A stretch of 64,000 nt of DNA from Henriciella sp. GTDB lineage: Bacteria > Pseudomonadota > Alphaproteobacteria > Caulobacterales > Hyphomonadaceae. The position numbers were made by a program, and so were the translations under genes. Below, one piece after another: positions 1-64,000 of this stretch. The notes under the pieces were generated by a model. The model made no database searches. It was not told the DNA's origin and saw only the letters and a list, made by a program, of their open reading frames with translations. The stretch spans positions 62,001 through 126,000 of the forward strand of contig NZ_JAPYRE010000004.1 of the NCBI RefSeq assembly GCF_029936995.1, given 5' to 3'. The number at the start of each line of letters is the position of its first letter. Positions within the stretch are counted from its first letter, which is position 1.

Positions 1-325
1 TCAGGGCTTTCAGCAACTGGCTGACTTCCACGATATGGCAGTCGGGATCATCGCGCTCATACTTTGGATCAATGTAGAGCGATCTGAGCGAGACTGGCCC
101 GCGGCAGGAAACCTCATGTGTCACACCGCTTGGTATCCATACAGCGCGCTGGGGCGGAATGACATAGCTGGTCTTGTCGGTGACCACGGACATCACACCG
201 GAAGAGGCGTAGAGAAGCTGGATCCGGTCATGTGTGTGTGCAGGGTCGGTAAAACCGGCCGGATACTCGTCGGCCAGCCCGACAACTGGCCGACAGCTGA
301 GATCAATATCGAATGTTCTTTTCAT
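1..325 (-). CDS. AraC-type transcriptional regulator, N-terminal part (cut by window edge)
   Basis: The minus-strand frame opens with ATG at 323-325 and runs off the left edge without a stop, giving about 108 residues. The visible part looks like the cupin-type ligand-binding domain of AraC regulators, with PAGFTDPAHTHDRIQLLYA near residues 27-45 and VIPPQRAVWIPSGVTHEV near residues 58-75, a pattern common in AraC proteins that bind small effectors. The helix-turn-helix part lies outside the window, so the family call rests on the cupin region alone. It lies downstream of the TBDR and amidohydrolase genes on the same strand, 171 bases after the amidohydrolase stop. It could regulate them, which is inference. 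Confidence 0.7.
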   Translation of the reverse strand, partial: MKRTFDIDLSCRPVVGLADEYPAGFTDPAHTHDRIQLLYASSGVMSVVTDKTSYVIPPQRAVWIPSGVTHEVSCRGPVSLRSLYIDPKYERDDPDCHIVEVSQLLKAL

Positions 326-496
326 AGCGTCCTCGCAGGACTTGCCTTTGATGCTGCAAAGGGTGCCAAGCGACAGAAATATAACAAGCACAACATAGCC
401 AATGTGGCCCGATATAGCAAAACTATGACCTAATATAACTTATCAGGCCAAAAACCAGGCAGGAAAGAGCGATTACGAGGCAGGGGGCACGCTGCT

Positions 497-3400
497 TTAG
501 TGAGGCTGTTCAGTCAGGGTCAAGGCGCTCTCTTCGAGTGTGTCACCGTCATGGAAATGCCCGTTCTTCATCACGGCGCGTACAGCCTCGATCGCGCGTA
601 TGTCTTCTAGTGGACTGGCTTCCAGAACAACAAGATCGGCGGCCTTTCCGGGTAAGAGGCTGCCTAGGCTTTCATCGCGCGCAATCGTACGGGCGTTGCC
701 CATTGTGGCAGCCCAGAGAGCTTCGGCAGGAGACCAGCCACCATCGACATAGGCTTCAATCTCCCAGAGTGTACCGAGACCGGGTATATCCCCATGCGCG
801 CCAAGCCCCACCACGCCGCCGGCTTCATGAATCCTGTGTGCGCTGCTGGCGACGGCGCGGTAAAGGTAGGCGTCTTCCTGTCTGGCCTCGACCTGGTCGA
901 ACTCGCGTTCCATGAACCAGTCAGGGGCGAAACGGGCATACTTCTCGCTCTCACCGGGATTACGCCTGGCGATGAAATGCTCGTCTGCCGGCACCCCGCC
1001 ATGCGTGATCATCAGGGTCAGCGTGCTGCTGGTGTTGCTACGGGCAAACAGCTCTGTCACGTCCCTGTGCAGGACCGGAGGCGGAAGGGCGTGCTCATTG
1101 CCGGAATAGCCATCGAGAATGTGTGTCAGACCGAGCTTGAACGACAGCGCACCTTCCGTGGTCGGTGTCATTGAAAGGTCCCGCGCAGACTGGGCGAACC
1201 ACTGACGCACGCGGCGGTTGCCTGTCCGGTACTGCTTCAGGTTCCGTATCCGGTAATGGTCCCGGTAACGCCTCAGGACGGCATCTACTTCGGCCCTGGA
1301 GCGGAAATCATTGAAATCAAAAACGGCAGGGCCGGTAGAGAAAAGGCGCGAGCCTGCCACGTCGCCCGTGGCAATGAGGTCCTGATAGGCAAGCATGTCG
1401 ATGCTGAGCGAGGACGGATCGAACAGGGTGGTGACCCCGTAGGCGAGGTTGGTTTTCAGCCCCCACACATCGAACTGGAGCACGTCGCGGCGGATATCGG
1501 CCACGTGGTAATGCGCATCGATCAGGCCGGGAATGACGTAAGTGCCCGATAGGTCGATGCGGGCAATGCCTTCAGGCGGCTTCACTTCCCCCGCAGGCCC
1601 AACCGAGACGATCTTCCCGTTTCTGACAAGAATATCGGCGTTGGGCATCACGCGACCCGGATTCTCCCGATCCGTCATGGGGATCACCGTGGCGCCATGC
1701 AGCAGGACGGGCGCGCCGGGCGCTTGGCGGGGCAAGGATACAACTATGTCGTGGCGATCCTCATAGGTCTGCTCCACCGGGACAGGGTGATCCTTGCCCC
1801 TGTCAGGGAAGCTCACGTCTGACATTGGCAGGCGGTAGACCGTAGAGCCGACAGACCAGAGAACGGCATCGCCCTTCGTGCTCCAGGCAAAATAATCAGC
1901 GCCGATATCGGTCAATTGGACATGACGTGTATCTGGCTGCGAGAGCGTGACACTTGTGCCGTCATTGTCGGGCAGTTCATACAGGTGCAGTTGCTGAGTG
2001 ATTTGTGCGAGGGCCCAGCGTCCGTCAGGTGAGACCCGCAGATCGTCGGCTTTGGCGGGGCCTTCCGCAAAATACCAGTTTGGCCCTTCGGCCTGTGTCA
2101 CGATGCGTGGATCGCCTGTCTCGATGGAGATGGCTTCAACACCATGCTCGGTGTTGATGAAGACCTTGTCTGGGTCAGGGCCGAAGTGTGGTGTTCCGCC
2201 AATGCGGCCAGATGTGAGAATACGCGAAGGCGAGCCGTCGAGTGGCATGTAGACAAGTTCTGCCGCCCGGAGCTGGCCGAATTCCATATAGGTTGTGTTG
2301 CGTCCCTCTGCAGTGGACCTCACAGCAATGATCGCGGCACCGTCAGGCGTAAATACGGGGTGGGTGAAAAAGGCTGGCCCTGTGCTGACAGTCTCGAGTT
2401 TGCCGCCTTCGGGGCTGGTTATCCAGACCTGGCCACCGTCTTCCCGGGTCCAGCTGACCAAGGCGATTTGCTTCCCATCAGCAGACCATGAAGGATGATA
2501 GGTCGAGCCCACTGCCTCAAGCAGCCGCTGGGGCTCTGAGCCGGGCTCGAGTGACCGCGTGTAAACATGGCCAAGCGCTGAAAATGCAACTGTCTGGCCA
2601 TCGGGCGACCAGGCGGGAGACATGATAAGGCGTGATTTAACCGGACCATTTTCCAGCGGAATCTGTGTTCGTACGAGAGGGCCAAGCGCCTTTTCGACCT
2701 GCGCATCAAAAGGAATGTCGCGTGATGTGCCAGAAGCAAGGGAAAAGCGCCGGATCTTCCCGCCAGCATTGGCGATTATGGCCGTGCCATCCGGCGTAAA
2801 ATCGAAGCGCGGCACTGCATCGTGCCAGAGGCTCGCCTGCAGGGAGTCCGGGTCCAGCTGGGCGAGCGTGCGTGTGGTGCCGCCTGAGAGGTCGTGTAGC
2901 TGAAGCCAGGTTTCGTTTCCGCGCCGTTCGGCATAGGCAAGCTGACGGCCATCAGGCGAGACCCTGGGGCGGAAGGCCGGGCGTTGGGCGCTTCCGGCGA
3001 TTTCGTCTTCGCGTCCGGTCTGGAGATCGTAAGCAATGATTTTCCACGCGGAGAGGGTATCGAAAGCTGCCGTTTCGCTTCGCAGGGAGGCGGTGTAAAT
3101 GGTCTTACCATCCGGAGCGTATCCAGCGCCAAGGGAGCTGACGGGCGAATCTTTTGCAGTTGTAGGATCTGTGGTGCGAAGGACCTCTCCCATCGCGCCG
3201 GGCCCGGTTTCAAACTGCCATAGTTCATAGGCATTCCGGTCCGGCCAGAATCGTGACGCGATAATGGACTCTCCGTCGGGCGACCACTCAGGTGAAGCCC
3301 AGACGGGATTGTCATCATGGAAGGAAAGCTGCCGGGGACGGCTGCCATCGGCATTCATGAGCCATAGGTTTTCTGCGCCTGACCGGTCGCTCAGGAACAG

Positions 3401-3820
3401 GACCGTATCGCCATCCGGGGAGAAGACGGGCTGGGTATCAAGGGCCAGTCCCTGTGTGAGGCGTCTGGCCACTCCGCCCTCGATACCAAGCAGATAGATG
3501 TCTCCCAGCATGTCAAAGACGATGGTCTGGCCATCGGGTGCAACGTCCAGAGAGAGCATGGTGCCTTCATCTGTCTCGAAGGCGATGGTCCGGGCGGGCT
3601 GAAGGGGGAGAGACTGGCCCGGCTGTGCAGCTGGTGTTGGAGGTTTTCCCGAAATGCCAGGGGTTGCAGGCTTTTCCGGGGTGGCACCGCGTTGCACATC
3701 CGGGCCAAGGGATGTTTCCGTCTGGACACAGCCCGGCGTCATGCCCGCGAGCACGACGCCGATGGCCCCAGTTATTGCGGATTGAAGGCGAGCGGAACGG
3801 GAAAGCGTGGGTTTCGGCAT
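497..3820 (-). CDS. Exported TolB-propeller/amidohydrolase fusion protein
   Basis: This 1107-residue protein has an N-terminal export signal (charged start, hydrophobic residues about 15-29, ending near AGMTPGC, an imperfect lipobox) and a proline-rich linker. WD40-like PD40/TolB repeats follow through about residue 680, with many copies of SPDG or TPDG. The C-terminal metal-dependent amidohydrolase domain has PGLIDAHYHV (the HxH metal site) near residue 765 and GLGAHGDIPG near residue 1010. Such fusions are predicted periplasmic hydrolases of peptides or cyclic amides; the substrate is unknown. The gene starts 28 bases after the TBDR stop on the same strand, so the two are probably co-transcribed. 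A paralogue at 24738-27994 has the same architecture. Confidence 0.85.
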   Translation of the reverse strand: MPKPTLSRSARLQSAITGAIGVVLAGMTPGCVQTETSLGPDVQRGATPEKPATPGISGKPPTPAAQPGQSLPLQPARTIAFETDEGTMLSLDVAPDGQTIVFDMLGDIYLLGIEGGVARRLTQGLALDTQPVFSPDGDTVLFLSDRSGAENLWLMNADGSRPRQLSFHDDNPVWASPEWSPDGESIIASRFWPDRNAYELWQFETGPGAMGEVLRTTDPTTAKDSPVSSLGAGYAPDGKTIYTASLRSETAAFDTLSAWKIIAYDLQTGREDEIAGSAQRPAFRPRVSPDGRQLAYAERRGNETWLQLHDLSGGTTRTLAQLDPDSLQASLWHDAVPRFDFTPDGTAIIANAGGKIRRFSLASGTSRDIPFDAQVEKALGPLVRTQIPLENGPVKSRLIMSPAWSPDGQTVAFSALGHVYTRSLEPGSEPQRLLEAVGSTYHPSWSADGKQIALVSWTREDGGQVWITSPEGGKLETVSTGPAFFTHPVFTPDGAAIIAVRSTAEGRNTTYMEFGQLRAAELVYMPLDGSPSRILTSGRIGGTPHFGPDPDKVFINTEHGVEAISIETGDPRIVTQAEGPNWYFAEGPAKADDLRVSPDGRWALAQITQQLHLYELPDNDGTSVTLSQPDTRHVQLTDIGADYFAWSTKGDAVLWSVGSTVYRLPMSDVSFPDRGKDHPVPVEQTYEDRHDIVVSLPRQAPGAPVLLHGATVIPMTDRENPGRVMPNADILVRNGKIVSVGPAGEVKPPEGIARIDLSGTYVIPGLIDAHYHVADIRRDVLQFDVWGLKTNLAYGVTTLFDPSSLSIDMLAYQDLIATGDVAGSRLFSTGPAVFDFNDFRSRAEVDAVLRRYRDHYRIRNLKQYRTGNRRVRQWFAQSARDLSMTPTTEGALSFKLGLTHILDGYSGNEHALPPPVLHRDVTELFARSNTSSTLTLMITHGGVPADEHFIARRNPGESEKYARFAPDWFMEREFDQVEARQEDAYLYRAVASSAHRIHEAGGVVGLGAHGDIPGLGTLWEIEAYVDGGWSPAEALWAATMGNARTIARDESLGSLLPGKAADLVVLEASPLEDIRAIEAVRAVMKNGHFHDGDTLEESALTLTEQPH

Positions 3821-3848
3821 TCAGCTGGTCTTCAGGCCTTGTTATCTA

Positions 3849-6008
3849 TCAGAATTTGCGTGTCACCGTGGCGATGACCTGGCGGCCTGCACCATAGGTA
3901 CATCCGGCCGGGCCGGCGCAGCGGGCTACATACTGTTCATCAAGTATGTTGGACCCATTGATCGCAAAGCGCCACTGCCCGGTGTCGTAGCGGATGATGG
4001 CGTCAACGAGCGTTGATTCCTCGCCAGTATAAACAACCGGCGTGAACGGGCCTGGCAAAGCCCCCTGACTTTCACCGGTATAGCGAACACCGCCACCGAT
4101 GCCGAATCCAGCCAATGGCCCGTCGATAAAGGAATAATCGACGAAGAGGGACGCCTTGTTTTCCGGGGTGACAGGCAAGGGCTCACCGATTTCGGCCGGT
4201 GTGGAGCTGTCGACGACTTCGCTATCTGTGTAGCTGTAGGAGGCATTGATAGAGAGCCTGTCATCAATCCGGCTGACGAGCTCGATTTCAGCGCCCTCGA
4301 CCTCGACTTCACCGGTCTGTGTGCCGAAAACAGGCGTTACGGAAGGAGCGGTGCTTACGACATTGGTCTGTTTGATCTGATAGACCGCCCCGGTAAGCAG
4401 GAGTTCGTAGCCTTCGGGAAGGCCGCGGGCGTCATATTTGATGCCAGCCTCGACCTGCTCGCCCTCGCTTGGTTCGAAGTCGTTGCCCGTGACGCTATCA
4501 CTGCCGAGGACAGGCTCGAATGAGGTCGCGTAACTGACATAGGGGGCGATACCACTGTCGAAGACATAGTTCGCGCCGACCCTGTAGGTGAATGCATCCT
4601 GCTGGGTTTCAGCGCCTGTTGCATTGTTCTCGATGGTCACATCGTCATAGCGCCCGCTCAGTGTGAAGAAGAGATGCTCACCCACGCCAATATGGTCCTG
4701 AACGTAGAAGCCGCTGTGTTGGAGGGTCTGGTCGTTGAAGGAGGAGGGGTAGCCGGGGGCAAACTCGCCAGCATAGTCATAATCGGGATTGAACAGGTCG
4801 ATCGTGTCGGTTCCGAAGAAGAAGCCGAAATCGGCATCATTCTCGACTTCGCGGAAATCGTACCCGGCAATGATGTCGTGGGTAAGCGCACCTGTCTCGA
4901 GGTCGATATCGAAGCGGTTATCCGTGGCGATGCTGTCGACGGTCTCGCGATAGGTGAAGTTGGATTGCAGGACAGTGCGGAAATAGCTCGGCTGTGAGGG
5001 ATCTGTCGTATTGATCAGACCTCCTGAGCCATAAATCCCTGTGGGAGTCGCTTCTTCATAACCGCTCAGCTTTGTGTTCGAGACGAATTTCACGCTTTCA
5101 TTGAAGGCGTGAACGAACTCGTAGCCAAGCCCCCACTGCTCACGGTCATAGCGGTTTGCCGGGTGACCGAGGTTTGTGCCGGGATCGATTTCACCGACCG
5201 GATTTGGCAGCAGCGTGCCCTGGACAGGCAGGAAGCCATTCGTATCGCCGAGGACCTCATCAGACTGGTAGTAGCCGAGCAGGGTCAGCTCGGTATCCGA
5301 CGTGATATTCCATGTCAGGGCCGGTGCGAACAGCTTGCGCTCCGATGAGACCTTGTCACGCTCGGCATTGCGGTCGCGATAGAGGCCGGTCAGCCGGAAA
5401 CTGAGATTGTCACCCAGCGGGCCGGTGAAGGTGCCGGCGATCTGCTTGTAGTCGTCGGTGCCATACTTGGCTGAAAGTTCGCCGCCAAACTCCCGTTCGG
5501 GCCGGCGCGATGTCTGATTGTAAAGGCCACCGGGCGGGGAGTTGCCATACAGGGCAGAGGCGGGACCTTTGAGGATATCGAAGGATTCGAATGCGTAGAG
5601 GTCGAGGCCGATGCTGAAGATCGAGGTTGAAACCGGCGCGGCCAGACCATCGATATACTGCTTGGGCGTGAAGCCACGCGCGGTAATGAAGTCAAAGCGC
5701 AGATCCGGGCCATAGTTTTCCCCGAACACGCCGGACGTGTACCGCACGGCCTGCTGGGCATCGATGAAATTGAGGAGATCGATCTGGTCACGCGTAATGA
5801 CGGAGACCGACTGTGGTGTCTCAATCAGGGCAATGTCGCTCTTGTTGGCTGTGCCGCCTTCAGTGGGAACAAAGTCCGGCGCGATCACGTAAATCGTCTC
5901 CTGAATGGACGCTTCATCATCGCTTGGCTCGTTATCCTGAGCGATGGCTGCTGGCGCGTAAAGCGCTGCAAGCATGGTAGTGGCGAGCAGGGCGGACCTG
6001 GACGTCAT
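3849..6008 (-). CDS. TonB-dependent siderophore-type outer-membrane receptor
   Basis: This is a 719-residue TBDR. Starting at the ATG at 6006-6008 gives a clean signal peptide (MTSRSALLATTMLAALYAPAAIAQ); an in-frame ATG nine codons upstream also exists. The plug domain shows IETPQSVSVITRDQIDLLN and FDILKGPASALYGNSPPGG, both typical of the siderophore-receptor subfamily. The protein ends in ...RQVIATVTRKF, with the terminal Phe expected of an outer-membrane barrel. A Fur-like palindrome lies about 150 bases upstream (6161-6179), and a PepSY membrane protein, often partnered with such receptors, is encoded divergently. Ferric-siderophore uptake is the best guess. The amidohydrolase downstream leaves room for a peptide-like or chelated substrate. 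Confidence 0.9.
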   Translation of the reverse strand: MTSRSALLATTMLAALYAPAAIAQDNEPSDDEASIQETIYVIAPDFVPTEGGTANKSDIALIETPQSVSVITRDQIDLLNFIDAQQAVRYTSGVFGENYGPDLRFDFITARGFTPKQYIDGLAAPVSTSIFSIGLDLYAFESFDILKGPASALYGNSPPGGLYNQTSRRPEREFGGELSAKYGTDDYKQIAGTFTGPLGDNLSFRLTGLYRDRNAERDKVSSERKLFAPALTWNITSDTELTLLGYYQSDEVLGDTNGFLPVQGTLLPNPVGEIDPGTNLGHPANRYDREQWGLGYEFVHAFNESVKFVSNTKLSGYEEATPTGIYGSGGLINTTDPSQPSYFRTVLQSNFTYRETVDSIATDNRFDIDLETGALTHDIIAGYDFREVENDADFGFFFGTDTIDLFNPDYDYAGEFAPGYPSSFNDQTLQHSGFYVQDHIGVGEHLFFTLSGRYDDVTIENNATGAETQQDAFTYRVGANYVFDSGIAPYVSYATSFEPVLGSDSVTGNDFEPSEGEQVEAGIKYDARGLPEGYELLLTGAVYQIKQTNVVSTAPSVTPVFGTQTGEVEVEGAEIELVSRIDDRLSINASYSYTDSEVVDSSTPAEIGEPLPVTPENKASLFVDYSFIDGPLAGFGIGGGVRYTGESQGALPGPFTPVVYTGEESTLVDAIIRYDTGQWRFAINGSNILDEQYVARCAGPAGCTYGAGRQVIATVTRKF

Positions 6009-6140
6009 GGCTCGTTTCTTCGGATACACTGTCATATCACCCCTCTGGATTAGCTTGCGCCAGATGACTCTAATGTCATGAAATACTAGCAGGCTGCTGC
6101 GCGCTGGAATTTAGGCTTTGGGTCTCATAGTTCTCATTTT

Positions 6141-6155
6141 CGGCCATTCGGGCCG
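6141..6155. repeat. Short inverted repeat in the TBDR/PepSY divergent region
   Basis: CGGCC-ATTCG-GGCCG forms a perfect 5-base-arm palindrome six bases from the Fur-like box. It may be part of a regulator site or chance; no family match can be made. Confidence 0.25.
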
Positions 6156-6160
6156 ATTCT

Positions 6161-6179
6161 GCAAATGCTAATCATTTGC
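6161..6179. promoter_or_regulatory. Fur-like iron box
   Basis: GCAAATG-CTAAT-CATTTGC is a perfect 19-base palindrome with 7-base arms. It agrees with the classical Fur box (GATAATGATAATCATTATC) at 13 of 19 positions by my count. It sits between the divergent siderophore-type TBDR (start 6008) and the PepSY gene (start 6286), where an iron-responsive operator would be expected. Assignment to Fur is inference. Confidence 0.55.
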
Positions 6180-6285
6180 GTTTGGCGACCCGTTCAAGAC
6201 ATTTTTCGACCCGGCCCGTGTATGGCTCCGCACGGTTGGTTTGGCCTATCTTACAGGCTGAACTTCCGGGGAGTCTCTGACCGAT

Positions 6286-7494
6286 ATGGCCTCTATCCTG
6301 CCTTCCAATCCATGGCTGTTCCTGCACCGCTGGCTCGGCATTCTCATGGCCGTCTTCCTATTTCTCGCGGCTGTGACCGGCTCACTCCTGACTGTCAGGG
6401 AGTCACTTGATCACTGGGTGAATGCCGATCTTTTCGAGTATGGCGGTGATGCTTCTGCGCGCCTTGAGAGCATCGAGGCCGTTTCACTTTTTCAGGCCGA
6501 CAACCCTGAACTCCAGGTGACGGAGTTCCCACTGAATCCGAAGCCGGCGCAGAATATCCCGGTCAAGGTGATGGCCAAGCCTGGCACGGAAAGTGTTGCT
6601 TATGACGAGGTTTTTCTCGATCCGGCTACGGGCGCGCGTGTGGGTGAACGCAGCACCGATCCGGGGTTGTCCGGGCGGCAGATCATTCCGCTTATTCTCG
6701 GCTTTCACGAAAAGCTGCTGCTTGGAGATGCGGGACGAATATTCCTCGGCTTTATCGCGATAGGCTGGCTGGTAAGTTCCATCATCGGCCTGTACCTGAC
6801 CTTTCCAAAGCGAGGCCCATTCTTTGCAAAGTGGCGCGCGGCCTGGACATATAGTCCAAAACGCTCATTCGCACGCCAGATGCTTGATATTCACAGGGCG
6901 AGCGGACTCTGGCTCTTCGCCTTTGTTGTGATTCTTGCGTTCACGTCTGTCGCGCTCAATTTCTTCTTCGAGTTCTGGGCGCCGCTGGCCGAAACGATTG
7001 CGCCGCTTGAGAAGTCCCTGTTCGACCAACCCATCCCATATCCTGAGGGAGCCGTTCCGGACCTTTCTTTCGAGGAGGCCCTGGCTCTTGCGCAGGCACA
7101 GGTCGCAGAAGCGGGTGTGTCATGGCAACCGGCCACGATGCTCTACGATCCTGACTGGAACCTCTACGGCGTGACGCTGACCGATAATGGTGTGCTGAAC
7201 TATAAAGCGCTGGGGCCGATCTATTATCACTTCGATGCTGCGACCGGTGCCTATGTGCACGAGGTCAATCCTTACAATGACAGCGCCGGCCTCGCCATGA
7301 TGCGTGCCGTCTATCCGCTGCATAGCGGCGAGATCGGCGGCGGCTTCACTGTCTTCATCATATTCCTGACAGGGCTGGCGACGGCGGAAATGTGCGTCAC
7401 CGGCCTCTGGGTCTGGCTGAAAAAGCGTGGGCCCCGCATTGCGGCGAGGAAGAAGAAGCAGGCAGCCCTCAGGTCCGCCGACAGGCAGTCATAA
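6286..7494 (+). CDS. PepSY-associated transmembrane protein (first copy)
   Basis: This 402-residue inner-membrane protein has a membrane helix near residues 10-36 (WLFLHRWLGILMAVFLFLAA) and a large periplasmic segment. Two further helices lie around FHEKLLLGDAGRIFLGFIAI and the 205-230 region, and the last helix follows YPLHSGEIGGGF. The His-containing FHEKLL and YPLHSGEIGG motifs are hallmarks of the PepSY_TM family, whose members sit beside TBDR genes and are thought to help ferric-siderophore reduction or uptake. The gene is divergent from the siderophore receptor and shares the Fur-like box region. A distant paralogue lies at 23417-24490. Confidence 0.85.
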   Translation: MASILPSNPWLFLHRWLGILMAVFLFLAAVTGSLLTVRESLDHWVNADLFEYGGDASARLESIEAVSLFQADNPELQVTEFPLNPKPAQNIPVKVMAKPGTESVAYDEVFLDPATGARVGERSTDPGLSGRQIIPLILGFHEKLLLGDAGRIFLGFIAIGWLVSSIIGLYLTFPKRGPFFAKWRAAWTYSPKRSFARQMLDIHRASGLWLFAFVVILAFTSVALNFFFEFWAPLAETIAPLEKSLFDQPIPYPEGAVPDLSFEEALALAQAQVAEAGVSWQPATMLYDPDWNLYGVTLTDNGVLNYKALGPIYYHFDAATGAYVHEVNPYNDSAGLAMMRAVYPLHSGEIGGGFTVFIIFLTGLATAEMCVTGLWVWLKKRGPRIAARKKKQAALRSADRQS

Positions 7495-7527
7495 AAAACC
7501 CTGAAACGATCTATCGGAAGAATCTCC

Positions 7528-8484
7528 ATGAAAGCTTCACCCCTGACGCACGCCGGCGAGCTGGATCCGGAAATCCGGCGTTTCGTCGAAGATATCACGA
7601 CACGCTCGGCTGAACGCGTGGGCGACGAACAGCCCAGCCTCCAGGACAGGCGGGCCATTGCGGAAGAAATCCGTGCGCCCTGGAGGGAGGGCGGGCCTGT
7701 CATGGCGCAGACCGATGATCTGACACTGCCGGATACGCAGTTGAGGTTGCGCATTCACGTGCCGCAGACTGGTGCCGGGGAAGGCACGCTTCTATACCTG
7801 CATGGGGGCGGCTGGATGCTGTTCAGTATTGATACGCATGACCGTCTGATGCGCGAATATGCTGAGCGTACGGGGTGTGCAGTTGTCGGTCTCGACTATT
7901 CACTGGCGCCTGAACACCGCTTCCCACGGGCGCTTGAGGAATCGGTCGCCTGTCTGGCTTGGCTGAATGACCATGGCGCGGAGCATGGACTGAATACGGA
8001 ACGCATCGTGATTGGCGGCGATTCAGCGGGCGGCAATCTTGCGCTGGCGACCGCTCTTAAGGTGCGGGATGCGGGCGGCAAGCTGCCAGATGGATTGCTG
8101 CTCAACTACGCCGCGCTGGATAACACGGCGCGAGGTTCCTACCAGCGCTATGACGGGCCACCTTATATGCTCGACATAAGCGAGATGCAGGATTTCTGGC
8201 GAGAGTATCTCGGCGCGGAAACGACCGAAGACCCCTATGCGCGGGTTCTCCTGAATGATCTTTCGGGCTTGCCGTCCGTCCATCTCTGTATCGCCGAATG
8301 TGATATCCTTCTGGATGAAAACATGGAGCTGCATGAACGGCTTCAGGCATCCGGCATAGAGGTTTCGTCGAAAATCTATTCCGGCGCGACGCACAGCTTC
8401 CTTGAAGCAGTTTCAAACTCTTCCTGCGCGGACCGGGCCCTGTCCGATGCGGCAGACTGGATGAGGGGTGTGTTTGGACCATGA
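7528..8484 (+). CDS. Alpha/beta hydrolase (hormone-sensitive lipase family)
   Basis: This is a 318-residue esterase or amidase-like hydrolase. The oxyanion-hole motif LYLHGGGWMLF lies near residue 90, the nucleophile motif GGDSAGGNLAL near residue 170 and the catalytic His in ATHSFLEAV near residue 290, with the Asp probably in IAECDILLDE. No signal peptide is visible, so it should be cytoplasmic. It follows the PepSY gene by 33 bases, and its stop overlaps the next ATG (ATGA at 8481-8484), so translation of the two is coupled. The substrate is unknown: a carboxyl ester or small amide. Confidence 0.85.
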   Translation: MKASPLTHAGELDPEIRRFVEDITTRSAERVGDEQPSLQDRRAIAEEIRAPWREGGPVMAQTDDLTLPDTQLRLRIHVPQTGAGEGTLLYLHGGGWMLFSIDTHDRLMREYAERTGCAVVGLDYSLAPEHRFPRALEESVACLAWLNDHGAEHGLNTERIVIGGDSAGGNLALATALKVRDAGGKLPDGLLLNYAALDNTARGSYQRYDGPPYMLDISEMQDFWREYLGAETTEDPYARVLLNDLSGLPSVHLCIAECDILLDENMELHERLQASGIEVSSKIYSGATHSFLEAVSNSSCADRALSDAADWMRGVFGP

Positions 8485-9062
8485 GCGACCCGTTTGAAGC
8501 TGTTTCAACGCTCGATGCCGTCCGTTTTGCCGCAGAGTATCCGCTCGCCTGGATAGTTCCGGTGGCAGACCCGGCAGCCGCGCTCCTGATGCCAGTGCTC
8601 TTCGAGCGTGAAGGCAATGATCCGGGTGCCATGCTTCTCGGACATCTGCCAAGAAGAGCAGCCGCGACAGGGATACTGAGGGGAGATGGCCGTGCTGTTT
8701 TCCTGTTCCTGGGGCCGAATGCCTATATCCCGCCAGCCTGGGTTTCGCAGCAGGGGTGGGCGCCGACCTGGAATTTTCTGTCCCTCAAGGCCACGGCTGA
8801 AACGACCGTCATTGACGATGCGATGACGCGGCCGGCTGTCGAGACGCTTGTGGAGCACATGGAGCAACGCGACGGGTCTGGCTGGATGGTCGCCAAGATC
8901 GGCGAGCGGTATGAGACCCTGCTCCAGGGCATTATCGGCTTTCGTTCGAAGGTCTCGGGCATCCATCCCCGTTTCAAGACGGGACAGGATGAAACTGCGA
9001 GCGTCCGTGACGAGATCAGGCGCGGCCTCGAAGGTCATCCCCTTACACGCTGGATGGAGTAA
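8481..9062 (+). CDS. PaiB-like FMN-binding split-barrel protein (first copy)
   Basis: This 193-residue protein is of the FMN-binding negative regulator (PaiB) family. Matching segments are AMLLGHLPRRAA (usual form GHxARxNP), AVFLFLGPNAYIPPAWV (usual form FxGPxxYVSPxWY) and APTWNFLSLKA (usual form VPTWNY). The usual N-terminal MYxPxxF segment is missing and the GH motif lacks the Asn, so it is a diverged member. PaiB of Bacillus is described as a regulator, but the fold suggests flavin binding and the true role is uncertain. A more canonical paralogue is encoded at 20273-20953. It is translationally coupled to the upstream hydrolase. Confidence 0.75.
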   Translation: MSDPFEAVSTLDAVRFAAEYPLAWIVPVADPAAALLMPVLFEREGNDPGAMLLGHLPRRAAATGILRGDGRAVFLFLGPNAYIPPAWVSQQGWAPTWNFLSLKATAETTVIDDAMTRPAVETLVEHMEQRDGSGWMVAKIGERYETLLQGIIGFRSKVSGIHPRFKTGQDETASVRDEIRRGLEGHPLTRWME

Positions 9063-10466
9063 GTGATGGACTGGCTTATTGACGGAATCCAGACCCTTGG
9101 GGCCGCACTTGCAGGCGTCGTTTTTTCCTCGACCAGCCTGTTCGGTGTCGAGATACAGTTCATCGTCCTTTGGCTGTTCGCCGCCATGGTGTTTTTCACT
9201 GTTCGGCTCGGCTTTCTGAATATCCGCGGTTTTACCATCGGCTGGAACATACTTGGGGGGCGGCATTCAGACCCTGATGCACCGGGTGAGCTATCTCCCT
9301 TTCAGGCGCTTTCGACAGCACTCTCCTCGACTGTCGGACTTGGCAATATTGCCGGCGTTGCAATTGCAATAGCGGTTGGCGGCCCGGGGGCGGCCTTCTG
9401 GATGATCTGTATCGGCTTCTTCGCAATGAGCCTGAAATTCGCAGAAGTCACCCTCGCCGTGCGCTACAGGGTCATCCGGCAGGATGGTACGGTTTCGGGT
9501 GGTCCGATGTGGTATCTCAGCCGGGGACTTGCGGCCCATAATATGCCCCGGCTCGGCAAGCTGCTGGGCGGGCTCTATGGCATCTTTGCCCTGTTCGCAT
9601 TCATACAGGTCATCCAGGTCAACCAGTCCTATTCCCAGTTAAGGGAAGTCACGGGGATTGGACAGGGATATGGCTGGGCGCTCGCTTATGGCATCGTGAT
9701 CGCCGCACTGGCTGCGATTGTGCTTCTGGGCGGGGTGCGCTCAATCGGGCGAGTCACTTCGCGGCTGACGCCTTTCATGTGCGGTCTCTACATTCTGGGC
9801 GTCCTGATCGTGCTGACCGTGAACTTTGCTGATGTCCCGGAGGCATTGGTTACAATGGTCAGCGATGCCTTCAGTGCAGATGCGGCAGCAGGCGGTATAG
9901 CCGGGGCTTTTGTCGCCGGAATGCGCCGGGCGGCCTATTCGAACGAGGCAGGCATTGGCAGCGCCTCCATTGCGCACGCTGCCGTCAAGACGCGCCATCC
10001 AGCCTCGGAAGGCTATGTCGCGCTGATTGAGCCTTTTATCGATACGATCGTGATCTGCGCAGCGACGGCTCTGGTCATCATTACGACGGGCGTATGGGAT
10101 GACGGCTATGGCGACATTGCCATGACGTCAGCAGCGTTTGGTACGGTCTCCACCTGGTTTCCGTGGGTGCTGGCCGGTGCGGTTTGCCTGTTTGCCTTTT
10201 CGACCATTCTCGCAGCCGGATATTACAGCCTTCAGGTCATCGACTACTTTTTCCGCCACTCCCTGCTGGTGCGACGGATCTACCTCTGCTTCTTCTGCGG
10301 CCTGCTGCCTATCGGTGCGATTGTCGATGTCACGACGGTTACGAACCTGATCGACAGCCTGTTTTTCATGCTCTCGGTGCCAAACCTCATAGGCGTTTAC
10401 CTGATGCACAATGTCGTCAGCCGGGAAGCCCGGGATTTCCGACAAACCCTGAAATCATATCGCTGA
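9063..10466 (+). CDS. Alanine/glycine:cation symporter family (AGCS) transporter
   Basis: This is a polytopic inner-membrane protein of about 467 residues. The AGCS signature is clear: LSPFQALSTALSSTVGLGN near residue 77, GPGAAFWMICIGFFAMSLKF near residue 108 and RRAAYSNEAGIGSASIAHAA near residue 288. Family members import alanine or glycine with Na+ or H+. The frame opens with GTG directly after the preceding stop, but the ATG at 9066 is an equally good start. An L-alanine importer fits a locus that also encodes an alanine dehydrogenase and a transaminase that would form alanine. Confidence 0.9.
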   Translation: MMDWLIDGIQTLGAALAGVVFSSTSLFGVEIQFIVLWLFAAMVFFTVRLGFLNIRGFTIGWNILGGRHSDPDAPGELSPFQALSTALSSTVGLGNIAGVAIAIAVGGPGAAFWMICIGFFAMSLKFAEVTLAVRYRVIRQDGTVSGGPMWYLSRGLAAHNMPRLGKLLGGLYGIFALFAFIQVIQVNQSYSQLREVTGIGQGYGWALAYGIVIAALAAIVLLGGVRSIGRVTSRLTPFMCGLYILGVLIVLTVNFADVPEALVTMVSDAFSADAAAGGIAGAFVAGMRRAAYSNEAGIGSASIAHAAVKTRHPASEGYVALIEPFIDTIVICAATALVIITTGVWDDGYGDIAMTSAAFGTVSTWFPWVLAGAVCLFAFSTILAAGYYSLQVIDYFFRHSLLVRRIYLCFFCGLLPIGAIVDVTTVTNLIDSLFFMLSVPNLIGVYLMHNVVSREARDFRQTLKSYR

Positions 10467-10507
10467 AGTCGCTTCCGCAGTGGAATAACAGAACGGAGAC
10501 GCCTGCC

Positions 10508-11824
10508 ATGTTCCCAGTCAGACAATCCTTGCTCTGCAAGACAGGTATTTCGCTTGTTCTTACCGGGTTGGTTGCTGGAAATGCTTTCACATCTGCGGCT
10601 CAAGCATCTGATATTGCAGAACTAGAGGTAGAGCTTGAAAGACTGCGAGCGCAGCAGGCGGCCATGACCCGTCAGATGGACGCCCTTCAGAGGAAGCTAG
10701 ACGAACGCAAACAGGAAGCGCCAGCAGATGGAGCTGTAGACTCACTACCGGGCAGGCAAGAGGCAGCAGATGCGCAAAGCGCTATGCCCGCTAACACGCT
10801 ATCTCAACAAGACAGGCTTTCCTTCTCTGGTGACATGCGTTTGCGCTATGAGCACAATACAGGGCCGGGCGTAATGGAAGTGCGAAACCGTGGTGTCATC
10901 CGGGGCCGCCTGCAAGGGGAGTATGCCCTTAATAACCAGATCACGCTCGGAGCTAGAATGGTCACGGGTAACCCGGATGATCCCAATACAGCCGATGTTA
11001 CCCTCAGTAATTTCAATGACGACCTACAGGTCAGCCTCGACCGGCTTTTCGTGAATGGGCGCTGGGCTGGAGCAGATTTCTATGCAGGGAAATTCCCGCA
11101 GATATTCGAGCGTACGGACCTGGTCTGGGATGGTGACGTGAACATACAGGGCATCGGAGCAGAGCGGCAATTCGCCCTCGGCCCGAGTACGGACCTGACC
11201 GCCAGTTCTGTTTATTTCCTGATCGATGAGGATGCCGTCGGCCCGGACTCACAGATGGCTGGGGCGCAACTTGCTCTTGAGCATGGCGGCTTCAAGGGCG
11301 GTCATGCGGATCTCTCTGTCGGTTATTATGATTATCATATCGGTTCTCTTACAGGAGCCGATCAGGGCGATCTGAGAAGCAACCGTACAGGGCCGGATGG
11401 AAAGTATCTTTCTGATTTCCGTTTAGTCGATGTGATCGCAGCGCTCTCGCTCGAACCCTTCGGAGGCGACTTGCCGCTGACGTTCAAGGCGGAATACGTG
11501 AAGAATTTCGGTGCTGTGGATGATGAGAATTCGGCCTTCGCGGGCGACATCTTTCTGCGCAGCACAGAAGGTCCGGGCGACTGGCGTTTACGGTATGGCT
11601 ATGCCGAGACAGAAACGGATGCCGTCTTTGCGGCCTTCTCGAATGACAACATCCCGCTAGCAACGGACTACCGTCTGCATACAGCAGCATTTGATTATGC
11701 GCTCAGCAGGGCCGTTAGCCTGAACCTGACCTGGTACAGGTTCCGCCCGAACAGTGGGCTATCGAACACCACGCTCGATGAATGGCGCGACAGGGTCCGT
11801 CTCAACCTTGTTTTCGGTTTCTAG
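10508..11824 (+). CDS. Putative outer-membrane porin with coiled-coil N-terminus (first copy)
   Basis: The ATG at 10508 gives a 438-residue protein with a signal peptide (MFPVRQSLLCKTGISLVLTG, then ...AAQAS), a charged coiled coil (about residues 37-65) and a beta-barrel starting at LSFSGDMRLRYEHN. The end ...RDRVRLNLVFGF has the terminal Phe of outer-membrane proteins. Motifs such as TGNPDDPNTADVTLSNFNDD and RTDLVWDGDVNIQGIG are shared with the second porin at 16000-17325, so they are paralogues of the putative porin (Porin_5-like) family. The open frame continues upstream into the AGCS gene, but the coding start is clearly 10508. It probably forms the outer-membrane pore for the same nutrient as the neighbouring symporter. 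Confidence 0.8.
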   Translation: MFPVRQSLLCKTGISLVLTGLVAGNAFTSAAQASDIAELEVELERLRAQQAAMTRQMDALQRKLDERKQEAPADGAVDSLPGRQEAADAQSAMPANTLSQQDRLSFSGDMRLRYEHNTGPGVMEVRNRGVIRGRLQGEYALNNQITLGARMVTGNPDDPNTADVTLSNFNDDLQVSLDRLFVNGRWAGADFYAGKFPQIFERTDLVWDGDVNIQGIGAERQFALGPSTDLTASSVYFLIDEDAVGPDSQMAGAQLALEHGGFKGGHADLSVGYYDYHIGSLTGADQGDLRSNRTGPDGKYLSDFRLVDVIAALSLEPFGGDLPLTFKAEYVKNFGAVDDENSAFAGDIFLRSTEGPGDWRLRYGYAETETDAVFAAFSNDNIPLATDYRLHTAAFDYALSRAVSLNLTWYRFRPNSGLSNTTLDEWRDRVRLNLVFGF

Positions 11825-11841
11825 TGGAGGTGTGTGCACGA

Positions 11842-13224
11842 ATGAGTGAGACAGGGGGTTTCAGAATGGTGATGTCGCGGAGTGTTTGCCTTGCGTTTGT
11901 CCTGCTCCTCAGCGGTTGTGATGAAGTCGCATCAGGGAGTGATCCGCTTGAGACGGGGCATACTGACCCGTTCCCATCCACATATATGCCCCCAGAAGGG
12001 CCTGACCTCTTTATCAAGGGGGCGAAAATCTTCGATGGCGCGGGCAATTTATACGAGAAGGCTTCAATTCTAGTGCGTGACGGGCGCATCGAGGCGCTCG
12101 GAACAGACCTCGAAACACCAGAAGATGTCGAGCTTGTTGACGCTGCCGGTAAATATGTGACCCCGGGCATCATCGACCCGCATACGCATCTGGGGAATGC
12201 CGGACCTCCTTTCTATGAAGAGAAAATCGACGTCTGGGACGTCAACGAGACCAGCGGGCCCTATAACCAGCAGCTTCACGCCGAAACCGCAATTCGAACT
12301 CAGGACCCGACCTTCAGCCGGTTCCGTGAGGCGGGTGTGACGACCGCGCAAGTACTGCCCGGCTCTGCCAACTTGTTTGGTGGGCAGGGCGTTGTCATAC
12401 GCACGCTGGATGCCGTTTCAGTTCAGGAGATAAAGTTTCCATCTGCCGCGCCCAGCCTGAAAATGGCCTGCGGCGAAAACCCAAAATATACCTATGGTGA
12501 GAAGGACAGGTTTCCGACCAGCCGGATGGGGATCGTGTCGGGCCAGCGTCATGTCTTTCGCAAGGCTGCACAGGCCATGAAGTCCGGAGAGGTCGCTCCT
12601 CACCTCAAGCCGATTGTCGATCTCCTGCGCGGTGAATTACGGCTTCACGTTCATTGCTACACCTCTGACGACATGGCGATCCTGCTGGCGATGTCACAGG
12701 AATTCGATTTCCAGATCACCGCCTTTCACCATGCCGCCGAAGCCTACAAGATCGCCGACCGGCTTGCAGCAGCTGATGTCTGCGCGGTCGTCTGGGCAGA
12801 CTGGTGGGGCTTTAAGATGGAGATATTCGATGCTGTGCGGGCGAATGCGGCCATACTGGAAGACGCTGGTGCCTGTGTTGCCCTGCATTCGGATTCCGGG
12901 ATCACGGGACAGAGGCTGCCCATTGAGGCCTCCAAGGCCATGGCTGCAGGACGCCGCGCCGGGATCGACATATCACCTCAGGAGGCGATCAAGTGGATAA
13001 CATCCAGTCCCGCCAGGATGCTCGGCATAGATGACCAGACCGGGGCACTCGAGCCGGGCAAGCGTGCAGACCTCGTTATCTGGTCGGGCGATCCGTTCAG
13101 CATCTACACACTGAGCGAGCGCGTCTATATCGATGGTGCGCTGGTCTACGACCGGGCAGCTGGAGAGACCTATCACACCTCCGACCTGGAGCTTGGGCAG
13201 CCCGCGCTGGAGACGGTTCAATGA
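11842..13224 (+). CDS. Amidohydrolase-family lipoprotein (metal site intact)
   Basis: The ATG at 11842 has a GGAGG about 12 bases upstream and yields 460 residues; ATGs at 11866 and 11872 are possible alternatives. The signal peptide ends in LLLSGC, a good lipobox, so this is a predicted lipoprotein. The amidohydrolase barrel has YVTPGIIDPHTHLG (HxH metal site), LRLHVHCY, ITAFHHAAEA and VALHSDSG (the final metal-binding Asp), and the C-terminal beta-domain has LEPGKRADLVIWSGDPF. Members hydrolyse cyclic amides, dipeptides and related compounds. The next gene overlaps it by 4 bases and encodes a homologue without the metal ligands, suggesting a catalytic/non-catalytic pair. Confidence 0.85.
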   Translation: MSETGGFRMVMSRSVCLAFVLLLSGCDEVASGSDPLETGHTDPFPSTYMPPEGPDLFIKGAKIFDGAGNLYEKASILVRDGRIEALGTDLETPEDVELVDAAGKYVTPGIIDPHTHLGNAGPPFYEEKIDVWDVNETSGPYNQQLHAETAIRTQDPTFSRFREAGVTTAQVLPGSANLFGGQGVVIRTLDAVSVQEIKFPSAAPSLKMACGENPKYTYGEKDRFPTSRMGIVSGQRHVFRKAAQAMKSGEVAPHLKPIVDLLRGELRLHVHCYTSDDMAILLAMSQEFDFQITAFHHAAEAYKIADRLAAADVCAVVWADWWGFKMEIFDAVRANAAILEDAGACVALHSDSGITGQRLPIEASKAMAAGRRAGIDISPQEAIKWITSSPARMLGIDDQTGALEPGKRADLVIWSGDPFSIYTLSERVYIDGALVYDRAAGETYHTSDLELGQPALETVQ

Positions 13225-14486
13225 AGTTGTTACTCGTTATCGTATCAGCCTGCCTGGCCTGCTCATCAGCTGCGGCAGCTCAGGACCTGATGATACGCAA
13301 TGCCCGGATTTTCACAGGAGAAGACCGGGCGGTCATAGAAAATGGTGCCGTTCTGGTCAGGGATGGCATCATCAAGCAGGTCGGTGCCGAGGTCATACCT
13401 CCTGAAGGAGTGACCAGCCTCGATGCTGGCGGTGCCCTTTTGACCTACGGCTTCATGAATGGCGCGACACAGCTTGGGCTTGTGGAAATGGGCTCGTCAG
13501 GGGCGGCGACTGACACGGGCATGGATAAAGGGCATCTAGGTGCCGCTTTCGATATCAGCTACGCCATCAATCCGAACTCCACCCTTATTCCACTTGCCCG
13601 CGCAGACGGGCTGACAATGGCCGCGATCGTACCGGGCCAAAGCGACCAGCCCCCATTTACGGGAATGCCGGCATTGCTGCAGCTTGATGGCTCAGGCGAT
13701 AGCACCGCCCGACGCAAGGTGGCTGTGTCTGTGACGATTGGAGGTGCCAGCGCTGAAGAATCCGGTGGGTCCAGAGCGGCGCAATGGATGCAGTTGCGCC
13801 GTGCACTTAACGAGGCTGCCGAAGAGAAGGAGGAAAGGCCTGGCAGGGAAGCGCAAGAGTCTTGTGCTGCATATGGCCACCAGGCGCTTCGGCAGGTTCT
13901 TGCCCGGGAAATCCCCTTGGTGATTGCGACACGCCGGGAGTCCGATATTCGCAACGCCGTCAGGCTGGCTGGCGACTATGAGCTGCGTCTCATACTTGTC
14001 GGGGCCGATGAAGCCTGGCGTGCCGCCACAGAGATTGCCGGAAGGGATGTGGGGGTTGTTCTCAATCCTCTGATCAATCTGCCTGAAAGTTTCGATTCCA
14101 TTGGCGCCCGAAACCAGGCCGTCCATTTGCTGGCCAAAGCTGGCGTTTCCGTGGCTTTCATGCGGTCGGGTATACATGCCAGTTACAATGCCGGCCTTGG
14201 CATACGCGAAGCGGCAGGTACTGCGGTTGCCTACGGTATGCCATGGGACGAGGCGCTCAGGGCGCTCACGGTATATCCGGCGCGAATGTGGGGTGTAGGG
14301 GATACTCACGGCCTGATCGCGCCCGGATACAGCGCTGATCTGGTGCTGTGGGAGGGCGACCCGCTTGAGCCATCGAGCCGTGCCAAGCATGTCTGGATAG
14401 CTGGCGATGAAATGGAGCTGACAACCCGGCAGGACCTTTTAACTGAAAGGTATGCTGAGCAGAACGGCTTGCAGTCGAATCAATAA
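13221..14486 (+). CDS. Amidohydrolase-like exported protein lacking the HxH metal site
   Basis: This is a 421-residue protein with a signal peptide (MKLLLVIVSACLACSSAAAA, then QDL). The N-terminal beta-domain (ARIFTGEDRAVIENGAVLVR) and the end (GLIAPGYSADLVLWEGDPLE) are standard amidohydrolase. Where PGxxDxHxHLG is expected it has YGFMNGATQLG, so both metal-binding His are replaced; the downstream His and Asp positions also look absent (MRSGIHASYNAG replaces the usual DSG region). It is probably non-catalytic and pairs with the intact enzyme encoded just upstream (4-base overlap), perhaps as a structural or substrate-binding subunit. The pairing is inference; the missing residues are seen directly. 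Confidence 0.8.
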   Translation: MKLLLVIVSACLACSSAAAAQDLMIRNARIFTGEDRAVIENGAVLVRDGIIKQVGAEVIPPEGVTSLDAGGALLTYGFMNGATQLGLVEMGSSGAATDTGMDKGHLGAAFDISYAINPNSTLIPLARADGLTMAAIVPGQSDQPPFTGMPALLQLDGSGDSTARRKVAVSVTIGGASAEESGGSRAAQWMQLRRALNEAAEEKEERPGREAQESCAAYGHQALRQVLAREIPLVIATRRESDIRNAVRLAGDYELRLILVGADEAWRAATEIAGRDVGVVLNPLINLPESFDSIGARNQAVHLLAKAGVSVAFMRSGIHASYNAGLGIREAAGTAVAYGMPWDEALRALTVYPARMWGVGDTHGLIAPGYSADLVLWEGDPLEPSSRAKHVWIAGDEMELTTRQDLLTERYAEQNGLQSNQ

Positions 14487-14789
14487 CGCATGGATCTGGT
14501 TGAGCCAGCAGGGGACTGGGCGTGTCCTTGATGTCCCCGTCACACGTTCAGCTGCCGTCAGGCATAGCCGGTTTTTGTCGCTAAGAGGTGTTGAAACCCG
14601 CTGCACGAGCGAGATGATCGTTTCCAGGTGGCATCTATTGACCGAGTCGGAGGTGGCAACTTTGCCGAGGTCACCCAGAGCGATGATTCCAGTGTGACAG
14701 GTTTCGACAAAGCTGCCAATGCTGCCACCATCATCCAGTATGGCATGGGCATGATAGCTCAACCAGGGATGGTTCATTGTGACAGATGA
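14479..14789 (+). pseudogene. Possible curlin-repeat relic
   Basis: No intact gene lies between the convergent genes ending at 14486 and 14860. Two plus-strand stretches in different frames resemble curlin (CsgA/B) repeats: INNAWIWLSQQGTGRVLDV from 14479, and around 14655-14760 GGGNFAEVTQ followed about 20 residues later by NAATIIQYGMGMIAQ, then TGA at 14787. The N-x-A-x-V-x-Q and A-x-I-x-Q-x-G patterns and the spacing near 20 residues fit curlin units. Stops and a frame change separate the blocks and no start is credible, so it would be a decayed fragment. Chance resemblance cannot be excluded. Confidence 0.35.
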
Positions 14790-14859
14790 AGGCCAAGAGC
14801 GGCTGGGGGACATCTCCATTTCAAGCTGAGTGGTGTGATTTTTTGGCCACCTCCCCTAT

Positions 14860-15948
14860 TTAGGAAGTGGCCATCGCGGAAATGATTTCAGGGTGGATGA
14901 TTTTTCCACCCGCTACATTGACCCCTTCTGCCAGGTGCGGATCGGCTTTAATGGCTGCGTCTATGCCGAGATTGGCAAGGGCCATCGCAAAAGGGAGTGT
15001 GGCGTTCGACAGGGCAATAGTGGACGTGCGTGCGACAGCGGCAGGCATGTTGGTCACACAGTAGTGACAGACGCCACCAACGTCATAAACAGGATCGTCA
15101 TGTGTTGTCGGCCGGCTGGTTTCGAAGCATCCGCCTTGGTCGATGGCAATGTCTACGACAACGGATCCGGGTTGCATGAGTGCGATCTGGTCTGCAGATA
15201 GAACTTTGGGGGCAGCCGAGCCGGGAAGCAGTACCGCGCCGACAACAAGATCGGCTGTACGCAGGCATTCTTCTATGGCTGCGGATGTTGAGTACAGGCA
15301 ACGTGCTCGGCCCTGGAAGATGAGGTTCAGTTCCCGAAGCCGGTCGAGAGAGCGGTCGAGAATGGTTACATTCGCGCCGAGACCGATCGCCATTTCGGCT
15401 GCATTCGTTCCGGCCACGCCGCCGCCAATGATGAGGACATTCCCCGGCGCTACGCCGGTGACGCCCCCCAGAAGCGTGCCAGAGCCACCATTCGATATTT
15501 CCAGGTATTTCGCCCCGGCCTGAATTGATATCCGGCCGGCGACCTCGCTCATGGGGGTAAGGAGCGGGAGGCGGCCATTTCGGTCAGTGACCGTCTCATA
15601 GGCAATGCACGTAGCACCTGAATTCATGAGCCCCTGTGTCTGCTCAGGGTCAGGAGCCAGATGAAGATAGGTGAAAAGAGTGTGATGGGGCCTTAGCCGG
15701 GCAATCTCAACCGGTTGAGGCTCTTTCACCTTGATGATCATGTCTGACGCATCAAACAGTTCATCCGCGTCAGCAGAAATTATGCAGCCAGCAGACTTGT
15801 AGTTTTCATCGGTAAAACCGACAGCTTCGCCCGCTCCGGTTTCAATAAAGACCGTGTGGCCGGATCGTACCAGTTCCTGGGCTCCCTGCGGGGTCAGGCC
15901 AATGCGATACTCGCGATTCTTCAGTTCTTTTGGGGTGCCGATACGCAA
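14860..15948 (-). CDS. ald: Alanine dehydrogenase
   Basis: This 362-residue enzyme catalyses L-alanine + NAD+ + H2O to pyruvate + NADH + NH4+. The N-terminus RIGTPKELKNREYRIGLTPQ, the nucleotide-binding stretch NVLIIGGGVAGTNAAEMAIG and the segment QPGSVVVDIAIDQGGCFETS are diagnostic of Ald; the length matches the family (about 370). The start is TTG (15946-15948), with AAGGA about ten bases upstream. It is the last gene of a minus-strand run with the transaminase, semialdehyde dehydrogenase and porin (51-base gap to the porin stop). In that context it would regenerate pyruvate from the alanine formed by transamination, an inference from gene order. Confidence 0.93.
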   Translation of the reverse strand: MRIGTPKELKNREYRIGLTPQGAQELVRSGHTVFIETGAGEAVGFTDENYKSAGCIISADADELFDASDMIIKVKEPQPVEIARLRPHHTLFTYLHLAPDPEQTQGLMNSGATCIAYETVTDRNGRLPLLTPMSEVAGRISIQAGAKYLEISNGGSGTLLGGVTGVAPGNVLIIGGGVAGTNAAEMAIGLGANVTILDRSLDRLRELNLIFQGRARCLYSTSAAIEECLRTADLVVGAVLLPGSAAPKVLSADQIALMQPGSVVVDIAIDQGGCFETSRPTTHDDPVYDVGGVCHYCVTNMPAAVARTSTIALSNATLPFAMALANLGIDAAIKADPHLAEGVNVAGGKIIHPEIISAMATS

Positions 15949-15999
15949 TTCAACAATCCTTTTGGGAAGAGGTTCAAACTTGAGAGGCGAGCAGGCGCC

Positions 16000-17325
16000 T
16001 TAGAAGTGGGCGACCAGATTGATTCGGAGACGCTGCTGCCAGTCCGTGTTGCCAAACGGCACCAGTGAGACGTCTTTCAGCCGGAATGAGTAGAGTGTGG
16101 TGTTGAAATCAAGCTGATCACTCAGCGCATACGTGAAGCTCAACGCATGCTGTCGATAGTTGCTCGCATAGGGGATGTTGTCCTGGGCGAAAGCGGCAAA
16201 AACGGCATCCGCCTCAGCGACATTGTATCCGTAACCGAAACTGTATTCGCCGACGGCTTCGGTGCGTCCGAATGATGTGGAAAACGAGTAACCCGTATCA
16301 TGGGCATCCGCGCCGTAGTTCTGGACATACTCTGCCTGAAGCGAGATGGGCCACCGCTCTCCCAGCCCCGTGTAGGAGAGGTCCGCGATGATATCGAGCA
16401 GGTCGAAATCCGAGATGTAGGTGCCTGAAGCGTCCAGAAGGTTTGTCCTCGTGTCACCGGCATCGGCTGTGTCCGTCGCTTCGATTTCATAATCGTAATA
16501 GCCAGCCGCCAGCCCTACGCTCCAGGTGTCAGCCGGCTGGTGATCAAGTGTAAGCTGGTAACCGGTGGCCTTGCTGTCAGGCCCGCCAACAGACCGTTCA
16601 ATCGGAAAGAGAAGTGCAGAAGCCCCGATCTGGGTTGAGCCTGTGTCGATCGCAGCATATTGCGCAGCTACCCCTTGGGGGTTCACGTCTCCATCCCAGA
16701 CCAGGTCCGTGCGACGGAAGGGATTGGGAAACTTCCCGCCCATGACAGTGAGGCTTCCGAAGCTCTTCATGCCGTAGAGCTGGTCGAGACTCACTTTGAG
16801 ATCGTCATTGAAATTGGAGAGTGAAACGTCCGACGAGTTGGGATTGTCCGGATCACCAGTTACCAGACGTGCGCCAAATTTGAGGCCTGGGGAGGCTTTA
16901 TAAACCGCCGCGACACGTCCACGGAAAGCACCGCGGGAATCGTTACGTTGCCCGTCGACTGTATTGTTATGCTCGTAGCGTAACCGCATGTCTCCGCTGA
17001 CTTTCAATGGAGAGGCTTTTACAGGTGCAGCAGGCGATGCTGCTGCCCGGTGTGGCGCAAGCCGCTCAGGTGCCGGGTCTGAGGCGCTCTGTACACTTGT
17101 TGGGCTTTCTGGACTGGGCTGGGCTATCAATTGCTCCAGCTTTTCCAGCCTGGCTTCCTGTTCGCGGAGCTTCTCCTGGAGTTCTGCGATAAGGGCTTCC
17201 TGATCTTCTGGTGAGGCGGATTGGGCCAACGCTGTTGCCGGAAGGATCAATGCTGCCGTTATAAATGCAGCATGTCTCAGACTGGCCGGCCATGCTCTTG
17301 AGGGGAACGTAATCAGGCCGGTCAT
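16000..17325 (-). CDS. Putative outer-membrane porin with coiled-coil N-terminus (second copy)
   Basis: This 441-residue protein has a signal peptide (hydrophobic region ending LPATALAQ), a coiled coil (EDQEALIAELQEKLREQEAR, then a Leu-rich stretch), a Pro/Ala linker and a barrel from VSGDMRLRYEHNN to ...QQRLRINLVAHF with a terminal Phe. It is a clear paralogue of 10508-11824 (shared SDVSLSNFNDDLKVSLDQ and RTDLVWDGDVNPQG). Its ATG overlaps the stop of the semialdehyde dehydrogenase gene by one base, so it belongs to that operon and probably admits the same nutrient. Confidence 0.8.
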   Translation of the reverse strand: MTGLITFPSRAWPASLRHAAFITAALILPATALAQSASPEDQEALIAELQEKLREQEARLEKLEQLIAQPSPESPTSVQSASDPAPERLAPHRAAASPAAPVKASPLKVSGDMRLRYEHNNTVDGQRNDSRGAFRGRVAAVYKASPGLKFGARLVTGDPDNPNSSDVSLSNFNDDLKVSLDQLYGMKSFGSLTVMGGKFPNPFRRTDLVWDGDVNPQGVAAQYAAIDTGSTQIGASALLFPIERSVGGPDSKATGYQLTLDHQPADTWSVGLAAGYYDYEIEATDTADAGDTRTNLLDASGTYISDFDLLDIIADLSYTGLGERWPISLQAEYVQNYGADAHDTGYSFSTSFGRTEAVGEYSFGYGYNVAEADAVFAAFAQDNIPYASNYRQHALSFTYALSDQLDFNTTLYSFRLKDVSLVPFGNTDWQQRLRINLVAHF

Positions 17326-18797
17326 CAGAGGCCTCCAATCGCGATGTATTTGATGTCGAGGTAGTCATCCAGACCGTAGCGGGAGCCCTCCCGACCCAGA
17401 CCGGATTCCTTGATGCCCCCAAACGGGGTCGCAGCGCTTGATATTGCGTTCTCGTTCAGGCCGATCATGCCGGCTTCCAGCTGTTCAGCGACACGCCTGG
17501 CGCGGGCCATGCCACGTGTCCAGAAATAAGCGGCCAGGCCATAGGGGGTATCGTTCGCCAGCTTTACGGCTTCTTCTTCCGTTTCAAATGTGAATATCGG
17601 TGCCACCGGACCGAAGATTTCGGTATGGGTAATATCCATCTGGTTTGTGACACCTGACAGGATAATGGGGGGCAGGAAGTTGCCTTTGTCCATTTCCTTG
17701 CCGGATGTGGAGAGCTCAGCACCTTTGGCGATTGCATCTTCGATCAAGGCGCGGGTTTTCTGTTTTGCCGCGCTATTGATCATCGGACCCATGTCACAGG
17801 CTGGATCAAAGCCATCACTTACATTCATGGCTTTCGCGGCGGCGATGAATTTGTCGAGAAACTCCCCCTTTATCGAGGCATGCAGAAGGATCCTGTTGGC
17901 ACAGACGCATGTCTGTCCGGCATTGCGGAATTTCGCAGCGATAGCCCCGGCAACGGCAGCATCTATGTCGGCATCGTCGAATACGATCAGAGGAGCGTTA
18001 CCGCCCAGTTCTAGCGAGAGCCGTTTTACCGTTTCCGCGCTCTGCCCCATCAAGAGCTTCCCGACACGCGTGGAGCCGGTGAAGGAAATTTTCCTGATGC
18101 GTGGATCGCCTGTAAGGACCCCTGCAACAGCTGCAGGGTCTTTCGACGTGACGACCTGGAATACGCCTTCCGGAAAGCCAGCCTCTTCGGCCAGAAGTTC
18201 CAGCGCGAGTGCTGAAAGTGGTGTTTCCTCGGAAGGCTTGAGAACGATCGTACATCCGGCTGCCAGAGCAGGGGCGGCCTTGCGGGTGATCATGCCGCTT
18301 GGAAAATTCCACGGGGTGATGGCCCCTACGACCCCGACAGGCTGCTTGATCACGAGCTGTAGGCGTGACGCCTCGCTGGTCGGGATGACATCGCCATAAG
18401 CGCGTTTGGCTTCTTCAGCGAACCATTCGATATAAGTTGCACCGAATGTTACTTCACGGTGTGCTTCAGCCACCGGCTTGCCCTGTTCAAGTGTCAGGAT
18501 CGCGGCCAGATCGTCGGCATGGGTCATGATGAGGTCATGCCAGCGGCGGAGGATGGTGCAGCGGTCTTTCGCTGTCAGGCCAGCCCACTCCGGTTGTGCC
18601 CGGGTGGCAGCAGTAACAGCTTTCTCAGTTGCCGCAGCACTCTCATCGGGCACATCTGCAATCAGTGCGTCGTTTGCTGGATTATGGACAGCAAAGGTTT
18701 TGCTGGGTTTGCGGGCCTCTATACGATCGATGATCTTTCGAAGCATAGGGTTAGCCCCGGCCAGATCGGCCGGCGTCATTTCTGTTGTGAGGGACAT
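17325..18797 (-). CDS. gabD: Succinate/glutarate-semialdehyde dehydrogenase-like enzyme
   Basis: Starting at the ATG at 18795-18797 (MSLTTEMTPADL), one base after the transaminase stop, gives 490 residues, close to GabD of E. coli (about 480). Seen directly are GVVGAITPWNFPSGMITRK, FTGSTRVGKLLMGQSA, the catalytic Glu in LELGGNAPLIVF and the catalytic Cys in FRNAGQTCVCANRI. The family oxidises omega-semialdehydes to dicarboxylates with NAD(P)+. Being co-transcribed with an omega-transaminase, it likely oxidises that enzyme's aldehyde product (succinate or glutarate semialdehyde or a homologue). The exact chain length cannot be read from sequence, so the symbol denotes the family. Confidence 0.87.
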   Translation of the reverse strand: MSLTTEMTPADLAGANPMLRKIIDRIEARKPSKTFAVHNPANDALIADVPDESAAATEKAVTAATRAQPEWAGLTAKDRCTILRRWHDLIMTHADDLAAILTLEQGKPVAEAHREVTFGATYIEWFAEEAKRAYGDVIPTSEASRLQLVIKQPVGVVGAITPWNFPSGMITRKAAPALAAGCTIVLKPSEETPLSALALELLAEEAGFPEGVFQVVTSKDPAAVAGVLTGDPRIRKISFTGSTRVGKLLMGQSAETVKRLSLELGGNAPLIVFDDADIDAAVAGAIAAKFRNAGQTCVCANRILLHASIKGEFLDKFIAAAKAMNVSDGFDPACDMGPMINSAAKQKTRALIEDAIAKGAELSTSGKEMDKGNFLPPIILSGVTNQMDITHTEIFGPVAPIFTFETEEEAVKLANDTPYGLAAYFWTRGMARARRVAEQLEAGMIGLNENAISSAATPFGGIKESGLGREGSRYGLDDYLDIKYIAIGGL

Positions 18798-18798
18798 G

Positions 18799-20172
18799 CT
18801 AGGCGACTCCGAGCTTTCTGGCGGTCTCCGTGAGCCCTGCCGAGGCTTTCTCGATGATTTCATCAATTTCCGCGTGAGTGATCGTAAGCGGTGGGCAGAT
18901 CACCATGGCCTGGCCTACAGCTCGCATGATGAGCCCCTTGTCGAGGCAGATGTCACGGCAGATATTTGCCGCGTTGTCCTCGGCAGTGAATGGTTCGCGT
19001 GTTTCACGGGACTTGACCAGCTGCAGACCAGCAATGAGGCCTGCCCCCCTGACTTCACCGATAATGCTGTGCTGCTCGCTGAGCTCCTTGAGACGTTCAC
19101 GAAGATAGGGGCCGACATCGTCCCTGACGCGCTCGACAAGTCCCTCGCGTTCAATGATTTCGATATTCGCATGAGCCACTGCACAGGCGACGGGGTGGCC
19201 AGAATAAGTGTAACCGTGAGGGATTGGTCCGCCTTCATTTATTGTCTCGAAGATGGCATCACTGAAGGCTACCGCTGATATAGGCAGGTAGCCTGAGGAC
19301 ATGCCCTTCGCCATCGGCATTATGTCCGGCTGGACGCCATAATACTGGCAGCCAAACCATTCACCCAGACGGCCAAATCCACAGATCACCTCGTCCGACA
19401 CGAGCAGGATGTCATGCTTACGGCAGATTTTCTGGACTTCCGGCCAGTAGGTGGACGGAGGGTCAATTACGCCGCCGGCCCCCTGCACGGGCTCACCGAT
19501 AAAGGCTGCGATGTTGTCCGCGCCGATTTCGAGGATTTTTTCTTCAAGGGCCTGTGCGGCCCGGAGGCCGAACTCTTCAGGCGTGAGGTTTCCTCCGTGA
19601 GCATACCAGTGGGGTTCCATGATGTGTTCGAAGCCCGGCAACGTGGATGATCCCATGTCATGCATGTGCTTCATACCGCCAAGGCTTGTCGCGGCGAGCG
19701 TGCTGCCGTGATAGCCGAGATTACGGCCGATGAACTTGTATTTCTCCGGCTTTCCACGGACATGCCAATAATGACGGGCCATACGGATGACGGTGTCATT
19801 TGCTTCCGAGCCGGAATTGGCAAAGAAGAAATGATTGAGATCACCAGGTGTGATCTCGGAAAGCTTCTGGGCCAGTTCGATCTGGCTGGGCGTAGAACTC
19901 TGGAAGAATGAGTTATAGAAAGGCAGCTCCGACATCTGCCGTGTAGCAGTATCGACCAGCTCCTGACGGCCATAGCCGACATTCACACACCACAGCCCGG
20001 CCATGCCGTCCAGGATCCTATTGCCATCGCTGTCATGGACATAGCATCCATCTGCACTGGTGATGACACGTGTTCCACGTTCTGCGAGCGTCTTGGGATC
20101 GCAGAAAGGGTGGATGTGATGCGAGGCGTCCAGTGCCTGCCATTGAGCTGTATTGCTTTGAGCGATCGCCAT
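18799..20172 (-). CDS. Class-III aminotransferase, omega-amine:pyruvate type (SpuC-like)
   Basis: This 457-residue PLP enzyme starts with MAIAQSNTAQWQALDASHHI. It shows RILDGMAGLWCVNVGYGR, FFFANSGSEANDTVIRMARH, AFIGEPVQGAGGVIDPP, LVSDEVICGFGRLGEWFG and the Schiff-base Lys in MPMAKGMSSGYLPISAV. These are features of the polyamine or beta-alanine:pyruvate transaminase branch, which moves a terminal amino group to pyruvate to give L-alanine and an aldehyde. It is the first gene of the operon with semialdehyde dehydrogenase, porin and alanine dehydrogenase. A LysR-type box lies 79 bases upstream of its start (20251-20267). Confidence 0.88.
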   Translation of the reverse strand: MAIAQSNTAQWQALDASHHIHPFCDPKTLAERGTRVITSADGCYVHDSDGNRILDGMAGLWCVNVGYGRQELVDTATRQMSELPFYNSFFQSSTPSQIELAQKLSEITPGDLNHFFFANSGSEANDTVIRMARHYWHVRGKPEKYKFIGRNLGYHGSTLAATSLGGMKHMHDMGSSTLPGFEHIMEPHWYAHGGNLTPEEFGLRAAQALEEKILEIGADNIAAFIGEPVQGAGGVIDPPSTYWPEVQKICRKHDILLVSDEVICGFGRLGEWFGCQYYGVQPDIMPMAKGMSSGYLPISAVAFSDAIFETINEGGPIPHGYTYSGHPVACAVAHANIEIIEREGLVERVRDDVGPYLRERLKELSEQHSIIGEVRGAGLIAGLQLVKSRETREPFTAEDNAANICRDICLDKGLIMRAVGQAMVICPPLTITHAEIDEIIEKASAGLTETARKLGVA

Positions 20173-20250
20173 TGCGTGTCCTTCCGAATGTTTGAGCGTA
20201 TCTTGCGCTTCGAAAGGACGGTCGGAGAAGATGACTAAAGCGATTGAAGT

Positions 20251-20267
20251 GGTGCGGTTTGAGCACC
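20251..20267. promoter_or_regulatory. LysR-type box, copy 1 (upstream of transaminase operon)
   Basis: GGTGCG-GTTTG-AGCACC matches the other three copies at 11 of 12 arm positions and keeps the 5-base spacer and T-N11-A spacing. It lies between the PaiB stop (20273) and the transaminase start (20172), where it could control the transaminase-gabD-porin-ald operon. Confidence 0.55.
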
Positions 20268-20272
20268 AATCC

Positions 20273-20953
20273 TTATTTTCGGACCTGTGCCTGATGATCA
20301 GTTCTGTATGCGCGCATATTCCGGGCGATCTCCCGGTCCTGTATGCTGCCGCGTTTTTCCAGAGCAGAGATGACGCGATCCTGGTCGGCGACTGATTGGG
20401 TCTGGCTCAGCTTGGTGACAGCGTCGATGCGCGTGACTGAAATCCGGAAAGACCGGATATGCGGTAGCAGGGTCTCGACCTTGCCCTCAGGGGCGTCTTC
20501 AAGCTTCCATGCGTTGCCATCGCCAATGGCTTCGCTTTGCGCGATTGTGACACGCATGATGTCCAGCTGGTCTTCGTCGTCATCAACAGGTTCCAGCACA
20601 CCACGCACCTGCGCGGCAATATAGTTCCAGGTCGGCACTGTGCGTTGATCTCTGTACCAGCTGGCCGAAACATAGGTGTCAGGACCGTGGAAAATGGCGA
20701 GAGCTTTCTGTCCTGAGTGGAGGGTGGCGGCGTGCGGGTTATGGCGTGCCATGTGGCCGATCAGTTGCATCTCTCCCGATGGGGTTTCCTGTAGGTACAT
20801 CGGGGCAGAAGTTGCGAAAGGCAGGTCATCCCTTGTGGTGACGAGCTGGCCGAAGGGGTAGGCATGAACGATTGAGACAGGTTCCGGGGCCATGTAGGGC
20901 TTGGGAATATACATTTTCCACGTATCGTGAATGTTCGTCATCGGCGTTTCCAT
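20273..20953 (-). CDS. PaiB-family FMN-binding protein (second copy)
   Basis: This 226-residue protein has all the PaiB hallmarks: MYIPKPY (near residue 14), LIGHMARHNPHA, AIFHGPDTYVSASWYRDQR and VPTWNYIAAQVRG. The family is annotated as FMN-binding negative transcriptional regulators (PaiB of Bacillus) but adopts a flavin-reductase-like split barrel, so an enzymatic role is possible. A shorter N-terminus beginning at the MYIPKPY Met is also plausible. It has its own LysR-type box 67 bases upstream (21020-21036), shared with the divergent serine hydrolase. Confidence 0.85.
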   Translation of the reverse strand: METPMTNIHDTWKMYIPKPYMAPEPVSIVHAYPFGQLVTTRDDLPFATSAPMYLQETPSGEMQLIGHMARHNPHAATLHSGQKALAIFHGPDTYVSASWYRDQRTVPTWNYIAAQVRGVLEPVDDDEDQLDIMRVTIAQSEAIGDGNAWKLEDAPEGKVETLLPHIRSFRISVTRIDAVTKLSQTQSVADQDRVISALEKRGSIQDREIARNMRAYRTDHQAQVRK

Positions 20954-21019
20954 TGTGTTGTTACCACTCCACTCTCCCTTGCCACTTTAGCTTTGTAAGG
21001 CGCGAAATATAGCCAAACC

Positions 21020-21036
21020 GGTGCGGCAGGCGCACC
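21020..21036. promoter_or_regulatory. LysR-type box, copy 2 (PaiB / serine hydrolase divergent region)
   Basis: GGTGCG-GCAGG-CGCACC is a perfect 6-base-arm palindrome with the T-N11-A spacing typical of LysR operators. It lies between the divergent PaiB (start 20953) and serine hydrolase (start 21144) genes. Confidence 0.65.
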
Positions 21037-21143
21037 GCCGGTCGTCTTCTTGGCACCTGAGAATTAGGGTTGGGCGCTGTACTGTTAGGAGAAGGACACC
21101 AGCGTCAAAGCCATGAGGCGGGCGCCAGCAAGGAGACAGGCTT

Positions 21144-22304
21144 GTGACAACACTCCAGCAGGCTTCTGAACAGAATAAACCGGAAATTGGTGATATTGTA
21201 ACCGCTTACGCGGGCAAGCTGATGCCGAATGTTCAGATGAAAACGTTCAGCAACACCGATCAGATTTTTCCGGTGCGAACGATTGCCAGAGGAGGTCCAG
21301 TGTCGCCTATCCCGTCGTCTCCAAACTGGATGAGTGATTTTCCCATCCCTTCGAACGGCAAAGTCTATGACCTGTACGACTATGTTTCACAAAACCGTCT
21401 GGTTGGCCTGCTTGCGATCAAGGATGGAGAGGTCGTGTACGAGTATCACGATCAGGGTATCACGTCCGATACACGCTGGATGTCGATGTCCATGGCAAAG
21501 TCGGTTTCGACAACTTTGGTCGGGGCGGCTATCAAGGATGGGTACATTGGCGGCGTAGATGACCAACTGGTGGAGTACCTGCCTGAACTGAATGGTAGCG
21601 GCTATGATGGGGTATCGATCCGGCACCTGTTGCAGATGACCTCTGGCGTGAAATGGGATGATACCCATACCGTGGAGAGCTCTGAGCGCCGGACCATGCT
21701 CGACCTGCAAGTCGCCCAGAAGCCGGGTGAGATCATGAATTTCATGGCCTCCTTGCCGCGCATTGCAGAACCCGGGCAGGTCTGGAACTACAGTACTGGC
21801 GAAACACATGTGGTAGGCGCGCTGGTCAGGGCAGCCACAGGCAAATGGCTGTCCGATTATTGCTCGGAAAGGATGTGGTCCCGGCTTGGCATGCAGGATG
21901 ATGGGGCATGGTGGCTGGAATCCCCTGGCGGGCTGGAAGTTGCTGGCAGTGGTATCTGCGCGACCTTGCATGATTATGCGCGTCTCGGCCTGTTTGCGCT
22001 TAATGAAGGCGTTATCGATGGAGAGCCCGTCGTGCCGGAGGGGTGGTTCAGGGAAGCGACTGAGCCGCGCATGGCCGGGAATGACCCATTGAACTACGGC
22101 TACATGTGGTGGCCTGTACCTGACCGTGATGGCAATTTTTCAGAACGGGCCTTCAGTGCACGCGGGATTTTCGGCCAGTACATCTATATCAATCCGACGC
22201 GGCGTATCGTGCTCACGGTCATGAGCTGCCGGTCGAAACCCAAATTTTCTGAGACCATTCCCGATAACGACTTTTTCAATGCCGCAGTAGATGCGCTCGG
22301 TTAG
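21144..22304 (+). CDS. Serine hydrolase of the beta-lactamase class C / NylB-like family
   Basis: This 386-residue protein starts with GTG at 21144, with AGGAGA eight bases upstream. It has the S-x-x-K catalytic motif in RWMSMSMAKSVSTTLVG (near residue 118), VSIRHLLQMTSGVKWDD, and WNYSTGETHVVGALV, where Tyr is the second catalytic motif. No signal peptide is visible, so it is probably cytoplasmic. The length and S-M-A-K resemble 6-aminohexanoate-dimer hydrolases (about 390 residues) and related amidases/esterases. Next to an omega-transaminase and a semialdehyde dehydrogenase, an amide hydrolase releasing an omega-amino acid makes sense, but this is inference. Its stop overlaps that of the convergent LysR gene by four bases. 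Confidence 0.82.
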   Translation: MTTLQQASEQNKPEIGDIVTAYAGKLMPNVQMKTFSNTDQIFPVRTIARGGPVSPIPSSPNWMSDFPIPSNGKVYDLYDYVSQNRLVGLLAIKDGEVVYEYHDQGITSDTRWMSMSMAKSVSTTLVGAAIKDGYIGGVDDQLVEYLPELNGSGYDGVSIRHLLQMTSGVKWDDTHTVESSERRTMLDLQVAQKPGEIMNFMASLPRIAEPGQVWNYSTGETHVVGALVRAATGKWLSDYCSERMWSRLGMQDDGAWWLESPGGLEVAGSGICATLHDYARLGLFALNEGVIDGEPVVPEGWFREATEPRMAGNDPLNYGYMWWPVPDRDGNFSERAFSARGIFGQYIYINPTRRIVLTVMSCRSKPKFSETIPDNDFFNAAVDALG

Positions 22305-23350
22305 GGAGCCGGTTTGTATTCCGGGGTGTCCTTGGCGATCGTGTTGGTCAGCCAGACCCTGAATTTGCGCAGGCTGGGCTCATCCCAGCGGTCCCGCCGC
22401 GCGATCAGGACATAGTTTCCAAGCCTGAGAGGGAAGGCGGGATTATCCTTGCCGATCCAGACAAGGTCGCCCCGTTCCAGATGTTTGGAAGCAATCAGGG
22501 GGTTGCTCAGAGCAATACCGCTACCGTGCCGTGAGGCATCGCTCGTCAGGTTTCCCTGCCAGAGAAGAGGGCCTCTCAGCCCATTGCCGCAATCAACTCC
22601 CAAGGATGTCAGCCAGATTTCCCAGGTGCGTGTCGTGTTCTCGTGCAGAAGCTGGTGGTTGAGGAGCTCAGCCGGTGTCGTGATCTCGGGCTTGTCTTCT
22701 AGATATTCGGGGCTTGCGACCGGGATGATCGGCGATTGTGCGATGACCTGGCTGCGCATGTTTGGCGGCAGGTCTTCCAACTCTTCATAGGAGGCCCAGT
22801 AGCGAATATCCACGTTGGCTTCATGTGAGAGGAAATCAGGTGGTGTGACAGACGGTTTCAACTCGATTTCGACATCCTTGTTGACCCGCTCGAGTGAGGC
22901 GAGTCTCCGGGAAAGCCACTGCTGGGCAAACCCCGGCGTGCTCCAGATCAGTAATTGGTGATGCATGCCCTGGTTAAGCAGGTCGAGGGTGGCGTGGGCC
23001 ACTGTGTCCAGGGCTGTGGAGATCGATTTGTGATAATCCTTGCCGGCCTCTGTGAGCACCAGGCCTGTAGGGACACGCTCGACAAGCGTCACGCCGACCC
23101 AGTCTTCAAGGGTGCGCAGGTGGCGACTGAGTACGGCATGGTCCCGGTCGAGCCATTTGGCGGCCTTGCGGACCCCGCCAAGACGGGCAATCGCATCAAA
23201 GGCCCGCAAGCCTTCAAAGGGGGGGAGGGCCTTGCGGACAGGCGGCTGCTGGCCTGACTGTGATGGAACGTCCTTAAGGTCGACCATGCTCATTATTCCG
23301 TCGTCACTGAACTGTTGCATAATTGACGGTCCGTCTTGTTGTGAAGTCAA
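22301..23350 (-). CDS. LysR-family transcriptional regulator
   Basis: This protein has up to 349 residues. The winged helix-turn-helix begins at LPPFEGLRAFDAIARLGGVR (near residue 43) and continues with KAAKWLDRDHAVLSRHLRTL and LTEAGKDYHKSI, a GcvA-like pattern; a periplasmic-binding-fold effector domain follows. The first 40 residues are unusual for the family, and later Met codons (residues 11, 20 and 22) are alternative starts. It is flanked by the serine hydrolase and the PepSY gene and lies amid four copies of a GGTGCG-N5-CGCACC palindrome, so it is the best candidate to bind them. Confidence 0.88.
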   Translation of the reverse strand: MTSQQDGPSIMQQFSDDGIMSMVDLKDVPSQSGQQPPVRKALPPFEGLRAFDAIARLGGVRKAAKWLDRDHAVLSRHLRTLEDWVGVTLVERVPTGLVLTEAGKDYHKSISTALDTVAHATLDLLNQGMHHQLLIWSTPGFAQQWLSRRLASLERVNKDVEIELKPSVTPPDFLSHEANVDIRYWASYEELEDLPPNMRSQVIAQSPIIPVASPEYLEDKPEITTPAELLNHQLLHENTTRTWEIWLTSLGVDCGNGLRGPLLWQGNLTSDASRHGSGIALSNPLIASKHLERGDLVWIGKDNPAFPLRLGNYVLIARRDRWDEPSLRKFRVWLTNTIAKDTPEYKPAP

Positions 23351-23416
23351 GCTCTGCAGGGGTTTTCGTGCAGCGTTTCAGCAGCTCAGGCCGGCCATGG
23401 GGCAGGGGAAGCGTAA

Positions 23417-24490
23417 TCAGGGTGATGGTGAGGCAGCGCCGCTACGCTGGCGTTTGTTCATCCAAAGGCGGAGGCCGAGATACATCATAACCAACAGCCA
23501 GATGCCTACGGCGGTATTCACCAGTCTTCCAACCAAACCACCAATCTGTCCTGTATGGACAGGATAGAGTGCCTCGGCGATACGCGCATTGAAGGCGCTA
23601 TTGGCGGCATCGTGAGTAAGCAGGACCTCACCATCCAACCCCACGAAGACGCGTGTTGCACCATAAAGCCGTGGCATCTCTCCCGGAGCGTTCAGGCGGA
23701 ACTTGTACCAGGTGCTGTCATCGCTTGGCAGATTGATCGCCACGAGGGTTGAGCCCGGGTATTCAGCCAATGCGGTTTCAATGGCGGTAGCAAGGCTGAT
23801 TGTGGTTCCGGATGAATAGTCCTGCCTCTCTGGGGAAGCTTCTTCAACGCCGAGCGTGTTCTCCACGAAGTCGGCCTGATTCAGAGCGATGCCTGCCGAA
23901 ATCACGACAAGTGCAGGTAGTAAGCCCCAAAAACCGATGCGCCAGTGCCAACCTGATAGCGTAATAGCTGATGGAGCTTTCCTCGTTTTTGTGAATCCTT
24001 TCAGGCGTTTGCGTCTGGGCCACCCCATCCATAGCCCGAGGCAGATATTGGAGAGCAGGAGACAGCCGGAGATGAAGAAGATGATATATCCCGTGTTTCC
24101 GAGCATGAGTGATTTGTGAAACTGGGTCAGGGTTTCGAAAATGGCGCCATCGGAAAAGAGCTGTTCATCCGACCTGTCGCGTATAAATGTACCTGCGCCA
24201 TCTATTCGTACCGTGCGGTGCTCTCCATCCCGGGTCAGGTAGGCATCATATTGGCCTTCACGTCCGCCTGAAATCCAGATGGAGGAAATATTGTCGCCAT
24301 TTGCCTGTAGCTCGGTGACTGCTTTCTCGAGTGCTTCCGCGTTTGTGGCAGTTGCATCCTGACCGAGGAAAAAATCATCGATATCAGCGCGAAACCCTAT
24401 GGCGAGACCGGATGCGGCCTGCAGAATCCAGAGAGCAACAAATGCCAGACTGATCCATCTGTGGATCACGAGGAGTCGAGGAAAACGCAT
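23417..24490 (-). CDS. PepSY-associated transmembrane protein (second copy)
   Basis: This 357-residue inner-membrane protein has its first helix at WISLAFVALWILQAASGLAI. Helices follow FHKSLMLGNTGY and AITLSGWHWRIGFWGLL, and the last helix follows LYPVHTGQIGGLVGRLVNTA, ending in a basic tail. The His motifs FHKSL and PVHTGQIGG mark the PepSY_TM family. Members accompany TBDRs and may support reduction or energisation of uptake. It is encoded divergently from the second TolB/amidohydrolase, with a LysR-type box between them (24584-24600). Confidence 0.83.
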   Translation of the reverse strand: MRFPRLLVIHRWISLAFVALWILQAASGLAIGFRADIDDFFLGQDATATNAEALEKAVTELQANGDNISSIWISGGREGQYDAYLTRDGEHRTVRIDGAGTFIRDRSDEQLFSDGAIFETLTQFHKSLMLGNTGYIIFFISGCLLLSNICLGLWMGWPRRKRLKGFTKTRKAPSAITLSGWHWRIGFWGLLPALVVISAGIALNQADFVENTLGVEEASPERQDYSSGTTISLATAIETALAEYPGSTLVAINLPSDDSTWYKFRLNAPGEMPRLYGATRVFVGLDGEVLLTHDAANSAFNARIAEALYPVHTGQIGGLVGRLVNTAVGIWLLVMMYLGLRLWMNKRQRSGAASPSP

Positions 24491-24583
24491 AGGGCCTCCA
24501 GTGTGCAGATACAGATTATTTGCGCTGGAGCGATTATCGCAGGAACCCGGATTTGCCTGACAGATGCGAAGCGTGCGGCATGT

Positions 24584-24600
24584 GGTGCGGATAACGCACC
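24584..24600. promoter_or_regulatory. LysR-type box, copy 3 (PepSY / amidohydrolase divergent region)
   Basis: GGTGCG-GATAA-CGCACC is a perfect 6-base-arm palindrome with T-N11-A spacing. It lies 94 bases upstream of the PepSY start (24490) and 138 bases upstream of the amidohydrolase ATG (24738). Confidence 0.65.
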
Positions 24601-24737
24601 GAAACTTGCGCCCTAAGCGCCTTCGCCAGTGCTATTGGGACATGATGAAGTCATAAAAATGCAAACTGGCCCAGGCCCGTTTTCACGGTGGGCGGGCTGA
24701 AGCATGTCGAAATCATAACCGCTGGGAGGTGGCATTC

Positions 24738-27700
24738 ATGAACTTCAGGTCTCTGGCAGCAGTTGGATTTCGGAACAGTATTCATCGCCGGTCATGGCCC
24801 GGGCGCTCTTGCATGGGATGTCACCGATACTGGTCAGCCCTACGAGACTGTTGAGTTCACCCTGACAGAGGGAACCTGGATCAGCCTGGATGTCAGCCCG
24901 GACGGCGAGACTATCGTGTTCGACTTGCTGGGAGACATTTATGCCATGCCATCAACTGGCGGGGCGGCACGTCTGGTGCATGGCGGGCCAGCCATGCAGC
25001 GCTCCCCGCAATACAGTCCTGACGGCTCGAAAATTGCCTACATCAGCGATGTGGACGGAGCTGATAACATCTGGACCTCCCGTCCGGATGGGGGTGAAGC
25101 CATCCAGGTGTCATCCGAGACCTCTCTTGCTGTGGTCGAGCCCGCATGGAGCCCTGATGGCGAGACACTGGCCGCCGCACGCATGTTTGACACAGCTGAC
25201 CGCCTGCACGCCTCTGAACTGGTCACATATCCGGCAAGAGGCGGGCCAGGTGAGCAGATCGTGGCCATGCCGGAGACGGGTGAGAACGTACATGATGCGG
25301 TTTTCTCGCCGGATGGTGAGGCGCTTTACTTCGTAGAGAAAGTAACCGGGCCGCATCCGTCAGGGATCTATATCGACGCCAATCACAAGCATTTCGCGAT
25401 CCGCCGGAAGGATATTGAGACCGGGAATATCGAGACTGTTGTAGGCGGCTTTGGTGGGGCCACATCGCCTTCGATTTCACCGTCCGGGGACAAAATGGCT
25501 TTCGTCCGCAGGGTGAGGGACGAGACGATGCTGTTTGTCTATGATTTCGCCTCGAAAACGCAAACCCCCATTTTTGATGGGTTGGACCGGGACGGCCAGG
25601 CGGATTTTCTGGGCCAGGGTAACTATTATCCACGTTTTTCCTGGTTTCCTGACGGGGAGGACCTTGCCGTTTGGGCGGGGGGCAAGATTCTCCGCATCGG
25701 TACAGAAACGGGTGAAACAAGCGAGATCCCGTTCAAGCTGACCTCCCGACACCAGCTGACTAAGCCCGTCCGGCTGACGCAAGACCTTGATCCGGACATG
25801 GTGCAGGTCAAAGCGGTGTCGAAGATTACCGTTTCGCCAGACCGTGAAACGCTGGCTTTCACAGCGCTTGGCGGTATCTGGCAACAGGATGTTGCTGGAG
25901 GAGAGCCTGCAAAACTGACTGACATGCATGCCTCACAATCGGAGGCAACCTATTCACCCGATGGTGCACAGCTTGCTTTTGTAGAATGGGACGATGTCAG
26001 CGGTGGTGAGCTGAAGGTCAGAAAGGCAGACGGCGAGGTTGTCAGCCTTTTCCAAACTGCGGGCATTGTTCGTGAGCCTGTCTACTCGCCGGATGGCTCG
26101 AAGATCCTTTTCCGGATCGCGGAAGGTGATGACTGTCTGGGGGGGACACAAGGCGGAGGCTAGTCTTTACTGGTTACCTGCAGAGGGCGGCACACCGAGA
26201 AGCCTGGGTGTTTCTGGTGGCTATCCAAGGTTTTCTCCCGATGGAACGCGTGTCTTCTTCACGACCGAGGGGTATGCCAGCGGCACAATGGTGACGACGC
26301 TGGAAAGTGTAGCGTTGGACGGGCAAGATCATAAAACGCATCTGCGTACACAGAGCTCCGATACGAATGAGCTGAAGCTAAGCCCTGATCTGAAGTGGAT
26401 CGCGTACCGTCATTACCAGCATTATTACGCCGCTCCGTTTGATGCAGGCGCAGAAGAGTCTGTCCTAGATGCTGGCGAAGGCCGGCAGCTGAAAAGTATT
26501 GGTGGCTATGAACTGACCTGGGAAAAAAATTCCAGCGGTGTCTACTGGGCATTTGGCCCTGATATCTACAAGGCAAGCATTGGCGATGTTGCGGCGGCAC
26601 CGGAAATATTCACACAGGTAGACCTGCGATTCCGGGCAGATGTCCCCGCAGGCCTGACAGCTTTTGTTGGTGGTCGTGTCATCACGATGGATGGTGACAA
26701 GATTATCGAAAACGGCACCGTAGTTGTCGATGGTAACCGGATCGTCTCGGTCGGCCCGGCCAATGAAGTCGACGTGCCTGCGGAGGCGCATATTGTTGAC
26801 GCGTCAGGCAAGACGATCATGCCGGGCCTGATCGACATGCATGGCCATCTTGATACCTGCTACTACGCCTCGTCCGGACTGCTGCCCCAGCAGCAGGGCT
26901 CCCGGTATGCGGCGCTCGCCTTCGGTGTGACGACCAACTATGACCCCTACACATCGGAGCTGCCGACCTATGGTGCCGCGGAGATGGTTCAGGCGGGGAG
27001 CATGGTTGGACCACGGTCCATTGATGTCGGCTATGTCGCTTATGGGCGTAAGCAGAAGTACGATCCGGTCTATGTTCCGATTGAGACATATGACGATGCC
27101 GAGACTTTCATGGACCGTAAAGTCGCGCTCGGCGGCACGATCATCAAGAGCTACCGTCAGGTTCAGCGAAAGCAGCGCCAGATGCTGAACAAGGCCGGGC
27201 GCGAGGCCGGCGTGATGGTCGATGTTGAAGGCGAGAGCCACTACTTCAATGCGATTTCGGCCGTCCTCGATGGCAATGTAAACCTCCAGCACAATGTGCC
27301 GGTTGAGAACCTTTATGACGATTTCATCCAGCTTCTCGCGCGGTCCGAGGTAGCGCATACACCGACGCTGATTGTCCTGTTCGGGGAGCTGATGGGCGAG
27401 AACTATCTGTTCCAGTCATCGCGCCTCTGGGAAGACCCGCGGGTGAATGACTTTGTCCAGACCACAACCAGCTCCTACAGTCCGCTCGCCGTCCCGGTCG
27501 GTGCCCCGCCATATGTGCGTGGCATGACGAACATAGAGGCGGTCGACGAGCTCTGGGACATAGGGTTTCGTGCGGCGGCCCGGTCAATGAAGGCGCTCAA
27601 CGATGCGGGCGGCCTTGTGAATGCAGGTTCCCATGGGCAGGTGTTCGGACTTGCCATGCACTGGGAGCTGCAACTGCTGTCCGAGGGCGGCATGAGCAAT

Positions 27701-27994
27701 CTGGACGTCCTCAGAGCTGGAACGATCAACGGGGCAACCACTCTCGGGCTTGAGGGACAGATTGGTTCTATCGAAGAGGGCAAGCTGGCCGACATTATCG
27801 TTCTCGAGGGCAATCCGCTCGACGATATCCGTAATACTGAAACTGTTTCCCGGACCATGGTGAATGGCCGTCTGTACGACACGTACAGCATGGACGAGGT
27901 CGGCAATCATGATCGCCCGCGCCGTCCATTTTACTGGGAAGTCAACGATGTGCCCAAGCATATCAACTGGAAGCCCGCATGGGGCGATGAATGA
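24738..27994 (+). pseudogene. TolB-propeller/amidohydrolase fusion, broken by two +1 frameshifts (second copy)
   Basis: A good ribosome site (GGGAGG at 24724-24729) precedes the ATG at 24738, which starts a signal peptide (MNFRSLAAV). The peptide continues only after a frame change near 24754-24757 (FGTVFIAGHGPGALA). The second open segment runs to a TAG at 26161, and the rest of the protein continues in another frame through a run of seven G at 26149-26155 (removing one G restores DCLGGHKAEASLYW). The repaired product would be about 1084 residues: TolB/PD40 repeats (ISLDVSPDGETIVFDLLGD), then an amidohydrolase domain with MPGLIDMHGHLD, IIKSYRQVQ and NAGSHGQVFG. It is a homologue of 497-3820. 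All segments are otherwise open, so sequencing error or very recent loss are both possible. Confidence 0.8.
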
Positions 27995-28031
27995 CCTGGT
28001 GTCCGGCACCGTCTAGTGAAGGACTTTCTGA

Positions 28032-29468
28032 ATGAGCGATGTATCCAGAACCGACACTCAGGATCTACCTGTTGGAGAGATATCGGACGATAAGAAAGAC
28101 GCGGTTTTCCTCGGCCATCCGAAGGGGCTTGCGTATATCGTTTTCACTGAGGCCTGGGAGCGGTTTTCCTTCTATGGGATGCAGGCCCTGCTTATCCTGT
28201 ACATGGCAACGCATCTTTTCCTGCCTGAGAACTCAGGCAATGTGGCCGTTTTCGAGCCGTTCCGGAGTTTCTTCGAGTTCATCTTTGGCCCGCTAAGCGT
28301 GCAGGCGCTGGCCTCGCAGGTTTTCGGTGTCTATGTCGGGCTCGTCTATTTTGCGCCGGTTCTGGGGGGCTTGATCGGGGACAGGGTGCTCGGGCGCCGC
28401 AAGGCAGTCCTTTCTGGTGCGCTGTTCATGGCGGCGGGTCACTTCCTGATGGCCTTTGAAGCAAGCTTTCTTTTTGCGCTTCTCATGCTTGTGCTCGGGT
28501 CTGGCCTACTGAAGGGCAATCTGGCTGCGCAAGTCGGTGCTCTCTATGCCAAGTCGGATAAACGCCGGGACTCTGGTTACTCCATTTATGTCTTCAGCAT
28601 TAATGTTGGCGCTTCGGTTGCGCCGCTGGTGTGCGGGACGCTGGGTGAAGTCTATGGCTGGCACTACGGGTTCGGTGCTGCGGGTATCGGGATGCTTATC
28701 GGGCTTGTCGTTTACCTGATGGGGCACTCGCACCTGCCGGTCGATACGATCACGGCCAAGGATGAGCGCCCGAAGCTGCAAAAAGGGGATGGTGTCGTCA
28801 TTCTCTCGATACTGGCCATGCTGGCACTTACATCGCTTTACTGGGCTGCGCAAAGCCAGGTCTGGAATGCTTATCCACTCTGGCTAAGGACCGATGTCGA
28901 TCGCTCGATTTTCGGAATGAACATCCCGGTCACATGGTTCCAGTCTCTTGATTCAACAGCCGTCCTGATCCTCGCGCCATTGGTGTTGTGGTACTGGCGG
29001 GTCCAGTCGCGGCGCAAAGCAGAGCCGAGTGACCTTATCAAGCTGGCAATTGGATGCGGTGTTTTCGCTAGTGCCTTCGTTCTGCTTGGGCTTGGAGACC
29101 TCCTGTCAGGCGGGGAAGCAGTTGCGCTAGTATGGCCCGTCATCTTCCACTTTATCTGTGGTGTCGGTTTTCTCTATGTCGGTCCGATTGCGCTGGCGCT
29201 GACATCCCGTGCAGCCCCGGAGTCGGTTAACTCAATGATGGTGGGCTCATATTACCTGGCGATCTTCTTTGGCGGGCTATTCAGTGGCTGGCTCGCGCGG
29301 TTTTACGAACAGATGTCGAGTGCGAACTTCTGGCTGATGCATGCTGCGATCGTCGGTATTGCCGCAGTGCTGATCATTGGGCTTCGGCCTGTCCTCACTC
29401 GTTTGATGAAACTGGACGCAGAGGATGCCACACCTCCTGCAGAGCCGCTTCAGCAGGAGACACAATAG
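28032..29468 (+). CDS. Proton-dependent oligopeptide transporter (POT/PTR family)
   Basis: This is a 478-residue polytopic inner-membrane protein. The POT signature is clear: FTEAWERFSFYGMQALLILY near residue 37 (the ExxERF motif and Tyr), GGLIGDRVLGRRKAVLSGAL near residue 114, and GSGLLKGNLAAQVGALY. The family takes up di- and tripeptides, and sometimes other amides, with protons. It lies 37 bases after the amidohydrolase and overlaps the next gene, so it probably imports the small products released in the periplasm. Confidence 0.9.
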   Translation: MSDVSRTDTQDLPVGEISDDKKDAVFLGHPKGLAYIVFTEAWERFSFYGMQALLILYMATHLFLPENSGNVAVFEPFRSFFEFIFGPLSVQALASQVFGVYVGLVYFAPVLGGLIGDRVLGRRKAVLSGALFMAAGHFLMAFEASFLFALLMLVLGSGLLKGNLAAQVGALYAKSDKRRDSGYSIYVFSINVGASVAPLVCGTLGEVYGWHYGFGAAGIGMLIGLVVYLMGHSHLPVDTITAKDERPKLQKGDGVVILSILAMLALTSLYWAAQSQVWNAYPLWLRTDVDRSIFGMNIPVTWFQSLDSTAVLILAPLVLWYWRVQSRRKAEPSDLIKLAIGCGVFASAFVLLGLGDLLSGGEAVALVWPVIFHFICGVGFLYVGPIALALTSRAAPESVNSMMVGSYYLAIFFGGLFSGWLARFYEQMSSANFWLMHAAIVGIAAVLIIGLRPVLTRLMKLDAEDATPPAEPLQQETQ

Positions 29469-30394
29469 TGCGAAACCACCTTTCTGCGGCAGTTTCACTG
29501 CCAGTCCTTATCATGGCGGCATCATGTGCGGTGCCTGCCGTATCACCGGGCCAGGATGAGGTAAGCGGCCTTATGGTCTGTGCTAAACCAGAAGTCGCAC
29601 ATACCTGTGATTATATCGGCATGGCCGGACTACAAAAGGCGGTCGACGAGGCAATACCGGGCGCGCTCATCCATCTGCGCGAGGGCCGTTATATGGCCAG
29701 TGCCTATCGTGACGTGCCCTTTCAGGATCTTGTTGTGCGCGGTGCGCTGGTCATCGAGGGCAAGGAGTTGTCCCTGATTGGAGAGCCTGGTGCTGTTCTG
29801 GCAGGTAGCGAGGATTACCCTGTCAGCGCGATTGTCATAAATGACTCTACCGTGAAGATTTCAGGACTTGGCATCTCGGATTTTACCTACCTGGAGCCGG
29901 AAGATGATATTTATGATGGCCATGGCATTTTTACGATCGCAAGCAATGTCGAACTGGACTCAGTGCGCATAGCTGGTGTTGACAAGATGGCTGTTACGGG
30001 CCGCGAAACAGGACATGTCACTGCACGTAACCTGACCATCGCGCAGTCACATCTTGGTGTATGGCTGGAAGAGACGGCACATCTTAATCTGACGGAAAGC
30101 CTTATCACGGGAAGCGAGTCTGCTGCGATAGCTGCCTATATGGAGGCGACCGTCCAGGTTTCTGGCAGTCTGATCGAGGGTAATCAGGATGATGGCCTCT
30201 ATACGGAAGACAACGCCTACATTCGCAGCGCCGACACAGATATCGTGAGTAACTCCCCATACGGTGCCCGGGCGGCTGGCCATAGCCAGATCCTGCTTTG
30301 CGGCGGTGAGATGACAGGCAATGACGCGGATACTGGCGAAGAAGATGCCGGCCGTGTCCTGCTGGGGGATGCGCAGGCGTGTTCGGGGCGCTAA
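29468..30394 (+). CDS. Right-handed parallel beta-helix lipoprotein of unknown function
   Basis: This 308-residue protein starts with GTG at 29468, overlapping the TAG of the POT gene by one base. The signal ends in IMAASC, a plausible lipobox. From about residue 50 it shows a pectate-lyase-like fold entry (GLQKAVDEAIPGALIHLREG) and then repeating short hydrophobic rungs (ARNLTIAQSHLGVWLEET, LTESLITGSESAAIAAYME, VSGSLIEGNQDDGLYTEDN), typical of right-handed beta-helix/NosD-like proteins. These often bind or cleave polysaccharides. No catalytic site is identifiable, so its role in this uptake operon is open. Confidence 0.75.
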   Translation: MRNHLSAAVSLPVLIMAASCAVPAVSPGQDEVSGLMVCAKPEVAHTCDYIGMAGLQKAVDEAIPGALIHLREGRYMASAYRDVPFQDLVVRGALVIEGKELSLIGEPGAVLAGSEDYPVSAIVINDSTVKISGLGISDFTYLEPEDDIYDGHGIFTIASNVELDSVRIAGVDKMAVTGRETGHVTARNLTIAQSHLGVWLEETAHLNLTESLITGSESAAIAAYMEATVQVSGSLIEGNQDDGLYTEDNAYIRSADTDIVSNSPYGARAAGHSQILLCGGEMTGNDADTGEEDAGRVLLGDAQACSGR

Positions 30395-30449
30395 AATTGC
30401 ACGCCGGCATCTGAGCCCGGTGCAGTGAGAACGGACACTGTCTGGAAGG

Positions 30450-30478
30450 CCGGGTCGCTGCGTGCGACCCGGTTTTTT
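30450..30478 (+). terminator. Rho-independent terminator after the amidohydrolase-POT-beta-helix operon
   Basis: Stem CCGGGTCGC / GCGACCCGG (9 perfect pairs, loop TGCGT) is followed by six T. Confidence 0.88.
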
Positions 30479-30492
30479 ATATGCCTGGTTAC

Positions 30493-30523
30493 AAAAAGAC
30501 CCGGTCCCTTCTGAGAGACCGGG
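30493..30523 (-). terminator. Rho-independent terminator of the convergent TBDR gene
   Basis: On the minus strand a CCCGGTC / GACCGGG stem with a 10-base loop is followed by TCTTTTT. It lies back-to-back with the plus-strand terminator, insulating the two convergent units. Confidence 0.75.
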
Positions 30524-30608
30524 CTTGATGTGAGTGAGGGAGGAGGTCGAATGACGGCCAGAAAACTAGAGACTTTCCGGCCGTCTCGGTTCTGGGGACC
30601 TGTGTCCC

Positions 30609-32744
30609 CTAGAAACTATAAGCCGCACTGACGCCGATAACCCGCGGTTGTGTACGGTTGGCGTTTGCCCAGCCCTGATACGGATCGATCGATTTGTTCT
30701 CATCCGTGATATTCGTGGCATAGACTTCGAGATCGACATTGCCGACCTGCACACCGGCACGGGCATTCAGAAGGTTCAGGGCATCCGAACTCTGGGGCAG
30801 GGCCGAGGGCAGGAAGCTGGAGCGGTCGATGTACGTGACTTCGTCGCGATGGTTGAAACCAACACGGGCAAAGCCGGGATAGTTGGGGGCCCAGTCAAAG
30901 TCATAGTTGATACCGAGCGTGTAGCTCAGCTCTGGTGTATAATCGGTTGGATCACCGACATTGTTGACCTGGTCTGTATCGGCTGTCTCGACAATTTCGC
31001 TGTCGAGATAGGCGGCATTGGCCGACAGGGTCAGGCCCGATACTGGCTGATAGGCCAGTCCTGCTTCGACGCCTTTAACCTCGACCTTGCCGATATTGCT
31101 CGATTCCCCGAGTAAGGCGCCGTTCACTTCAGTGAGACGGCGGCGGACCATGTCCTTATATTCGGTGAAAAAGACAGCGACATCATACTGGAAATTGCTG
31201 GTATTGCCCTTTGTGCCGAGCTCGTAAGTCAGGATGTTTTCCGGATCGTACGGCTCGACCGGTTCGCGGTTGAAACCGCCGCTCCGGAAACCGGACCCTG
31301 CGCTCGCATAGATGGTCGCAGCCTGAGCGTACTTGTAAGTCAGGTAAACACGGGGGTCGACCGACTCGAAAGTTGCCGACTGTTCAGTGCCTGTTCCGGG
31401 AGCATCCTCGATCAGGCTTGTCTGTTCATCGTGGAAGTAACGCAGACCAGCCCCCAGGGTAAGCCTGTCGGTTACGTCGTATGAGCCGTCCGCGAACAGG
31501 GAGTAGGAGTCGGATGTCGAGCCCGAGAAGTAGTATAGATCATCAATGAGGATGCCGCCGCCCTGGTATAGATCGCCGTTTGCGGCGTAGGCGTATTCGT
31601 AGTCTTCCGTGAATGAGCGTTCCCCGGTGCTGTAGAATGCGCCCAGCGTCCATGCAAACCGGTCGCCCGCGTCTGACAGGCGAAGTTCCTGGGAGAACTG
31701 TTCGGCATCAATAAAGCGATCATTATTACCTTCAACAATCCCGAAGGAGTAGTTTCCTTCGCGGGGGATATAGGTGAAGGGGTATTGGTGGTCGTGTTCG
31801 ATCTGTGTTGTCGACGAGGTTAGTTCTGCAAATCCGAAATCGTAGTTCAGTTCGAGATTATAGATATCGAAGTCGAACTTCTTCGGGATCATGACCTTGC
31901 TGCGGTCCGGGCCGACATCGACTGTCCGGTCGGGTTCTTCATAGCCCATGCCGAGCTCTGTTTCGGCACGGTGAATCTGGACCATGGCCTTGGCGGAAAA
32001 GTTGCTTGTCGGTTCCCAGAGGATCTTGCCACGGGCATTGACAAGCTCTGTTCCATTGCCGTCCTCGATACCGGCTTCAGGTTGGTCGATCCAGCCTCCA
32101 CCATTCTCCAGACCGAGCGCAAAACGCACTGCCAGCTTGTCCTCGATAAGTGGTGTATTGAAGACGAGTTCGCCTTTCTGGCCAGTCTCTCCTTCCGACA
32201 CGGTATAGACTTCACCCTTGACCTTTCCCTCGACCCTATCGAGCACGGGGTCCGCTGTAATAAAGCGGATGACGCCCCCGGCAGCTCCTTGGCCATAAAG
32301 AGTGCCCTGTGGGCCTTTCAGGACTTCCACGCGCTCCAAATCCAGTGGGACCGGGCTTAGCTGGTTATAGCCGCTCAAGGAGAGCGGTGCTTCGTCGAGA
32401 TACATGCCGACGAGGGCCCCCGAACCAGACTGGTTGGCAAGGCCGCGGATGAAGATCGTGTAGCTTCCGGGCCCGTCTTCGCGCATGGTCAGCCCGGGCA
32501 CGTTGAAAGACAGATCCTGTATATTGTCTACGCCGAGCTTGGAGAGATTGTCCCCAGAGATGGACTCTATCGCCATTGGCACATCAATCAGGCGCTGCTC
32601 GCGTTTTTGCGCGGTGACCATGATAGCGGACTGAACCAGCGCTTCATCTTCTGCGGGTGGTTCGGTCGATTGCGCGTTGGCAGCAGCAATATTCATCATT
32701 GCGACAAGAGCGCTACCGGTTGTCAGAAGGTACTTGCGTGTCAT
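30609..32744 (-). CDS. TonB-dependent outer-membrane receptor
   Basis: This 711-residue protein has a signal peptide (MTRKYLLTTGSALVAMMNIA, then ANAQ), a TonB-box-like AIMVTAQKREQRLIDVPMAI, plug motifs DLERVEVLKGPQGTLYGQGA and GVIRFITADP, and the C-terminus RVIGVSAAYSF with terminal Phe. This sphingomonad-type subfamily is not siderophore-specific and takes up varied organic nutrients. A LysR-type box lies 83 bases upstream (32827-32843), so it is likely the outer-membrane entry for the substrate of the neighbouring LysR regulon. Confidence 0.9.
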   Translation of the reverse strand: MTRKYLLTTGSALVAMMNIAAANAQSTEPPAEDEALVQSAIMVTAQKREQRLIDVPMAIESISGDNLSKLGVDNIQDLSFNVPGLTMREDGPGSYTIFIRGLANQSGSGALVGMYLDEAPLSLSGYNQLSPVPLDLERVEVLKGPQGTLYGQGAAGGVIRFITADPVLDRVEGKVKGEVYTVSEGETGQKGELVFNTPLIEDKLAVRFALGLENGGGWIDQPEAGIEDGNGTELVNARGKILWEPTSNFSAKAMVQIHRAETELGMGYEEPDRTVDVGPDRSKVMIPKKFDFDIYNLELNYDFGFAELTSSTTQIEHDHQYPFTYIPREGNYSFGIVEGNNDRFIDAEQFSQELRLSDAGDRFAWTLGAFYSTGERSFTEDYEYAYAANGDLYQGGGILIDDLYYFSGSTSDSYSLFADGSYDVTDRLTLGAGLRYFHDEQTSLIEDAPGTGTEQSATFESVDPRVYLTYKYAQAATIYASAGSGFRSGGFNREPVEPYDPENILTYELGTKGNTSNFQYDVAVFFTEYKDMVRRRLTEVNGALLGESSNIGKVEVKGVEAGLAYQPVSGLTLSANAAYLDSEIVETADTDQVNNVGDPTDYTPELSYTLGINYDFDWAPNYPGFARVGFNHRDEVTYIDRSSFLPSALPQSSDALNLLNARAGVQVGNVDLEVYATNITDENKSIDPYQGWANANRTQPRVIGVSAAYSF

Positions 32745-32826
32745 GTTTATGGCCCCTCGCTTTTTTGTACTTCAGCATGAAGAAGGACAAACAATCGTTT
32801 GGGCAGATGCCAAAAACGAACGCGGT

Positions 32827-32843
32827 GGTGCGAATGGCGCACC
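32827..32843. promoter_or_regulatory. LysR-type box, copy 4 (upstream of TBDR)
   Basis: GGTGCG-AATGG-CGCACC is a perfect 6-base-arm palindrome, identical in arms and spacing to copies 2 and 3, located between the CoA-transferase stop (32926) and the TBDR start (32744). Confidence 0.65.
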
Positions 32844-32925
32844 GCAACGTTCCAAGGGACATCACCAAGTCAGGCAGACAGATTCTTCATTGGATTAAGG
32901 ACAGCGTTCTGAATGTTTCTGCCTG

Positions 32926-34173
32926 TCACTCGTCAGACTTCTTATGTGCGGTACTGATGATGCGCTCGGCATTTAGTCGCGTGACCTCGTTCGGGCAATA
33001 ATTGAGAACAGTTTGCAAAACATCATCAGTATGTTCTCCCAAGAGGGGGGCGGCGGACTGGTGTGTGGCGGGAGTTTCACTGAGGCGAACCGGGCATGCG
33101 ACGCCGGGCACTTTTCCCAGACCTGCATGATCAAGCGTGATTTCCGTGTTACGGGCCTGGACATGCGGGTCTGCGAACACATCGGCTATTTTGTTGACCG
33201 GACCAGCAGGAACATCGCTGTTCTCAAGCAGGTCCAGCCAATGCCGGGTCGGCTGGCTGATGAGTTTCTCGTGAAGGATGGCAGTCAAGACATCCCGATT
33301 TGCCACGCGGGCAGCATTGGTCGAGAAACGAGAATCATCAGCGAGGCCACTTAGACCGATGCAGTCGCATAGTTTCTGGAACTGCCTGTCATTACCGACA
33401 GCCAGGACCACATGGCCGTCTGCGGTTTCGTAGACATCATATGGACATATGCTGGGATGGGCATTGCCCATGCGTGTGGGGTTCTTGCCGGTCGCAAGGT
33501 AGCCCTGTGACTGGTTCGCCATTGCAGCGACAAGACAATCGAGCAATGAAACATCGATCGCCTGACCTTCACCGGTATTTGTGCGGTGGAGCAAAGCCGC
33601 CTGAATGGCATTTGCCGCGTAAAGACCGGTCAGAATATCGACGAGTGCGACACCGACTTTCATAGGTCCAGCGCCGGGCTGGCCATCCGGAACACCGGTA
33701 ATGCTCATCAGCCCGCCCATGGCCTGTATCAACAGGTCATAGCCTGGCAGGCTCGCATATGGTCCGGTCTGGCCGAAGCCTGTTATCGAGCAATAGACCA
33801 GTCGGGGATTGATCCTGCGAAGACTGTTGGCATCGAGTCCGTATTTTGCGAGCGACCCGGTCTTGAAATTCTCGACCAGCACGTCTGATGACGCCGCCAA
33901 ATCGCGCACGACCTTCTGACCAGCCGGCGAGGAGATGTCGATGCAGATAGACTTTTTGTTGCGGTTTGCACTCAGGAAATATGAGGCTTCCCGTGTCCCC
34001 GGCTCTTCACCTTCCTGATAGGGCGGGCTCCAGCTGCGTGTGTCATCACCACCTTCGGGGCGTTCGACCTTGATGATCTCTGCACCTAGATCTCCCAACA
34101 GCTGTGTCGCCCAAGGGCCTGCGAGTACCCGGCTCAGATCGAGGATACGGATATTTTCGAGAGCACGTGCCAT
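32926..34173 (-). CDS. CaiB/BaiF-family CoA transferase
   Basis: This 415-residue class-III CoA transferase has ILDLSRVLAGPWATQLLGDL at the N-terminus, then GAEIIKVERPEGGDDTRSW, a catalytic-Asp region in NRNKKSICIDISSPAGQKVV or the following segment, YCSITGFGQTGPYASLPGYD and GGLMSITGVPDGQPGAGPM. Members transfer CoA between carboxylic acids. It follows a glutaryl-CoA-dehydrogenase-like gene by one base; that neighbour suggests succinyl-CoA:glutarate (or similar dicarboxylate) transfer, feeding the acid made by the semialdehyde dehydrogenase into CoA metabolism. The acid is inferred from context only. Confidence 0.87.
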   Translation of the reverse strand: MARALENIRILDLSRVLAGPWATQLLGDLGAEIIKVERPEGGDDTRSWSPPYQEGEEPGTREASYFLSANRNKKSICIDISSPAGQKVVRDLAASSDVLVENFKTGSLAKYGLDANSLRRINPRLVYCSITGFGQTGPYASLPGYDLLIQAMGGLMSITGVPDGQPGAGPMKVGVALVDILTGLYAANAIQAALLHRTNTGEGQAIDVSLLDCLVAAMANQSQGYLATGKNPTRMGNAHPSICPYDVYETADGHVVLAVGNDRQFQKLCDCIGLSGLADDSRFSTNAARVANRDVLTAILHEKLISQPTRHWLDLLENSDVPAGPVNKIADVFADPHVQARNTEITLDHAGLGKVPGVACPVRLSETPATHQSAAPLLGEHTDDVLQTVLNYCPNEVTRLNAERIISTAHKKSDE

Positions 34174-34174
34174 G

Positions 34175-35185
34175 TCAGGTAAACGCGGCTAGTCCGGTCT
34201 GTGCGCGGCCCAGGATCAGCGCGTGAATGTCGTGCGTGCCTTCATAGGTATTTACGGCTTCGAGATTACACATATGGCGCATGACGTGGAACTCGTCGGA
34301 GACGCCGTTGCCGCCGTGCATGTCGCGGGCCATGCGTGCGATGTCGAGGGCTTTGCCTGTGCTGTTGCGTTTGATCAGTGAGATCATTTCCGGGGTAGCG
34401 GAGCTGTTATCCAGAAGACGTCCGACTTTCAGGCATGACTGGAGGCCAATCGAGATTTCAGTTTGCATGTCTGCCAACTTGCGCTGAATAAGCTGGTTGG
34501 CAGCCAGAGGCCGACCGAACTGCGTTCGGTCCATCGTATAACCACGCGCAGCCTTCCAGCAGGCTCTCGCTGCGCCAAGTGCGCCCCAGGCAATTCCGAA
34601 CCTGGCCTTGTTGAGACAGCCAAAGGGACCGGACAATCCCGAAGCGCCCGGGAGAAGGTTTTCTTCCGGAACGAAAACATCATTCATGACGATTTCGCCT
34701 GTCGCGGAAGCCCTCAGAGCGAGTTTGCCCTTGATTTCAGGCGTAGAGAGGCCTTCCATTCCACGCTCAAGAACGAACCCGCGGATAGAACCATCCAGTT
34801 TTGCCCAGACGACCATCACGTCTGCGACAGGGCTGTTGGTAATCCATATCTTGGCCCCCGAAAGCCGGTAGCCTCCATCAACTTTGGTGGCGCGGGTGGA
34901 CATGTTTCCCGGGTCGGAACCGTGATCCGGCTCAGTGAGGCCGAAGCAGCCAATGAGATCTCCAGATATAAGGCCGGGAAGCCAGCGCTCACGCTGCGCC
35001 TCATTTCCGTAGGCGTGAATTGGATGGATGACGAGAGAGGACTGAACGCTGAGAGCGGACCTATAGCCTGAGTCGACGGCTTCCACCTCGTGCGATACCA
35101 AGCCATACGAGACATGGCTGACGCCTGCGCCGCCATATTCGGAAACGGTTGGCCCCAGTAGGCCAAGCGACCCCATTTCTTTCAT
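34175..35185 (-). CDS. Glutaryl-CoA dehydrogenase-like acyl-CoA dehydrogenase, N-terminally truncated
   Basis: The readable gene starts at ATG 35183-35185 and gives 336 residues, while GcdH enzymes have about 390. Diagnostic segments are [73 protein letters not shown] and [20 protein letters not shown], which carries the catalytic Glu. Upstream the same frame stays open to 35314 and encodes recognisable family sequence ([20 protein letters not shown], then [16 protein letters not shown]), but no ATG, GTG or TTG lies in it and a TGA precedes it. The true start region therefore seems lost through a deletion that joined it to the LuxR-type gene. Activity is doubtful. Confidence 0.8.
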
Positions 35186-35255
35186 TATCTGGCGATCAAA
35201 GGTTCCATTGCGATTGGCCTCGACAATGCCCGGCAGAAGACGGTTCTGGGCGAAA

Positions 35256-35909
35256 TCATGCGCCGTCTTCTGAACTGATCTCTCCTCGTCTTCCGGTCTT
35301 CTGGAATATCCGTTTCAGATAGCCTTTGCCCGTGTTGACGGAAATACCGCGGGCTTCGCAGGCCTTTGCCAGCCCCTCTCCTCGTATGAGAACTTCGGCG
35401 AGGCCAGCTTCTGCGGGTGTCAGGCCGTAGAGCTGTGAGAGGAGTTCTGGATCTGGTGAGATGTCTGAAGGGCTTCGTATTATAAGAGCAATCAGGGGAG
35501 CGCTGTTTGGCCCTGCAGGCAGACTGGATATCAGGATCTCGAGTGACTTTTCATCGTCGAGATTATGAACCCGGAATGCCGATGGTTTGTTATCACGAGT
35601 GGCGATATCAAGAGCGCTCTTAAGTTTATGCAGGTCACTGCGCCGTCTTGCGCGCAATTCTCCGTTCAGGACAAACAGCGCGCTCGTAGAGCGCGCCAGT
35701 ACATGTGTACAGGTTTCATTCTGGAACGTGATGTAGCCGTCGCCGTCAAGAATGGCGATCGCGACGCCTGCGGCATCGGCCATTACTGGTGAAACGAAGC
35801 TGTATGGGCGGGAGCCGGCGGCATCACCGCAGCTTTCCCTGGGGTGGTCGAGTGACCGGGAGGCAAATCTTAGTTTCGTGACTTTGGGCTTAGTTGTCAT
35901 GTCCGCCAT
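35256..35909 (-). CDS. LuxR-type HTH regulator, apparently 3'-truncated
   Basis: The ATG at 35907-35909 ([10 protein letters not shown]) follows AAGGGGAAC and yields 217 residues. Residues about 45-90 resemble a PAS-like sensor segment ([20 protein letters not shown], then [20 protein letters not shown]). The C-terminal LuxR-type helix-turn-helix is [20 protein letters not shown], then [19 protein letters not shown]. Family members normally continue with about 10-15 residues of the type RxRQADLVRLL. Here the sequence turns to [11 protein letters not shown] and stops, at the point where relic acyl-CoA dehydrogenase sequence begins in another frame. A deletion fusing the two genes is the simplest reading. 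Confidence 0.72.
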
Positions 35910-36110
35910 GCACAAGTTCCCCTTTCTTGATCCATGCCCCTGGTCAATTGCTTTTTGGGCGGGGCTTCATGAGGGAAAACGAAAAGAAGGGGGGGATCCG
36001 GGCATGATGGTCCGGTTTTTCTGTCTTCGGTTTGCTTGATTTCCGTGTGGGCGCTGTTACCCCTCACTGCAGAGTACGGAACGGCTCCGGCCGCCGGGGA
36101 CAGGTTTCAC

Positions 36111-36683
36111 ATGCGTGATTACGGTTATGAGCGGCCTGAGGAAATTCTGGCCGCTGCGGATAGGCTCATACCCCTCTTTTGGGATGACCTCAGACAGGTG
36201 GCACGGCGTGAACGCCGCCGTTTGCAGGCAGGGCAGACCTTACAAACGACGGCACTTGTCAGCGAAAGTTGGCTCAAATTACGCCGGCGAGAGGACTTTC
36301 TCAGCGACGATCATTTCCTTCGGGCCGCTGCGATTGCGATGCGTTGTGTGCTGATTGATCATGCGCGGGCGAGGCTGAGCGCCAAGCGGGGCTCTGGGCG
36401 CATCGACCCTTTGACCGATGATATAGAGCCTTACTGGGAAAGTGATGAACAGCTTCTGGACCTGGACGAGGCCCTGAAACGCCTAGGTCAGAAGGCGCCT
36501 CGTCTTGCGGATGTTGTCGAGCTCCGCTTTTTTGGTGGTTATACCGAGGTTCAGACGGCTGGTATCCTTGGGATTAATGACCGCACGGTTCGACGTGACT
36601 GGATCAAGGCTCGTGCATGGCTGTATCGCGAGATGTCTGATCCACCTGAGACGCCCCCGCTTCAAGATCGAAACGAGATCTGA
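36111..36683 (+). CDS. ECF-like sigma-70 family factor
   Basis: The ATG at 36111 gives 190 residues. Region 2 contains LIPLFWDDLRQVARRERRRL and ALVSESWLKLRRREDFLSDD, followed by HFLRAAAIAMRCVLIDHARA. Region 4 contains VVELRFFGGYTEVQTAGILG and NDRTVRRDWIKARAWLYREM. This matches the ECF-like group that is often encoded beside Ser/Thr kinases with TPR tails. Its partner here is the convergent kinase gene at 36604-39045, and the two 3' ends overlap by 80 bases, so their mRNAs are antisense to each other at the end. Confidence 0.88.
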   Translation: MRDYGYERPEEILAAADRLIPLFWDDLRQVARRERRRLQAGQTLQTTALVSESWLKLRRREDFLSDDHFLRAAAIAMRCVLIDHARARLSAKRGSGRIDPLTDDIEPYWESDEQLLDLDEALKRLGQKAPRLADVVELRFFGGYTEVQTAGILGINDRTVRRDWIKARAWLYREMSDPPETPPLQDRNEI

Positions 36684-39045
36684 TGTCCGCGATCTTGTCC
36701 AGCTGACGCTGCGCGCCAGCACCCATGGGTTTGAATATCGTTTCGGCCTGATCCAGCAGGTCAGCCGCTTCAGCCAGGTTGCCTTCACGTGCAGTTTCTC
36801 TTGCAAGCGCAATAGCTGTTATGGCTGCCATAGGGGTAGAGTCCCCAGCTGCAGTGATCACAAGTGAATGAGCCTCGCGGGCAGTTTCCAGTGCCGCACC
36901 GGTCTGGCCTGTTTCAGACAGGGCCCTGGAAAGACCTGCGGCGGCGGAAGCGTAAGTAATGCTGGCTTCACCTGCGTGTTCTCTTGCCATGGCTGCCCCT
37001 TCGTCCAGAAGGGGTAATGCTTCATCGGCGCGGCCGAGCCGAAGCAGTGTCTTGCCATAATTGTTAAGGAGTGCGGCGGTGGCGCCGGAGGCGCCGTACA
37101 GTGTGCGTCGCAACTCGAGGACCTCTTCGTAGAGTGGGACGGCCTCGGCGTGGCGGCCTGTCAGAACCTCGACTGTGGCAAGATTATTCAGTGTGTTCAG
37201 CGCATCAGGGCTGTTTTCCATTCCGATTTCGCGCCAGATGGACAGTGCAGTCCTGAGCGGCGCCGCTGCGTCTGCGGGGCGCCCTGCAGCTGTCAGCATG
37301 ACACCGAGATCATTGTGATAGACACCGGTCTTGTGGTCCTTGTCTCCGCTCAATTCGATACGTTCGGGCAGGTTGTCTTCCAGTAGTCTTACCGCTTCAT
37401 CAATTCGTCCCTGATCACGCAGCAGTCGAGCCTCCACAAGACGGCTGTCAACCAGGCGCCGCCGCCAGCGATTTGGTGAGCTTTGCCAGAAAGCCTGTGC
37501 AGCTTCGAGAAGAGGGGCCGCAGCTTCTATGTCTCCGGCGCGAAGCCTGACTTGAGCAAGGTCGTACCGGGCGCGTGCCATGAGGGCCGGGTCGACATTT
37601 TCTCCGTCGACGACGCGTTCAAGCATAGGGGCGGCAGCCTCATAGTCGTTGAGATAGAAATAGAGCTCGCCAAGGGTGTGCATGACCGGGCCGCCCTTGT
37701 CTGGGTCGGTTGCGAACATTTCCGTGACCTGCTCGGCTGCGGCATCCAGGATTTCGTCCGCGCTCGCTTCTGTACCGCCTGTTGCGTCAGCGCCGTCGCG
37801 AAGCATGAAATAGAGATATTGTTGTACAGCTTCCAGCCGGGCCTGTTCGCGTAAGGCCCAGTCACGTTCCATGCTTGCTTGTCGGGCCTGCCAGAGAGAA
37901 GCGCTCAAACCGCCGACAAGGCTTAATGCAAGCGCAGCTACGGCAGCGCTTTGCCATGCATGCCTCCGGAAAAACCGGCCGGTGACATAGCCCCTTTCCC
38001 GCTGTCGGGCAGCGACTGCACGCCCCTGTAGTGCATTTCTAAGATCATCGCAGAATGCGTCGAGGCTTGCGTAACGGGACTCTGGCTGCCTGGAGAGGGC
38101 GCAGGCCAGAATAGATTCGAGGTCACGCATGAACGGGGTCCTGCGACGGCCTTGCATGGCGGTTGAAAGGAGAGGGGGTGACTCTTCAACCGCCCGGCGC
38201 ACAGCGATGGGTAAGGGATCCACCGACAGCTCCAAAGGCGGTTTTCCCGTTAGAAGGGCGTACAACGTAGCGGCGAGCCCATATATGTCGCTAAGGGTGC
38301 TGGCTGGTTTTCCGGCTAGAATTTCGGGAGCGGCATAATCCAGTGACAGGGGTGTTTGCCGGTCGCTATCCTTGTCGTCCGGATGAGAGATACCGAAGTC
38401 GATGACGCGTGTGCGTCCGGTATCGTCCACGAGGATGTTTGAGGGTTTGACGTCGCGGTGAACGATCAGCTTGCGATGAGCGTAGGAGAGAGCTTCACCA
38501 GCCTGAATCACGAGCTTAACAATACGGTTGTCATCCGGTTGGTTCTGGCGGACCCATACGTCGAGCGGTGCGCCTGTTGCCAGTTCCATGACCATCCATG
38601 GCCGCCCGTCAGAAGCGACACCGCCATCAAGGAGCCGGGCAATCCCGGGGTGTTCAAGGCGTGCAAGGAATTGTCGTTCCCGGTCGAAAAGCTGATGATA
38701 ACCGGCTGAGGCAGTATTCATGAGCTTCAGGGCGGCCTCTTGCTCATAGTGCCCATCCGCCCGGCTGACCTTGTAGACATCGCCCATGCCGCCACGTCCA
38801 ATAAGTCCGTCAATACGCCAGGCGCCAAGACGGTCACCTGATTGAAGGCCGGGCGCGGATACCTCTTCCGGTTCGAGAAACCGTGTGCTCTCGCGCGCAG
38901 CTTCAAGCAGCGAGAGAACCTCTCTGGCCACTTCCTCGCTCCCGGCGTGCGTCCTGACAAAGGCTTCCTGTTCGTCAGCCGGGACCTCGTGTGCGGCGTC
39001 AAAGAGAGTTTCGACGTCTTTCCAGTCCGTTGCGTTGTGTGACAT
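36604..39045 (-). CDS. Serine/threonine protein kinase with transmembrane segment and TPR-like repeats
   Basis: The ATG at 39043-39045 (MSHNATDWKD) gives 813 residues. The kinase domain shows the glycine loop LIGRGGMGDVYKV, the Lys in EQEAALKLMN, HRDVKPSNILVD, the DFG site in TRVIDFGISHPD and DYAAPEILAGKPAS, so it should be active. A membrane helix follows (WQSAAVAALALSLVGGLSAS near residue 365). The rest (about 390-800) consists of TPR-like helices (LYEEVLELRRTLYGASGATA, ALLNNYGKTLLRLGRADEAL), expected in the periplasm. It likely works with the sigma factor encoded convergently. A shorter C-terminus would be needed to avoid the 80-base overlap, but the stop codon is clear. Confidence 0.9.
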   Translation of the reverse strand: MSHNATDWKDVETLFDAAHEVPADEQEAFVRTHAGSEEVAREVLSLLEAARESTRFLEPEEVSAPGLQSGDRLGAWRIDGLIGRGGMGDVYKVSRADGHYEQEAALKLMNTASAGYHQLFDRERQFLARLEHPGIARLLDGGVASDGRPWMVMELATGAPLDVWVRQNQPDDNRIVKLVIQAGEALSYAHRKLIVHRDVKPSNILVDDTGRTRVIDFGISHPDDKDSDRQTPLSLDYAAPEILAGKPASTLSDIYGLAATLYALLTGKPPLELSVDPLPIAVRRAVEESPPLLSTAMQGRRRTPFMRDLESILACALSRQPESRYASLDAFCDDLRNALQGRAVAARQRERGYVTGRFFRRHAWQSAAVAALALSLVGGLSASLWQARQASMERDWALREQARLEAVQQYLYFMLRDGADATGGTEASADEILDAAAEQVTEMFATDPDKGGPVMHTLGELYFYLNDYEAAAPMLERVVDGENVDPALMARARYDLAQVRLRAGDIEAAAPLLEAAQAFWQSSPNRWRRRLVDSRLVEARLLRDQGRIDEAVRLLEDNLPERIELSGDKDHKTGVYHNDLGVMLTAAGRPADAAAPLRTALSIWREIGMENSPDALNTLNNLATVEVLTGRHAEAVPLYEEVLELRRTLYGASGATAALLNNYGKTLLRLGRADEALPLLDEGAAMAREHAGEASITYASAAAGLSRALSETGQTGAALETAREAHSLVITAAGDSTPMAAITAIALARETAREGNLAEAADLLDQAETIFKPMGAGAQRQLDKIADIRSRFDLEAGASQVDQTSRDTAMHEP

Positions 39046-39222
39046 CGCAGATCCCCCCAAGCATCCTGTCGAACATGCGATGGTGGATGATCTGAATGCA
39101 CACAGCAAGGGGGAGGCGGGGGCTCGCTTCGCCAGTAAACGAGCAAGTCAGACCTATTCGGGGCTAATGGCTATAGGCTGTTCGCAATAGGCAGTTCTCA
39201 TTATCAATCTTGAGAGGTTCAT

Positions 39223-39642
39223 ATGAAACAACTTGCCTTTTGCGTCGTGACGGGTTTGGCCTTGACTGGCTGTAGCATTGCTGAAGCGGATACACCTGAG
39301 CGAGAAGACTGCATGGTACTGGCCAGTGACCCTGCAGCGCAGGAGAGCTTCTCCGAACGCGGTCTCACGACTGAAAGTTTCTGTGACTGCGTGGTTGCCT
39401 ACATTGATGCACAGCCTGAGACCGAGGAAGCGCAGATGCAGCTCGCACTCGAAGAGCTAACGGGGGAAATGGAATCCAGCGAGGTTAGTGCCGAGGAGGG
39501 GATCGGGACACTGATGGCCAAGTCAGAAGAGATGGATGAAGAAACTGCCCAGAAGATGCTTGGGGGAATACGCCTGCTCGGTGGCATGATGAACAAGTTT
39601 GGCGAGTATTTCAGTGCGGGCGATGCGTGTCCGATTCCCTGA
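39223..39642 (+). CDS. Small acidic lipoprotein, function unknown
   Basis: This 139-residue protein begins MKQLAFCVVTGLALTGC, a textbook lipobox, so it should be lipid-anchored. The mature part is strongly acidic, has Cys residues in REDCMVL, SFCDCVV and GDACPIP that could form disulfides, and looks helical. A ribosome site (GAGAGG) precedes the ATG. It is divergent from the kinase gene and may be a target or accessory of that system, but nothing in the sequence shows a function. Confidence 0.7.
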   Translation: MKQLAFCVVTGLALTGCSIAEADTPEREDCMVLASDPAAQESFSERGLTTESFCDCVVAYIDAQPETEEAQMQLALEELTGEMESSEVSAEEGIGTLMAKSEEMDEETAQKMLGGIRLLGGMMNKFGEYFSAGDACPIP

Positions 39643-39985
39643 GGCAAGTCGATCGTATCTGCATATGAGTAAGGCAGTCGGAGCCTGACTGGAGGCCAGA
39701 CCGCAAGAGCTTGTTTCGCCGTTTCGGGTGTTACCATGTTCGTTTCGGACTTAGACCGATACCGCGATTGCAGGTATCAACGTCACTCCACGCCTCGTGT
39801 CACTGCAATTACGGCGTTCGCCATGCTTGGTCTTGACCCGACGCAAGGTGACGTTGGGTCTATCTTGCCGGAAGGTATTGCTGGGTGGCAGGCTCAATCT
39901 GTCTGGCTTTGGACGATGGTCCAGCCGACGGAGGGAGAGCAGGTCAACCTGCCCCTGAATAAACCTACTTGGAGGAGCGACCAGA
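39643..39985. other. Gene-free interval upstream of the acyl-CoA dehydrogenase operon
   Basis: About 340 bases hold no ORF with family features. A GGAGG-like ribosome site (about 39971-39976) precedes the dehydrogenase ATG at 39986. I see no convincing operator palindrome; the interval probably contains the operon promoter. Confidence 0.4.
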
Positions 39986-41107
39986 ATGAATCTCGATTTC
40001 TCGGAAGAGCAGAACCAGCTACGCGATCAGGTCCGACGGTTCCTCGAGGAGCGTTGTCCGCCAAAAGCCGTTCGCCAAGTGCTTGAAGGGGAAACCGATT
40101 ATGACGCTGGTCTCTATAAGGGTCTTGCCGAACTAGGTGTCCTTGGCGCGGCCATTCCGGAAGAATATGGCGGGGTCGGCCTGGGCCATCTCGAACTCTG
40201 CGTCCTTACTGAGGAGCTCGGCCGTGTTCTTGCTCCGGTGCCGGTCGCATCGTCTGTCTATCTCGTCGCTGAAGCGCTGATGCAGGCCGGCAGCGAGGAC
40301 CAGAAATCGGAATGGCTCCCACAGCTCGCTGCAGGCGATGCGATCGGCTGCTGGGCAATCAATGAAGGCAGTGGGCGGATGCGGGAAGAGAAAGTCTCGG
40401 TCCGTTTCGAAAATGGCAAGCTGACAGGCAAGAAATCGCCTGTCGCGGATGGTGCGATTGCCGATATCGCAATCGTTGCTGCGCGTGAAGGCGACGGAAT
40501 TTCGCTGGTCATGGTCGATTTGTCGGCAGGAGGTGTGACCCGTGAAGCCCTCGACTCGGTTGATCCCACACGTGCGCAGACGCGGCTCGTATTTGACGGC
40601 ACTGCTGCAACCCGGCTCGGCGGTGCTGGTGACGGCTGGCATATCGCGTCGCAGGTCTTGGACCGCGCCGCCATACTGATCGCTTTCGAACAGCTCGGTG
40701 GCGCCGATCGTGCGTTAGAGATGGCGCGGGCGTATGCGCTTGAGCGGATGGCGTTTGGCCGTCAGATCGGTTCTTTCCAGGCGATCAAGCACATGCTGGC
40801 GGACATGTATGTCTCTGCCACGCTTGCCCGTTCAAATTGTTTTTATGGCGCATGGGCGCTGTCTTCCAGTGCAGCAGAGCTGCCCGTCGCAGCGGCTACG
40901 GCGCGGGTCTCGGCGACCACGGCATTCCAGCACTGCGCCAAGAACAATATCCAGACCCATGGCGGCATGGGCTTCACTTGGGAATATGACTGCCACCTCT
41001 ATTACCGCCGCTCAAATGCCCTCGCTCTCGCGCTCGGCTCGCTTTCCACGTGGGAAAGTCTTCTGATCGAGCGGATGAGTGCCGGCAATGTCGAAGCAGC
41101 AGCCTAA
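39986..41107 (+). CDS. Acyl-CoA dehydrogenase, smaller subunit-type
   Basis: This 373-residue flavoprotein has an N-terminal FSEEQNQLRDQVRRFLEERC, AAIPEEYGGVGLGHLELCVL, YALERMAFGRQIGSFQAIKH and IQTHGGMGFTWEYDCHLYYR. The last motif is typical of the shorter ACAD branch used with bulky or branched acyl-CoAs; the catalytic Glu of the YEG type is absent from that position. The adjacent gene encodes a different, longer ACAD, an arrangement known from heteromeric ACADs that dehydrogenate steroid side-chain acyl-CoAs. A heteromer here is inference. Confidence 0.87.
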   Translation: MNLDFSEEQNQLRDQVRRFLEERCPPKAVRQVLEGETDYDAGLYKGLAELGVLGAAIPEEYGGVGLGHLELCVLTEELGRVLAPVPVASSVYLVAEALMQAGSEDQKSEWLPQLAAGDAIGCWAINEGSGRMREEKVSVRFENGKLTGKKSPVADGAIADIAIVAAREGDGISLVMVDLSAGGVTREALDSVDPTRAQTRLVFDGTAATRLGGAGDGWHIASQVLDRAAILIAFEQLGGADRALEMARAYALERMAFGRQIGSFQAIKHMLADMYVSATLARSNCFYGAWALSSSAAELPVAAATARVSATTAFQHCAKNNIQTHGGMGFTWEYDCHLYYRRSNALALALGSLSTWESLLIERMSAGNVEAAA

Positions 41108-41124
41108 ACGGAAGGACGACCAGG

Positions 41125-42381
41125 ATGGATTTCAACGATACCCCTCAGGAAGCCGCCTTCCGCAAGGAAGTGCGCGCATGGCTCGACGCGAACGCCCCCA
41201 AGCACCTCGAACCTGAACTGAAGCGCGCGAGCTTTGGCTCTAGCGGGCTGACCAGCGAAGACCCGATTGAAGCGGGCAAGAAGTGGCAGAAGAAGAAGGC
41301 CGAAGCCGGCTGGGCCGTACTGCACTGGCCGAAGGAGTATGGCGGCGGTGCACGCACACCGATCGAGCGCGTCATCTGGGGCCAGGAAGAAGGCGTCTAT
41401 GGCGTCCTCTCCGGCCCGTTCACCATCGGTCACGGCATGTGCGGCCCGACCGTCATGGCCTGGGCCAATGAGGAATGGAAAGAAAAGCTCCTGCCGCCGC
41501 TCGCCAGCGGCGAGGATATCTGGTGCCAGCTTTTCTCCGAACCGGCCAGCGGCTCTGACCTTGCAGGGCTTCGCACCCGCGCGGTGAAAGCCGATGACGG
41601 CTCTGGCGACTGGATCATCAATGGCCAGAAGATCTGGACCAGCGGCGCGCAGAACTCCGACTGGGGCCTGCTGATTACGCGGACCGACCCGGATGTGCCG
41701 AAGCACAAGGGCCTCACCATGTTCTTCCTGCGCATGGATTCACCCGGCGTGAAAGTCGTGCCGATCAAGCAGGCGAATGGCGCTTCCGGTTTTAACGAGG
41801 TCTATTTCGATAATGTCCGCATCCCGGATGACCAGCGCCTTGGCGCGGTTGGCGAGGGCTGGAAAGTGTCGCTCACCACGCTGATGAATGAACGTCTTTC
41901 CATTGGCTCGGGTATGTCGACCGGCTTTCCAGAGCTCTTCAGGTTCTGCATGGAAGCGGACGTCGATGGGGAACCGGCCGTTGCGGATTCCGGCGTGCGG
42001 TCCAAGCTGGCACAGTTCGCGGTCAAGCAGTCCGGCCTCAAATATACCGGCATGCGCGCCATCTCCGCGCTTTCAAAAGGTGAGACGCCGGGGCCGGAAA
42101 ACTCCATCGGTAAGCTCGTCGCTGGCGCGACCATGCAGGAGCTTGCCATGTTCGCGCTCGACTTGCAGGGGGAGTCCGGTGTCGTCTGGGATGAAGACAG
42201 CCCGCAGAATGGCCGTTTCCAGGCCATGCTGATGCGCTCTCCCGCAACCCGGATCGAAGGCGGCTCTGACGAAATCCTGCGCAACATTATCGGCGAACGC
42301 GTCCTCGGCCTGCCGGGCGATATTCGTGTCGACAAAGATGTCGCCTTCAAAGACATCCCGACCAGCGGGAGCCGCAAATGA
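41125..42381 (+). CDS. Acyl-CoA dehydrogenase, larger subunit-type
   Basis: The ATG at 41125 (MDFNDTPQEAAFRKEVRAWL) gives 418 residues. It shows LHWPKEYGGGARTPIERVIW, CQLFSEPASGSDLAGLRTRA, KIWTSGAQNSDWGLLITRTD and, near the end, TRIEGGSDEILRNIIGERVL with the catalytic Glu in IEGGSDE. It is 17 bases downstream of the first ACAD and overlaps the next gene by four bases (ATGA). Together with the SDR and hydratase it forms a beta-oxidation-like cassette for an unknown acyl-CoA. Confidence 0.88.
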   Translation: MDFNDTPQEAAFRKEVRAWLDANAPKHLEPELKRASFGSSGLTSEDPIEAGKKWQKKKAEAGWAVLHWPKEYGGGARTPIERVIWGQEEGVYGVLSGPFTIGHGMCGPTVMAWANEEWKEKLLPPLASGEDIWCQLFSEPASGSDLAGLRTRAVKADDGSGDWIINGQKIWTSGAQNSDWGLLITRTDPDVPKHKGLTMFFLRMDSPGVKVVPIKQANGASGFNEVYFDNVRIPDDQRLGAVGEGWKVSLTTLMNERLSIGSGMSTGFPELFRFCMEADVDGEPAVADSGVRSKLAQFAVKQSGLKYTGMRAISALSKGETPGPENSIGKLVAGATMQELAMFALDLQGESGVVWDEDSPQNGRFQAMLMRSPATRIEGGSDEILRNIIGERVLGLPGDIRVDKDVAFKDIPTSGSRK

Positions 42382-43154
42382 CCGACTATCCATTGCCGAA
42401 CAATTCAGCCGACCTCAAAGGCCAAGTTGCCCTTGTCACGGGGGCATCATCTGGCCTTGGCGTTCGCTTTGCAAAGGTGCTGGCGAGCCAGGGTGCGAAG
42501 GTTGCCCTTGCCGCACGCCGTGTGGACCGTCTCGAAACGCTGGCGAAGGAGATCCGCGAAGCTGGCGGCGAAGCGATCGCCGTCGAGATGGACGCGACCA
42601 ATGCTGAGCAGATGATCGCCGCAGTTGCCAAGGCCGAAGCGGCCCTCGGCACGGTCACCATCCTCGTCAACAATGCCGGCATCCCCGATGCCCAGCGGGC
42701 ACACAAGATGGAGGTCGAGCTCATCGACCGCGTACTGGACATCAATGTTCGCGCGCCATTCGTGCTGAGCTGCGAGGTGGCCCGCCGCCTTATGTCCAGC
42801 GACAAGCCGGGCCGGATCGTCAATATCGCATCGGCCGCAGCCTTCCACTATGCGGGCAATGGTGCCGCGCTCTATTCCGTCTCGAAGGCTGCCGTCGTGC
42901 GTATTACTGAGACGCTATCTGTCGAGTGGAGCCGCAACCATATCAACGTCAATGCGATCGCGCCGGGGGCTTTCGAGTCCGAGATGATGGACGGCATGCT
43001 CGAGCGGATGGGTGACATTGCCCAGTATTTCCCGCGCAAGCGGATCGGCAATCCCGCCCAGCTGGACTCGGCGCTCCTGTTCCTTGTCGGCCCGGCATCT
43101 GACGCCGTAACGGGCACCTGTATCAAGGTCGATGATGGACAGGGCTCACGTTAG
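42378..43154 (+). CDS. Short-chain dehydrogenase/reductase
   Basis: This 258-residue SDR has the nucleotide-binding motif VALVTGASSGLGVRFAKVLA, the NAG motif in VTILVNNAGIPDAQ, catalytic Ser in IVNIASAAAFHY, and Tyr/Lys in ALYSVSKAAVVRITE, so it should be active; ARRVDRLE after beta-2 favours NADP(H). In this operon it could act as a 3-hydroxyacyl-CoA dehydrogenase. The substrate is not readable from sequence. Confidence 0.88.
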   Translation: MTDYPLPNNSADLKGQVALVTGASSGLGVRFAKVLASQGAKVALAARRVDRLETLAKEIREAGGEAIAVEMDATNAEQMIAAVAKAEAALGTVTILVNNAGIPDAQRAHKMEVELIDRVLDINVRAPFVLSCEVARRLMSSDKPGRIVNIASAAAFHYAGNGAALYSVSKAAVVRITETLSVEWSRNHINVNAIAPGAFESEMMDGMLERMGDIAQYFPRKRIGNPAQLDSALLFLVGPASDAVTGTCIKVDDGQGSR

Positions 43155-43181
43155 GCCCGGTACCACACGCAACACAAAGGT

Positions 43182-43985
43182 ATGAGCATGTACGATTATG
43201 AAACCATCGACATTGAGGTTCGCGGCGGTGTTCACTGGCTGACGCTCAATCGGCCGGACATGCTGAATGCCATAAATACGCAGATGGCGACGGATCTCGG
43301 CGATTATTTCGGTAATCTCTACAAGGATCGCTCCTGCCGTATCGTCGTCATGCGGGGCGCGGGGCGCGCCTTCTGTGCCGGTCTCGACATCAAGGCGCGC
43401 GACGATGACAACCAGCCGCCCTTCGGGGGCGGCTTCGGCTTCCAGGGGCATCTCGCTGATGTCTACATCAAAATGCGTCGCTGCCCGCAGCCGATCATCT
43501 CGCTGATCCAGGGGCCGGCTTGCGGCGGAGGTTTCGCGTTTGCGCTCGCCTCCGACATCCGCATTGGCGGCGAAAGCATGAAAATGAATGCCGCTTTCAT
43601 CAAGCTCGGCCTTTCGGCGTGTGACATGGGCGTGAGCTATTTCCTGCCCCGTCTGGTCGGCGTGACCATCGCGTCCGAGCTGATGATGACCGGGCGTTTC
43701 ATTCATGCAGACCGTGCGCTGGCGGTCGGCCTTGTCAACCAGATCGTGCCGGATACTGAGCTTGAGACGGCAGGTCAGGTCTTCGTCGACGAGATGCTCG
43801 CGACCTCGCCAATGGGGCTGCGCCTGACCAAGGAAGGGCTCAACATGGCGGTCGATGCTGGCAGCCTGGAAGCGGCCATGGCAATCGAGAACAGAAATCA
43901 GGTCCTTTGTTCTGGTACAGAGGATGTGAAAGAAGGGATGAGAGCCTTTATAGAGAAGCGCCAGCCATTATATCGCGACGCTTGA
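43182..43985 (+). CDS. Enoyl-CoA hydratase/isomerase family protein
   Basis: This 267-residue crotonase-fold protein has VHWLTLNRPDMLNAINTQMA, the oxyanion segment RGAGRAFCAGLDIKARDDDN and ISLIQGPACGGGFAFALASD. Where hydratases carry a catalytic Glu, the segment INAAFIKLGLSACDMGVSYF has Cys-Asp in the second position, so hydratase versus another crotonase activity (isomerase, hydrolase) is open. It is the last gene of the ACAD/SDR operon, 27 bases after the SDR. Confidence 0.85.
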   Translation: MSMYDYETIDIEVRGGVHWLTLNRPDMLNAINTQMATDLGDYFGNLYKDRSCRIVVMRGAGRAFCAGLDIKARDDDNQPPFGGGFGFQGHLADVYIKMRRCPQPIISLIQGPACGGGFAFALASDIRIGGESMKMNAAFIKLGLSACDMGVSYFLPRLVGVTIASELMMTGRFIHADRALAVGLVNQIVPDTELETAGQVFVDEMLATSPMGLRLTKEGLNMAVDAGSLEAAMAIENRNQVLCSGTEDVKEGMRAFIEKRQPLYRDA

Positions 43986-44318
43986 TCATGGGGTCACCTT
44001 TAGTTCTTCTGCGATTTTGGTGAATGTTTTCCAAGCGTTTTCAGTGAGTTCCGGGCGGTGTGACACCCCGGGTATTCTGTTTCCCGAAGTATATAGGCTG
44101 GCTATTGGCTGGCGAGTTGCGGTGTAAGCAAAACCACTCTCAATATGCGAAACGATGGAGGGCAGGCGTACGCCACGTGCCACGATGGGATGCATACTCG
44201 TCGTTCTCGCCTGTCGGGAACCTGCGGTTAAGCATAATTCACAACTTGTACCTTTAGTCTAAATTTTTTGGTAGGTATTCTCGATGAGAAGTCGGTGCTG
44301 ATGTAGCAGGAGTACGCA
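43986..44318. other. Gene-free interval before the exopolysaccharide operon
   Basis: About 330 bases without a supportable gene. A 69-codon minus-strand frame (44195 to 43986) has no recognisable family and no ribosome site. An AT-rich stretch around 44230-44275 is a likely promoter for the Hpt gene, whose ATG at 44319 is preceded by CAGGAG. Confidence 0.4.
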
Positions 44319-44663
44319 ATGGCCCAGACATCGAGTGCCACTGGATTGTCGCGGCTTGCCGAGCGCTTTGCAGCACAGCTCCCGGAACGCCTCGACGCAT
44401 TAGAGGAAGTGACCCGGAAAATTTCGGTTGGCTCTGACAATAGCAAGGCCATCGCAAGCATTGAGCACATTGTACATAATTTTTCCGGTTCGGCACCGGT
44501 GTTCGGATATACGGAACTTGGCGCTCATGCGATGCAGGCTGAAGACCTTGTTATCGCGATGAGCAAAGGTGAGACACCCTCTGACGAAAATACTCTTGGC
44601 CAGCTGAAGACCATGATCTTCCAGCTTCGAGAGCACGCACGAAATGATGAATTGAATGACTGA
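44319..44663 (+). CDS. Histidine phosphotransfer (Hpt) domain protein
   Basis: This 114-residue all-helical protein has IEHIVHNFSGSAPVFGYTEL (residues about 50-69), which matches the Hpt consensus H-x-x-x-G-S-A-x-x-F-G, with the likely phosphorylated His in VHNFSGS. It lies at the head of the exopolysaccharide operon and overlaps the BcsB-like gene by eight bases. Its partner is probably the receiver protein five genes downstream, which would make a local phosphorelay; that link is inference. Confidence 0.78.
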   Translation: MAQTSSATGLSRLAERFAAQLPERLDALEEVTRKISVGSDNSKAIASIEHIVHNFSGSAPVFGYTELGAHAMQAEDLVIAMSKGETPSDENTLGQLKTMIFQLREHARNDELND

Positions 44664-46557
44664 ACGGCCCCTTTTTCTAGCAGTGCTTTTTGCAGCGTGC
44701 ATGACTTTGGCGACGCCTGCGCAAGCTCGTGTCCCCCAGGCTTCAGAGGTACAGGATGATGTATCCCAGGTGCCTGAAAGCAATCTGGTGAAACGCAGAA
44801 TTCCGCTCACTGAACTTGGTTTTGAACGCGGAATTGAGATGGAAGGACTGAGCGGTTTTCGCGAGCTGTTCTTTCCTGTGCCACGTGCTGACAGTGTGCA
44901 GGGCCTGCGCCTCATTCTTCCATATCGCAGCGATGCGGCTTTCGAGAGCCGCCGCAGCATTCAGGTCGAGGTGGATGGCAGTCCGGTCTTAACGACAGCG
45001 CTGCCTAACTCGACGCATGCTGGCACGATAGACATCCCGATTGATGCATCGTCCATTCGTGAGGATTATCTACGTATTGGCTTGCGTTACAGTGGGGCGA
45101 TCACCGAGGACAGATGCGTCGATGAGCGTGTGTCGGGCGCATATCTTTCGTTTGAGCCAGAAGGCGCGCTTGTCGCCAGTATAGAGCGGGACTCGCTTGA
45201 TAGTGTTGGTGATGTCGCAGCAATAATGCCGAAGACGATGGATATCGTTCTGCCTGAAAATATCAGTGAAGCACATGCGGCAGCTGCGCTGACACTTGCG
45301 GCTGGATATGATCTTGCCCGGATAACAGCCGGCCAACCAGAGGCTTATGAGGACGAATGGACACGCAGTCGAATGCTGATTGCTGGAACTGACGCGTCAG
45401 CGTTGGCGGTCGACAAAGAAAGCGAGCAACCAGAAATCCGTATCGGAGGAGACGACCCTGCGGCCGCGGCGAGACTGTTACGTAGCCAGTGGAATCTGCT
45501 GGCTAGTAAAGGAACTGTACGATCGGCCAAGGCGGAAAAGTCCAGACGTGAACGCCTGACTTTTGCAGACCTCGGCGGTGACACTTCCGTTCAGAGGATT
45601 TCCAACCGTGGCAGTTGGACAGTTCCCTTGCCTCTAACAGCGCTTGAGCCAGGCGAGACACCTTCCGGTCTGGCAGTGGATGTCGCAGTTGCTGATGATG
45701 GCAGCGTCACATCCCCAGTCGTTAGCGTACTCATGAATGGTGTGCTTCTTGGTAGTGCCAAGGCTGTTCGTGGAGAACGCACACGGGTTTCCGTGGACTT
45801 GCCTGAAGGGCTGATTGCCGCAAGCAATTCGATCGAAGTTGCCGTCACACGACAGGTCAGGGCAGGCGATTGCGCTTATGCGCCACAAGCCTATGAAGCG
45901 CAGCTGCTGCCCTCCAGTCATGTGAAACTGGGCGCTGCTGGACGCCCCGTTGATTTTAGTGATCTGGCTCCCGCCTTTGCGGATGGCGTAACTGTCGTCA
46001 TGCCGGGCCCGGACGCATTGGGCGGCGTTCGCCGTCTTGTTTCTACGCTTGTTGATGGACAGACGCCCATCCGTGTTTCCTATGGAGATATTCCTGAGGA
46101 TGGTCCCTACGTCCTTGTATCTGACAGCCCACCACCGGGCACTGATCCCTCTGTTCGCATTGAGGGGGAGACCGTTCCATTCATCGGGATTGATGGCCGT
46201 AACCTTATCGACTCAGAAGCTATGAGCATCTTCACCATCGCCCAGCTTGTTTCCGATGGTGGCAGGACAGCTCTCTGGATACGCCCAGGCGTAGACTTCG
46301 CCAGTGGGGTTTCTGCCGGTAAGCCGGTTTCACTGGGCCGTGGGGATGTCGCATTTATCGATGGAAACGGTATCGAGCTTGCGTTCTCAACCGAGCGTGA
46401 TCGCCTGGTCGATATAAGCTATCCTGATGAGACGAGTTTCCTTGAGTTGTTGAAGCGGTATTGGTTGTGGCTGGTCGTCATCGGCTGGTTGCTTGCCAGT
46501 GCAGGCTTTGTCTACCTCCTGCGTAGTGTCTATAAGTCCCGGAAGCCGGGAGGCTGA
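44656..46557 (+). CDS. BcsB-like periplasmic subunit of a polysaccharide synthase
   Basis: This 633-residue protein has a signal peptide (MTERPLFLAVLFAACMTLAT, then PAQA), two carbohydrate-binding-like beta-sandwich regions separated by flavodoxin-like segments, and a C-terminal membrane helix (YWLWLVVIGWLLASAGFVYL) with a basic cytosolic tail. Segments such as RELFFPVPRADSVQGLRLIL, DIPIDASSIREDYLRIGLRY and DRCVDERVSGAYLSFEP follow the BcsB pattern. BcsB anchors and guides the nascent glucan of cellulose synthase. Here the partner is the glycosyltransferase encoded next (GTG start two bases after this stop). Confidence 0.8.
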   Translation: MTERPLFLAVLFAACMTLATPAQARVPQASEVQDDVSQVPESNLVKRRIPLTELGFERGIEMEGLSGFRELFFPVPRADSVQGLRLILPYRSDAAFESRRSIQVEVDGSPVLTTALPNSTHAGTIDIPIDASSIREDYLRIGLRYSGAITEDRCVDERVSGAYLSFEPEGALVASIERDSLDSVGDVAAIMPKTMDIVLPENISEAHAAAALTLAAGYDLARITAGQPEAYEDEWTRSRMLIAGTDASALAVDKESEQPEIRIGGDDPAAAARLLRSQWNLLASKGTVRSAKAEKSRRERLTFADLGGDTSVQRISNRGSWTVPLPLTALEPGETPSGLAVDVAVADDGSVTSPVVSVLMNGVLLGSAKAVRGERTRVSVDLPEGLIAASNSIEVAVTRQVRAGDCAYAPQAYEAQLLPSSHVKLGAAGRPVDFSDLAPAFADGVTVVMPGPDALGGVRRLVSTLVDGQTPIRVSYGDIPEDGPYVLVSDSPPPGTDPSVRIEGETVPFIGIDGRNLIDSEAMSIFTIAQLVSDGGRTALWIRPGVDFASGVSAGKPVSLGRGDVAFIDGNGIELAFSTERDRLVDISYPDETSFLELLKRYWLWLVVIGWLLASAGFVYLLRSVYKSRKPGG

Positions 46558-46559
46558 TC

Positions 46560-48449
46560 GTGGCGGAACTGACCGCAAGCGACAGCTGGACCGGTGACTT
46601 CCTGACAGAGCAGGGGCTTATTACCCTGTCACAATTCGATGAAGCTTCGCGCCTATCCAGCAAGTGGGGAACAAGCCTGATTGACGTGCTGCTTGCACGT
46701 AGCTGGATCGATGCCGATACGTATTACGCCACGCTCGCGGCACGCTTCGATATGGAGTTTGTCAGGCTGAGTGAGCAGGCGCCGGATCCAGACCTGCTGA
46801 CGGAGAGCGAGGTCGCGGAATATATGCGCGAGTTGACGGTGCCGTGGCGTAAGCAGAACGGTCGACTGGTTGTCGCGACAGCGCGCCCTGGGCCGGAGGC
46901 GATCGTCTATATCCGCGGACGCTGGGGCGCTGATGTCGACCTTGTGGTCACGACAAAACCGGATTTACAGCGCGCGGTACAGCAGGTTTTTTCGGAACGT
47001 TTCTCCCATCGTGCCGTGTTCGATCTCGCCGAGCAGGATCCGGTAATGTCGGCGCAGACCGTTTTCACGCCTGCGCAGATACTGATTGGTTGGGCGGCTG
47101 TTTCGATTGCTGCGGTCGGACTCGCGCTGAAGCCAGTGGCGACGCTGATTGTCCTCAACCTTTTCATGTCGATTTTCTATCTGGGAAATTTCATATTCAA
47201 GGCAACATTGATCTGGGCGGGCGGGGCGCATCAGCATAACCGGGCTCGCGAAATCAATTCCGCGATACGCATGCTGCGGGACGAAGATCTTCCCATATAT
47301 ACTGTGTTGGTGCCTATGTTCAGGGAACCGGACGTGCTTCCGATCCTCGCGAATGCCTTGCGCAAGCTCGACTATCCGACTTCAAAACTCGACATCAAGA
47401 TTGTACTCGAAGAAGGCGATCACGAGACCATTGATGCGGCGGTGGCGCTTGGCCTTGAAGGAATATTCGAGATCATTCGGGTCCCGCCATCTCAACCGCA
47501 GACCAAGCCCAAGGCATGTAATTATGCCCTGCGTTTTGCGCGCGGAGATTATCTTGTCATCTTTGATGCAGAGGATAAGCCAGAGCCTGACCAACTGAAA
47601 AAGGTGGTCGTGGCGTTTAATCAGGCACCCGATAATATTGCGTGCGTACAGTGCCGTCTAAATTATTACAACCGTGAAGAAAACTGGCTTACGCGTCTGT
47701 TTACGCTGGATTATTCGCTTTGGTTCGATCTTACGCTTCCTGGACTTGAGCGGCTTAAGGTTCCGATCCCACTGGGGGGGACATCGAACCACTTTCGGAT
47801 GGATGTTCTGCGCGAACTGCATGCCTGGGACCCTTTCAATGTTACCGAAGATGCCGACCTCGGCATCCGGATGACTCAGAAGGGCTATGGTGTGCGCCTC
47901 GTGGACTCGACGACATTCGAGGAGGCGAATGTCTCGCAGTCAAACTGGATCAGGCAGCGGTCGCGCTGGATCAAGGGTTACATGCAGACCTTCCTGGTCC
48001 ATACGCGCCGCCCACTTCACCTTATGAAGACCATAGGGCCCATGGGTGTCCTTGGGTTTGTGTTCTTCATTGGCGGGACAATGCTATCGGGACTGCTTAA
48101 TCCGATCTTCTGGGCAATTTTCGCCTTCTGGGCCATAACACAGACTGGCGTATTCGACCTCCTCTTTCCGCCAATCCTCTTGTACCTGGCGCTGTTCAAC
48201 CTGCTGGCAGGCAATGGCCTGTTCATGTTCCTGATGATGCTGGCACCCTTTCGGCGTAACTGGCTTAATCTCACGCCGTTCAGTCTGACCGTGATCTGGT
48301 ACTGGGTGTTGATGTCCGTAGCAGCCTGGAAGGGGGCATGGCAGCTCGTCACTAAGCCTTTCTATTGGGAGAAGACCCATCACGGACTGTCGAAACATAC
48401 CGCTGCAGAGGTCGAGAAAGCGGTACAGGACCAACAGGCGGTCACATGA
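46560..48449 (+). CDS. Family-2 glycosyltransferase with N-terminal MshEN/T2SSE-N-like domain
   Basis: This 629-residue membrane synthase starts with GTG. Residues about 10-150 resemble the N-terminal domain of GspE/MshE ATPases (FLTEQGLITLSQFDEASRLS, then GTSLIDVLLARSWIDADTYY), a domain that in several proteins binds cyclic di-GMP. Membrane helices follow (about 165-225). The GT2 core has VLEEGDHET, the DxD-like FDAEDKPEPDQL (near residue 337), TEDADLGIRM and QRSRWIKGYMQTF, then several helices. There is no PilZ domain. The architecture resembles XagB-like exopolysaccharide synthases of Xanthomonas (recalled, not checked). It likely extrudes a beta-glucan under c-di-GMP control. Confidence 0.87.
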   Translation: MAELTASDSWTGDFLTEQGLITLSQFDEASRLSSKWGTSLIDVLLARSWIDADTYYATLAARFDMEFVRLSEQAPDPDLLTESEVAEYMRELTVPWRKQNGRLVVATARPGPEAIVYIRGRWGADVDLVVTTKPDLQRAVQQVFSERFSHRAVFDLAEQDPVMSAQTVFTPAQILIGWAAVSIAAVGLALKPVATLIVLNLFMSIFYLGNFIFKATLIWAGGAHQHNRAREINSAIRMLRDEDLPIYTVLVPMFREPDVLPILANALRKLDYPTSKLDIKIVLEEGDHETIDAAVALGLEGIFEIIRVPPSQPQTKPKACNYALRFARGDYLVIFDAEDKPEPDQLKKVVVAFNQAPDNIACVQCRLNYYNREENWLTRLFTLDYSLWFDLTLPGLERLKVPIPLGGTSNHFRMDVLRELHAWDPFNVTEDADLGIRMTQKGYGVRLVDSTTFEEANVSQSNWIRQRSRWIKGYMQTFLVHTRRPLHLMKTIGPMGVLGFVFFIGGTMLSGLLNPIFWAIFAFWAITQTGVFDLLFPPILLYLALFNLLAGNGLFMFLMMLAPFRRNWLNLTPFSLTVIWYWVLMSVAAWKGAWQLVTKPFYWEKTHHGLSKHTAAEVEKAVQDQQAVT

Positions 48450-49951
48450 GAGTCGCCCGATTCCAACCGGTTGTGATCTTCCTGCTCCTGGCAACTGCCT
48501 TGATAACAGCTGCATGGGCATTGAACTTGCGGGGATATTCATCCGCGAGCGATCTGGATCTATGGGGGCGGGCTCTCCTTGCGAATAGCGGATTGCTCTC
48601 GCTTGAGGATATTGTCACCGCTTATCCGCCCTTGCCGTACATTGGCACCATCGCATTCTCGGCGATTGCACCGGGGCTGGGCGAAACAACTCCGTTTGTT
48701 TTTTCTGCTCTACTGGCAGCGGGCCTGCCAGTAGCGTGGTTCGTCAAGCTGCGGGGGTTTGGCTATGGATTATTCACCAGCCTCTTCATTGTGCTTGTGA
48801 TGGTCCTGAACCCTCAGTTTCTCCGCGCAGTAGCAGAGGGCCCCGGTTTCATGCTTCTTCACTGGGGCATCTGGTTACTGGCGCTTGGCATGTTCAACCT
48901 TCGAAGAGGACACCGTGTAAACGATATCATACTGGTGTCGCTGGCGTTGATCCTGATCAGCCTGTCTCATCCATTCGGTATGGTACTGGCATTTGCCAGC
49001 CTTCCTTTTATCGCCTTGGTGATTCCGCCGGACCAGCTGCGCGCCTCGCCCCGAGAGGTGTTCCTTGTGCTTTTGTTCCCCCTTCTGTTTACGCTGGCAT
49101 CATTTGCCTATGTGAACTGGGTTTTTGCTGGCGATCCCTTGCATTTCATAGCAACGGTGAGCCGTGAAACAGCCGGGCTAGGGGCTGTCAGTGCGGCTCC
49201 GAGAGGTGTGCCGTTCCTTACAGGTATGCTTGCGGCGCTGGCGGTCATCGCGGCATGTCCTATCGGGATTGCGCTTCTGGTGCAGACCAGGCGGTTACCT
49301 CCTATATCCTTTGCTGTTACAGCGTTGCTTGGAACACTTGTTGCGGCTTCACTCCTCGCGGCTCTGCTCGACGTGCTCCCGTCCATCATGCTCGTCGGGG
49401 GGCTCGGGGTTACACTTGGGGTGGCATGCGCTTCGCGCTGGCCACGTAACCCTGCGCGCAACAGCACGATAGCGATGCTGCTTTTTGGCGGCATGATGGG
49501 CAGCATCGTTGTTACTCTTGCCGACAGTTCGCAGGAAACAGGCCGATGGCTATCTGCAATAGCGGGCAATCAGGTTGTCGCGCCGGATACAGAGCTGGCG
49601 GGGCTAGGGTATGCATTGGAGGGATACGACGGAATCCTTTTCGATGCTGAAGCTGCACCGTCAGTCGTCGCATTGCGTGGAGAAGCTACTGGCATGTGGA
49701 CGGCTGATACCACGCAGTTCCAGTTTGCAGGTCTTCAATCGATTCCGAAGGCGAACATAGTTGTCGTGCGAGGTAGTGACTCTGGCTACGGAGTGGACCG
49801 GGTCGGTAGGATTTTCCTGATTTTTTCGAACGAGGCGCGCCTGGCTACAATCTGTTGTTTGATGGGCAACGCTGGCGGGCATATGAGCGCGGGAACGAGG
49901 AACCAGAATGAACACGTCCAGATCACCCTCACGTATTCTTGTTGTCGATGA
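48446..49951 (+). CDS. Polytopic membrane protein of the exopolysaccharide operon (C-terminus probably frameshifted)
   Basis: The ATG at 48446 overlaps the previous stop (ATGA) and gives 501 residues with about nine to ten hydrophobic helices, resembling GT-C or DUF2029-like membrane glycosyltransferases, though no DxD/ExD motif is certain (a candidate is SASDLDLWGRALLA near residue 30). As read, the frame ends in an unconvincing Cys-rich tail overlapping the next gene by 44 bases. From about 49818 another frame reads DFFERGAPGYNLLFDGQRWR, then AYERGNEEPE, and stops at 49909 in an ATGA overlap with the next ATG, just like the other junctions here. One base seems missing near 49816-49820. Confidence 0.75.
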   Translation: MRVARFQPVVIFLLLATALITAAWALNLRGYSSASDLDLWGRALLANSGLLSLEDIVTAYPPLPYIGTIAFSAIAPGLGETTPFVFSALLAAGLPVAWFVKLRGFGYGLFTSLFIVLVMVLNPQFLRAVAEGPGFMLLHWGIWLLALGMFNLRRGHRVNDIILVSLALILISLSHPFGMVLAFASLPFIALVIPPDQLRASPREVFLVLLFPLLFTLASFAYVNWVFAGDPLHFIATVSRETAGLGAVSAAPRGVPFLTGMLAALAVIAACPIGIALLVQTRRLPPISFAVTALLGTLVAASLLAALLDVLPSIMLVGGLGVTLGVACASRWPRNPARNSTIAMLLFGGMMGSIVVTLADSSQETGRWLSAIAGNQVVAPDTELAGLGYALEGYDGILFDAEAAPSVVALRGEATGMWTADTTQFQFAGLQSIPKANIVVVRGSDSGYGVDRVGRIFLIFSNEARLATICCLMGNAGGHMSAGTRNQNEHVQITLTYSCCR

Positions 49952-50885
49952 CTCCGAGGACTCCCGTGACATCACTGCGGCCATACTCGAGGACGGCGGG
50001 TTCACGGATGTAACTTTTGCCCGCTCTGCGACAGAGGCATTCGAACTGTTGGGTATGAATAAGCAGTCGCAAGGACAGGAGGACAGTGGTTTCGACCTGA
50101 TTATCATGGACATCAGGATGCCGGATATAGACGGCATTGAGGCCTGTGCTCGAATAAGGTTGCATGGAACCTCCCGGCACTTGCCAATACTCATGCTTTC
50201 TGGGGTTCGTGAGGTTCAGGCTCTCAATCAGGCTTTTGTCGCGGGAGCTAATGATTTTGTCGCCAAGCCGGTCACACAGATATCGCTTCTGGCGCGTGTG
50301 CGGACGCTTCTTCGTCTTCGTCGGGAGCAACAGCGCCGTCAGCTGCGTGAGGCGGAACTTCGCCAGATCAATGAGAACCTCCAACGTTCTTCTCTGGACT
50401 CGGCTGTTATTGACCAGCTGACCCGTATGGCGAGTGGGATTGTCGTTGAAGTAACGCTACGTAATTGCAGGGAAAACCGTGACCCAGCAGCGCTTGGGCT
50501 CATCCAGATTGAAGAGTTTGGTATGTATGTTAACCGCCATGGCGATAAGGCAGGCGACAAACTGGTGCAGATGATTGCCGCCAGCGTGGCGCGCGCGCCT
50601 GCGCCACTCGTAACGTTGCCTTGCTATTATGGTGAGGGCGCTTTCATGCTGGTTCAGCCGGGGTCGGAAGACACAAAGGCGTTGGACCAGGCGTGTCGCA
50701 TAATAAGCTCGACAGTTGAGGCTTCAGCCATTCCACATGGCAACTCTCCCAGCCGCGAAGAGGTCAGCGTACTTACGGTGACGGGATGGGCGGAAGGTGA
50801 AGCTCTCAATACGCTCAGCACACGACTTCTCGCTGAGATGGAACGTAAACAGGCTGAAGGAGTGAAATATGTGCCTGTTAGCTGA
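49908..50885 (+). CDS. Response regulator: receiver plus degenerate GGDEF domain
   Basis: This is a 325-residue protein. The receiver (residues 8-130) is complete: ILVVDDSEDSRD, phospho-acceptor Asp in DLIIMDIRMPDIDG, Ser in LMLSGVRE and Lys in FVAKPVTQ. The C-terminal domain follows the diguanylate-cyclase fold (FGMYVNRHGDKAGDKLVQMI), but the GG(D/E)EF active site reads YGEGAF, so it should not make c-di-GMP. It may instead bind nucleotide or act as a phosphorylation-driven adaptor. It probably receives phosphate through the Hpt protein of the same operon. Confidence 0.83.
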   Translation: MNTSRSPSRILVVDDSEDSRDITAAILEDGGFTDVTFARSATEAFELLGMNKQSQGQEDSGFDLIIMDIRMPDIDGIEACARIRLHGTSRHLPILMLSGVREVQALNQAFVAGANDFVAKPVTQISLLARVRTLLRLRREQQRRQLREAELRQINENLQRSSLDSAVIDQLTRMASGIVVEVTLRNCRENRDPAALGLIQIEEFGMYVNRHGDKAGDKLVQMIAASVARAPAPLVTLPCYYGEGAFMLVQPGSEDTKALDQACRIISSTVEASAIPHGNSPSREEVSVLTVTGWAEGEALNTLSTRLLAEMERKQAEGVKYVPVS

Positions 50886-51693
50886 TAGCCCTGTATGCCG
50901 GGTTACCTTCTTTGCTTTTCTCCTTGTCATGGCAACTCCTGTGGCGGCTGCGCAATCGGACAGCATGGTCGCAACAAGCCCGGCAGGACCGGATGGGCAA
51001 GTAATTTCGACTTTCTATTATTCAAATAGCGAGTCCGGATTTGATGGCGACGGTGACCGTGTTGATATTTCCGATTACGAGAAAATCGAACTCTACCTCC
51101 TCACAGAATACAGCCTGTCAGAGAAGACGACGCTTGTTCTGACACCGAGCTTTCGATCCGTTTCGGTCGAGGGAAATGATGAAGATAGCAGTGGGCTTGG
51201 CTACTTCGATATCGGGTTACGCCAGCGCCTTTCTGCTGGTGCGGACTGGTCATTCTCAGTCCAGGGGACAGCGCGCATCCCCGGCAATGGGCGGCGTGAC
51301 TCTCTTGCACAAGTTGGTAACACGGATGCTGAGTACGACCTGCGTGGCCGATATATCCGTAGCTTTTCCTTTGGCACCGACAGTGGCTTTATCGACGTGC
51401 AAGGATCATATCGTTTTCGGGCTGGCGACCCGCCCAATGAAATGCACGCAGATTTCACCGCTGGTTATCGACCTTCCCCGGACCTGCTTGTAATGGCGCA
51501 GTCCTTCAACACGTTCAGCGATGGACGCGGGAGAGGTATTTTTGACAGCTATCGCTATCACAACGTCCAGCTGAGTCTGGTGAAAGACGTCACCACAAAT
51601 ATCTCTCTTCAGTTGGGGGCGCTTGCGACTCTCGCTGGTGAAAATGCGCTTCGTGAGCGTGGTGTTTTTGGCGGCGTCTGGGTGCGCTTCTAA
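50869..51693 (+). CDS. Outer-membrane beta-barrel protein of the exopolysaccharide operon (XagA-like, tentative)
   Basis: This 274-residue protein has a signal peptide (hydrophobic VTFFAFLLVMATPVAAA) and a mature part of alternating amphipathic strands (YFDIGLRQRLSAGADWSFSV, FIDVQGSYRFRAGDPPNEMH) ending in RGVFGGVWVRF with terminal Phe, typical of a 10-12-strand barrel. It overlaps the response-regulator gene by 17 bases. By position it could be the outer-membrane export pore for the polymer made upstream, comparable to XagA beside XagB in Xanthomonas; that assignment is tentative. Confidence 0.7.
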   Translation: MCLLADSPVCRVTFFAFLLVMATPVAAAQSDSMVATSPAGPDGQVISTFYYSNSESGFDGDGDRVDISDYEKIELYLLTEYSLSEKTTLVLTPSFRSVSVEGNDEDSSGLGYFDIGLRQRLSAGADWSFSVQGTARIPGNGRRDSLAQVGNTDAEYDLRGRYIRSFSFGTDSGFIDVQGSYRFRAGDPPNEMHADFTAGYRPSPDLLVMAQSFNTFSDGRGRGIFDSYRYHNVQLSLVKDVTTNISLQLGALATLAGENALRERGVFGGVWVRF

Positions 51694-51812
51694 ACACGGA
51701 GCAATCGACAGTCAGGGATTTGTCGTACCAGCTTTGAAAGCTCGCACCGTGCTACTGCCAGCATACCAGCTCAAGGCTTCCCTGTTGGGCCGATCCGCTC
51801 TATCGCACAAAC

Positions 51813-52382
51813 ATGACAGAGACAGTCGACCAATGGTTCATGCGGGAAGTGCTGCCGCTGGAAACTGAGCTTGAGCGCTTTCTGGCACGCCACTGGGCGA
51901 ACCACTCTGAAGTCAGTGATTTGAGGCAGGAAGTGTACAGTCGTCTGTATCGTTCTGCGGCCAATGGTTTGCCACGTAATACACGCGCGCTGATGTATTC
52001 CACTGCACGGCACCTGATGATCGACATGGTGCGTCGCAAGCGTGTGGTTTCTATCGATACCGTGATGGATTTCGAAAGCTGGGACGTCTCCTCAGAAGAA
52101 GCCGGCCCCTTTGAAACAGTTTCGGCGCGCCAGGAATTGACCATGCTACAGTCTGCACTCGAGACCTTGCCACGCCGTACGCGCGAGATTGTCTACATGC
52201 GTCGCGTTCAAGGACTGTCGCAACGCGAGACAGCGCGTGCGCTTGGCGTGTCTGAACCGACCGTGGAGCGGCATGTCAGTCAGGGCGTGCGGTTGCTCGC
52301 AGATGCGCTTGCAAGCCGCGGAATCCAGCGCGGTGAACAAAAAAAGGGGCGAGATAGGGGAGGACGTCGATATGAGCGCTGA
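51813..52382 (+). CDS. FecI-type ECF sigma factor
   Basis: This 189-residue sigma factor starts MTETVDQWFMREVLPLETEL. Region 2 contains ANHSEVSDLRQEVYSRLYRS and TRALMYSTARHLMIDMVRRK. Region 4 contains LPRRTREIVYMRRVQGLSQR and ALGVSEPTVERHVSQGVRLL. The next gene is a FecR-type anti-sigma factor overlapping by 11 bases, then a FecA-like TBDR, so this is a cell-surface signalling system in which the occupied receptor activates its own transcription. Confidence 0.9.
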   Translation: MTETVDQWFMREVLPLETELERFLARHWANHSEVSDLRQEVYSRLYRSAANGLPRNTRALMYSTARHLMIDMVRRKRVVSIDTVMDFESWDVSSEEAGPFETVSARQELTMLQSALETLPRRTREIVYMRRVQGLSQRETARALGVSEPTVERHVSQGVRLLADALASRGIQRGEQKKGRDRGGRRYER

Positions 52383-53382
52383 CCCGCGTCCGAAATCCTC
52401 TGATGCGATTGAGCAGGCCGCTGCCGATTGGCTGGCAAGCCTTGATCGCAACGGTTTGCTCGACAGTGAACCAGGTGTGGATGAGCTATGCGAGCGTAAT
52501 GACGCTTTCGCTGTCTGGCTGATAGAGAAGACTGCAAACCGCATCGCTTTTCTGCGCCTTTACGCAGTCTGGCAGCGCAGCGGACGACTGGCGGCGCTAC
52601 GCAGTGGCCAGCTGATAGAGCATCCGTCACTTGTCAGGCGGCCATTTGTACAGGCGTTGGCGACAGCAGCCTGCGTTGCGGTAGCTGTGCTCGGTTTCGG
52701 GTCACTGTGGGTGTTCGGCGATGGGGCAGAGCCTCCAGCACCGCTCCGTTACCATACCGACCGCGGGGGCATGCAGACGATAACGCTTGAAGATGGTTCG
52801 GTGGTAACGCTCAATACAGAGACCAGCATTACGGTTGCGTTTACGGCTGAGGAGCGTCGTGTCGAACTGTTCAGCGGTGAGGTGTTTTTCGATGTTGCGT
52901 CTGCACCTGAAAGGCCTTTCAGGATCGAAGCGGGCGACGGTAAAATTGAAGTACTTGGGACTTCATTCGGCGTGGAGAGACGGGCGTCAATTGTAGAGGT
53001 TGCCGTCAGTGAAGGTACTGTGTGGCTGAACAGCTCTGATGTAACGGGAGGTTCAGCGAGCGTGCTGAAAGCCGGCATGATTGGTTATGCCAGCCCTGAA
53101 GGGCTCATTGTTGAAAGTTCTGGCCTGGATGCTGTCGACAGCCGGCTCCTTTGGCGGGAAGGTCGATTACGGTTCGAGGAAACACCGCTTCGAGAGGTGG
53201 CTAAGGAATTCAATCGTTATAACACCAAGCAGCTCATCATATCAGATGAAGTGACTGGTAATATAGAAATTGGCGGCACATTCCCTCTGGACAATGTGGA
53301 TGCGTTTGCGCGGCTTGCAGAGAACGGGCTTGGACTCGAGGCTCGACGCAGTGGCGACCGGATCATGCTCGCGGGCAATTGA
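52372..53382 (+). CDS. FecR-type anti-sigma factor / signal transducer
   Basis: The ATG at 52372 gives 336 residues. The cytosolic N-terminal domain (AIEQAAADWLASLDRNGLLD) should bind the sigma factor. A single membrane helix follows (VQALATAACVAVAVLGFGSL). The periplasmic FecR domain contains ITLEDGSVVTLNTETSITVA, RRVELFSGEVFFDVASAPER and IEVLGTSFGVERRASIVEVA, and the end (EVAKEFNRYNTKQLIISDEV) resembles the STN-like domain that contacts the receptor signalling domain. Confidence 0.92.
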   Translation: MSADPRPKSSDAIEQAAADWLASLDRNGLLDSEPGVDELCERNDAFAVWLIEKTANRIAFLRLYAVWQRSGRLAALRSGQLIEHPSLVRRPFVQALATAACVAVAVLGFGSLWVFGDGAEPPAPLRYHTDRGGMQTITLEDGSVVTLNTETSITVAFTAEERRVELFSGEVFFDVASAPERPFRIEAGDGKIEVLGTSFGVERRASIVEVAVSEGTVWLNSSDVTGGSASVLKAGMIGYASPEGLIVESSGLDAVDSRLLWREGRLRFEETPLREVAKEFNRYNTKQLIISDEVTGNIEIGGTFPLDNVDAFARLAENGLGLEARRSGDRIMLAGN

Positions 53383-53441
53383 ACGACGGCCTGTAAATGC
53401 CGACTGAGGCCTGCGTTACAGTTTCGTGTCAAAACTTTGAG

Positions 53442-53465
53442 GGATTTTTTCTCACCGTTCGTCAT
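53442..53465 (+). promoter_or_regulatory. Candidate ECF (FecI-type) promoter for the TBDR gene
   Basis: GGATTTTTT at 53442-53450 followed after nine bases by CGTCAT at 53460-53465 resembles elements I recall upstream of sigma/anti-sigma-linked TBDR genes in sphingomonad-like bacteria. It lies 56 bases before the ATG at 53521. The recall cannot be checked here. Confidence 0.35.
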
Positions 53466-53520
53466 AGCCCGGGGAAGGGGGTGGATATGGCCACCAGCCC
53501 AGAGTTTCGGGGAGATGAAA

Positions 53521-56500
53521 ATGGCAAAATGGTCTGCAGGACTTTTCACGGGGGTGGCATTTGTTGCCCTGGCGGCTGCGCCGTCGATTGCGCAAACGGA
53601 ATCGGCAGCGGTCCAATCCTTTGACTTGCCTTCCGGGCCGCTGAGCGAAGCGCTCGATGCTTTTATTGCCCAGTCAGGTCGTGATCTTATTTATCGTTCA
53701 GATCAGGTGCAGAGCGTTCTTGTGCCTAGTGTGCAGGGCGACCTTTCCGACCGTGAGGCGCTCGACCGGTTGCTGGAAGGCTCCAGCCTGATGATGCGTG
53801 CCGATGAATCTGGTGCGATCCTCGTTTATGCGCAGGCCGAAGAAGCTAAGCCTGCGCCGCGGGCGCCCGCTCCGGCACCGCGTCAGGTGGAGCCTCCTTC
53901 TCAACCAACTGTACAGCCCGCTGCTCCACAAACGGACGAGGAAGCTCGTCTGGAAAGCGTTGTCGTGGTCGGTACGCAGATTCGTGGTGCGCAAGTCGGT
54001 GGCGAGTTGCCTGTCGCAGTAGTTGGGGATGAGCAGCTCGCAGCGATTGGTGCTGTCGATGGTGACGATGTTTTCCGTTCTATCCCCCAATTTGGCGATG
54101 TCGGTTTCAACAGTACCGAGAATGTCTCGGGCGGGGTAAACTCGGCGCGCGGGGATGTTGCTTCAATCAACCTTCGGGCGCTTGGCACGGGCAATACGCT
54201 CGTCCTGCTGAATGGACGCCGCATGGTGAACCATCCCGGTACACAATCTGAAAATCTGGTGCCCGTAACGACGGTCAATGCGAATGCTATTCCGGTAACC
54301 GGGATCAGCCGGCTCGAAGTTCTGCTTGATGGTGCTTCTGCCCTATATGGCTCGGACGCGGTGGCTGGTGTGGTCAATACGGTCCTAAAGGATGATTTTG
54401 ACGGGCTGACGGTCAGCGCGCGTTACGGCACCGAGCCGGATGTGGAAGCAGACGAGTATAATTTTACGCTCGAGGCAGGGAAGAACTTCAATGACGGCCG
54501 GTCCAATGTGGCCCTGTTTGCTGCTTATACCGACCGAGACCCTGTGTTTGCGTCTGAGCGTGACTTTGCAGCGAATGCAGACCTGCGCGATCGGCTTCCG
54601 GAAAACTGGGCTGGTGATCTGAACTTCCGTAACAATTCAAACAATACGCCTTGGGGAGCTTTCACGCTGCGCGACCCGGCAACTGGTGACACCATTGCGC
54701 TTGATGGTGTTTCGAGTAGCGGGGGCGGCGTTCATGTGCAGCCGGATACGTTCGATGGGTGCGTGGCGGGACTCGCTGACGGACTTTGTCTGGATGACGG
54801 CAATTCGGCGAGTAACGTTGCTCAGCGCTACAACACCAACTCCGACCGCACGATCAATAATGGTGTCGAGCGGCTGAACCTTTTCAGTACTTTCAACCAC
54901 GATTTCGACAATGGTCTGGGACTGTTTGCTGAAGCTGGTCTCTACACCGCGACATCGAACGCGCAACGCGCCGGTTCGGCCCAGCTGAGCGCCGCGCGGA
55001 TGCTCATCCCCGCAGACAATTATTACAATCCGTTCGGCCCTGCAGGTGCGCCAAACCGGGTTGAGGGGATCGGTACGCCGGAAGATGGGCTCGATGTGGA
55101 GCTGCGCCGCTATCGTCTTGTTGATGCCGGCGCACGTGAGATCGAAGTTGAGAACACAAACTGGCGGCTGCTTGGAGGGCTAGAAGGTAACTGGTCGGGG
55201 TTCGACTGGGAAACAGCGCTTCTCTATTCAGAAGCCGAGACGACCGACACGACATCGCGTACCTCGAACACACTATTCCTTGAGGCCCTGAGCAAGGACA
55301 CCCCGGATGCCTACAATCCCTTCAATGGGGGTGGCTTTCCGATTTCCGACAGTGGTGACGGCACGCCAAGTAATGCTGCCACCATCGATAATTTCATCGT
55401 TCCGGTGTTCCGCAAGTCATCGACCAGCCTGTCACTCTGGGACCTGAAAGTTTCCCGGCCTGACCTCCTTGAAATATGGGCGGGTCCTGTCGGGGCAGCC
55501 TTCGGCGTCGAGGCCCGCCGCGAGACTTATGAAGACGACCGTGATCCGCGCCTTGATGGTACAGTCGAGTTTGTTTCCCCAATTACAGGTGAAGCAACTA
55601 GCGACGTCATGGGCTCTAGCCCAACCCTTGATTCCGAAGGTGAGCGGGATGTCTTCTCAGCATTTGCTGAACTTGCGGTGCCATTAATCTCGCCAGAAAT
55701 GAATGTTCCTCTGGCTCAGTCCGTCAATATGCAACTGGCTGTTCGCTACGAAGATTACGACCTCTTCGGTAGTGTCACGAAGCCGAAAGTCGCGCTCTCC
55801 TGGCGTCCGTCTGATTCCCTGCTGTTCCGGTCGGCATGGTCCCAAGGCTTCAAGGCTCCGAACCTTCAGCAGCAGTTCGACCGTAGCCTCGAGCGTGTGA
55901 ACAACCGCACGGATTTCATCCAGTGTGAAGCGGATCTTCGCGCCGGACGCATTTCGAGCTTTTCCGATTGCGAGCAGACAGCCGCCATCGTCAGTCAGCG
56001 TGAAGGCTCCACGGATTTGGGGCCGGAGGAGTCAGAAAGCTTCTCTGCAGGTCTCGTCTATGATGCGACCTTCCTGCCAGAAGAGGCAGGTGCGCTGCAG
56101 GTGACGCTCGACTACTGGTCTATCGAACAGGAAGACGTCGTGGGGATCTTTGGTGATGAGAACCATCTGATCCTCGACTACCTGCTTCGTACGCGGGGGA
56201 GTTCGAATCCGGCTGTCGTGCGTGCTGACCCGACGGCGGAAGACATTGCCGCTTATGAGGGCACGGGGCTCGACCCGGCCGGGGAAGTTCTCTTTGTCGA
56301 GGACAATTACCTGAACCTCCTGCCGCGTGATGTCGAAGGTCTGGATCTTGGCGTCTATTATGACCTCGAAACACGCGCTTGGGGCGATTTCGGTCTCAAG
56401 GTGAATGTCGCCCAGCTGCGCAAGTTCTATCAGGATATCGCACCGCGTGAGGCAGCAATCCTCGACGCTCAGGAATCCGGTGAGATCAGTGACGTCGTAG

Positions 56501-56871
56501 CTCTGGAAGGGGCCGGTGACCTGATCCGCCAGGACGGGCGTCCGGAATGGCGCTGGAGCGCGTCTGCAACATGGCGCATGGATGCCTGGGGTGCAGGCTG
56601 GTACACCAGTTATGTCGACGACGTGTTCGACACGAGCGCCACAAATGACGACACAGGCGATTTCTGGGTTGTCGACTCCGCCATCCGTCACAATGCCTAT
56701 GTCCAGTATACCTTTGGCCATGACACCGACAAACCACTTCAGCTGCGTGTCGGTGCCCGCAATGTGTTTGACGAAGAACCGCCACTGGCAGACGAATCCT
56801 TCGGTTACCTCGGGGGGCTTCATTCCTCACGCGGCCGCTTCCTGTATGTGAATGCGAGGAAGAGCTTCTGA
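53521..56871 (+). CDS. FecA-like TonB-dependent transducer (STN domain plus large barrel)
   Basis: The ATG at 53521 has GGGGAGA just upstream and gives 1117 residues with signal peptide MAKWSAGLFTGVAFVALAAA (then PSIAQ). An STN signalling domain follows (FDLPSGPLSEALDAFIAQSG, near residues 35-105), then a Pro-rich linker, a TonB-box-like RLESVVVVGTQIRG, plug motifs (VASINLRALGTGNTLVLLNG, RLEVLLDGASALYGSDAVAG) and a long barrel ending in RGRFLYVNARKSF. The STN domain links it to FecR and FecI upstream. Large receptors of this type are thought to take up peptides or polymers; the coupled M14 peptidase gene supports a peptide substrate. Confidence 0.92.
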   Translation: MAKWSAGLFTGVAFVALAAAPSIAQTESAAVQSFDLPSGPLSEALDAFIAQSGRDLIYRSDQVQSVLVPSVQGDLSDREALDRLLEGSSLMMRADESGAILVYAQAEEAKPAPRAPAPAPRQVEPPSQPTVQPAAPQTDEEARLESVVVVGTQIRGAQVGGELPVAVVGDEQLAAIGAVDGDDVFRSIPQFGDVGFNSTENVSGGVNSARGDVASINLRALGTGNTLVLLNGRRMVNHPGTQSENLVPVTTVNANAIPVTGISRLEVLLDGASALYGSDAVAGVVNTVLKDDFDGLTVSARYGTEPDVEADEYNFTLEAGKNFNDGRSNVALFAAYTDRDPVFASERDFAANADLRDRLPENWAGDLNFRNNSNNTPWGAFTLRDPATGDTIALDGVSSSGGGVHVQPDTFDGCVAGLADGLCLDDGNSASNVAQRYNTNSDRTINNGVERLNLFSTFNHDFDNGLGLFAEAGLYTATSNAQRAGSAQLSAARMLIPADNYYNPFGPAGAPNRVEGIGTPEDGLDVELRRYRLVDAGAREIEVENTNWRLLGGLEGNWSGFDWETALLYSEAETTDTTSRTSNTLFLEALSKDTPDAYNPFNGGGFPISDSGDGTPSNAATIDNFIVPVFRKSSTSLSLWDLKVSRPDLLEIWAGPVGAAFGVEARRETYEDDRDPRLDGTVEFVSPITGEATSDVMGSSPTLDSEGERDVFSAFAELAVPLISPEMNVPLAQSVNMQLAVRYEDYDLFGSVTKPKVALSWRPSDSLLFRSAWSQGFKAPNLQQQFDRSLERVNNRTDFIQCEADLRAGRISSFSDCEQTAAIVSQREGSTDLGPEESESFSAGLVYDATFLPEEAGALQVTLDYWSIEQEDVVGIFGDENHLILDYLLRTRGSSNPAVVRADPTAEDIAAYEGTGLDPAGEVLFVEDNYLNLLPRDVEGLDLGVYYDLETRAWGDFGLKVNVAQLRKFYQDIAPREAAILDAQESGEISDVVALEGAGDLIRQDGRPEWRWSASATWRMDAWGAGWYTSYVDDVFDTSATNDDTGDFWVVDSAIRHNAYVQYTFGHDTDKPLQLRVGARNVFDEEPPLADESFGYLGGLHSSRGRFLYVNARKSF

Positions 56872-58085
56872 TGGCCGGCTTGTTCGGGGATAAGTTGCGA
56901 GGCTTCGGCCTTGCAACTTCATTTGTTGCGTTGGCTTCATGTGCCAGTTCAGGTGAAATAGCTGAGGGCGGAGATACGGGTTCTCTGTGCGAAACGGAAA
57001 GCGTCACGATTTCTACGGGCTTTGTCGGCGCCGGGCAGCATGGGTGTTCTGTCTCGGCTGATGGACCGGTTCTTACCGTCTGGCCGGAAGCCTCCATCGC
57101 TGGCCCAATCAATCCAAGTCCGTGGTACGCCTTTGAAGCTGACCTCCATTCGTCCGAAACTGTCACGCTCCGGCTTGATTATGCTGGCTATTGGCACCGC
57201 TACCAGCCCTGGACCAGCCGTGACGGGGGAGCAACCTGGGAGAAACTACCGGAGTCTTCTGTAACTGTTGAGGGAGAGGACCATATTGCTTCGATAGCTC
57301 TCCCACGCGGGCCTGGTTCTCTTCTGGTGGCCGCACGACCATTGACGACGCCAGCGGATATGAGCGCCTGGAGCCAGTTACTGGCTAAGCGTCATGACAT
57401 GGAAATTGTTCGTTACGGCGAAAGCCTGGATGGCCGTCCGTTCAATGCCCTAGTGGCGGGTTCGCAGGATGCCGGACGACTTGTTATCGCGCTGACGGGG
57501 CAGCACCCACCTGAGCAATCCGGTCTCGCGGCCTTCAAGGTTTTTGCTGAAGCGTTAATGGAGGATATTCCTGCCCGTGTTCTCGCCGATACGCGGATTG
57601 TCATGCTGCCCATGACTAATCCGGATGGGCGTGCGCGTGGCCATTGGCGTCATAATAATGGCGGGCTGGATCTTAACCGGGACTGGCTCAACCAGACTCA
57701 ACCAGCGACAAAAGCGGCAGCCGCCTTCATCCTGGAAGAGGCGGGTGAGCGTGATACCATCGCCTTCATGGATTTCCATTCCACGCATAAGACGCTTGTC
57801 TACACGCAGCCATTTGAAGAAGACTATGCGGATATGGGCTTTCCAAAAGCTTTGAAGCGTTCACTCGATCGCGGCATTGAGCCGGATCCTGAATGGATTT
57901 CAGGCCATAATGCCGAGGCAGGGACATCAAAGAACTGGGCGTTGCAGACCCTGGATGTTGCTGGCCTGACGATCGAACTGGCAGACGATGCACCAGCAGA
58001 TGAAATTGAGAAAGTAGGTCAGTTGACGGCTTCAACTTTGCTCAATCATCTCTTGGAGGTGCAGCCGGTGCAATCTGGAGAGTAG
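56871..58085 (+). CDS. M14-family zinc carboxypeptidase lipoprotein
   Basis: The ATG at 56871 overlaps the TBDR stop by one base; the protein has 404 residues. The signal ends in ALASC, a good lipobox. An N-terminal beta-domain (about 45-165) precedes the M14 catalytic domain: the HxxE zinc site in LTGQHPPEQSGLAAF, MLPMTNPDGRARGHWRHNNG, LDLNRDWLNQTQP, the third zinc His in FMDFHSTHKTLVYT and the catalytic Glu in LTIELADDAPAD. All key residues are present. It probably trims peptides at the cell surface before or after uptake by the receptor. Confidence 0.87.
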   Translation: MAGLFGDKLRGFGLATSFVALASCASSGEIAEGGDTGSLCETESVTISTGFVGAGQHGCSVSADGPVLTVWPEASIAGPINPSPWYAFEADLHSSETVTLRLDYAGYWHRYQPWTSRDGGATWEKLPESSVTVEGEDHIASIALPRGPGSLLVAARPLTTPADMSAWSQLLAKRHDMEIVRYGESLDGRPFNALVAGSQDAGRLVIALTGQHPPEQSGLAAFKVFAEALMEDIPARVLADTRIVMLPMTNPDGRARGHWRHNNGGLDLNRDWLNQTQPATKAAAAFILEEAGERDTIAFMDFHSTHKTLVYTQPFEEDYADMGFPKALKRSLDRGIEPDPEWISGHNAEAGTSKNWALQTLDVAGLTIELADDAPADEIEKVGQLTASTLLNHLLEVQPVQSGE

Positions 58086-58111
58086 AGAGCAGCCACGTGT
58101 TCCGCTCTATT

Positions 58112-59125
58112 CTAGACCAGCCTCTTTCTGAGCTGAGCAGCGGCGAGGTCGAGCAACAGGATTGTTATGAAAATCAAAATAAGGGCTGTGCCGACACGAT
58201 CATATTCAAACAGGTCGTAGCGTCCTTTGAGTTCCTGCCCGATGCCACCGGCACCCACAAGGCCGACAACGGTTGCCATCCGGACATTGCGATCGAGTAT
58301 ATAAATGCTGAGTGCGGTAAATGCTGGCAGAGCCTGTGGCCAGACGGCCAGTCTGAGAATCCGAAACGGTCCGGCTCCCATAGCCGCAAGTGCTTCCTGG
58401 GGTTTGCGGTCCGCGCTCTCGATCTCTTCAGCATAAAATTTGCCCAGAAAACCCATGCCATGAAAACCTAGGGCAAGAATGCCCGCTACTGGGCCAAATC
58501 CGAATGCGAGCACCATAAAGAGTGCGCTGATAATTTCAGGTACGGCCCTGAAGAAGCTGATCAGGCTTCGCGTCATGAAATAGACGGTGCCGTGGGGGGT
58601 AAAATTGTGCGCAGCGAGGACCGAGAGCATGAGGCTGGCCGCGACGGCCATTAGTGTCGCCCAGATCGCAATCTCGAAGGTTTCAATCATTTTTGCGATC
58701 AGGAGTGTGAGGTAGCCGAACCTTTCAACAAGCCAGACTTCTTCAGTCATGACCGTTTCAATTTCCAGAGTATCGGAGTTGACCCTGTTGGTCTCGACGT
58801 TGCGTGTTTCCAGATAGGAGAAGAGGGGAAGGTCATCCGGGTCGAAGTTGGATATCTTCGAAACGGGCTTTGCCTCGCTGATTGTGACCGGAAACATTTC
58901 TGTGGATACGCGTTCGACCGAACGTCCGATCTGAGACGTCTCTGAAAGACCGACAAAGCTGCCTGCCAGATTGGCGATCTCACCTGCTAGGCTGTCGAGT
59001 TCCATACGTTTGGCGGAAACAGCGAGCAGGGCAAAGGCGAGAATAACGATGGCCAAGCTTTTGGCGCTGAATGCGGGCTTCATGCGCCAGTCCTGGGGAG
59101 GTGAAGCAGAAGAAGCCATGCTCAT
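58112..59125 (-). CDS. phnE: Phosphonate-type ABC transporter permease
   Basis: This is a 337-residue inner-membrane protein with an N-terminal helix (SLAIVILAFALLAVSAKRME), a larger-than-usual periplasmic segment (about residues 45-130), and a permease core with SLISFFRAVPEIISALFMVL, FGPVAGILALGFHGMGFLGK and FYAEEIES, the PhnE form of the EAA loop. It overlaps phnC by four bases (ATGA at 59122-59125). Confidence 0.88.
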   Translation of the reverse strand: MSMASSASPPQDWRMKPAFSAKSLAIVILAFALLAVSAKRMELDSLAGEIANLAGSFVGLSETSQIGRSVERVSTEMFPVTISEAKPVSKISNFDPDDLPLFSYLETRNVETNRVNSDTLEIETVMTEEVWLVERFGYLTLLIAKMIETFEIAIWATLMAVAASLMLSVLAAHNFTPHGTVYFMTRSLISFFRAVPEIISALFMVLAFGFGPVAGILALGFHGMGFLGKFYAEEIESADRKPQEALAAMGAGPFRILRLAVWPQALPAFTALSIYILDRNVRMATVVGLVGAGGIGQELKGRYDLFEYDRVGTALILIFITILLLDLAAAQLRKRLV

Positions 59126-59979
59126 GTCATATACTTACCCGCGGCGGGCACTGGATGAGCCAGACGCGGTGTACTGGTCGCAGTGGCTTCCTGCCCGAAC
59201 ACGTGCTCAAGGCGCTCGCCAGAAAATGCTGAGGGCGGACCATCAAAGATGACCTGGCCATGGCGCATGGCGACGATCCTGTCTGCATAGCGCCTGGCAA
59301 AAGAAATCTGATGGAGCGAACACACAACGCCGATCCCGCGTTCATCGCAAAGGCGGCGCAGGATCTGCATCACGTTGTCCGAAGCAGCTGGATCGAGGCT
59401 GGCGATCGGTTCGTCGGCCAGTAGAATTTGAGGGTAGCGCATGAGCGCGCGTGCAATGCCCACCCGCTGCATCTGGCCGCCGGAAAGGTCGCGTGCCTTG
59501 CGGTTGAACTGGCTGGCCGTGAGACCAACGGAGAAAAGAGCTTCGGCAGCGCGTAGCTGGACATCTTTCGGGTAGGCCTGAAGCAGTAGGCGCCACAAAC
59601 TTGTCTCGGTGCAGACGCCTGCCATCACATTACGAGCCACACTGAGCCGCGTGACGAGGCCGAAATCCTGATGGATCATAGCAAGCCTTCGCCGTGCGGC
59701 TGATTTTGTTCGCCCGGCCATGGCAAGAGAACCTATGCGGACTGTGCCGCTATCCGGTTCGACGAGACCGATTGCAGTTTTCAGGAGTGTCGTTTTTCCA
59801 GACCCGGAAGCGCCAAGCAGAACGGTCAGCAGACCAGGCTCAAGGTCGAGCGTTACTTCGTCCAGTGCGCGAACAGCACCCTCATATGTCTTGGTCACGT
59901 TCTGGAAGCTCAGGCAGGACAGGGGGGATTGCCCAGATGTCTCGGACCAGCTGCGTGGCACACGGTATGGGTACATCAT
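59122..59979 (-). CDS. phnC: Phosphonate-type ABC transporter ATP-binding protein
   Basis: This 285-residue ATPase has Walker A LGASGSGKTTLLKTAIGL, Q-loop MIHQDFGLVTRLSVARNVMA, signature LSGGQMQRVGIARALM, Walker B ILLADEPIASLDP and the H-loop in GVVCSLHQISFARRYADRIV. SVARNVMAG after the Q-loop is typical of PhnC. The first 20 or so residues are an extension, and the next ATG-like starts lie inside the domain. The gap to phnD is two bases. Confidence 0.9.
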   Translation of the reverse strand: MMYPYRVPRSWSETSGQSPLSCLSFQNVTKTYEGAVRALDEVTLDLEPGLLTVLLGASGSGKTTLLKTAIGLVEPDSGTVRIGSLAMAGRTKSAARRRLAMIHQDFGLVTRLSVARNVMAGVCTETSLWRLLLQAYPKDVQLRAAEALFSVGLTASQFNRKARDLSGGQMQRVGIARALMRYPQILLADEPIASLDPAASDNVMQILRRLCDERGIGVVCSLHQISFARRYADRIVAMRHGQVIFDGPPSAFSGERLEHVFGQEATATSTPRLAHPVPAAGKYMT

Positions 59980-59981
59980 GA

Positions 59982-60908
59982 TTAATTGCCGCTGGATTTT
60001 GAGAGCACTTCGCCGCGGAAGGCGTCGTCGATCTCTTTCAGGCCGGAGAGCATTTCAATAAACTCCGAAGACGTCATATCCGTATCGTAGCTATCAACCC
60101 TTTTCCCGCCATAACCGCGGATCATCGCCGGGTTGATTCCGTCGACCATGTGAATTCGGGCAAGGGCGTCACGTAACTGAGCTTTGCGCTCGTCCGCTAG
60201 GGAGGGGTGCATGGCAAGAGGAGGATTGGGAATGGGTGCGGACTTTGCAACGATCCGGATATTGGCTGCTTCAATCGCACCGGAGTTCAAGGCTCGTTCG
60301 AAAGATACAAAGGAGGCACCAGCTGTATCCACATGACCGGAATCAAGCGCCATGAGGCTGTTGGAGTGACTGCCGGTGATGCGGATATCACTCAGTTCTT
60401 CCAGCGGATCGATCCCGGCCTCGATGAGCATGGCCATCGGGTAGGCGAAGCTGCTGGCAGAATGAATTGACCCAAGAGCGAGAGAGTGACCCGGAAAGTC
60501 TTCCAGGGATTCTATGCCAGAATCCCGACGGCTGAACAGCCCCGCATAGTAGGTAGATGCGCCATTAGACACTTCTACAGCGAGTAGTTCTGCACAGCCC
60601 TTCTGGTGAGCGGTTTCGAAAGATACGGGGCCAAGCCACGCGATGTCGGTTACGCCCGAGCAGAGGCCTTCTACAACAGCGGCGTAGCTCTGGCCTGTGC
60701 GGATGTCGAAATGAAGACCGGTAATGTGAGTAAGGCCGTCAAACAGCGGCTGGAAATCAGAAAGCGTGCCGTCGCTCGTCCCCCCATCGGCTGGAATAAG
60801 CATCACACGTAGGGGATCTTCTTCTGTTCCGGCTGGATCCGCCCAAGCGAGCATGCTTGCAAGACCGCTGATGAATGTAACCAGAATCATCCTGACCAAT
60901 GCTGACAC
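59982..60908 (-). CDS. phnD: Phosphonate/organophosphate-type ABC substrate-binding protein
   Basis: This 308-residue periplasmic protein has a signal peptide (MILVTFISGLASMLAWA). The PhnD/PtxB-like family shows in PLRVMLIPADGGTSDGTLSD, QSYAAVVEGLCSGVTDIAWL, GPVSFETAHQKGCAELLAVE and HSLALGSIHSASSFAYPMAM. It is the first gene of phnDCE. The ligand could be a phosphonate, phosphite or phosphate ester; the neighbouring HAD phosphatase favours an ester, by inference. Confidence 0.87.
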   Translation of the reverse strand: MSALVRMILVTFISGLASMLAWADPAGTEEDPLRVMLIPADGGTSDGTLSDFQPLFDGLTHITGLHFDIRTGQSYAAVVEGLCSGVTDIAWLGPVSFETAHQKGCAELLAVEVSNGASTYYAGLFSRRDSGIESLEDFPGHSLALGSIHSASSFAYPMAMLIEAGIDPLEELSDIRITGSHSNSLMALDSGHVDTAGASFVSFERALNSGAIEAANIRIVAKSAPIPNPPLAMHPSLADERKAQLRDALARIHMVDGINPAMIRGYGGKRVDSYDTDMTSSEFIEMLSGLKEIDDAFRGEVLSKSSGN

Positions 60909-61000
60909 CTTTCCTTGTAGTCGAGACTTCTACAGGAAGATTTGCTTAGCTCTGGAGTACGACAACTGGGTTACGCATTTGCAGCATTTTTATGATAGAT

Positions 61001-61019
61001 AAATGAGTTTATCTCACTT
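61001..61019. promoter_or_regulatory. Putative RpiR operator 1 (phnD / rpiR divergent region)
   Basis: AAATGAG-TTTAT-CTCACTT has 6 of 7 complementary arm positions. It shares arms and the 5-base spacer with the site at 62760-62778. It lies 13 bases before the regulator ATG and about 93 bases from phnD. Confidence 0.6.
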
Positions 61020-61031
61020 TGGTTGAGTGAT

Positions 61032-61961
61032 ATGGAGAGATTCTCAATCAAGGCGGCCATTTGCTTGGGTAGCGATTCAAGTGGGCCCATATTGGATGCA
61101 ATCATGCAGCAGTCACTCGTTACGAACATCACCAACCGTATTCGTGTCCGTTATGACTCCTTTGGGCCGCGCACGAGAGAGCTTGCCGATTATGTCATGG
61201 AGAATCCGCTTCAGGTTGCAGGGTTATCGATAACCCAGCTGGCCGAGACTACCGGGATTAGCGAGGGTAGTATCATCAATTTCTGTCGGCAGCTCGGCTT
61301 GAAAGGGTTCCAGCAGCTCAAGCTTAGCCTGGCGCAGGAGGTTGTGCAGCCGGTTCAGTTCATTCACGAGGACCTGCAGCAGGGCGATGATACGCAGACG
61401 ATCTGCAAGAAGATGTTCCATGCCGGCGAGCAGGCTCTGCGCGATACGGTTTCAGTGCTGGACCCGGATGCTGTGGCTGCGGCAGTAGATGTCATTCGTT
61501 CAGCCAAGCGAATAGAGGTTTACGGTATTGGATCGTCCGCACCGATTGCTGAGGATGCGCAATACCGTATGTTGCGCATTGGGCTTGAGGCGAAGGTCGT
61601 CGTGGACAGTCATATTCAGGCGATTAGCGCATCGCAGACGGATTCCGATGTCGTGGTTCTGACGATTTCGCATTCGGGGGCAACGCATGAAACCCTGGCG
61701 GCCACTCGACTGGCCAAGGAGGCGGGCGCCAAGGTTATCGTGATCACAAATTTTGCCAGCTCGCCTATCCAGGCTTATGCCGATATCAAGCTTTTCACCA
61801 TGTCACGTGAGACCAAGTTCCGTACCGAAGCAATGACCAGTCGTATTGCTCAGCTCTGCATTATGGATACGCTGATAGCGGCATTGGCGTTGAGGGATCA
61901 TGACCGCTCGATCAGCAAGCTGAGAGACACATTCGACGTGCTTTCAATCAAGCGCTTCTAG
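61032..61961 (+). CDS. MurR/RpiR-family transcriptional regulator
   Basis: The ATG at 61032 gives 309 residues; the ATG at 61104 (MQQSLVTNITNRIRVRYDSF) would give the more usual length of 285. The RpiR helix-turn-helix is LADYVMENPLQVAGLSITQL, then ETTGISEGSIINFCRQLGLK. The C-terminal SIS sugar-phosphate domain has RIEVYGIGSSAPIAEDAQYR, VVVLTISHSGATHETLAATR and AKVIVITNFASSPIQAYADI. SIS domains bind phosphosugars, so the inducer may be a phosphorylated metabolite. It is divergent from phnDCE and convergent with the HAD gene (18-base overlap of 3' ends). Confidence 0.92.
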   Translation: MERFSIKAAICLGSDSSGPILDAIMQQSLVTNITNRIRVRYDSFGPRTRELADYVMENPLQVAGLSITQLAETTGISEGSIINFCRQLGLKGFQQLKLSLAQEVVQPVQFIHEDLQQGDDTQTICKKMFHAGEQALRDTVSVLDPDAVAAAVDVIRSAKRIEVYGIGSSAPIAEDAQYRMLRIGLEAKVVVDSHIQAISASQTDSDVVVLTISHSGATHETLAATRLAKEAGAKVIVITNFASSPIQAYADIKLFTMSRETKFRTEAMTSRIAQLCIMDTLIAALALRDHDRSISKLRDTFDVLSIKRF

Positions 61962-62732
61962 CTGCTCTGCGAGCGTCCACATCATCTGGTCCGGCTGATC
62001 CCCGACGAGTAAGCAGGGTATGCCAAGGCGTTGAGCGCCTGCCAGGTCCGTCTTTGCGTTATCCCCGATCATGACTGTTTGCGACGGTCCAAGGTCCAGC
62101 CGTGCAAGTGCCCGATAGAATAGGGGGGCGGCTGGTTTTCCAACCACTTCGTAACTTGAGGGTGGAAGGCTTATGCAGGCTTTAAGCGCGGCCAGGAGCG
62201 CACCCGTCTCAGGTTTGATGCGTCCCCTTTCGCCGGTGTGAGTAAGGTCGGGATTTGCAACGATCAGCTTGGCGCCTGATGCGATTGCATTCACCGCAGA
62301 CTCGAGACGCGTATAGGAAAGGTGTGTGTCCCTTAAGAGCAGAACCGTGTCGGGATGATCCCGTACGATGTTCAGTCCGGCATTACGAGCGTAGGCCTTC
62401 ATTTTCGAAGAGCCAAGGATCATGGCTCTTTCGGCCTGAATCGCAATGGCATGCTCAATCGCGCTTGTTCCGGCCAGTATAATCCGATCTCTGTCTATTT
62501 GAATTCCGGCATCAGCGAGGATGCTTTCGAACGTATCTGGCGTGTCAGAGGAATTGTTCGACAGAATGACTACGCGATCCTGAACCTGACGCAGAAATCG
62601 TGAGGCGTTCGGCAGCAGGCGGTTGTCCAGGGCGCAGCATCCATCCCAGTCCACAATGAAGCCTGACGTGCTCCCCAGGACGTGTGTGTCTTCCGGTGTG
62701 AGGGTCTGCCATACGCCACTGTCGCCGCTCAT
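61944..62732 (-). CDS. HAD-superfamily phosphatase, subclass IIA (NagD/4-nitrophenylphosphatase-like)
   Basis: This 262-residue enzyme has the nucleophile motif GFIVDWDGCCALDNRLLPNA, motif II in VVILSNNSSDTPDTFESIL, a capping domain with IVANPDLTHTGERGRIKPET, the Lys in YEVVGKPAAPLFYRAL and motif IV in TVMIGDNAKTDLAGAQRLG. It dephosphorylates small phosphate esters. The start codon lies 28 bases from a perfect RpiR-like palindrome, and it is flanked by the regulator and a TBDR, so it may release phosphate from the compound taken up by phnDCE. Confidence 0.88.
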   Translation of the reverse strand: MSGDSGVWQTLTPEDTHVLGSTSGFIVDWDGCCALDNRLLPNASRFLRQVQDRVVILSNNSSDTPDTFESILADAGIQIDRDRIILAGTSAIEHAIAIQAERAMILGSSKMKAYARNAGLNIVRDHPDTVLLLRDTHLSYTRLESAVNAIASGAKLIVANPDLTHTGERGRIKPETGALLAALKACISLPPSSYEVVGKPAAPLFYRALARLDLGPSQTVMIGDNAKTDLAGAQRLGIPCLLVGDQPDQMMWTLAEQLEALD

Positions 62733-62759
62733 ATCGATTCTCCATGCTAGACGAAACGG

Positions 62760-62778
62760 TAATGAGCATTTCTCATTA
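62760..62778. promoter_or_regulatory. Putative RpiR operator 2 (HAD phosphatase / TBDR divergent region)
   Basis: TAATGAG-CATTT-CTCATTA is a perfect 7-base-arm palindrome with the same arms and spacer length as operator 1. It lies 28 bases upstream of the HAD start and about 160 bases upstream of the TBDR start, so one site may serve both. Confidence 0.65.
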
Positions 62779-62936
62779 AAAGGATCAAGCAGACTGCATA
62801 ATATTCATTAATATGTTGCGGAAGGTTCAACTCAGTGTCGCAAAGCCTCTCTAGCAGAGCGCTCGTGAGATGCACTCAGGAAGAGTGCTTCCACCGGGCC
62901 TCATGAGGGCGAATTGCGGGATTTAGGGAGTTGGCA

Positions 62937-64000
62937 ATGACTTTTGGAACCAAAAAGACATTACTTGCGGGAACATCGCTGCTCATGATGAGCGCGGTTT
63001 TTCCGCATATGGCGTGGGCGCAGGAAGGTGCAAACGGGCAACGTGGCGAACGTCGTCTTCAGGCTGTTCGCGTCGAAGGGCAGCAGGTTGATGCGAATGC
63101 GAGCGATCTGGCGGTCGACTTTGCCGAATACGGTACGCAAGTCCAGCTGATTAGCGATCAAGAGATCGAAACCGGGGGGTTCACGAACTTTGGTGAGCTG
63201 GCTTCAGGCCTTATCCGTGGTGCGAACATTGGTTACTCGCCGGATGAGGGCGAGTTCACGATACGCATCGATGGCGGCACAGACAGGGATACTCTTCTGC
63301 TGGTCGATGGCGTGCCGTATTTTGATCGCTCATCACCGTTGGAAGACCTGTGGCCGGCGACGGCTATCGATCCACGCATGATTGAAAGTGTGGAGGTCTA
63401 TCGGGGTGGTAACAGCCTTTATTTCGGTTCCAATGGCGGCCTCGGCGTCGTTAGTGTGAATACCAAGCAGCCTGAAGGCGAATTGAAGGGGCAGTTCGGT
63501 GTCTATACCGGCTCCTACAAGACGCGTGAGCTTTACGGAAACATTGCTGTTCCGATTGATGATCAGGGCAAGCATTCTTTCATGGTATATGGCCGCTCCT
63601 ATGAGACGGACGCTCATGAGCTGTTCTCAAAAGAAGCCTATGGTGACAATGTCCTCGCACTGGGCGGGCGTCACGAATTTCCATATAGCTTCAACAGCCT
63701 GGGGCTGAAGTATCTCTGGCAGATCGCACCGGAAACAGAACTTCGTCTTGGAGCGTCCTATACGACCATCGACTTTCGCGATTCATTCCCGCAGTCGACC
63801 GTCTTCCAGCCAAACTTCACGGAATTCCCGATCTACCAGGGTTCATTCAAGCACCGCTTCAATGACAAGCTGAAGATCGACATCGAGGCGCATTACCAAG
63901 ATCCGCAGCTCAAGAATAACGAGATAGATGCCCGTATCTGCCAGATTCCGCGCCTCTCCGACCTGCCTGATGACGTACAGGCGATGGCGGCTAATCAGGG
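62937..64000 (+). CDS. TonB-dependent receptor (cut by window end)
   Basis: The ATG at 62937 (ribosome site AGGGAG at 62924-62929) opens a frame that stays open to the window end (354 codons). The signal peptide has the hydrophobic stretch LLAGTSLLMMSAVFPHMAWA, cut before QEGANG. The plug shows the TonB-box-like RRLQAVRVEGQQ, EFTIRIDGGTDRDTLLLVDG, MIESVEVYRGGNSLYFGSNG and GLGVVSVNTKQPEGE, followed by the first barrel strands. It is divergent from the HAD gene. Its likely cargo is the organophosphorus compound handled by phnDCE, by inference from the shared operator. Confidence 0.88.
   Translation, partial: MTFGTKKTLLAGTSLLMMSAVFPHMAWAQEGANGQRGERRLQAVRVEGQQVDANASDLAVDFAEYGTQVQLISDQEIETGGFTNFGELASGLIRGANIGYSPDEGEFTIRIDGGTDRDTLLLVDGVPYFDRSSPLEDLWPATAIDPRMIESVEVYRGGNSLYFGSNGGLGVVSVNTKQPEGELKGQFGVYTGSYKTRELYGNIAVPIDDQGKHSFMVYGRSYETDAHELFSKEAYGDNVLALGGRHEFPYSFNSLGLKYLWQIAPETELRLGASYTTIDFRDSFPQSTVFQPNFTEFPIYQGSFKHRFNDKLKIDIEAHYQDPQLKNNEIDARICQIPRLSDLPDDVQAMAANQ

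Follow-up and report, generated by a model that had tools for sequence, protein, structure and literature searches.

A predicted LysR operator set over a gene cluster that looks built for the import and breakdown of nylon-like amides in a Hyphomonadaceae genome

We analyzed a 64,000-nucleotide stretch of a Hyphomonadaceae genome (hereafter, the window), which carries a cluster of transport and catabolic genes around one LysR-type regulator gene. Its minus-strand left part encodes an alanine dehydrogenase family protein (14860–15948), a Porin_5 outer-membrane porin (16000–17325), a semialdehyde dehydrogenase of succinate-semialdehyde dehydrogenase type (17325–18866), a class III omega-aminotransferase of the putrescine or omega-amino acid:pyruvate type (18799–20172), and a PaiB-like FMN_bind_2 protein (20273–20953). 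The listed start of the semialdehyde dehydrogenase overlaps the transaminase, and its true start is probably further in. A NylB-like serine hydrolase of the beta-lactamase fold (21144–22304, plus strand; Pfam Beta-lactamase) is followed on the minus strand by the LysR gene (22301–23287, start taken at ATG) and a PepSY_TM membrane protein gene (23417–24490). The plus strand then encodes a TolB (PD40) beta-propeller plus amidohydrolase (24738–27994), a POT oligopeptide:H+ symporter (28032–29468), and a right-handed beta-helix protein (29468–30394). Last, on the minus strand, are a TonB-dependent receptor (30609–32744), a type III CoA-transferase (32926–34173), and a glutaryl-CoA dehydrogenase (34175–35290).

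Four copies of the palindrome GGTGCG-N5-CGCACC lie within the cluster. Operator 1 (20251–20267, minus strand, 87 bp before the transaminase start) has one mismatch to this form, while the other three are exact: operator 2 (21020–21036) between the divergent PaiB and serine hydrolase genes, operator 3 (24584–24600) between the divergent PepSY(-LysR) and TolB-amidohydrolase genes, and operator 4 (32827–32843, minus strand) 91 bp upstream of where the TonB receptor gene starts. An earlier sequence-only reading had claimed that all four are intergenic and have the T-N11-A geometry, and both claims are correct: none of the 17 bases of any copy is inside the gene list, by which about 8% of the window is intergenic. 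Its remark that no copy was seen in the left half of the island also stands, because a window scan allowing up to one mismatch gave no fifth site.

The palindromes are not a product of chance, which is ruled out by a genome scan together with 400 dinucleotide shuffles. The 3.4-Mb genome has only the three exact copies found in the window, rather than many copies at random places, and a total of 24 sites with up to one mismatch. Shuffles of window positions 20001–33000 gave a mean of 0.0025 exact palindromes, and none of the 400 held three or more. A window scan at three mismatches returned 43 matches vs 48.7 expected, no better than chance, and was left unused. The conserved core is shorter than the 12-base form first described: it is GGTGC-N7-GCACC, with the inner G and C variable. 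Some genomes do not hold many more copies of this core than of its reversed control (10 vs 10 in G011, 8 vs 7 in G070, and 8 vs 6 in G062, counted genome-wide); what sets the core apart is position only.

A second element, KCNYCT, was missed by the first reading and lies exactly 16 bp past the right arm of the palindrome. In the window, it is found as TCATCT at operator 1 toward the transaminase operon (20229–20234, minus strand), as GCACCT and GCGCCT at operator 2 toward the serine hydrolase (21053–21058, plus) and PaiB (20998–21003, minus), as GCATCT and GCGCCT at operator 3 toward PepSY-LysR (24562–24567, minus) and TolB-amidohydrolase (24617–24622, plus), and as GCATCT at operator 4 toward the TonB receptor (32805–32810, minus). 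Across genomes, [GT]CN[CT]CT is present at this offset on 34 of 68 palindrome sides, compared with 0–4 sides at other offsets from 6 to 31, in counts made on the same genomes in which the element was found. It occurs on 32 of the 37 sides that face a start codon vs none of the 17 that do not, with the starts of several targets set by eye when the element was already known. This count left out G032, Pacificimonas, and the S58 site of G011, whose arms were outside the filter; the G011 site does have the element, and among the weaker sites of G032 and Pacificimonas it is not evident at every one. A core copy within the POT gene of G047 (C16:66756), beyond the distance rule of the count, has no second element. 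The extended pattern gives 39 matches in the six genomes with the LysR gene, 35 of them in the cluster, and 44 matches in 99 other genomes. Judged by sequence, the T-N11-A dyad with KCNYCT as a promoter-side activation half-site has the arrangement typical of LysR activators, in which a recognition site is joined by an activation site.

The gene families support the earlier proposal of a system for amides and omega-amino acids. The serine hydrolase has the beta-lactamase fold with the Ser-x-x-Lys and Tyr of the NylB group (alignments and Pfam). It is distant from NylB (E about 1e-25), and is filed as NylB-like rather than NylB because the column of NylB Tyr170, counted on the alignment, holds His here. 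Its closest solved relative is PIB-1 (8rlj; E 1.4e-92, residues 12–385). Relatives also encode a NylC-like hydrolase; the one protein searched, from G070, has an S58 domain (84.4 bits), an NTT aligned with that of NylC, and the Asn/Thr self-cleavage site. In G047, G070, and G062, a core operator precedes this S58 gene, which in turn precedes the glutaryl-CoA dehydrogenase and CoA-transferase genes.

These last two genes point to a regulon that serves C5 units, a narrowing that is less certain than the amide/omega-amino-acid reading and is drawn because both genes adjoin operators in relatives. Glutaryl-CoA dehydrogenase is present in all six genomes with the LysR gene vs none of four others tested, and is common across the Alphaproteobacteria as a whole (209 of 385 genomes of the class). 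Loci in 29 other Alphaproteobacteria (29 of 30 listed, our own left out) gave no further operators, because flanks of up to 1.5 kb held no LysR or CoA-transferase match. The best solved chain for the CoA-transferase is 4ed9 (CaiB/BaiF, E 1.5e-121), followed by SUGCT (9br6, E 3.3e-106). The pathway had been called unrecognized, and this no longer holds for its end, which is similar to the branch of 5-aminovalerate catabolism that runs through glutarate. The same regulon could instead act on C6 units (6-aminohexanoate and nylon-6 oligomers) or mixed chains and end in adipate, which we consider unlikely. The named enzymes closest to the NylB-like and NylC-like proteins do act on 6-aminohexanoate oligomers, yet the NylB Tyr170 position is His here, and the dehydrogenase aligns with true glutaryl-CoA dehydrogenases: G070 is identical to the human enzyme (1sir) at Arg94, Ser98, and Glu370, counted on the alignment and presumably functional residues, and the Arg/Ser stretch is also present in the window copy. 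The C6 reading also draws on the omega-aminotransferase of Pseudomonas jessenii, which is reported to deaminate 6-aminohexanoate with pyruvate (PMC6061476).

It is improbable that the substrate is a hydroxamate siderophore built on cadaverine, such as ferrioxamine or bisucaberin, which the cell would take up and break down as a source of carbon, nitrogen, or iron. C5 diamine chemistry would suit the transaminase and dehydrogenase, and the TonB receptor resembles siderophore receptors (146 bits, below the curated cut-off of 223.5). The PepSY_TM protein matches 7abw, which we take to be the ferrioxamine reductase FoxB, but the match is weak (E 3.7e-4); moreover, we recognized no enzyme for the N-hydroxy group, and control by a LysR protein speaks against this substrate. 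Marine bacteria that degrade peptidic siderophores are reported in print, judging by a title.

The palindromes travel with the LysR gene. LysR domains were found in one gene only among 48 of the 52 listed window open reading frames scanned with Pfam, in agreement with the earlier claim; its HTH_1 (N-terminal, 60.1 bits) and LysR_substrate (C-terminal, 64.1 bits) domains are both above the Pfam cut-off, and its best match among the models listed is GcvA (NCBIfam PRK11139; 188.5 bits, below the curated cut-off of 288). Five family genomes, our own included, have a close orthologue (78% identity or more), and all 12 of their exact palindromes lie within 18 kb of it, as had been predicted for relatives. 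The motif RDHAV[LV]SRHLR is common to the HTH regions of seven orthologues, and the core recurs at the promoters of orthologous genes, in part even in Pacificimonas, from another order. A 40% homologue in G007 has no full-core copy nearby and one one-mismatch copy, within a gene. A wider search (E 1e-75, at most five candidates scored per genome) found the LysR protein in our own genome only among 385 genomes of the class and in 6 of 398 of the order; a scan of named genomes, which detects close relatives only, found four loci. This comparative pairing, together with the polarity of the +16 element, supports the LysR regulon first proposed. It is highly improbable that another regulator encoded elsewhere (e.g., TetR or GntR) binds the dyads beside a mere LysR neighbor: other families also use dyads of this size, the dyad–LysR pairing is a sequence-level one, and 34 family genomes without a close orthologue carry exact copies somewhere, but copies group together only around the LysR orthologue, T-N11-A with a one-sided half-site at two helical turns is a LysR trait, and no other regulator gene was recognized within 14860–32744 among the frames scanned.

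Sites, second element, conservation, co-occurrence, and gene families are observed, and from them we infer LysR binding, activation, inducer, and substrate. The palindromes are quite probably the sites of a LysR activator (22301–23287) whose regulon would import, cleave, and oxidize amides, likely to glutarate. Each predicted promoter combines the strong dyad with the weaker half-site on the gene side. The dyad would be occupied by a tetramer of the LysR protein, which in the presence of the inducer (predicted to be glutarate or the omega-amino acid) would also contact the half-site and bring in RNA polymerase. Because operators 2 and 3 each lie between divergent genes, the four dyads would account for six transcripts, including a putative PepSY-LysR cotranscript with 129 bp between its genes. 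The TonB receptor, porin, and POT symporter would take up the substrate, predicted to be amides of an omega-amino acid or diamine. Our literature search found no paper on POT transport of 5-aminopentanoate, an idea given no weight as evidence here. The TolB-amidohydrolase, the NylB-like hydrolase, and, in relatives, the NylC-like hydrolase would cleave the amides. The transaminase would then pass the amino group of the freed omega-amino acid or diamine to pyruvate, which alanine dehydrogenase would regenerate. Oxidation by the semialdehyde dehydrogenase would give a dicarboxylate, for which glutarate is the likeliest candidate. In relatives, CoA-transferase and glutaryl-CoA dehydrogenase would carry it to crotonyl-CoA.

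The cluster copy in the window is partly decayed. An operator does lie upstream of the TolB-amidohydrolase, as first reported, but 24738–27994 is not one open frame: it is broken near 24.75 and 26.12 kb and unbroken in four relatives, and in G047 all frames of the cluster are open. The glutaryl-CoA dehydrogenase lacks its first 20 codons, no operator precedes it or the CoA-transferase gene in the window, and a search of 104 kb gave no match to the S58 gene. Because of these apparent losses, the strain may be unable to run the whole pathway.

The gene set looks built for the import and breakdown of nylon-like amides, probably under one regulator. A targeted search by title in a limited collection found no description of such an amide regulon. 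For an uncharacterized LysR protein, this gives a fully specified predicted operator (dyad, 16-bp gap, half-site, and polarity) and a delimited set of genes whose inducers can be tested. NylB-like and NylC-like hydrolases are thereby also assigned to a natural, regulated gene set that would lead from uptake to crotonyl-CoA, which bears on the role of nylon-oligomer hydrolases in the sea. Tentatively, this could be a marine regulon for the import and mineralization of a nylon-5-like oligoamide of natural origin (amides of 5-aminovalerate or of cadaverine, perhaps hydroxamate siderophores), patchily spread among Hyphomonadaceae and one sphingomonad, with a GcdR-like LysR sensing the end product glutarate. 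If so, nylonase folds would have a natural, regulated setting.

The cluster resembles the nyl nylon-oligomer system, with its NylD/NylE-type steps, in uniting a NylB-fold hydrolase, omega-transaminase, semialdehyde dehydrogenase, and, in relatives, a NylC-like S58 hydrolase. It differs in its distant hydrolase, C5 end enzymes, dedicated uptake, and single LysR operator set. PIB-1 is described as a carbapenem-hydrolyzing beta-lactamase in a title cited in PMC13269358, whereas its relative here sits in an amide/omega-amino-acid gene set. The P. jessenii caprolactam cluster (PMC6061476) likewise has a pyruvate-dependent omega-aminotransferase and a semialdehyde dehydrogenase that feed a dicarboxylate into CoA-dependent degradation, but uses an ATP-dependent caprolactamase in place of hydrolases, the regulators CsiR and IclR, and adipate rather than glutarate. 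GcdR, of the GcdR-gcdH-gcoT glutarate regulon of Pseudomonas putida KT2440, is also a LysR activator with 5-N7-5 arms and T-N11-A geometry (AGTGA-N7-TCACT there, GGTGC-N7-GCACC here). Its two protected regions (PMC6667623) parallel the two conserved elements here, and its targets include a glutaryl-CoA dehydrogenase and a CoA-transferase, enzyme kinds also encoded in our cluster. The likeness is drawn from operators and targets; the arms differ, and compared with the targets given there, the regulon here would extend to uptake (receptor, porin, and POT symporter), to hydrolases, and to a transaminase and an aldehyde dehydrogenase.

In the window's genome, the palindrome GGTGCG-N5-CGCACC, a predicted operator of the LysR-type regulator encoded at 22301-23287 (-), occurs in exact form only within the LysR cluster. 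The sequence-only reading had described three exact copies and one with a single mismatch, all intergenic. Our window scan recovered the same sites (exact at 21020, 24584 and 32827; one mismatch at 20251), and all four lie clear of the genes in our list. That reading had also proposed a genome-wide scan, in which many copies at random places would count against the regulon. Allowing one mismatch, the assembly (3,400,460 bases, 20 contigs) contains 24 sites, of which only those three, all in the cluster, are exact; of the 21 with one mismatch, 20 fall elsewhere. Given these 20 sites and the 36 possible one-mismatch forms, a hand estimate suggests a chance expectation of about 0.6 exact sites per genome. 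Dinucleotide shuffling of 13 kb, repeated 400 times, gave 0.0025 exact copies on average, and no shuffle held three.

The palindromes track the LysR gene among related genomes. LysR orthologues were detected in four other Hyphomonadaceae (78-83% identity; G047, G070, G062 and G011), in a fifth, G032 (59%), and outside the family in Pacificimonas pallii of the order Sphingomonadales (55%). At E 1e-75, the gene is present in 6 of 105 genomes of the family, counting the window's own, and in 6 of 398 from the order; among 385 from the class, the window's genome is the 1 that has it. In this genome and the four close ones, all 12 exact copies are found no more than 18 kb from the LysR gene, which bears out the co-occurrence that the earlier reading had proposed to check; a reversed control pattern gave one match in the five combined. 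Exact palindromes are present in 39 of the 105 family genomes, and none of the other 100 has two within 20 kb on one contig. The core, GGTGC-N7-GCACC, occurs 52 times in the six LysR-bearing family genomes, with 27 copies in the cluster (one in a coding region). Its genome-wide totals against the reversed control are 9/3, 11/5, 8/7, 8/6, 10/10 and 6/1, so that the core is commoner in five genomes and equal in one.

Orthologous promoters retain the predicted operators. Intact or with altered arms, the core is found upstream of the transaminase operon and of the TonB receptor, between PaiB and the serine hydrolase, and between PepSY-LysR and the TolB-amidohydrolase; relatives also carry it, in one form or the other, upstream of an S58 gene and of a second TolB-amidohydrolase. 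Promoter alignments show conserved arms, with variable spacers and mostly variable flanks, and altered arm bases are commonest in G011, G032 and Pacificimonas.

These alignments revealed a second, polar element 16 bp beyond the palindrome's right arm: GCATCT, GCACCT, GCGCCT, GCCCCT or TCATCT. The pattern [GT]CN[CT]CT stands at offset 16 on 34 of 68 palindrome sides across seven genome regions, compared with 0 to 4 at any of the other offsets between 6 and 31. Across five genomes, 32 of the 37 palindrome sides that face a start codon carry the pattern, versus 0 of 17 other sides. The five misses comprise GCATCA upstream of the second TolB-amidohydrolase in four cases and GCGCCG upstream of PaiB in G011. 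Because the pattern was derived from the same data as were counted, the argument rests on the spacing peak and the polarity rather than on absolute counts. Related genomes do not provide independent cases; the window genome's six non-homologous promoter sides do, and here the element occurs on 6/6 start-facing sides and 0/2 others. Palindrome plus second element gives 39 matches in the six LysR-bearing genomes, 35 of them in the cluster (own genome, 6 of 7; G047, 7/7; G070, 7/7; G062, 7/8; G011, 6/6; G032, 2/4), and 44 in the 99 remaining genomes (between 0 and 3 in each). The six genomes have 25 further core copies away from the cluster, and all of these are missing from the matches. Two Pacificimonas sites carry a block of this kind, ACATCT at +16 for the transaminase and GCATCT at +17 for the receptor; at its remaining sites the element is not evident.

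A core palindrome also lies inside the POT coding sequence of G047 (C16:66756, L040), where the second element is absent, and the POT genes of G070 and G062 have one-mismatch forms at the matching position. The G047 copy is probably a by-product of protein sequence.

The cluster's enzymes suggest amide hydrolysis followed by degradation of a C5 unit. The best match of the serine hydrolase is 8rlj (E 1.4e-92); Lsa45 (8dc1, E 5.4e-28) and NylB-type enzymes (E from 1.5e-27) come next. The hydrolase conserves Ser-x-x-Lys and Tyr and has His for NylB Tyr170 (counted by hand on the alignment). In G070, the S58 gene follows a predicted operator and most closely matches NylC enzymes (E 7.8e-57), with the NTT self-cleavage site aligned. 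The sequence search covered this G070 gene; genes of similar length occupy the position in G047, G062 and G011. The transaminase matches putrescine and omega-transaminases, above the PRK07480 cut-off. Matches of the aldehyde dehydrogenase are succinate-semialdehyde dehydrogenases, and it misses the TIGR01780 cut-off by 4 bits. An alanine dehydrogenase, identified by Pfam, would regenerate pyruvate. Adjoining the G070 S58 gene is a glutaryl-CoA dehydrogenase that has Arg94, Ser98 and Glu370. At E 1e-80 this enzyme is found in all six LysR-bearing genomes versus 0/4 others tested, although enzymes of this type are widespread in the class (209/385 genomes). The nearest solved chains to the CoA-transferase beside it (window protein searched) are 4ed9 and SUGCT. 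Judged from sequence, C6 units are the less favoured substrate: this C5 end favours 5-aminovalerate or cadaverine amides.

The window's copy of the system appears partly damaged. Its TolB-amidohydrolase (24738-27994), a single open frame in G047, G070, G062 and G011, is broken near 26.12 kb and at the 5' end, and has an exact operator. The glutaryl-CoA dehydrogenase lacks its first 20 codons and, at about 35290, is fused with the 3' part of an ORF unrelated to it (35256-35915; no Pfam match), a junction resembling a deletion scar. A search of a 104-kb stretch gave no match to the S58 gene or to its FGE-like neighbour. The frame breaks may be sequencing error. The strain may have partly lost the function while keeping its operators.

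Neighboring genes include a second set at 497-14486 (TolB-amidohydrolase, TonB receptor, PepSY, esterase, Na:alanine symporter, porin and two amidohydrolases), in which the window scan found no palindrome; G011 has a similar set next to its cluster. Beside the cluster, at 36036-39108, an ECF sigma factor gene lies opposite a Ser/Thr kinase with TPR repeats. Genes for a Sigma-70/ECF sigma factor, a FecR-like protein and a TonB receptor are consecutive at 51813-56871.

The regulator contains both LysR domains by Pfam and resembles GcvA but falls below the cut-off of the GcvA model. Seven LysR orthologues share RDHAV[LV]SRHLR in the HTH region; a 40% homologue in another family genome, G007, lacks this motif and has no full-core copy nearby. 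Among the titles listed by a targeted literature search, none points to a description of the regulon. Pseudomonas putida GcdR is described as a LysR-type tetramer that activates gcdH and gcoT, has glutarate as its effector and protects two regions, one containing AGTGA-N7-TCACT (PMC6667623). As there described, GcdR shares with the system predicted here the geometry of the core operator and, in relatives of the window genome, both kinds of downstream gene.
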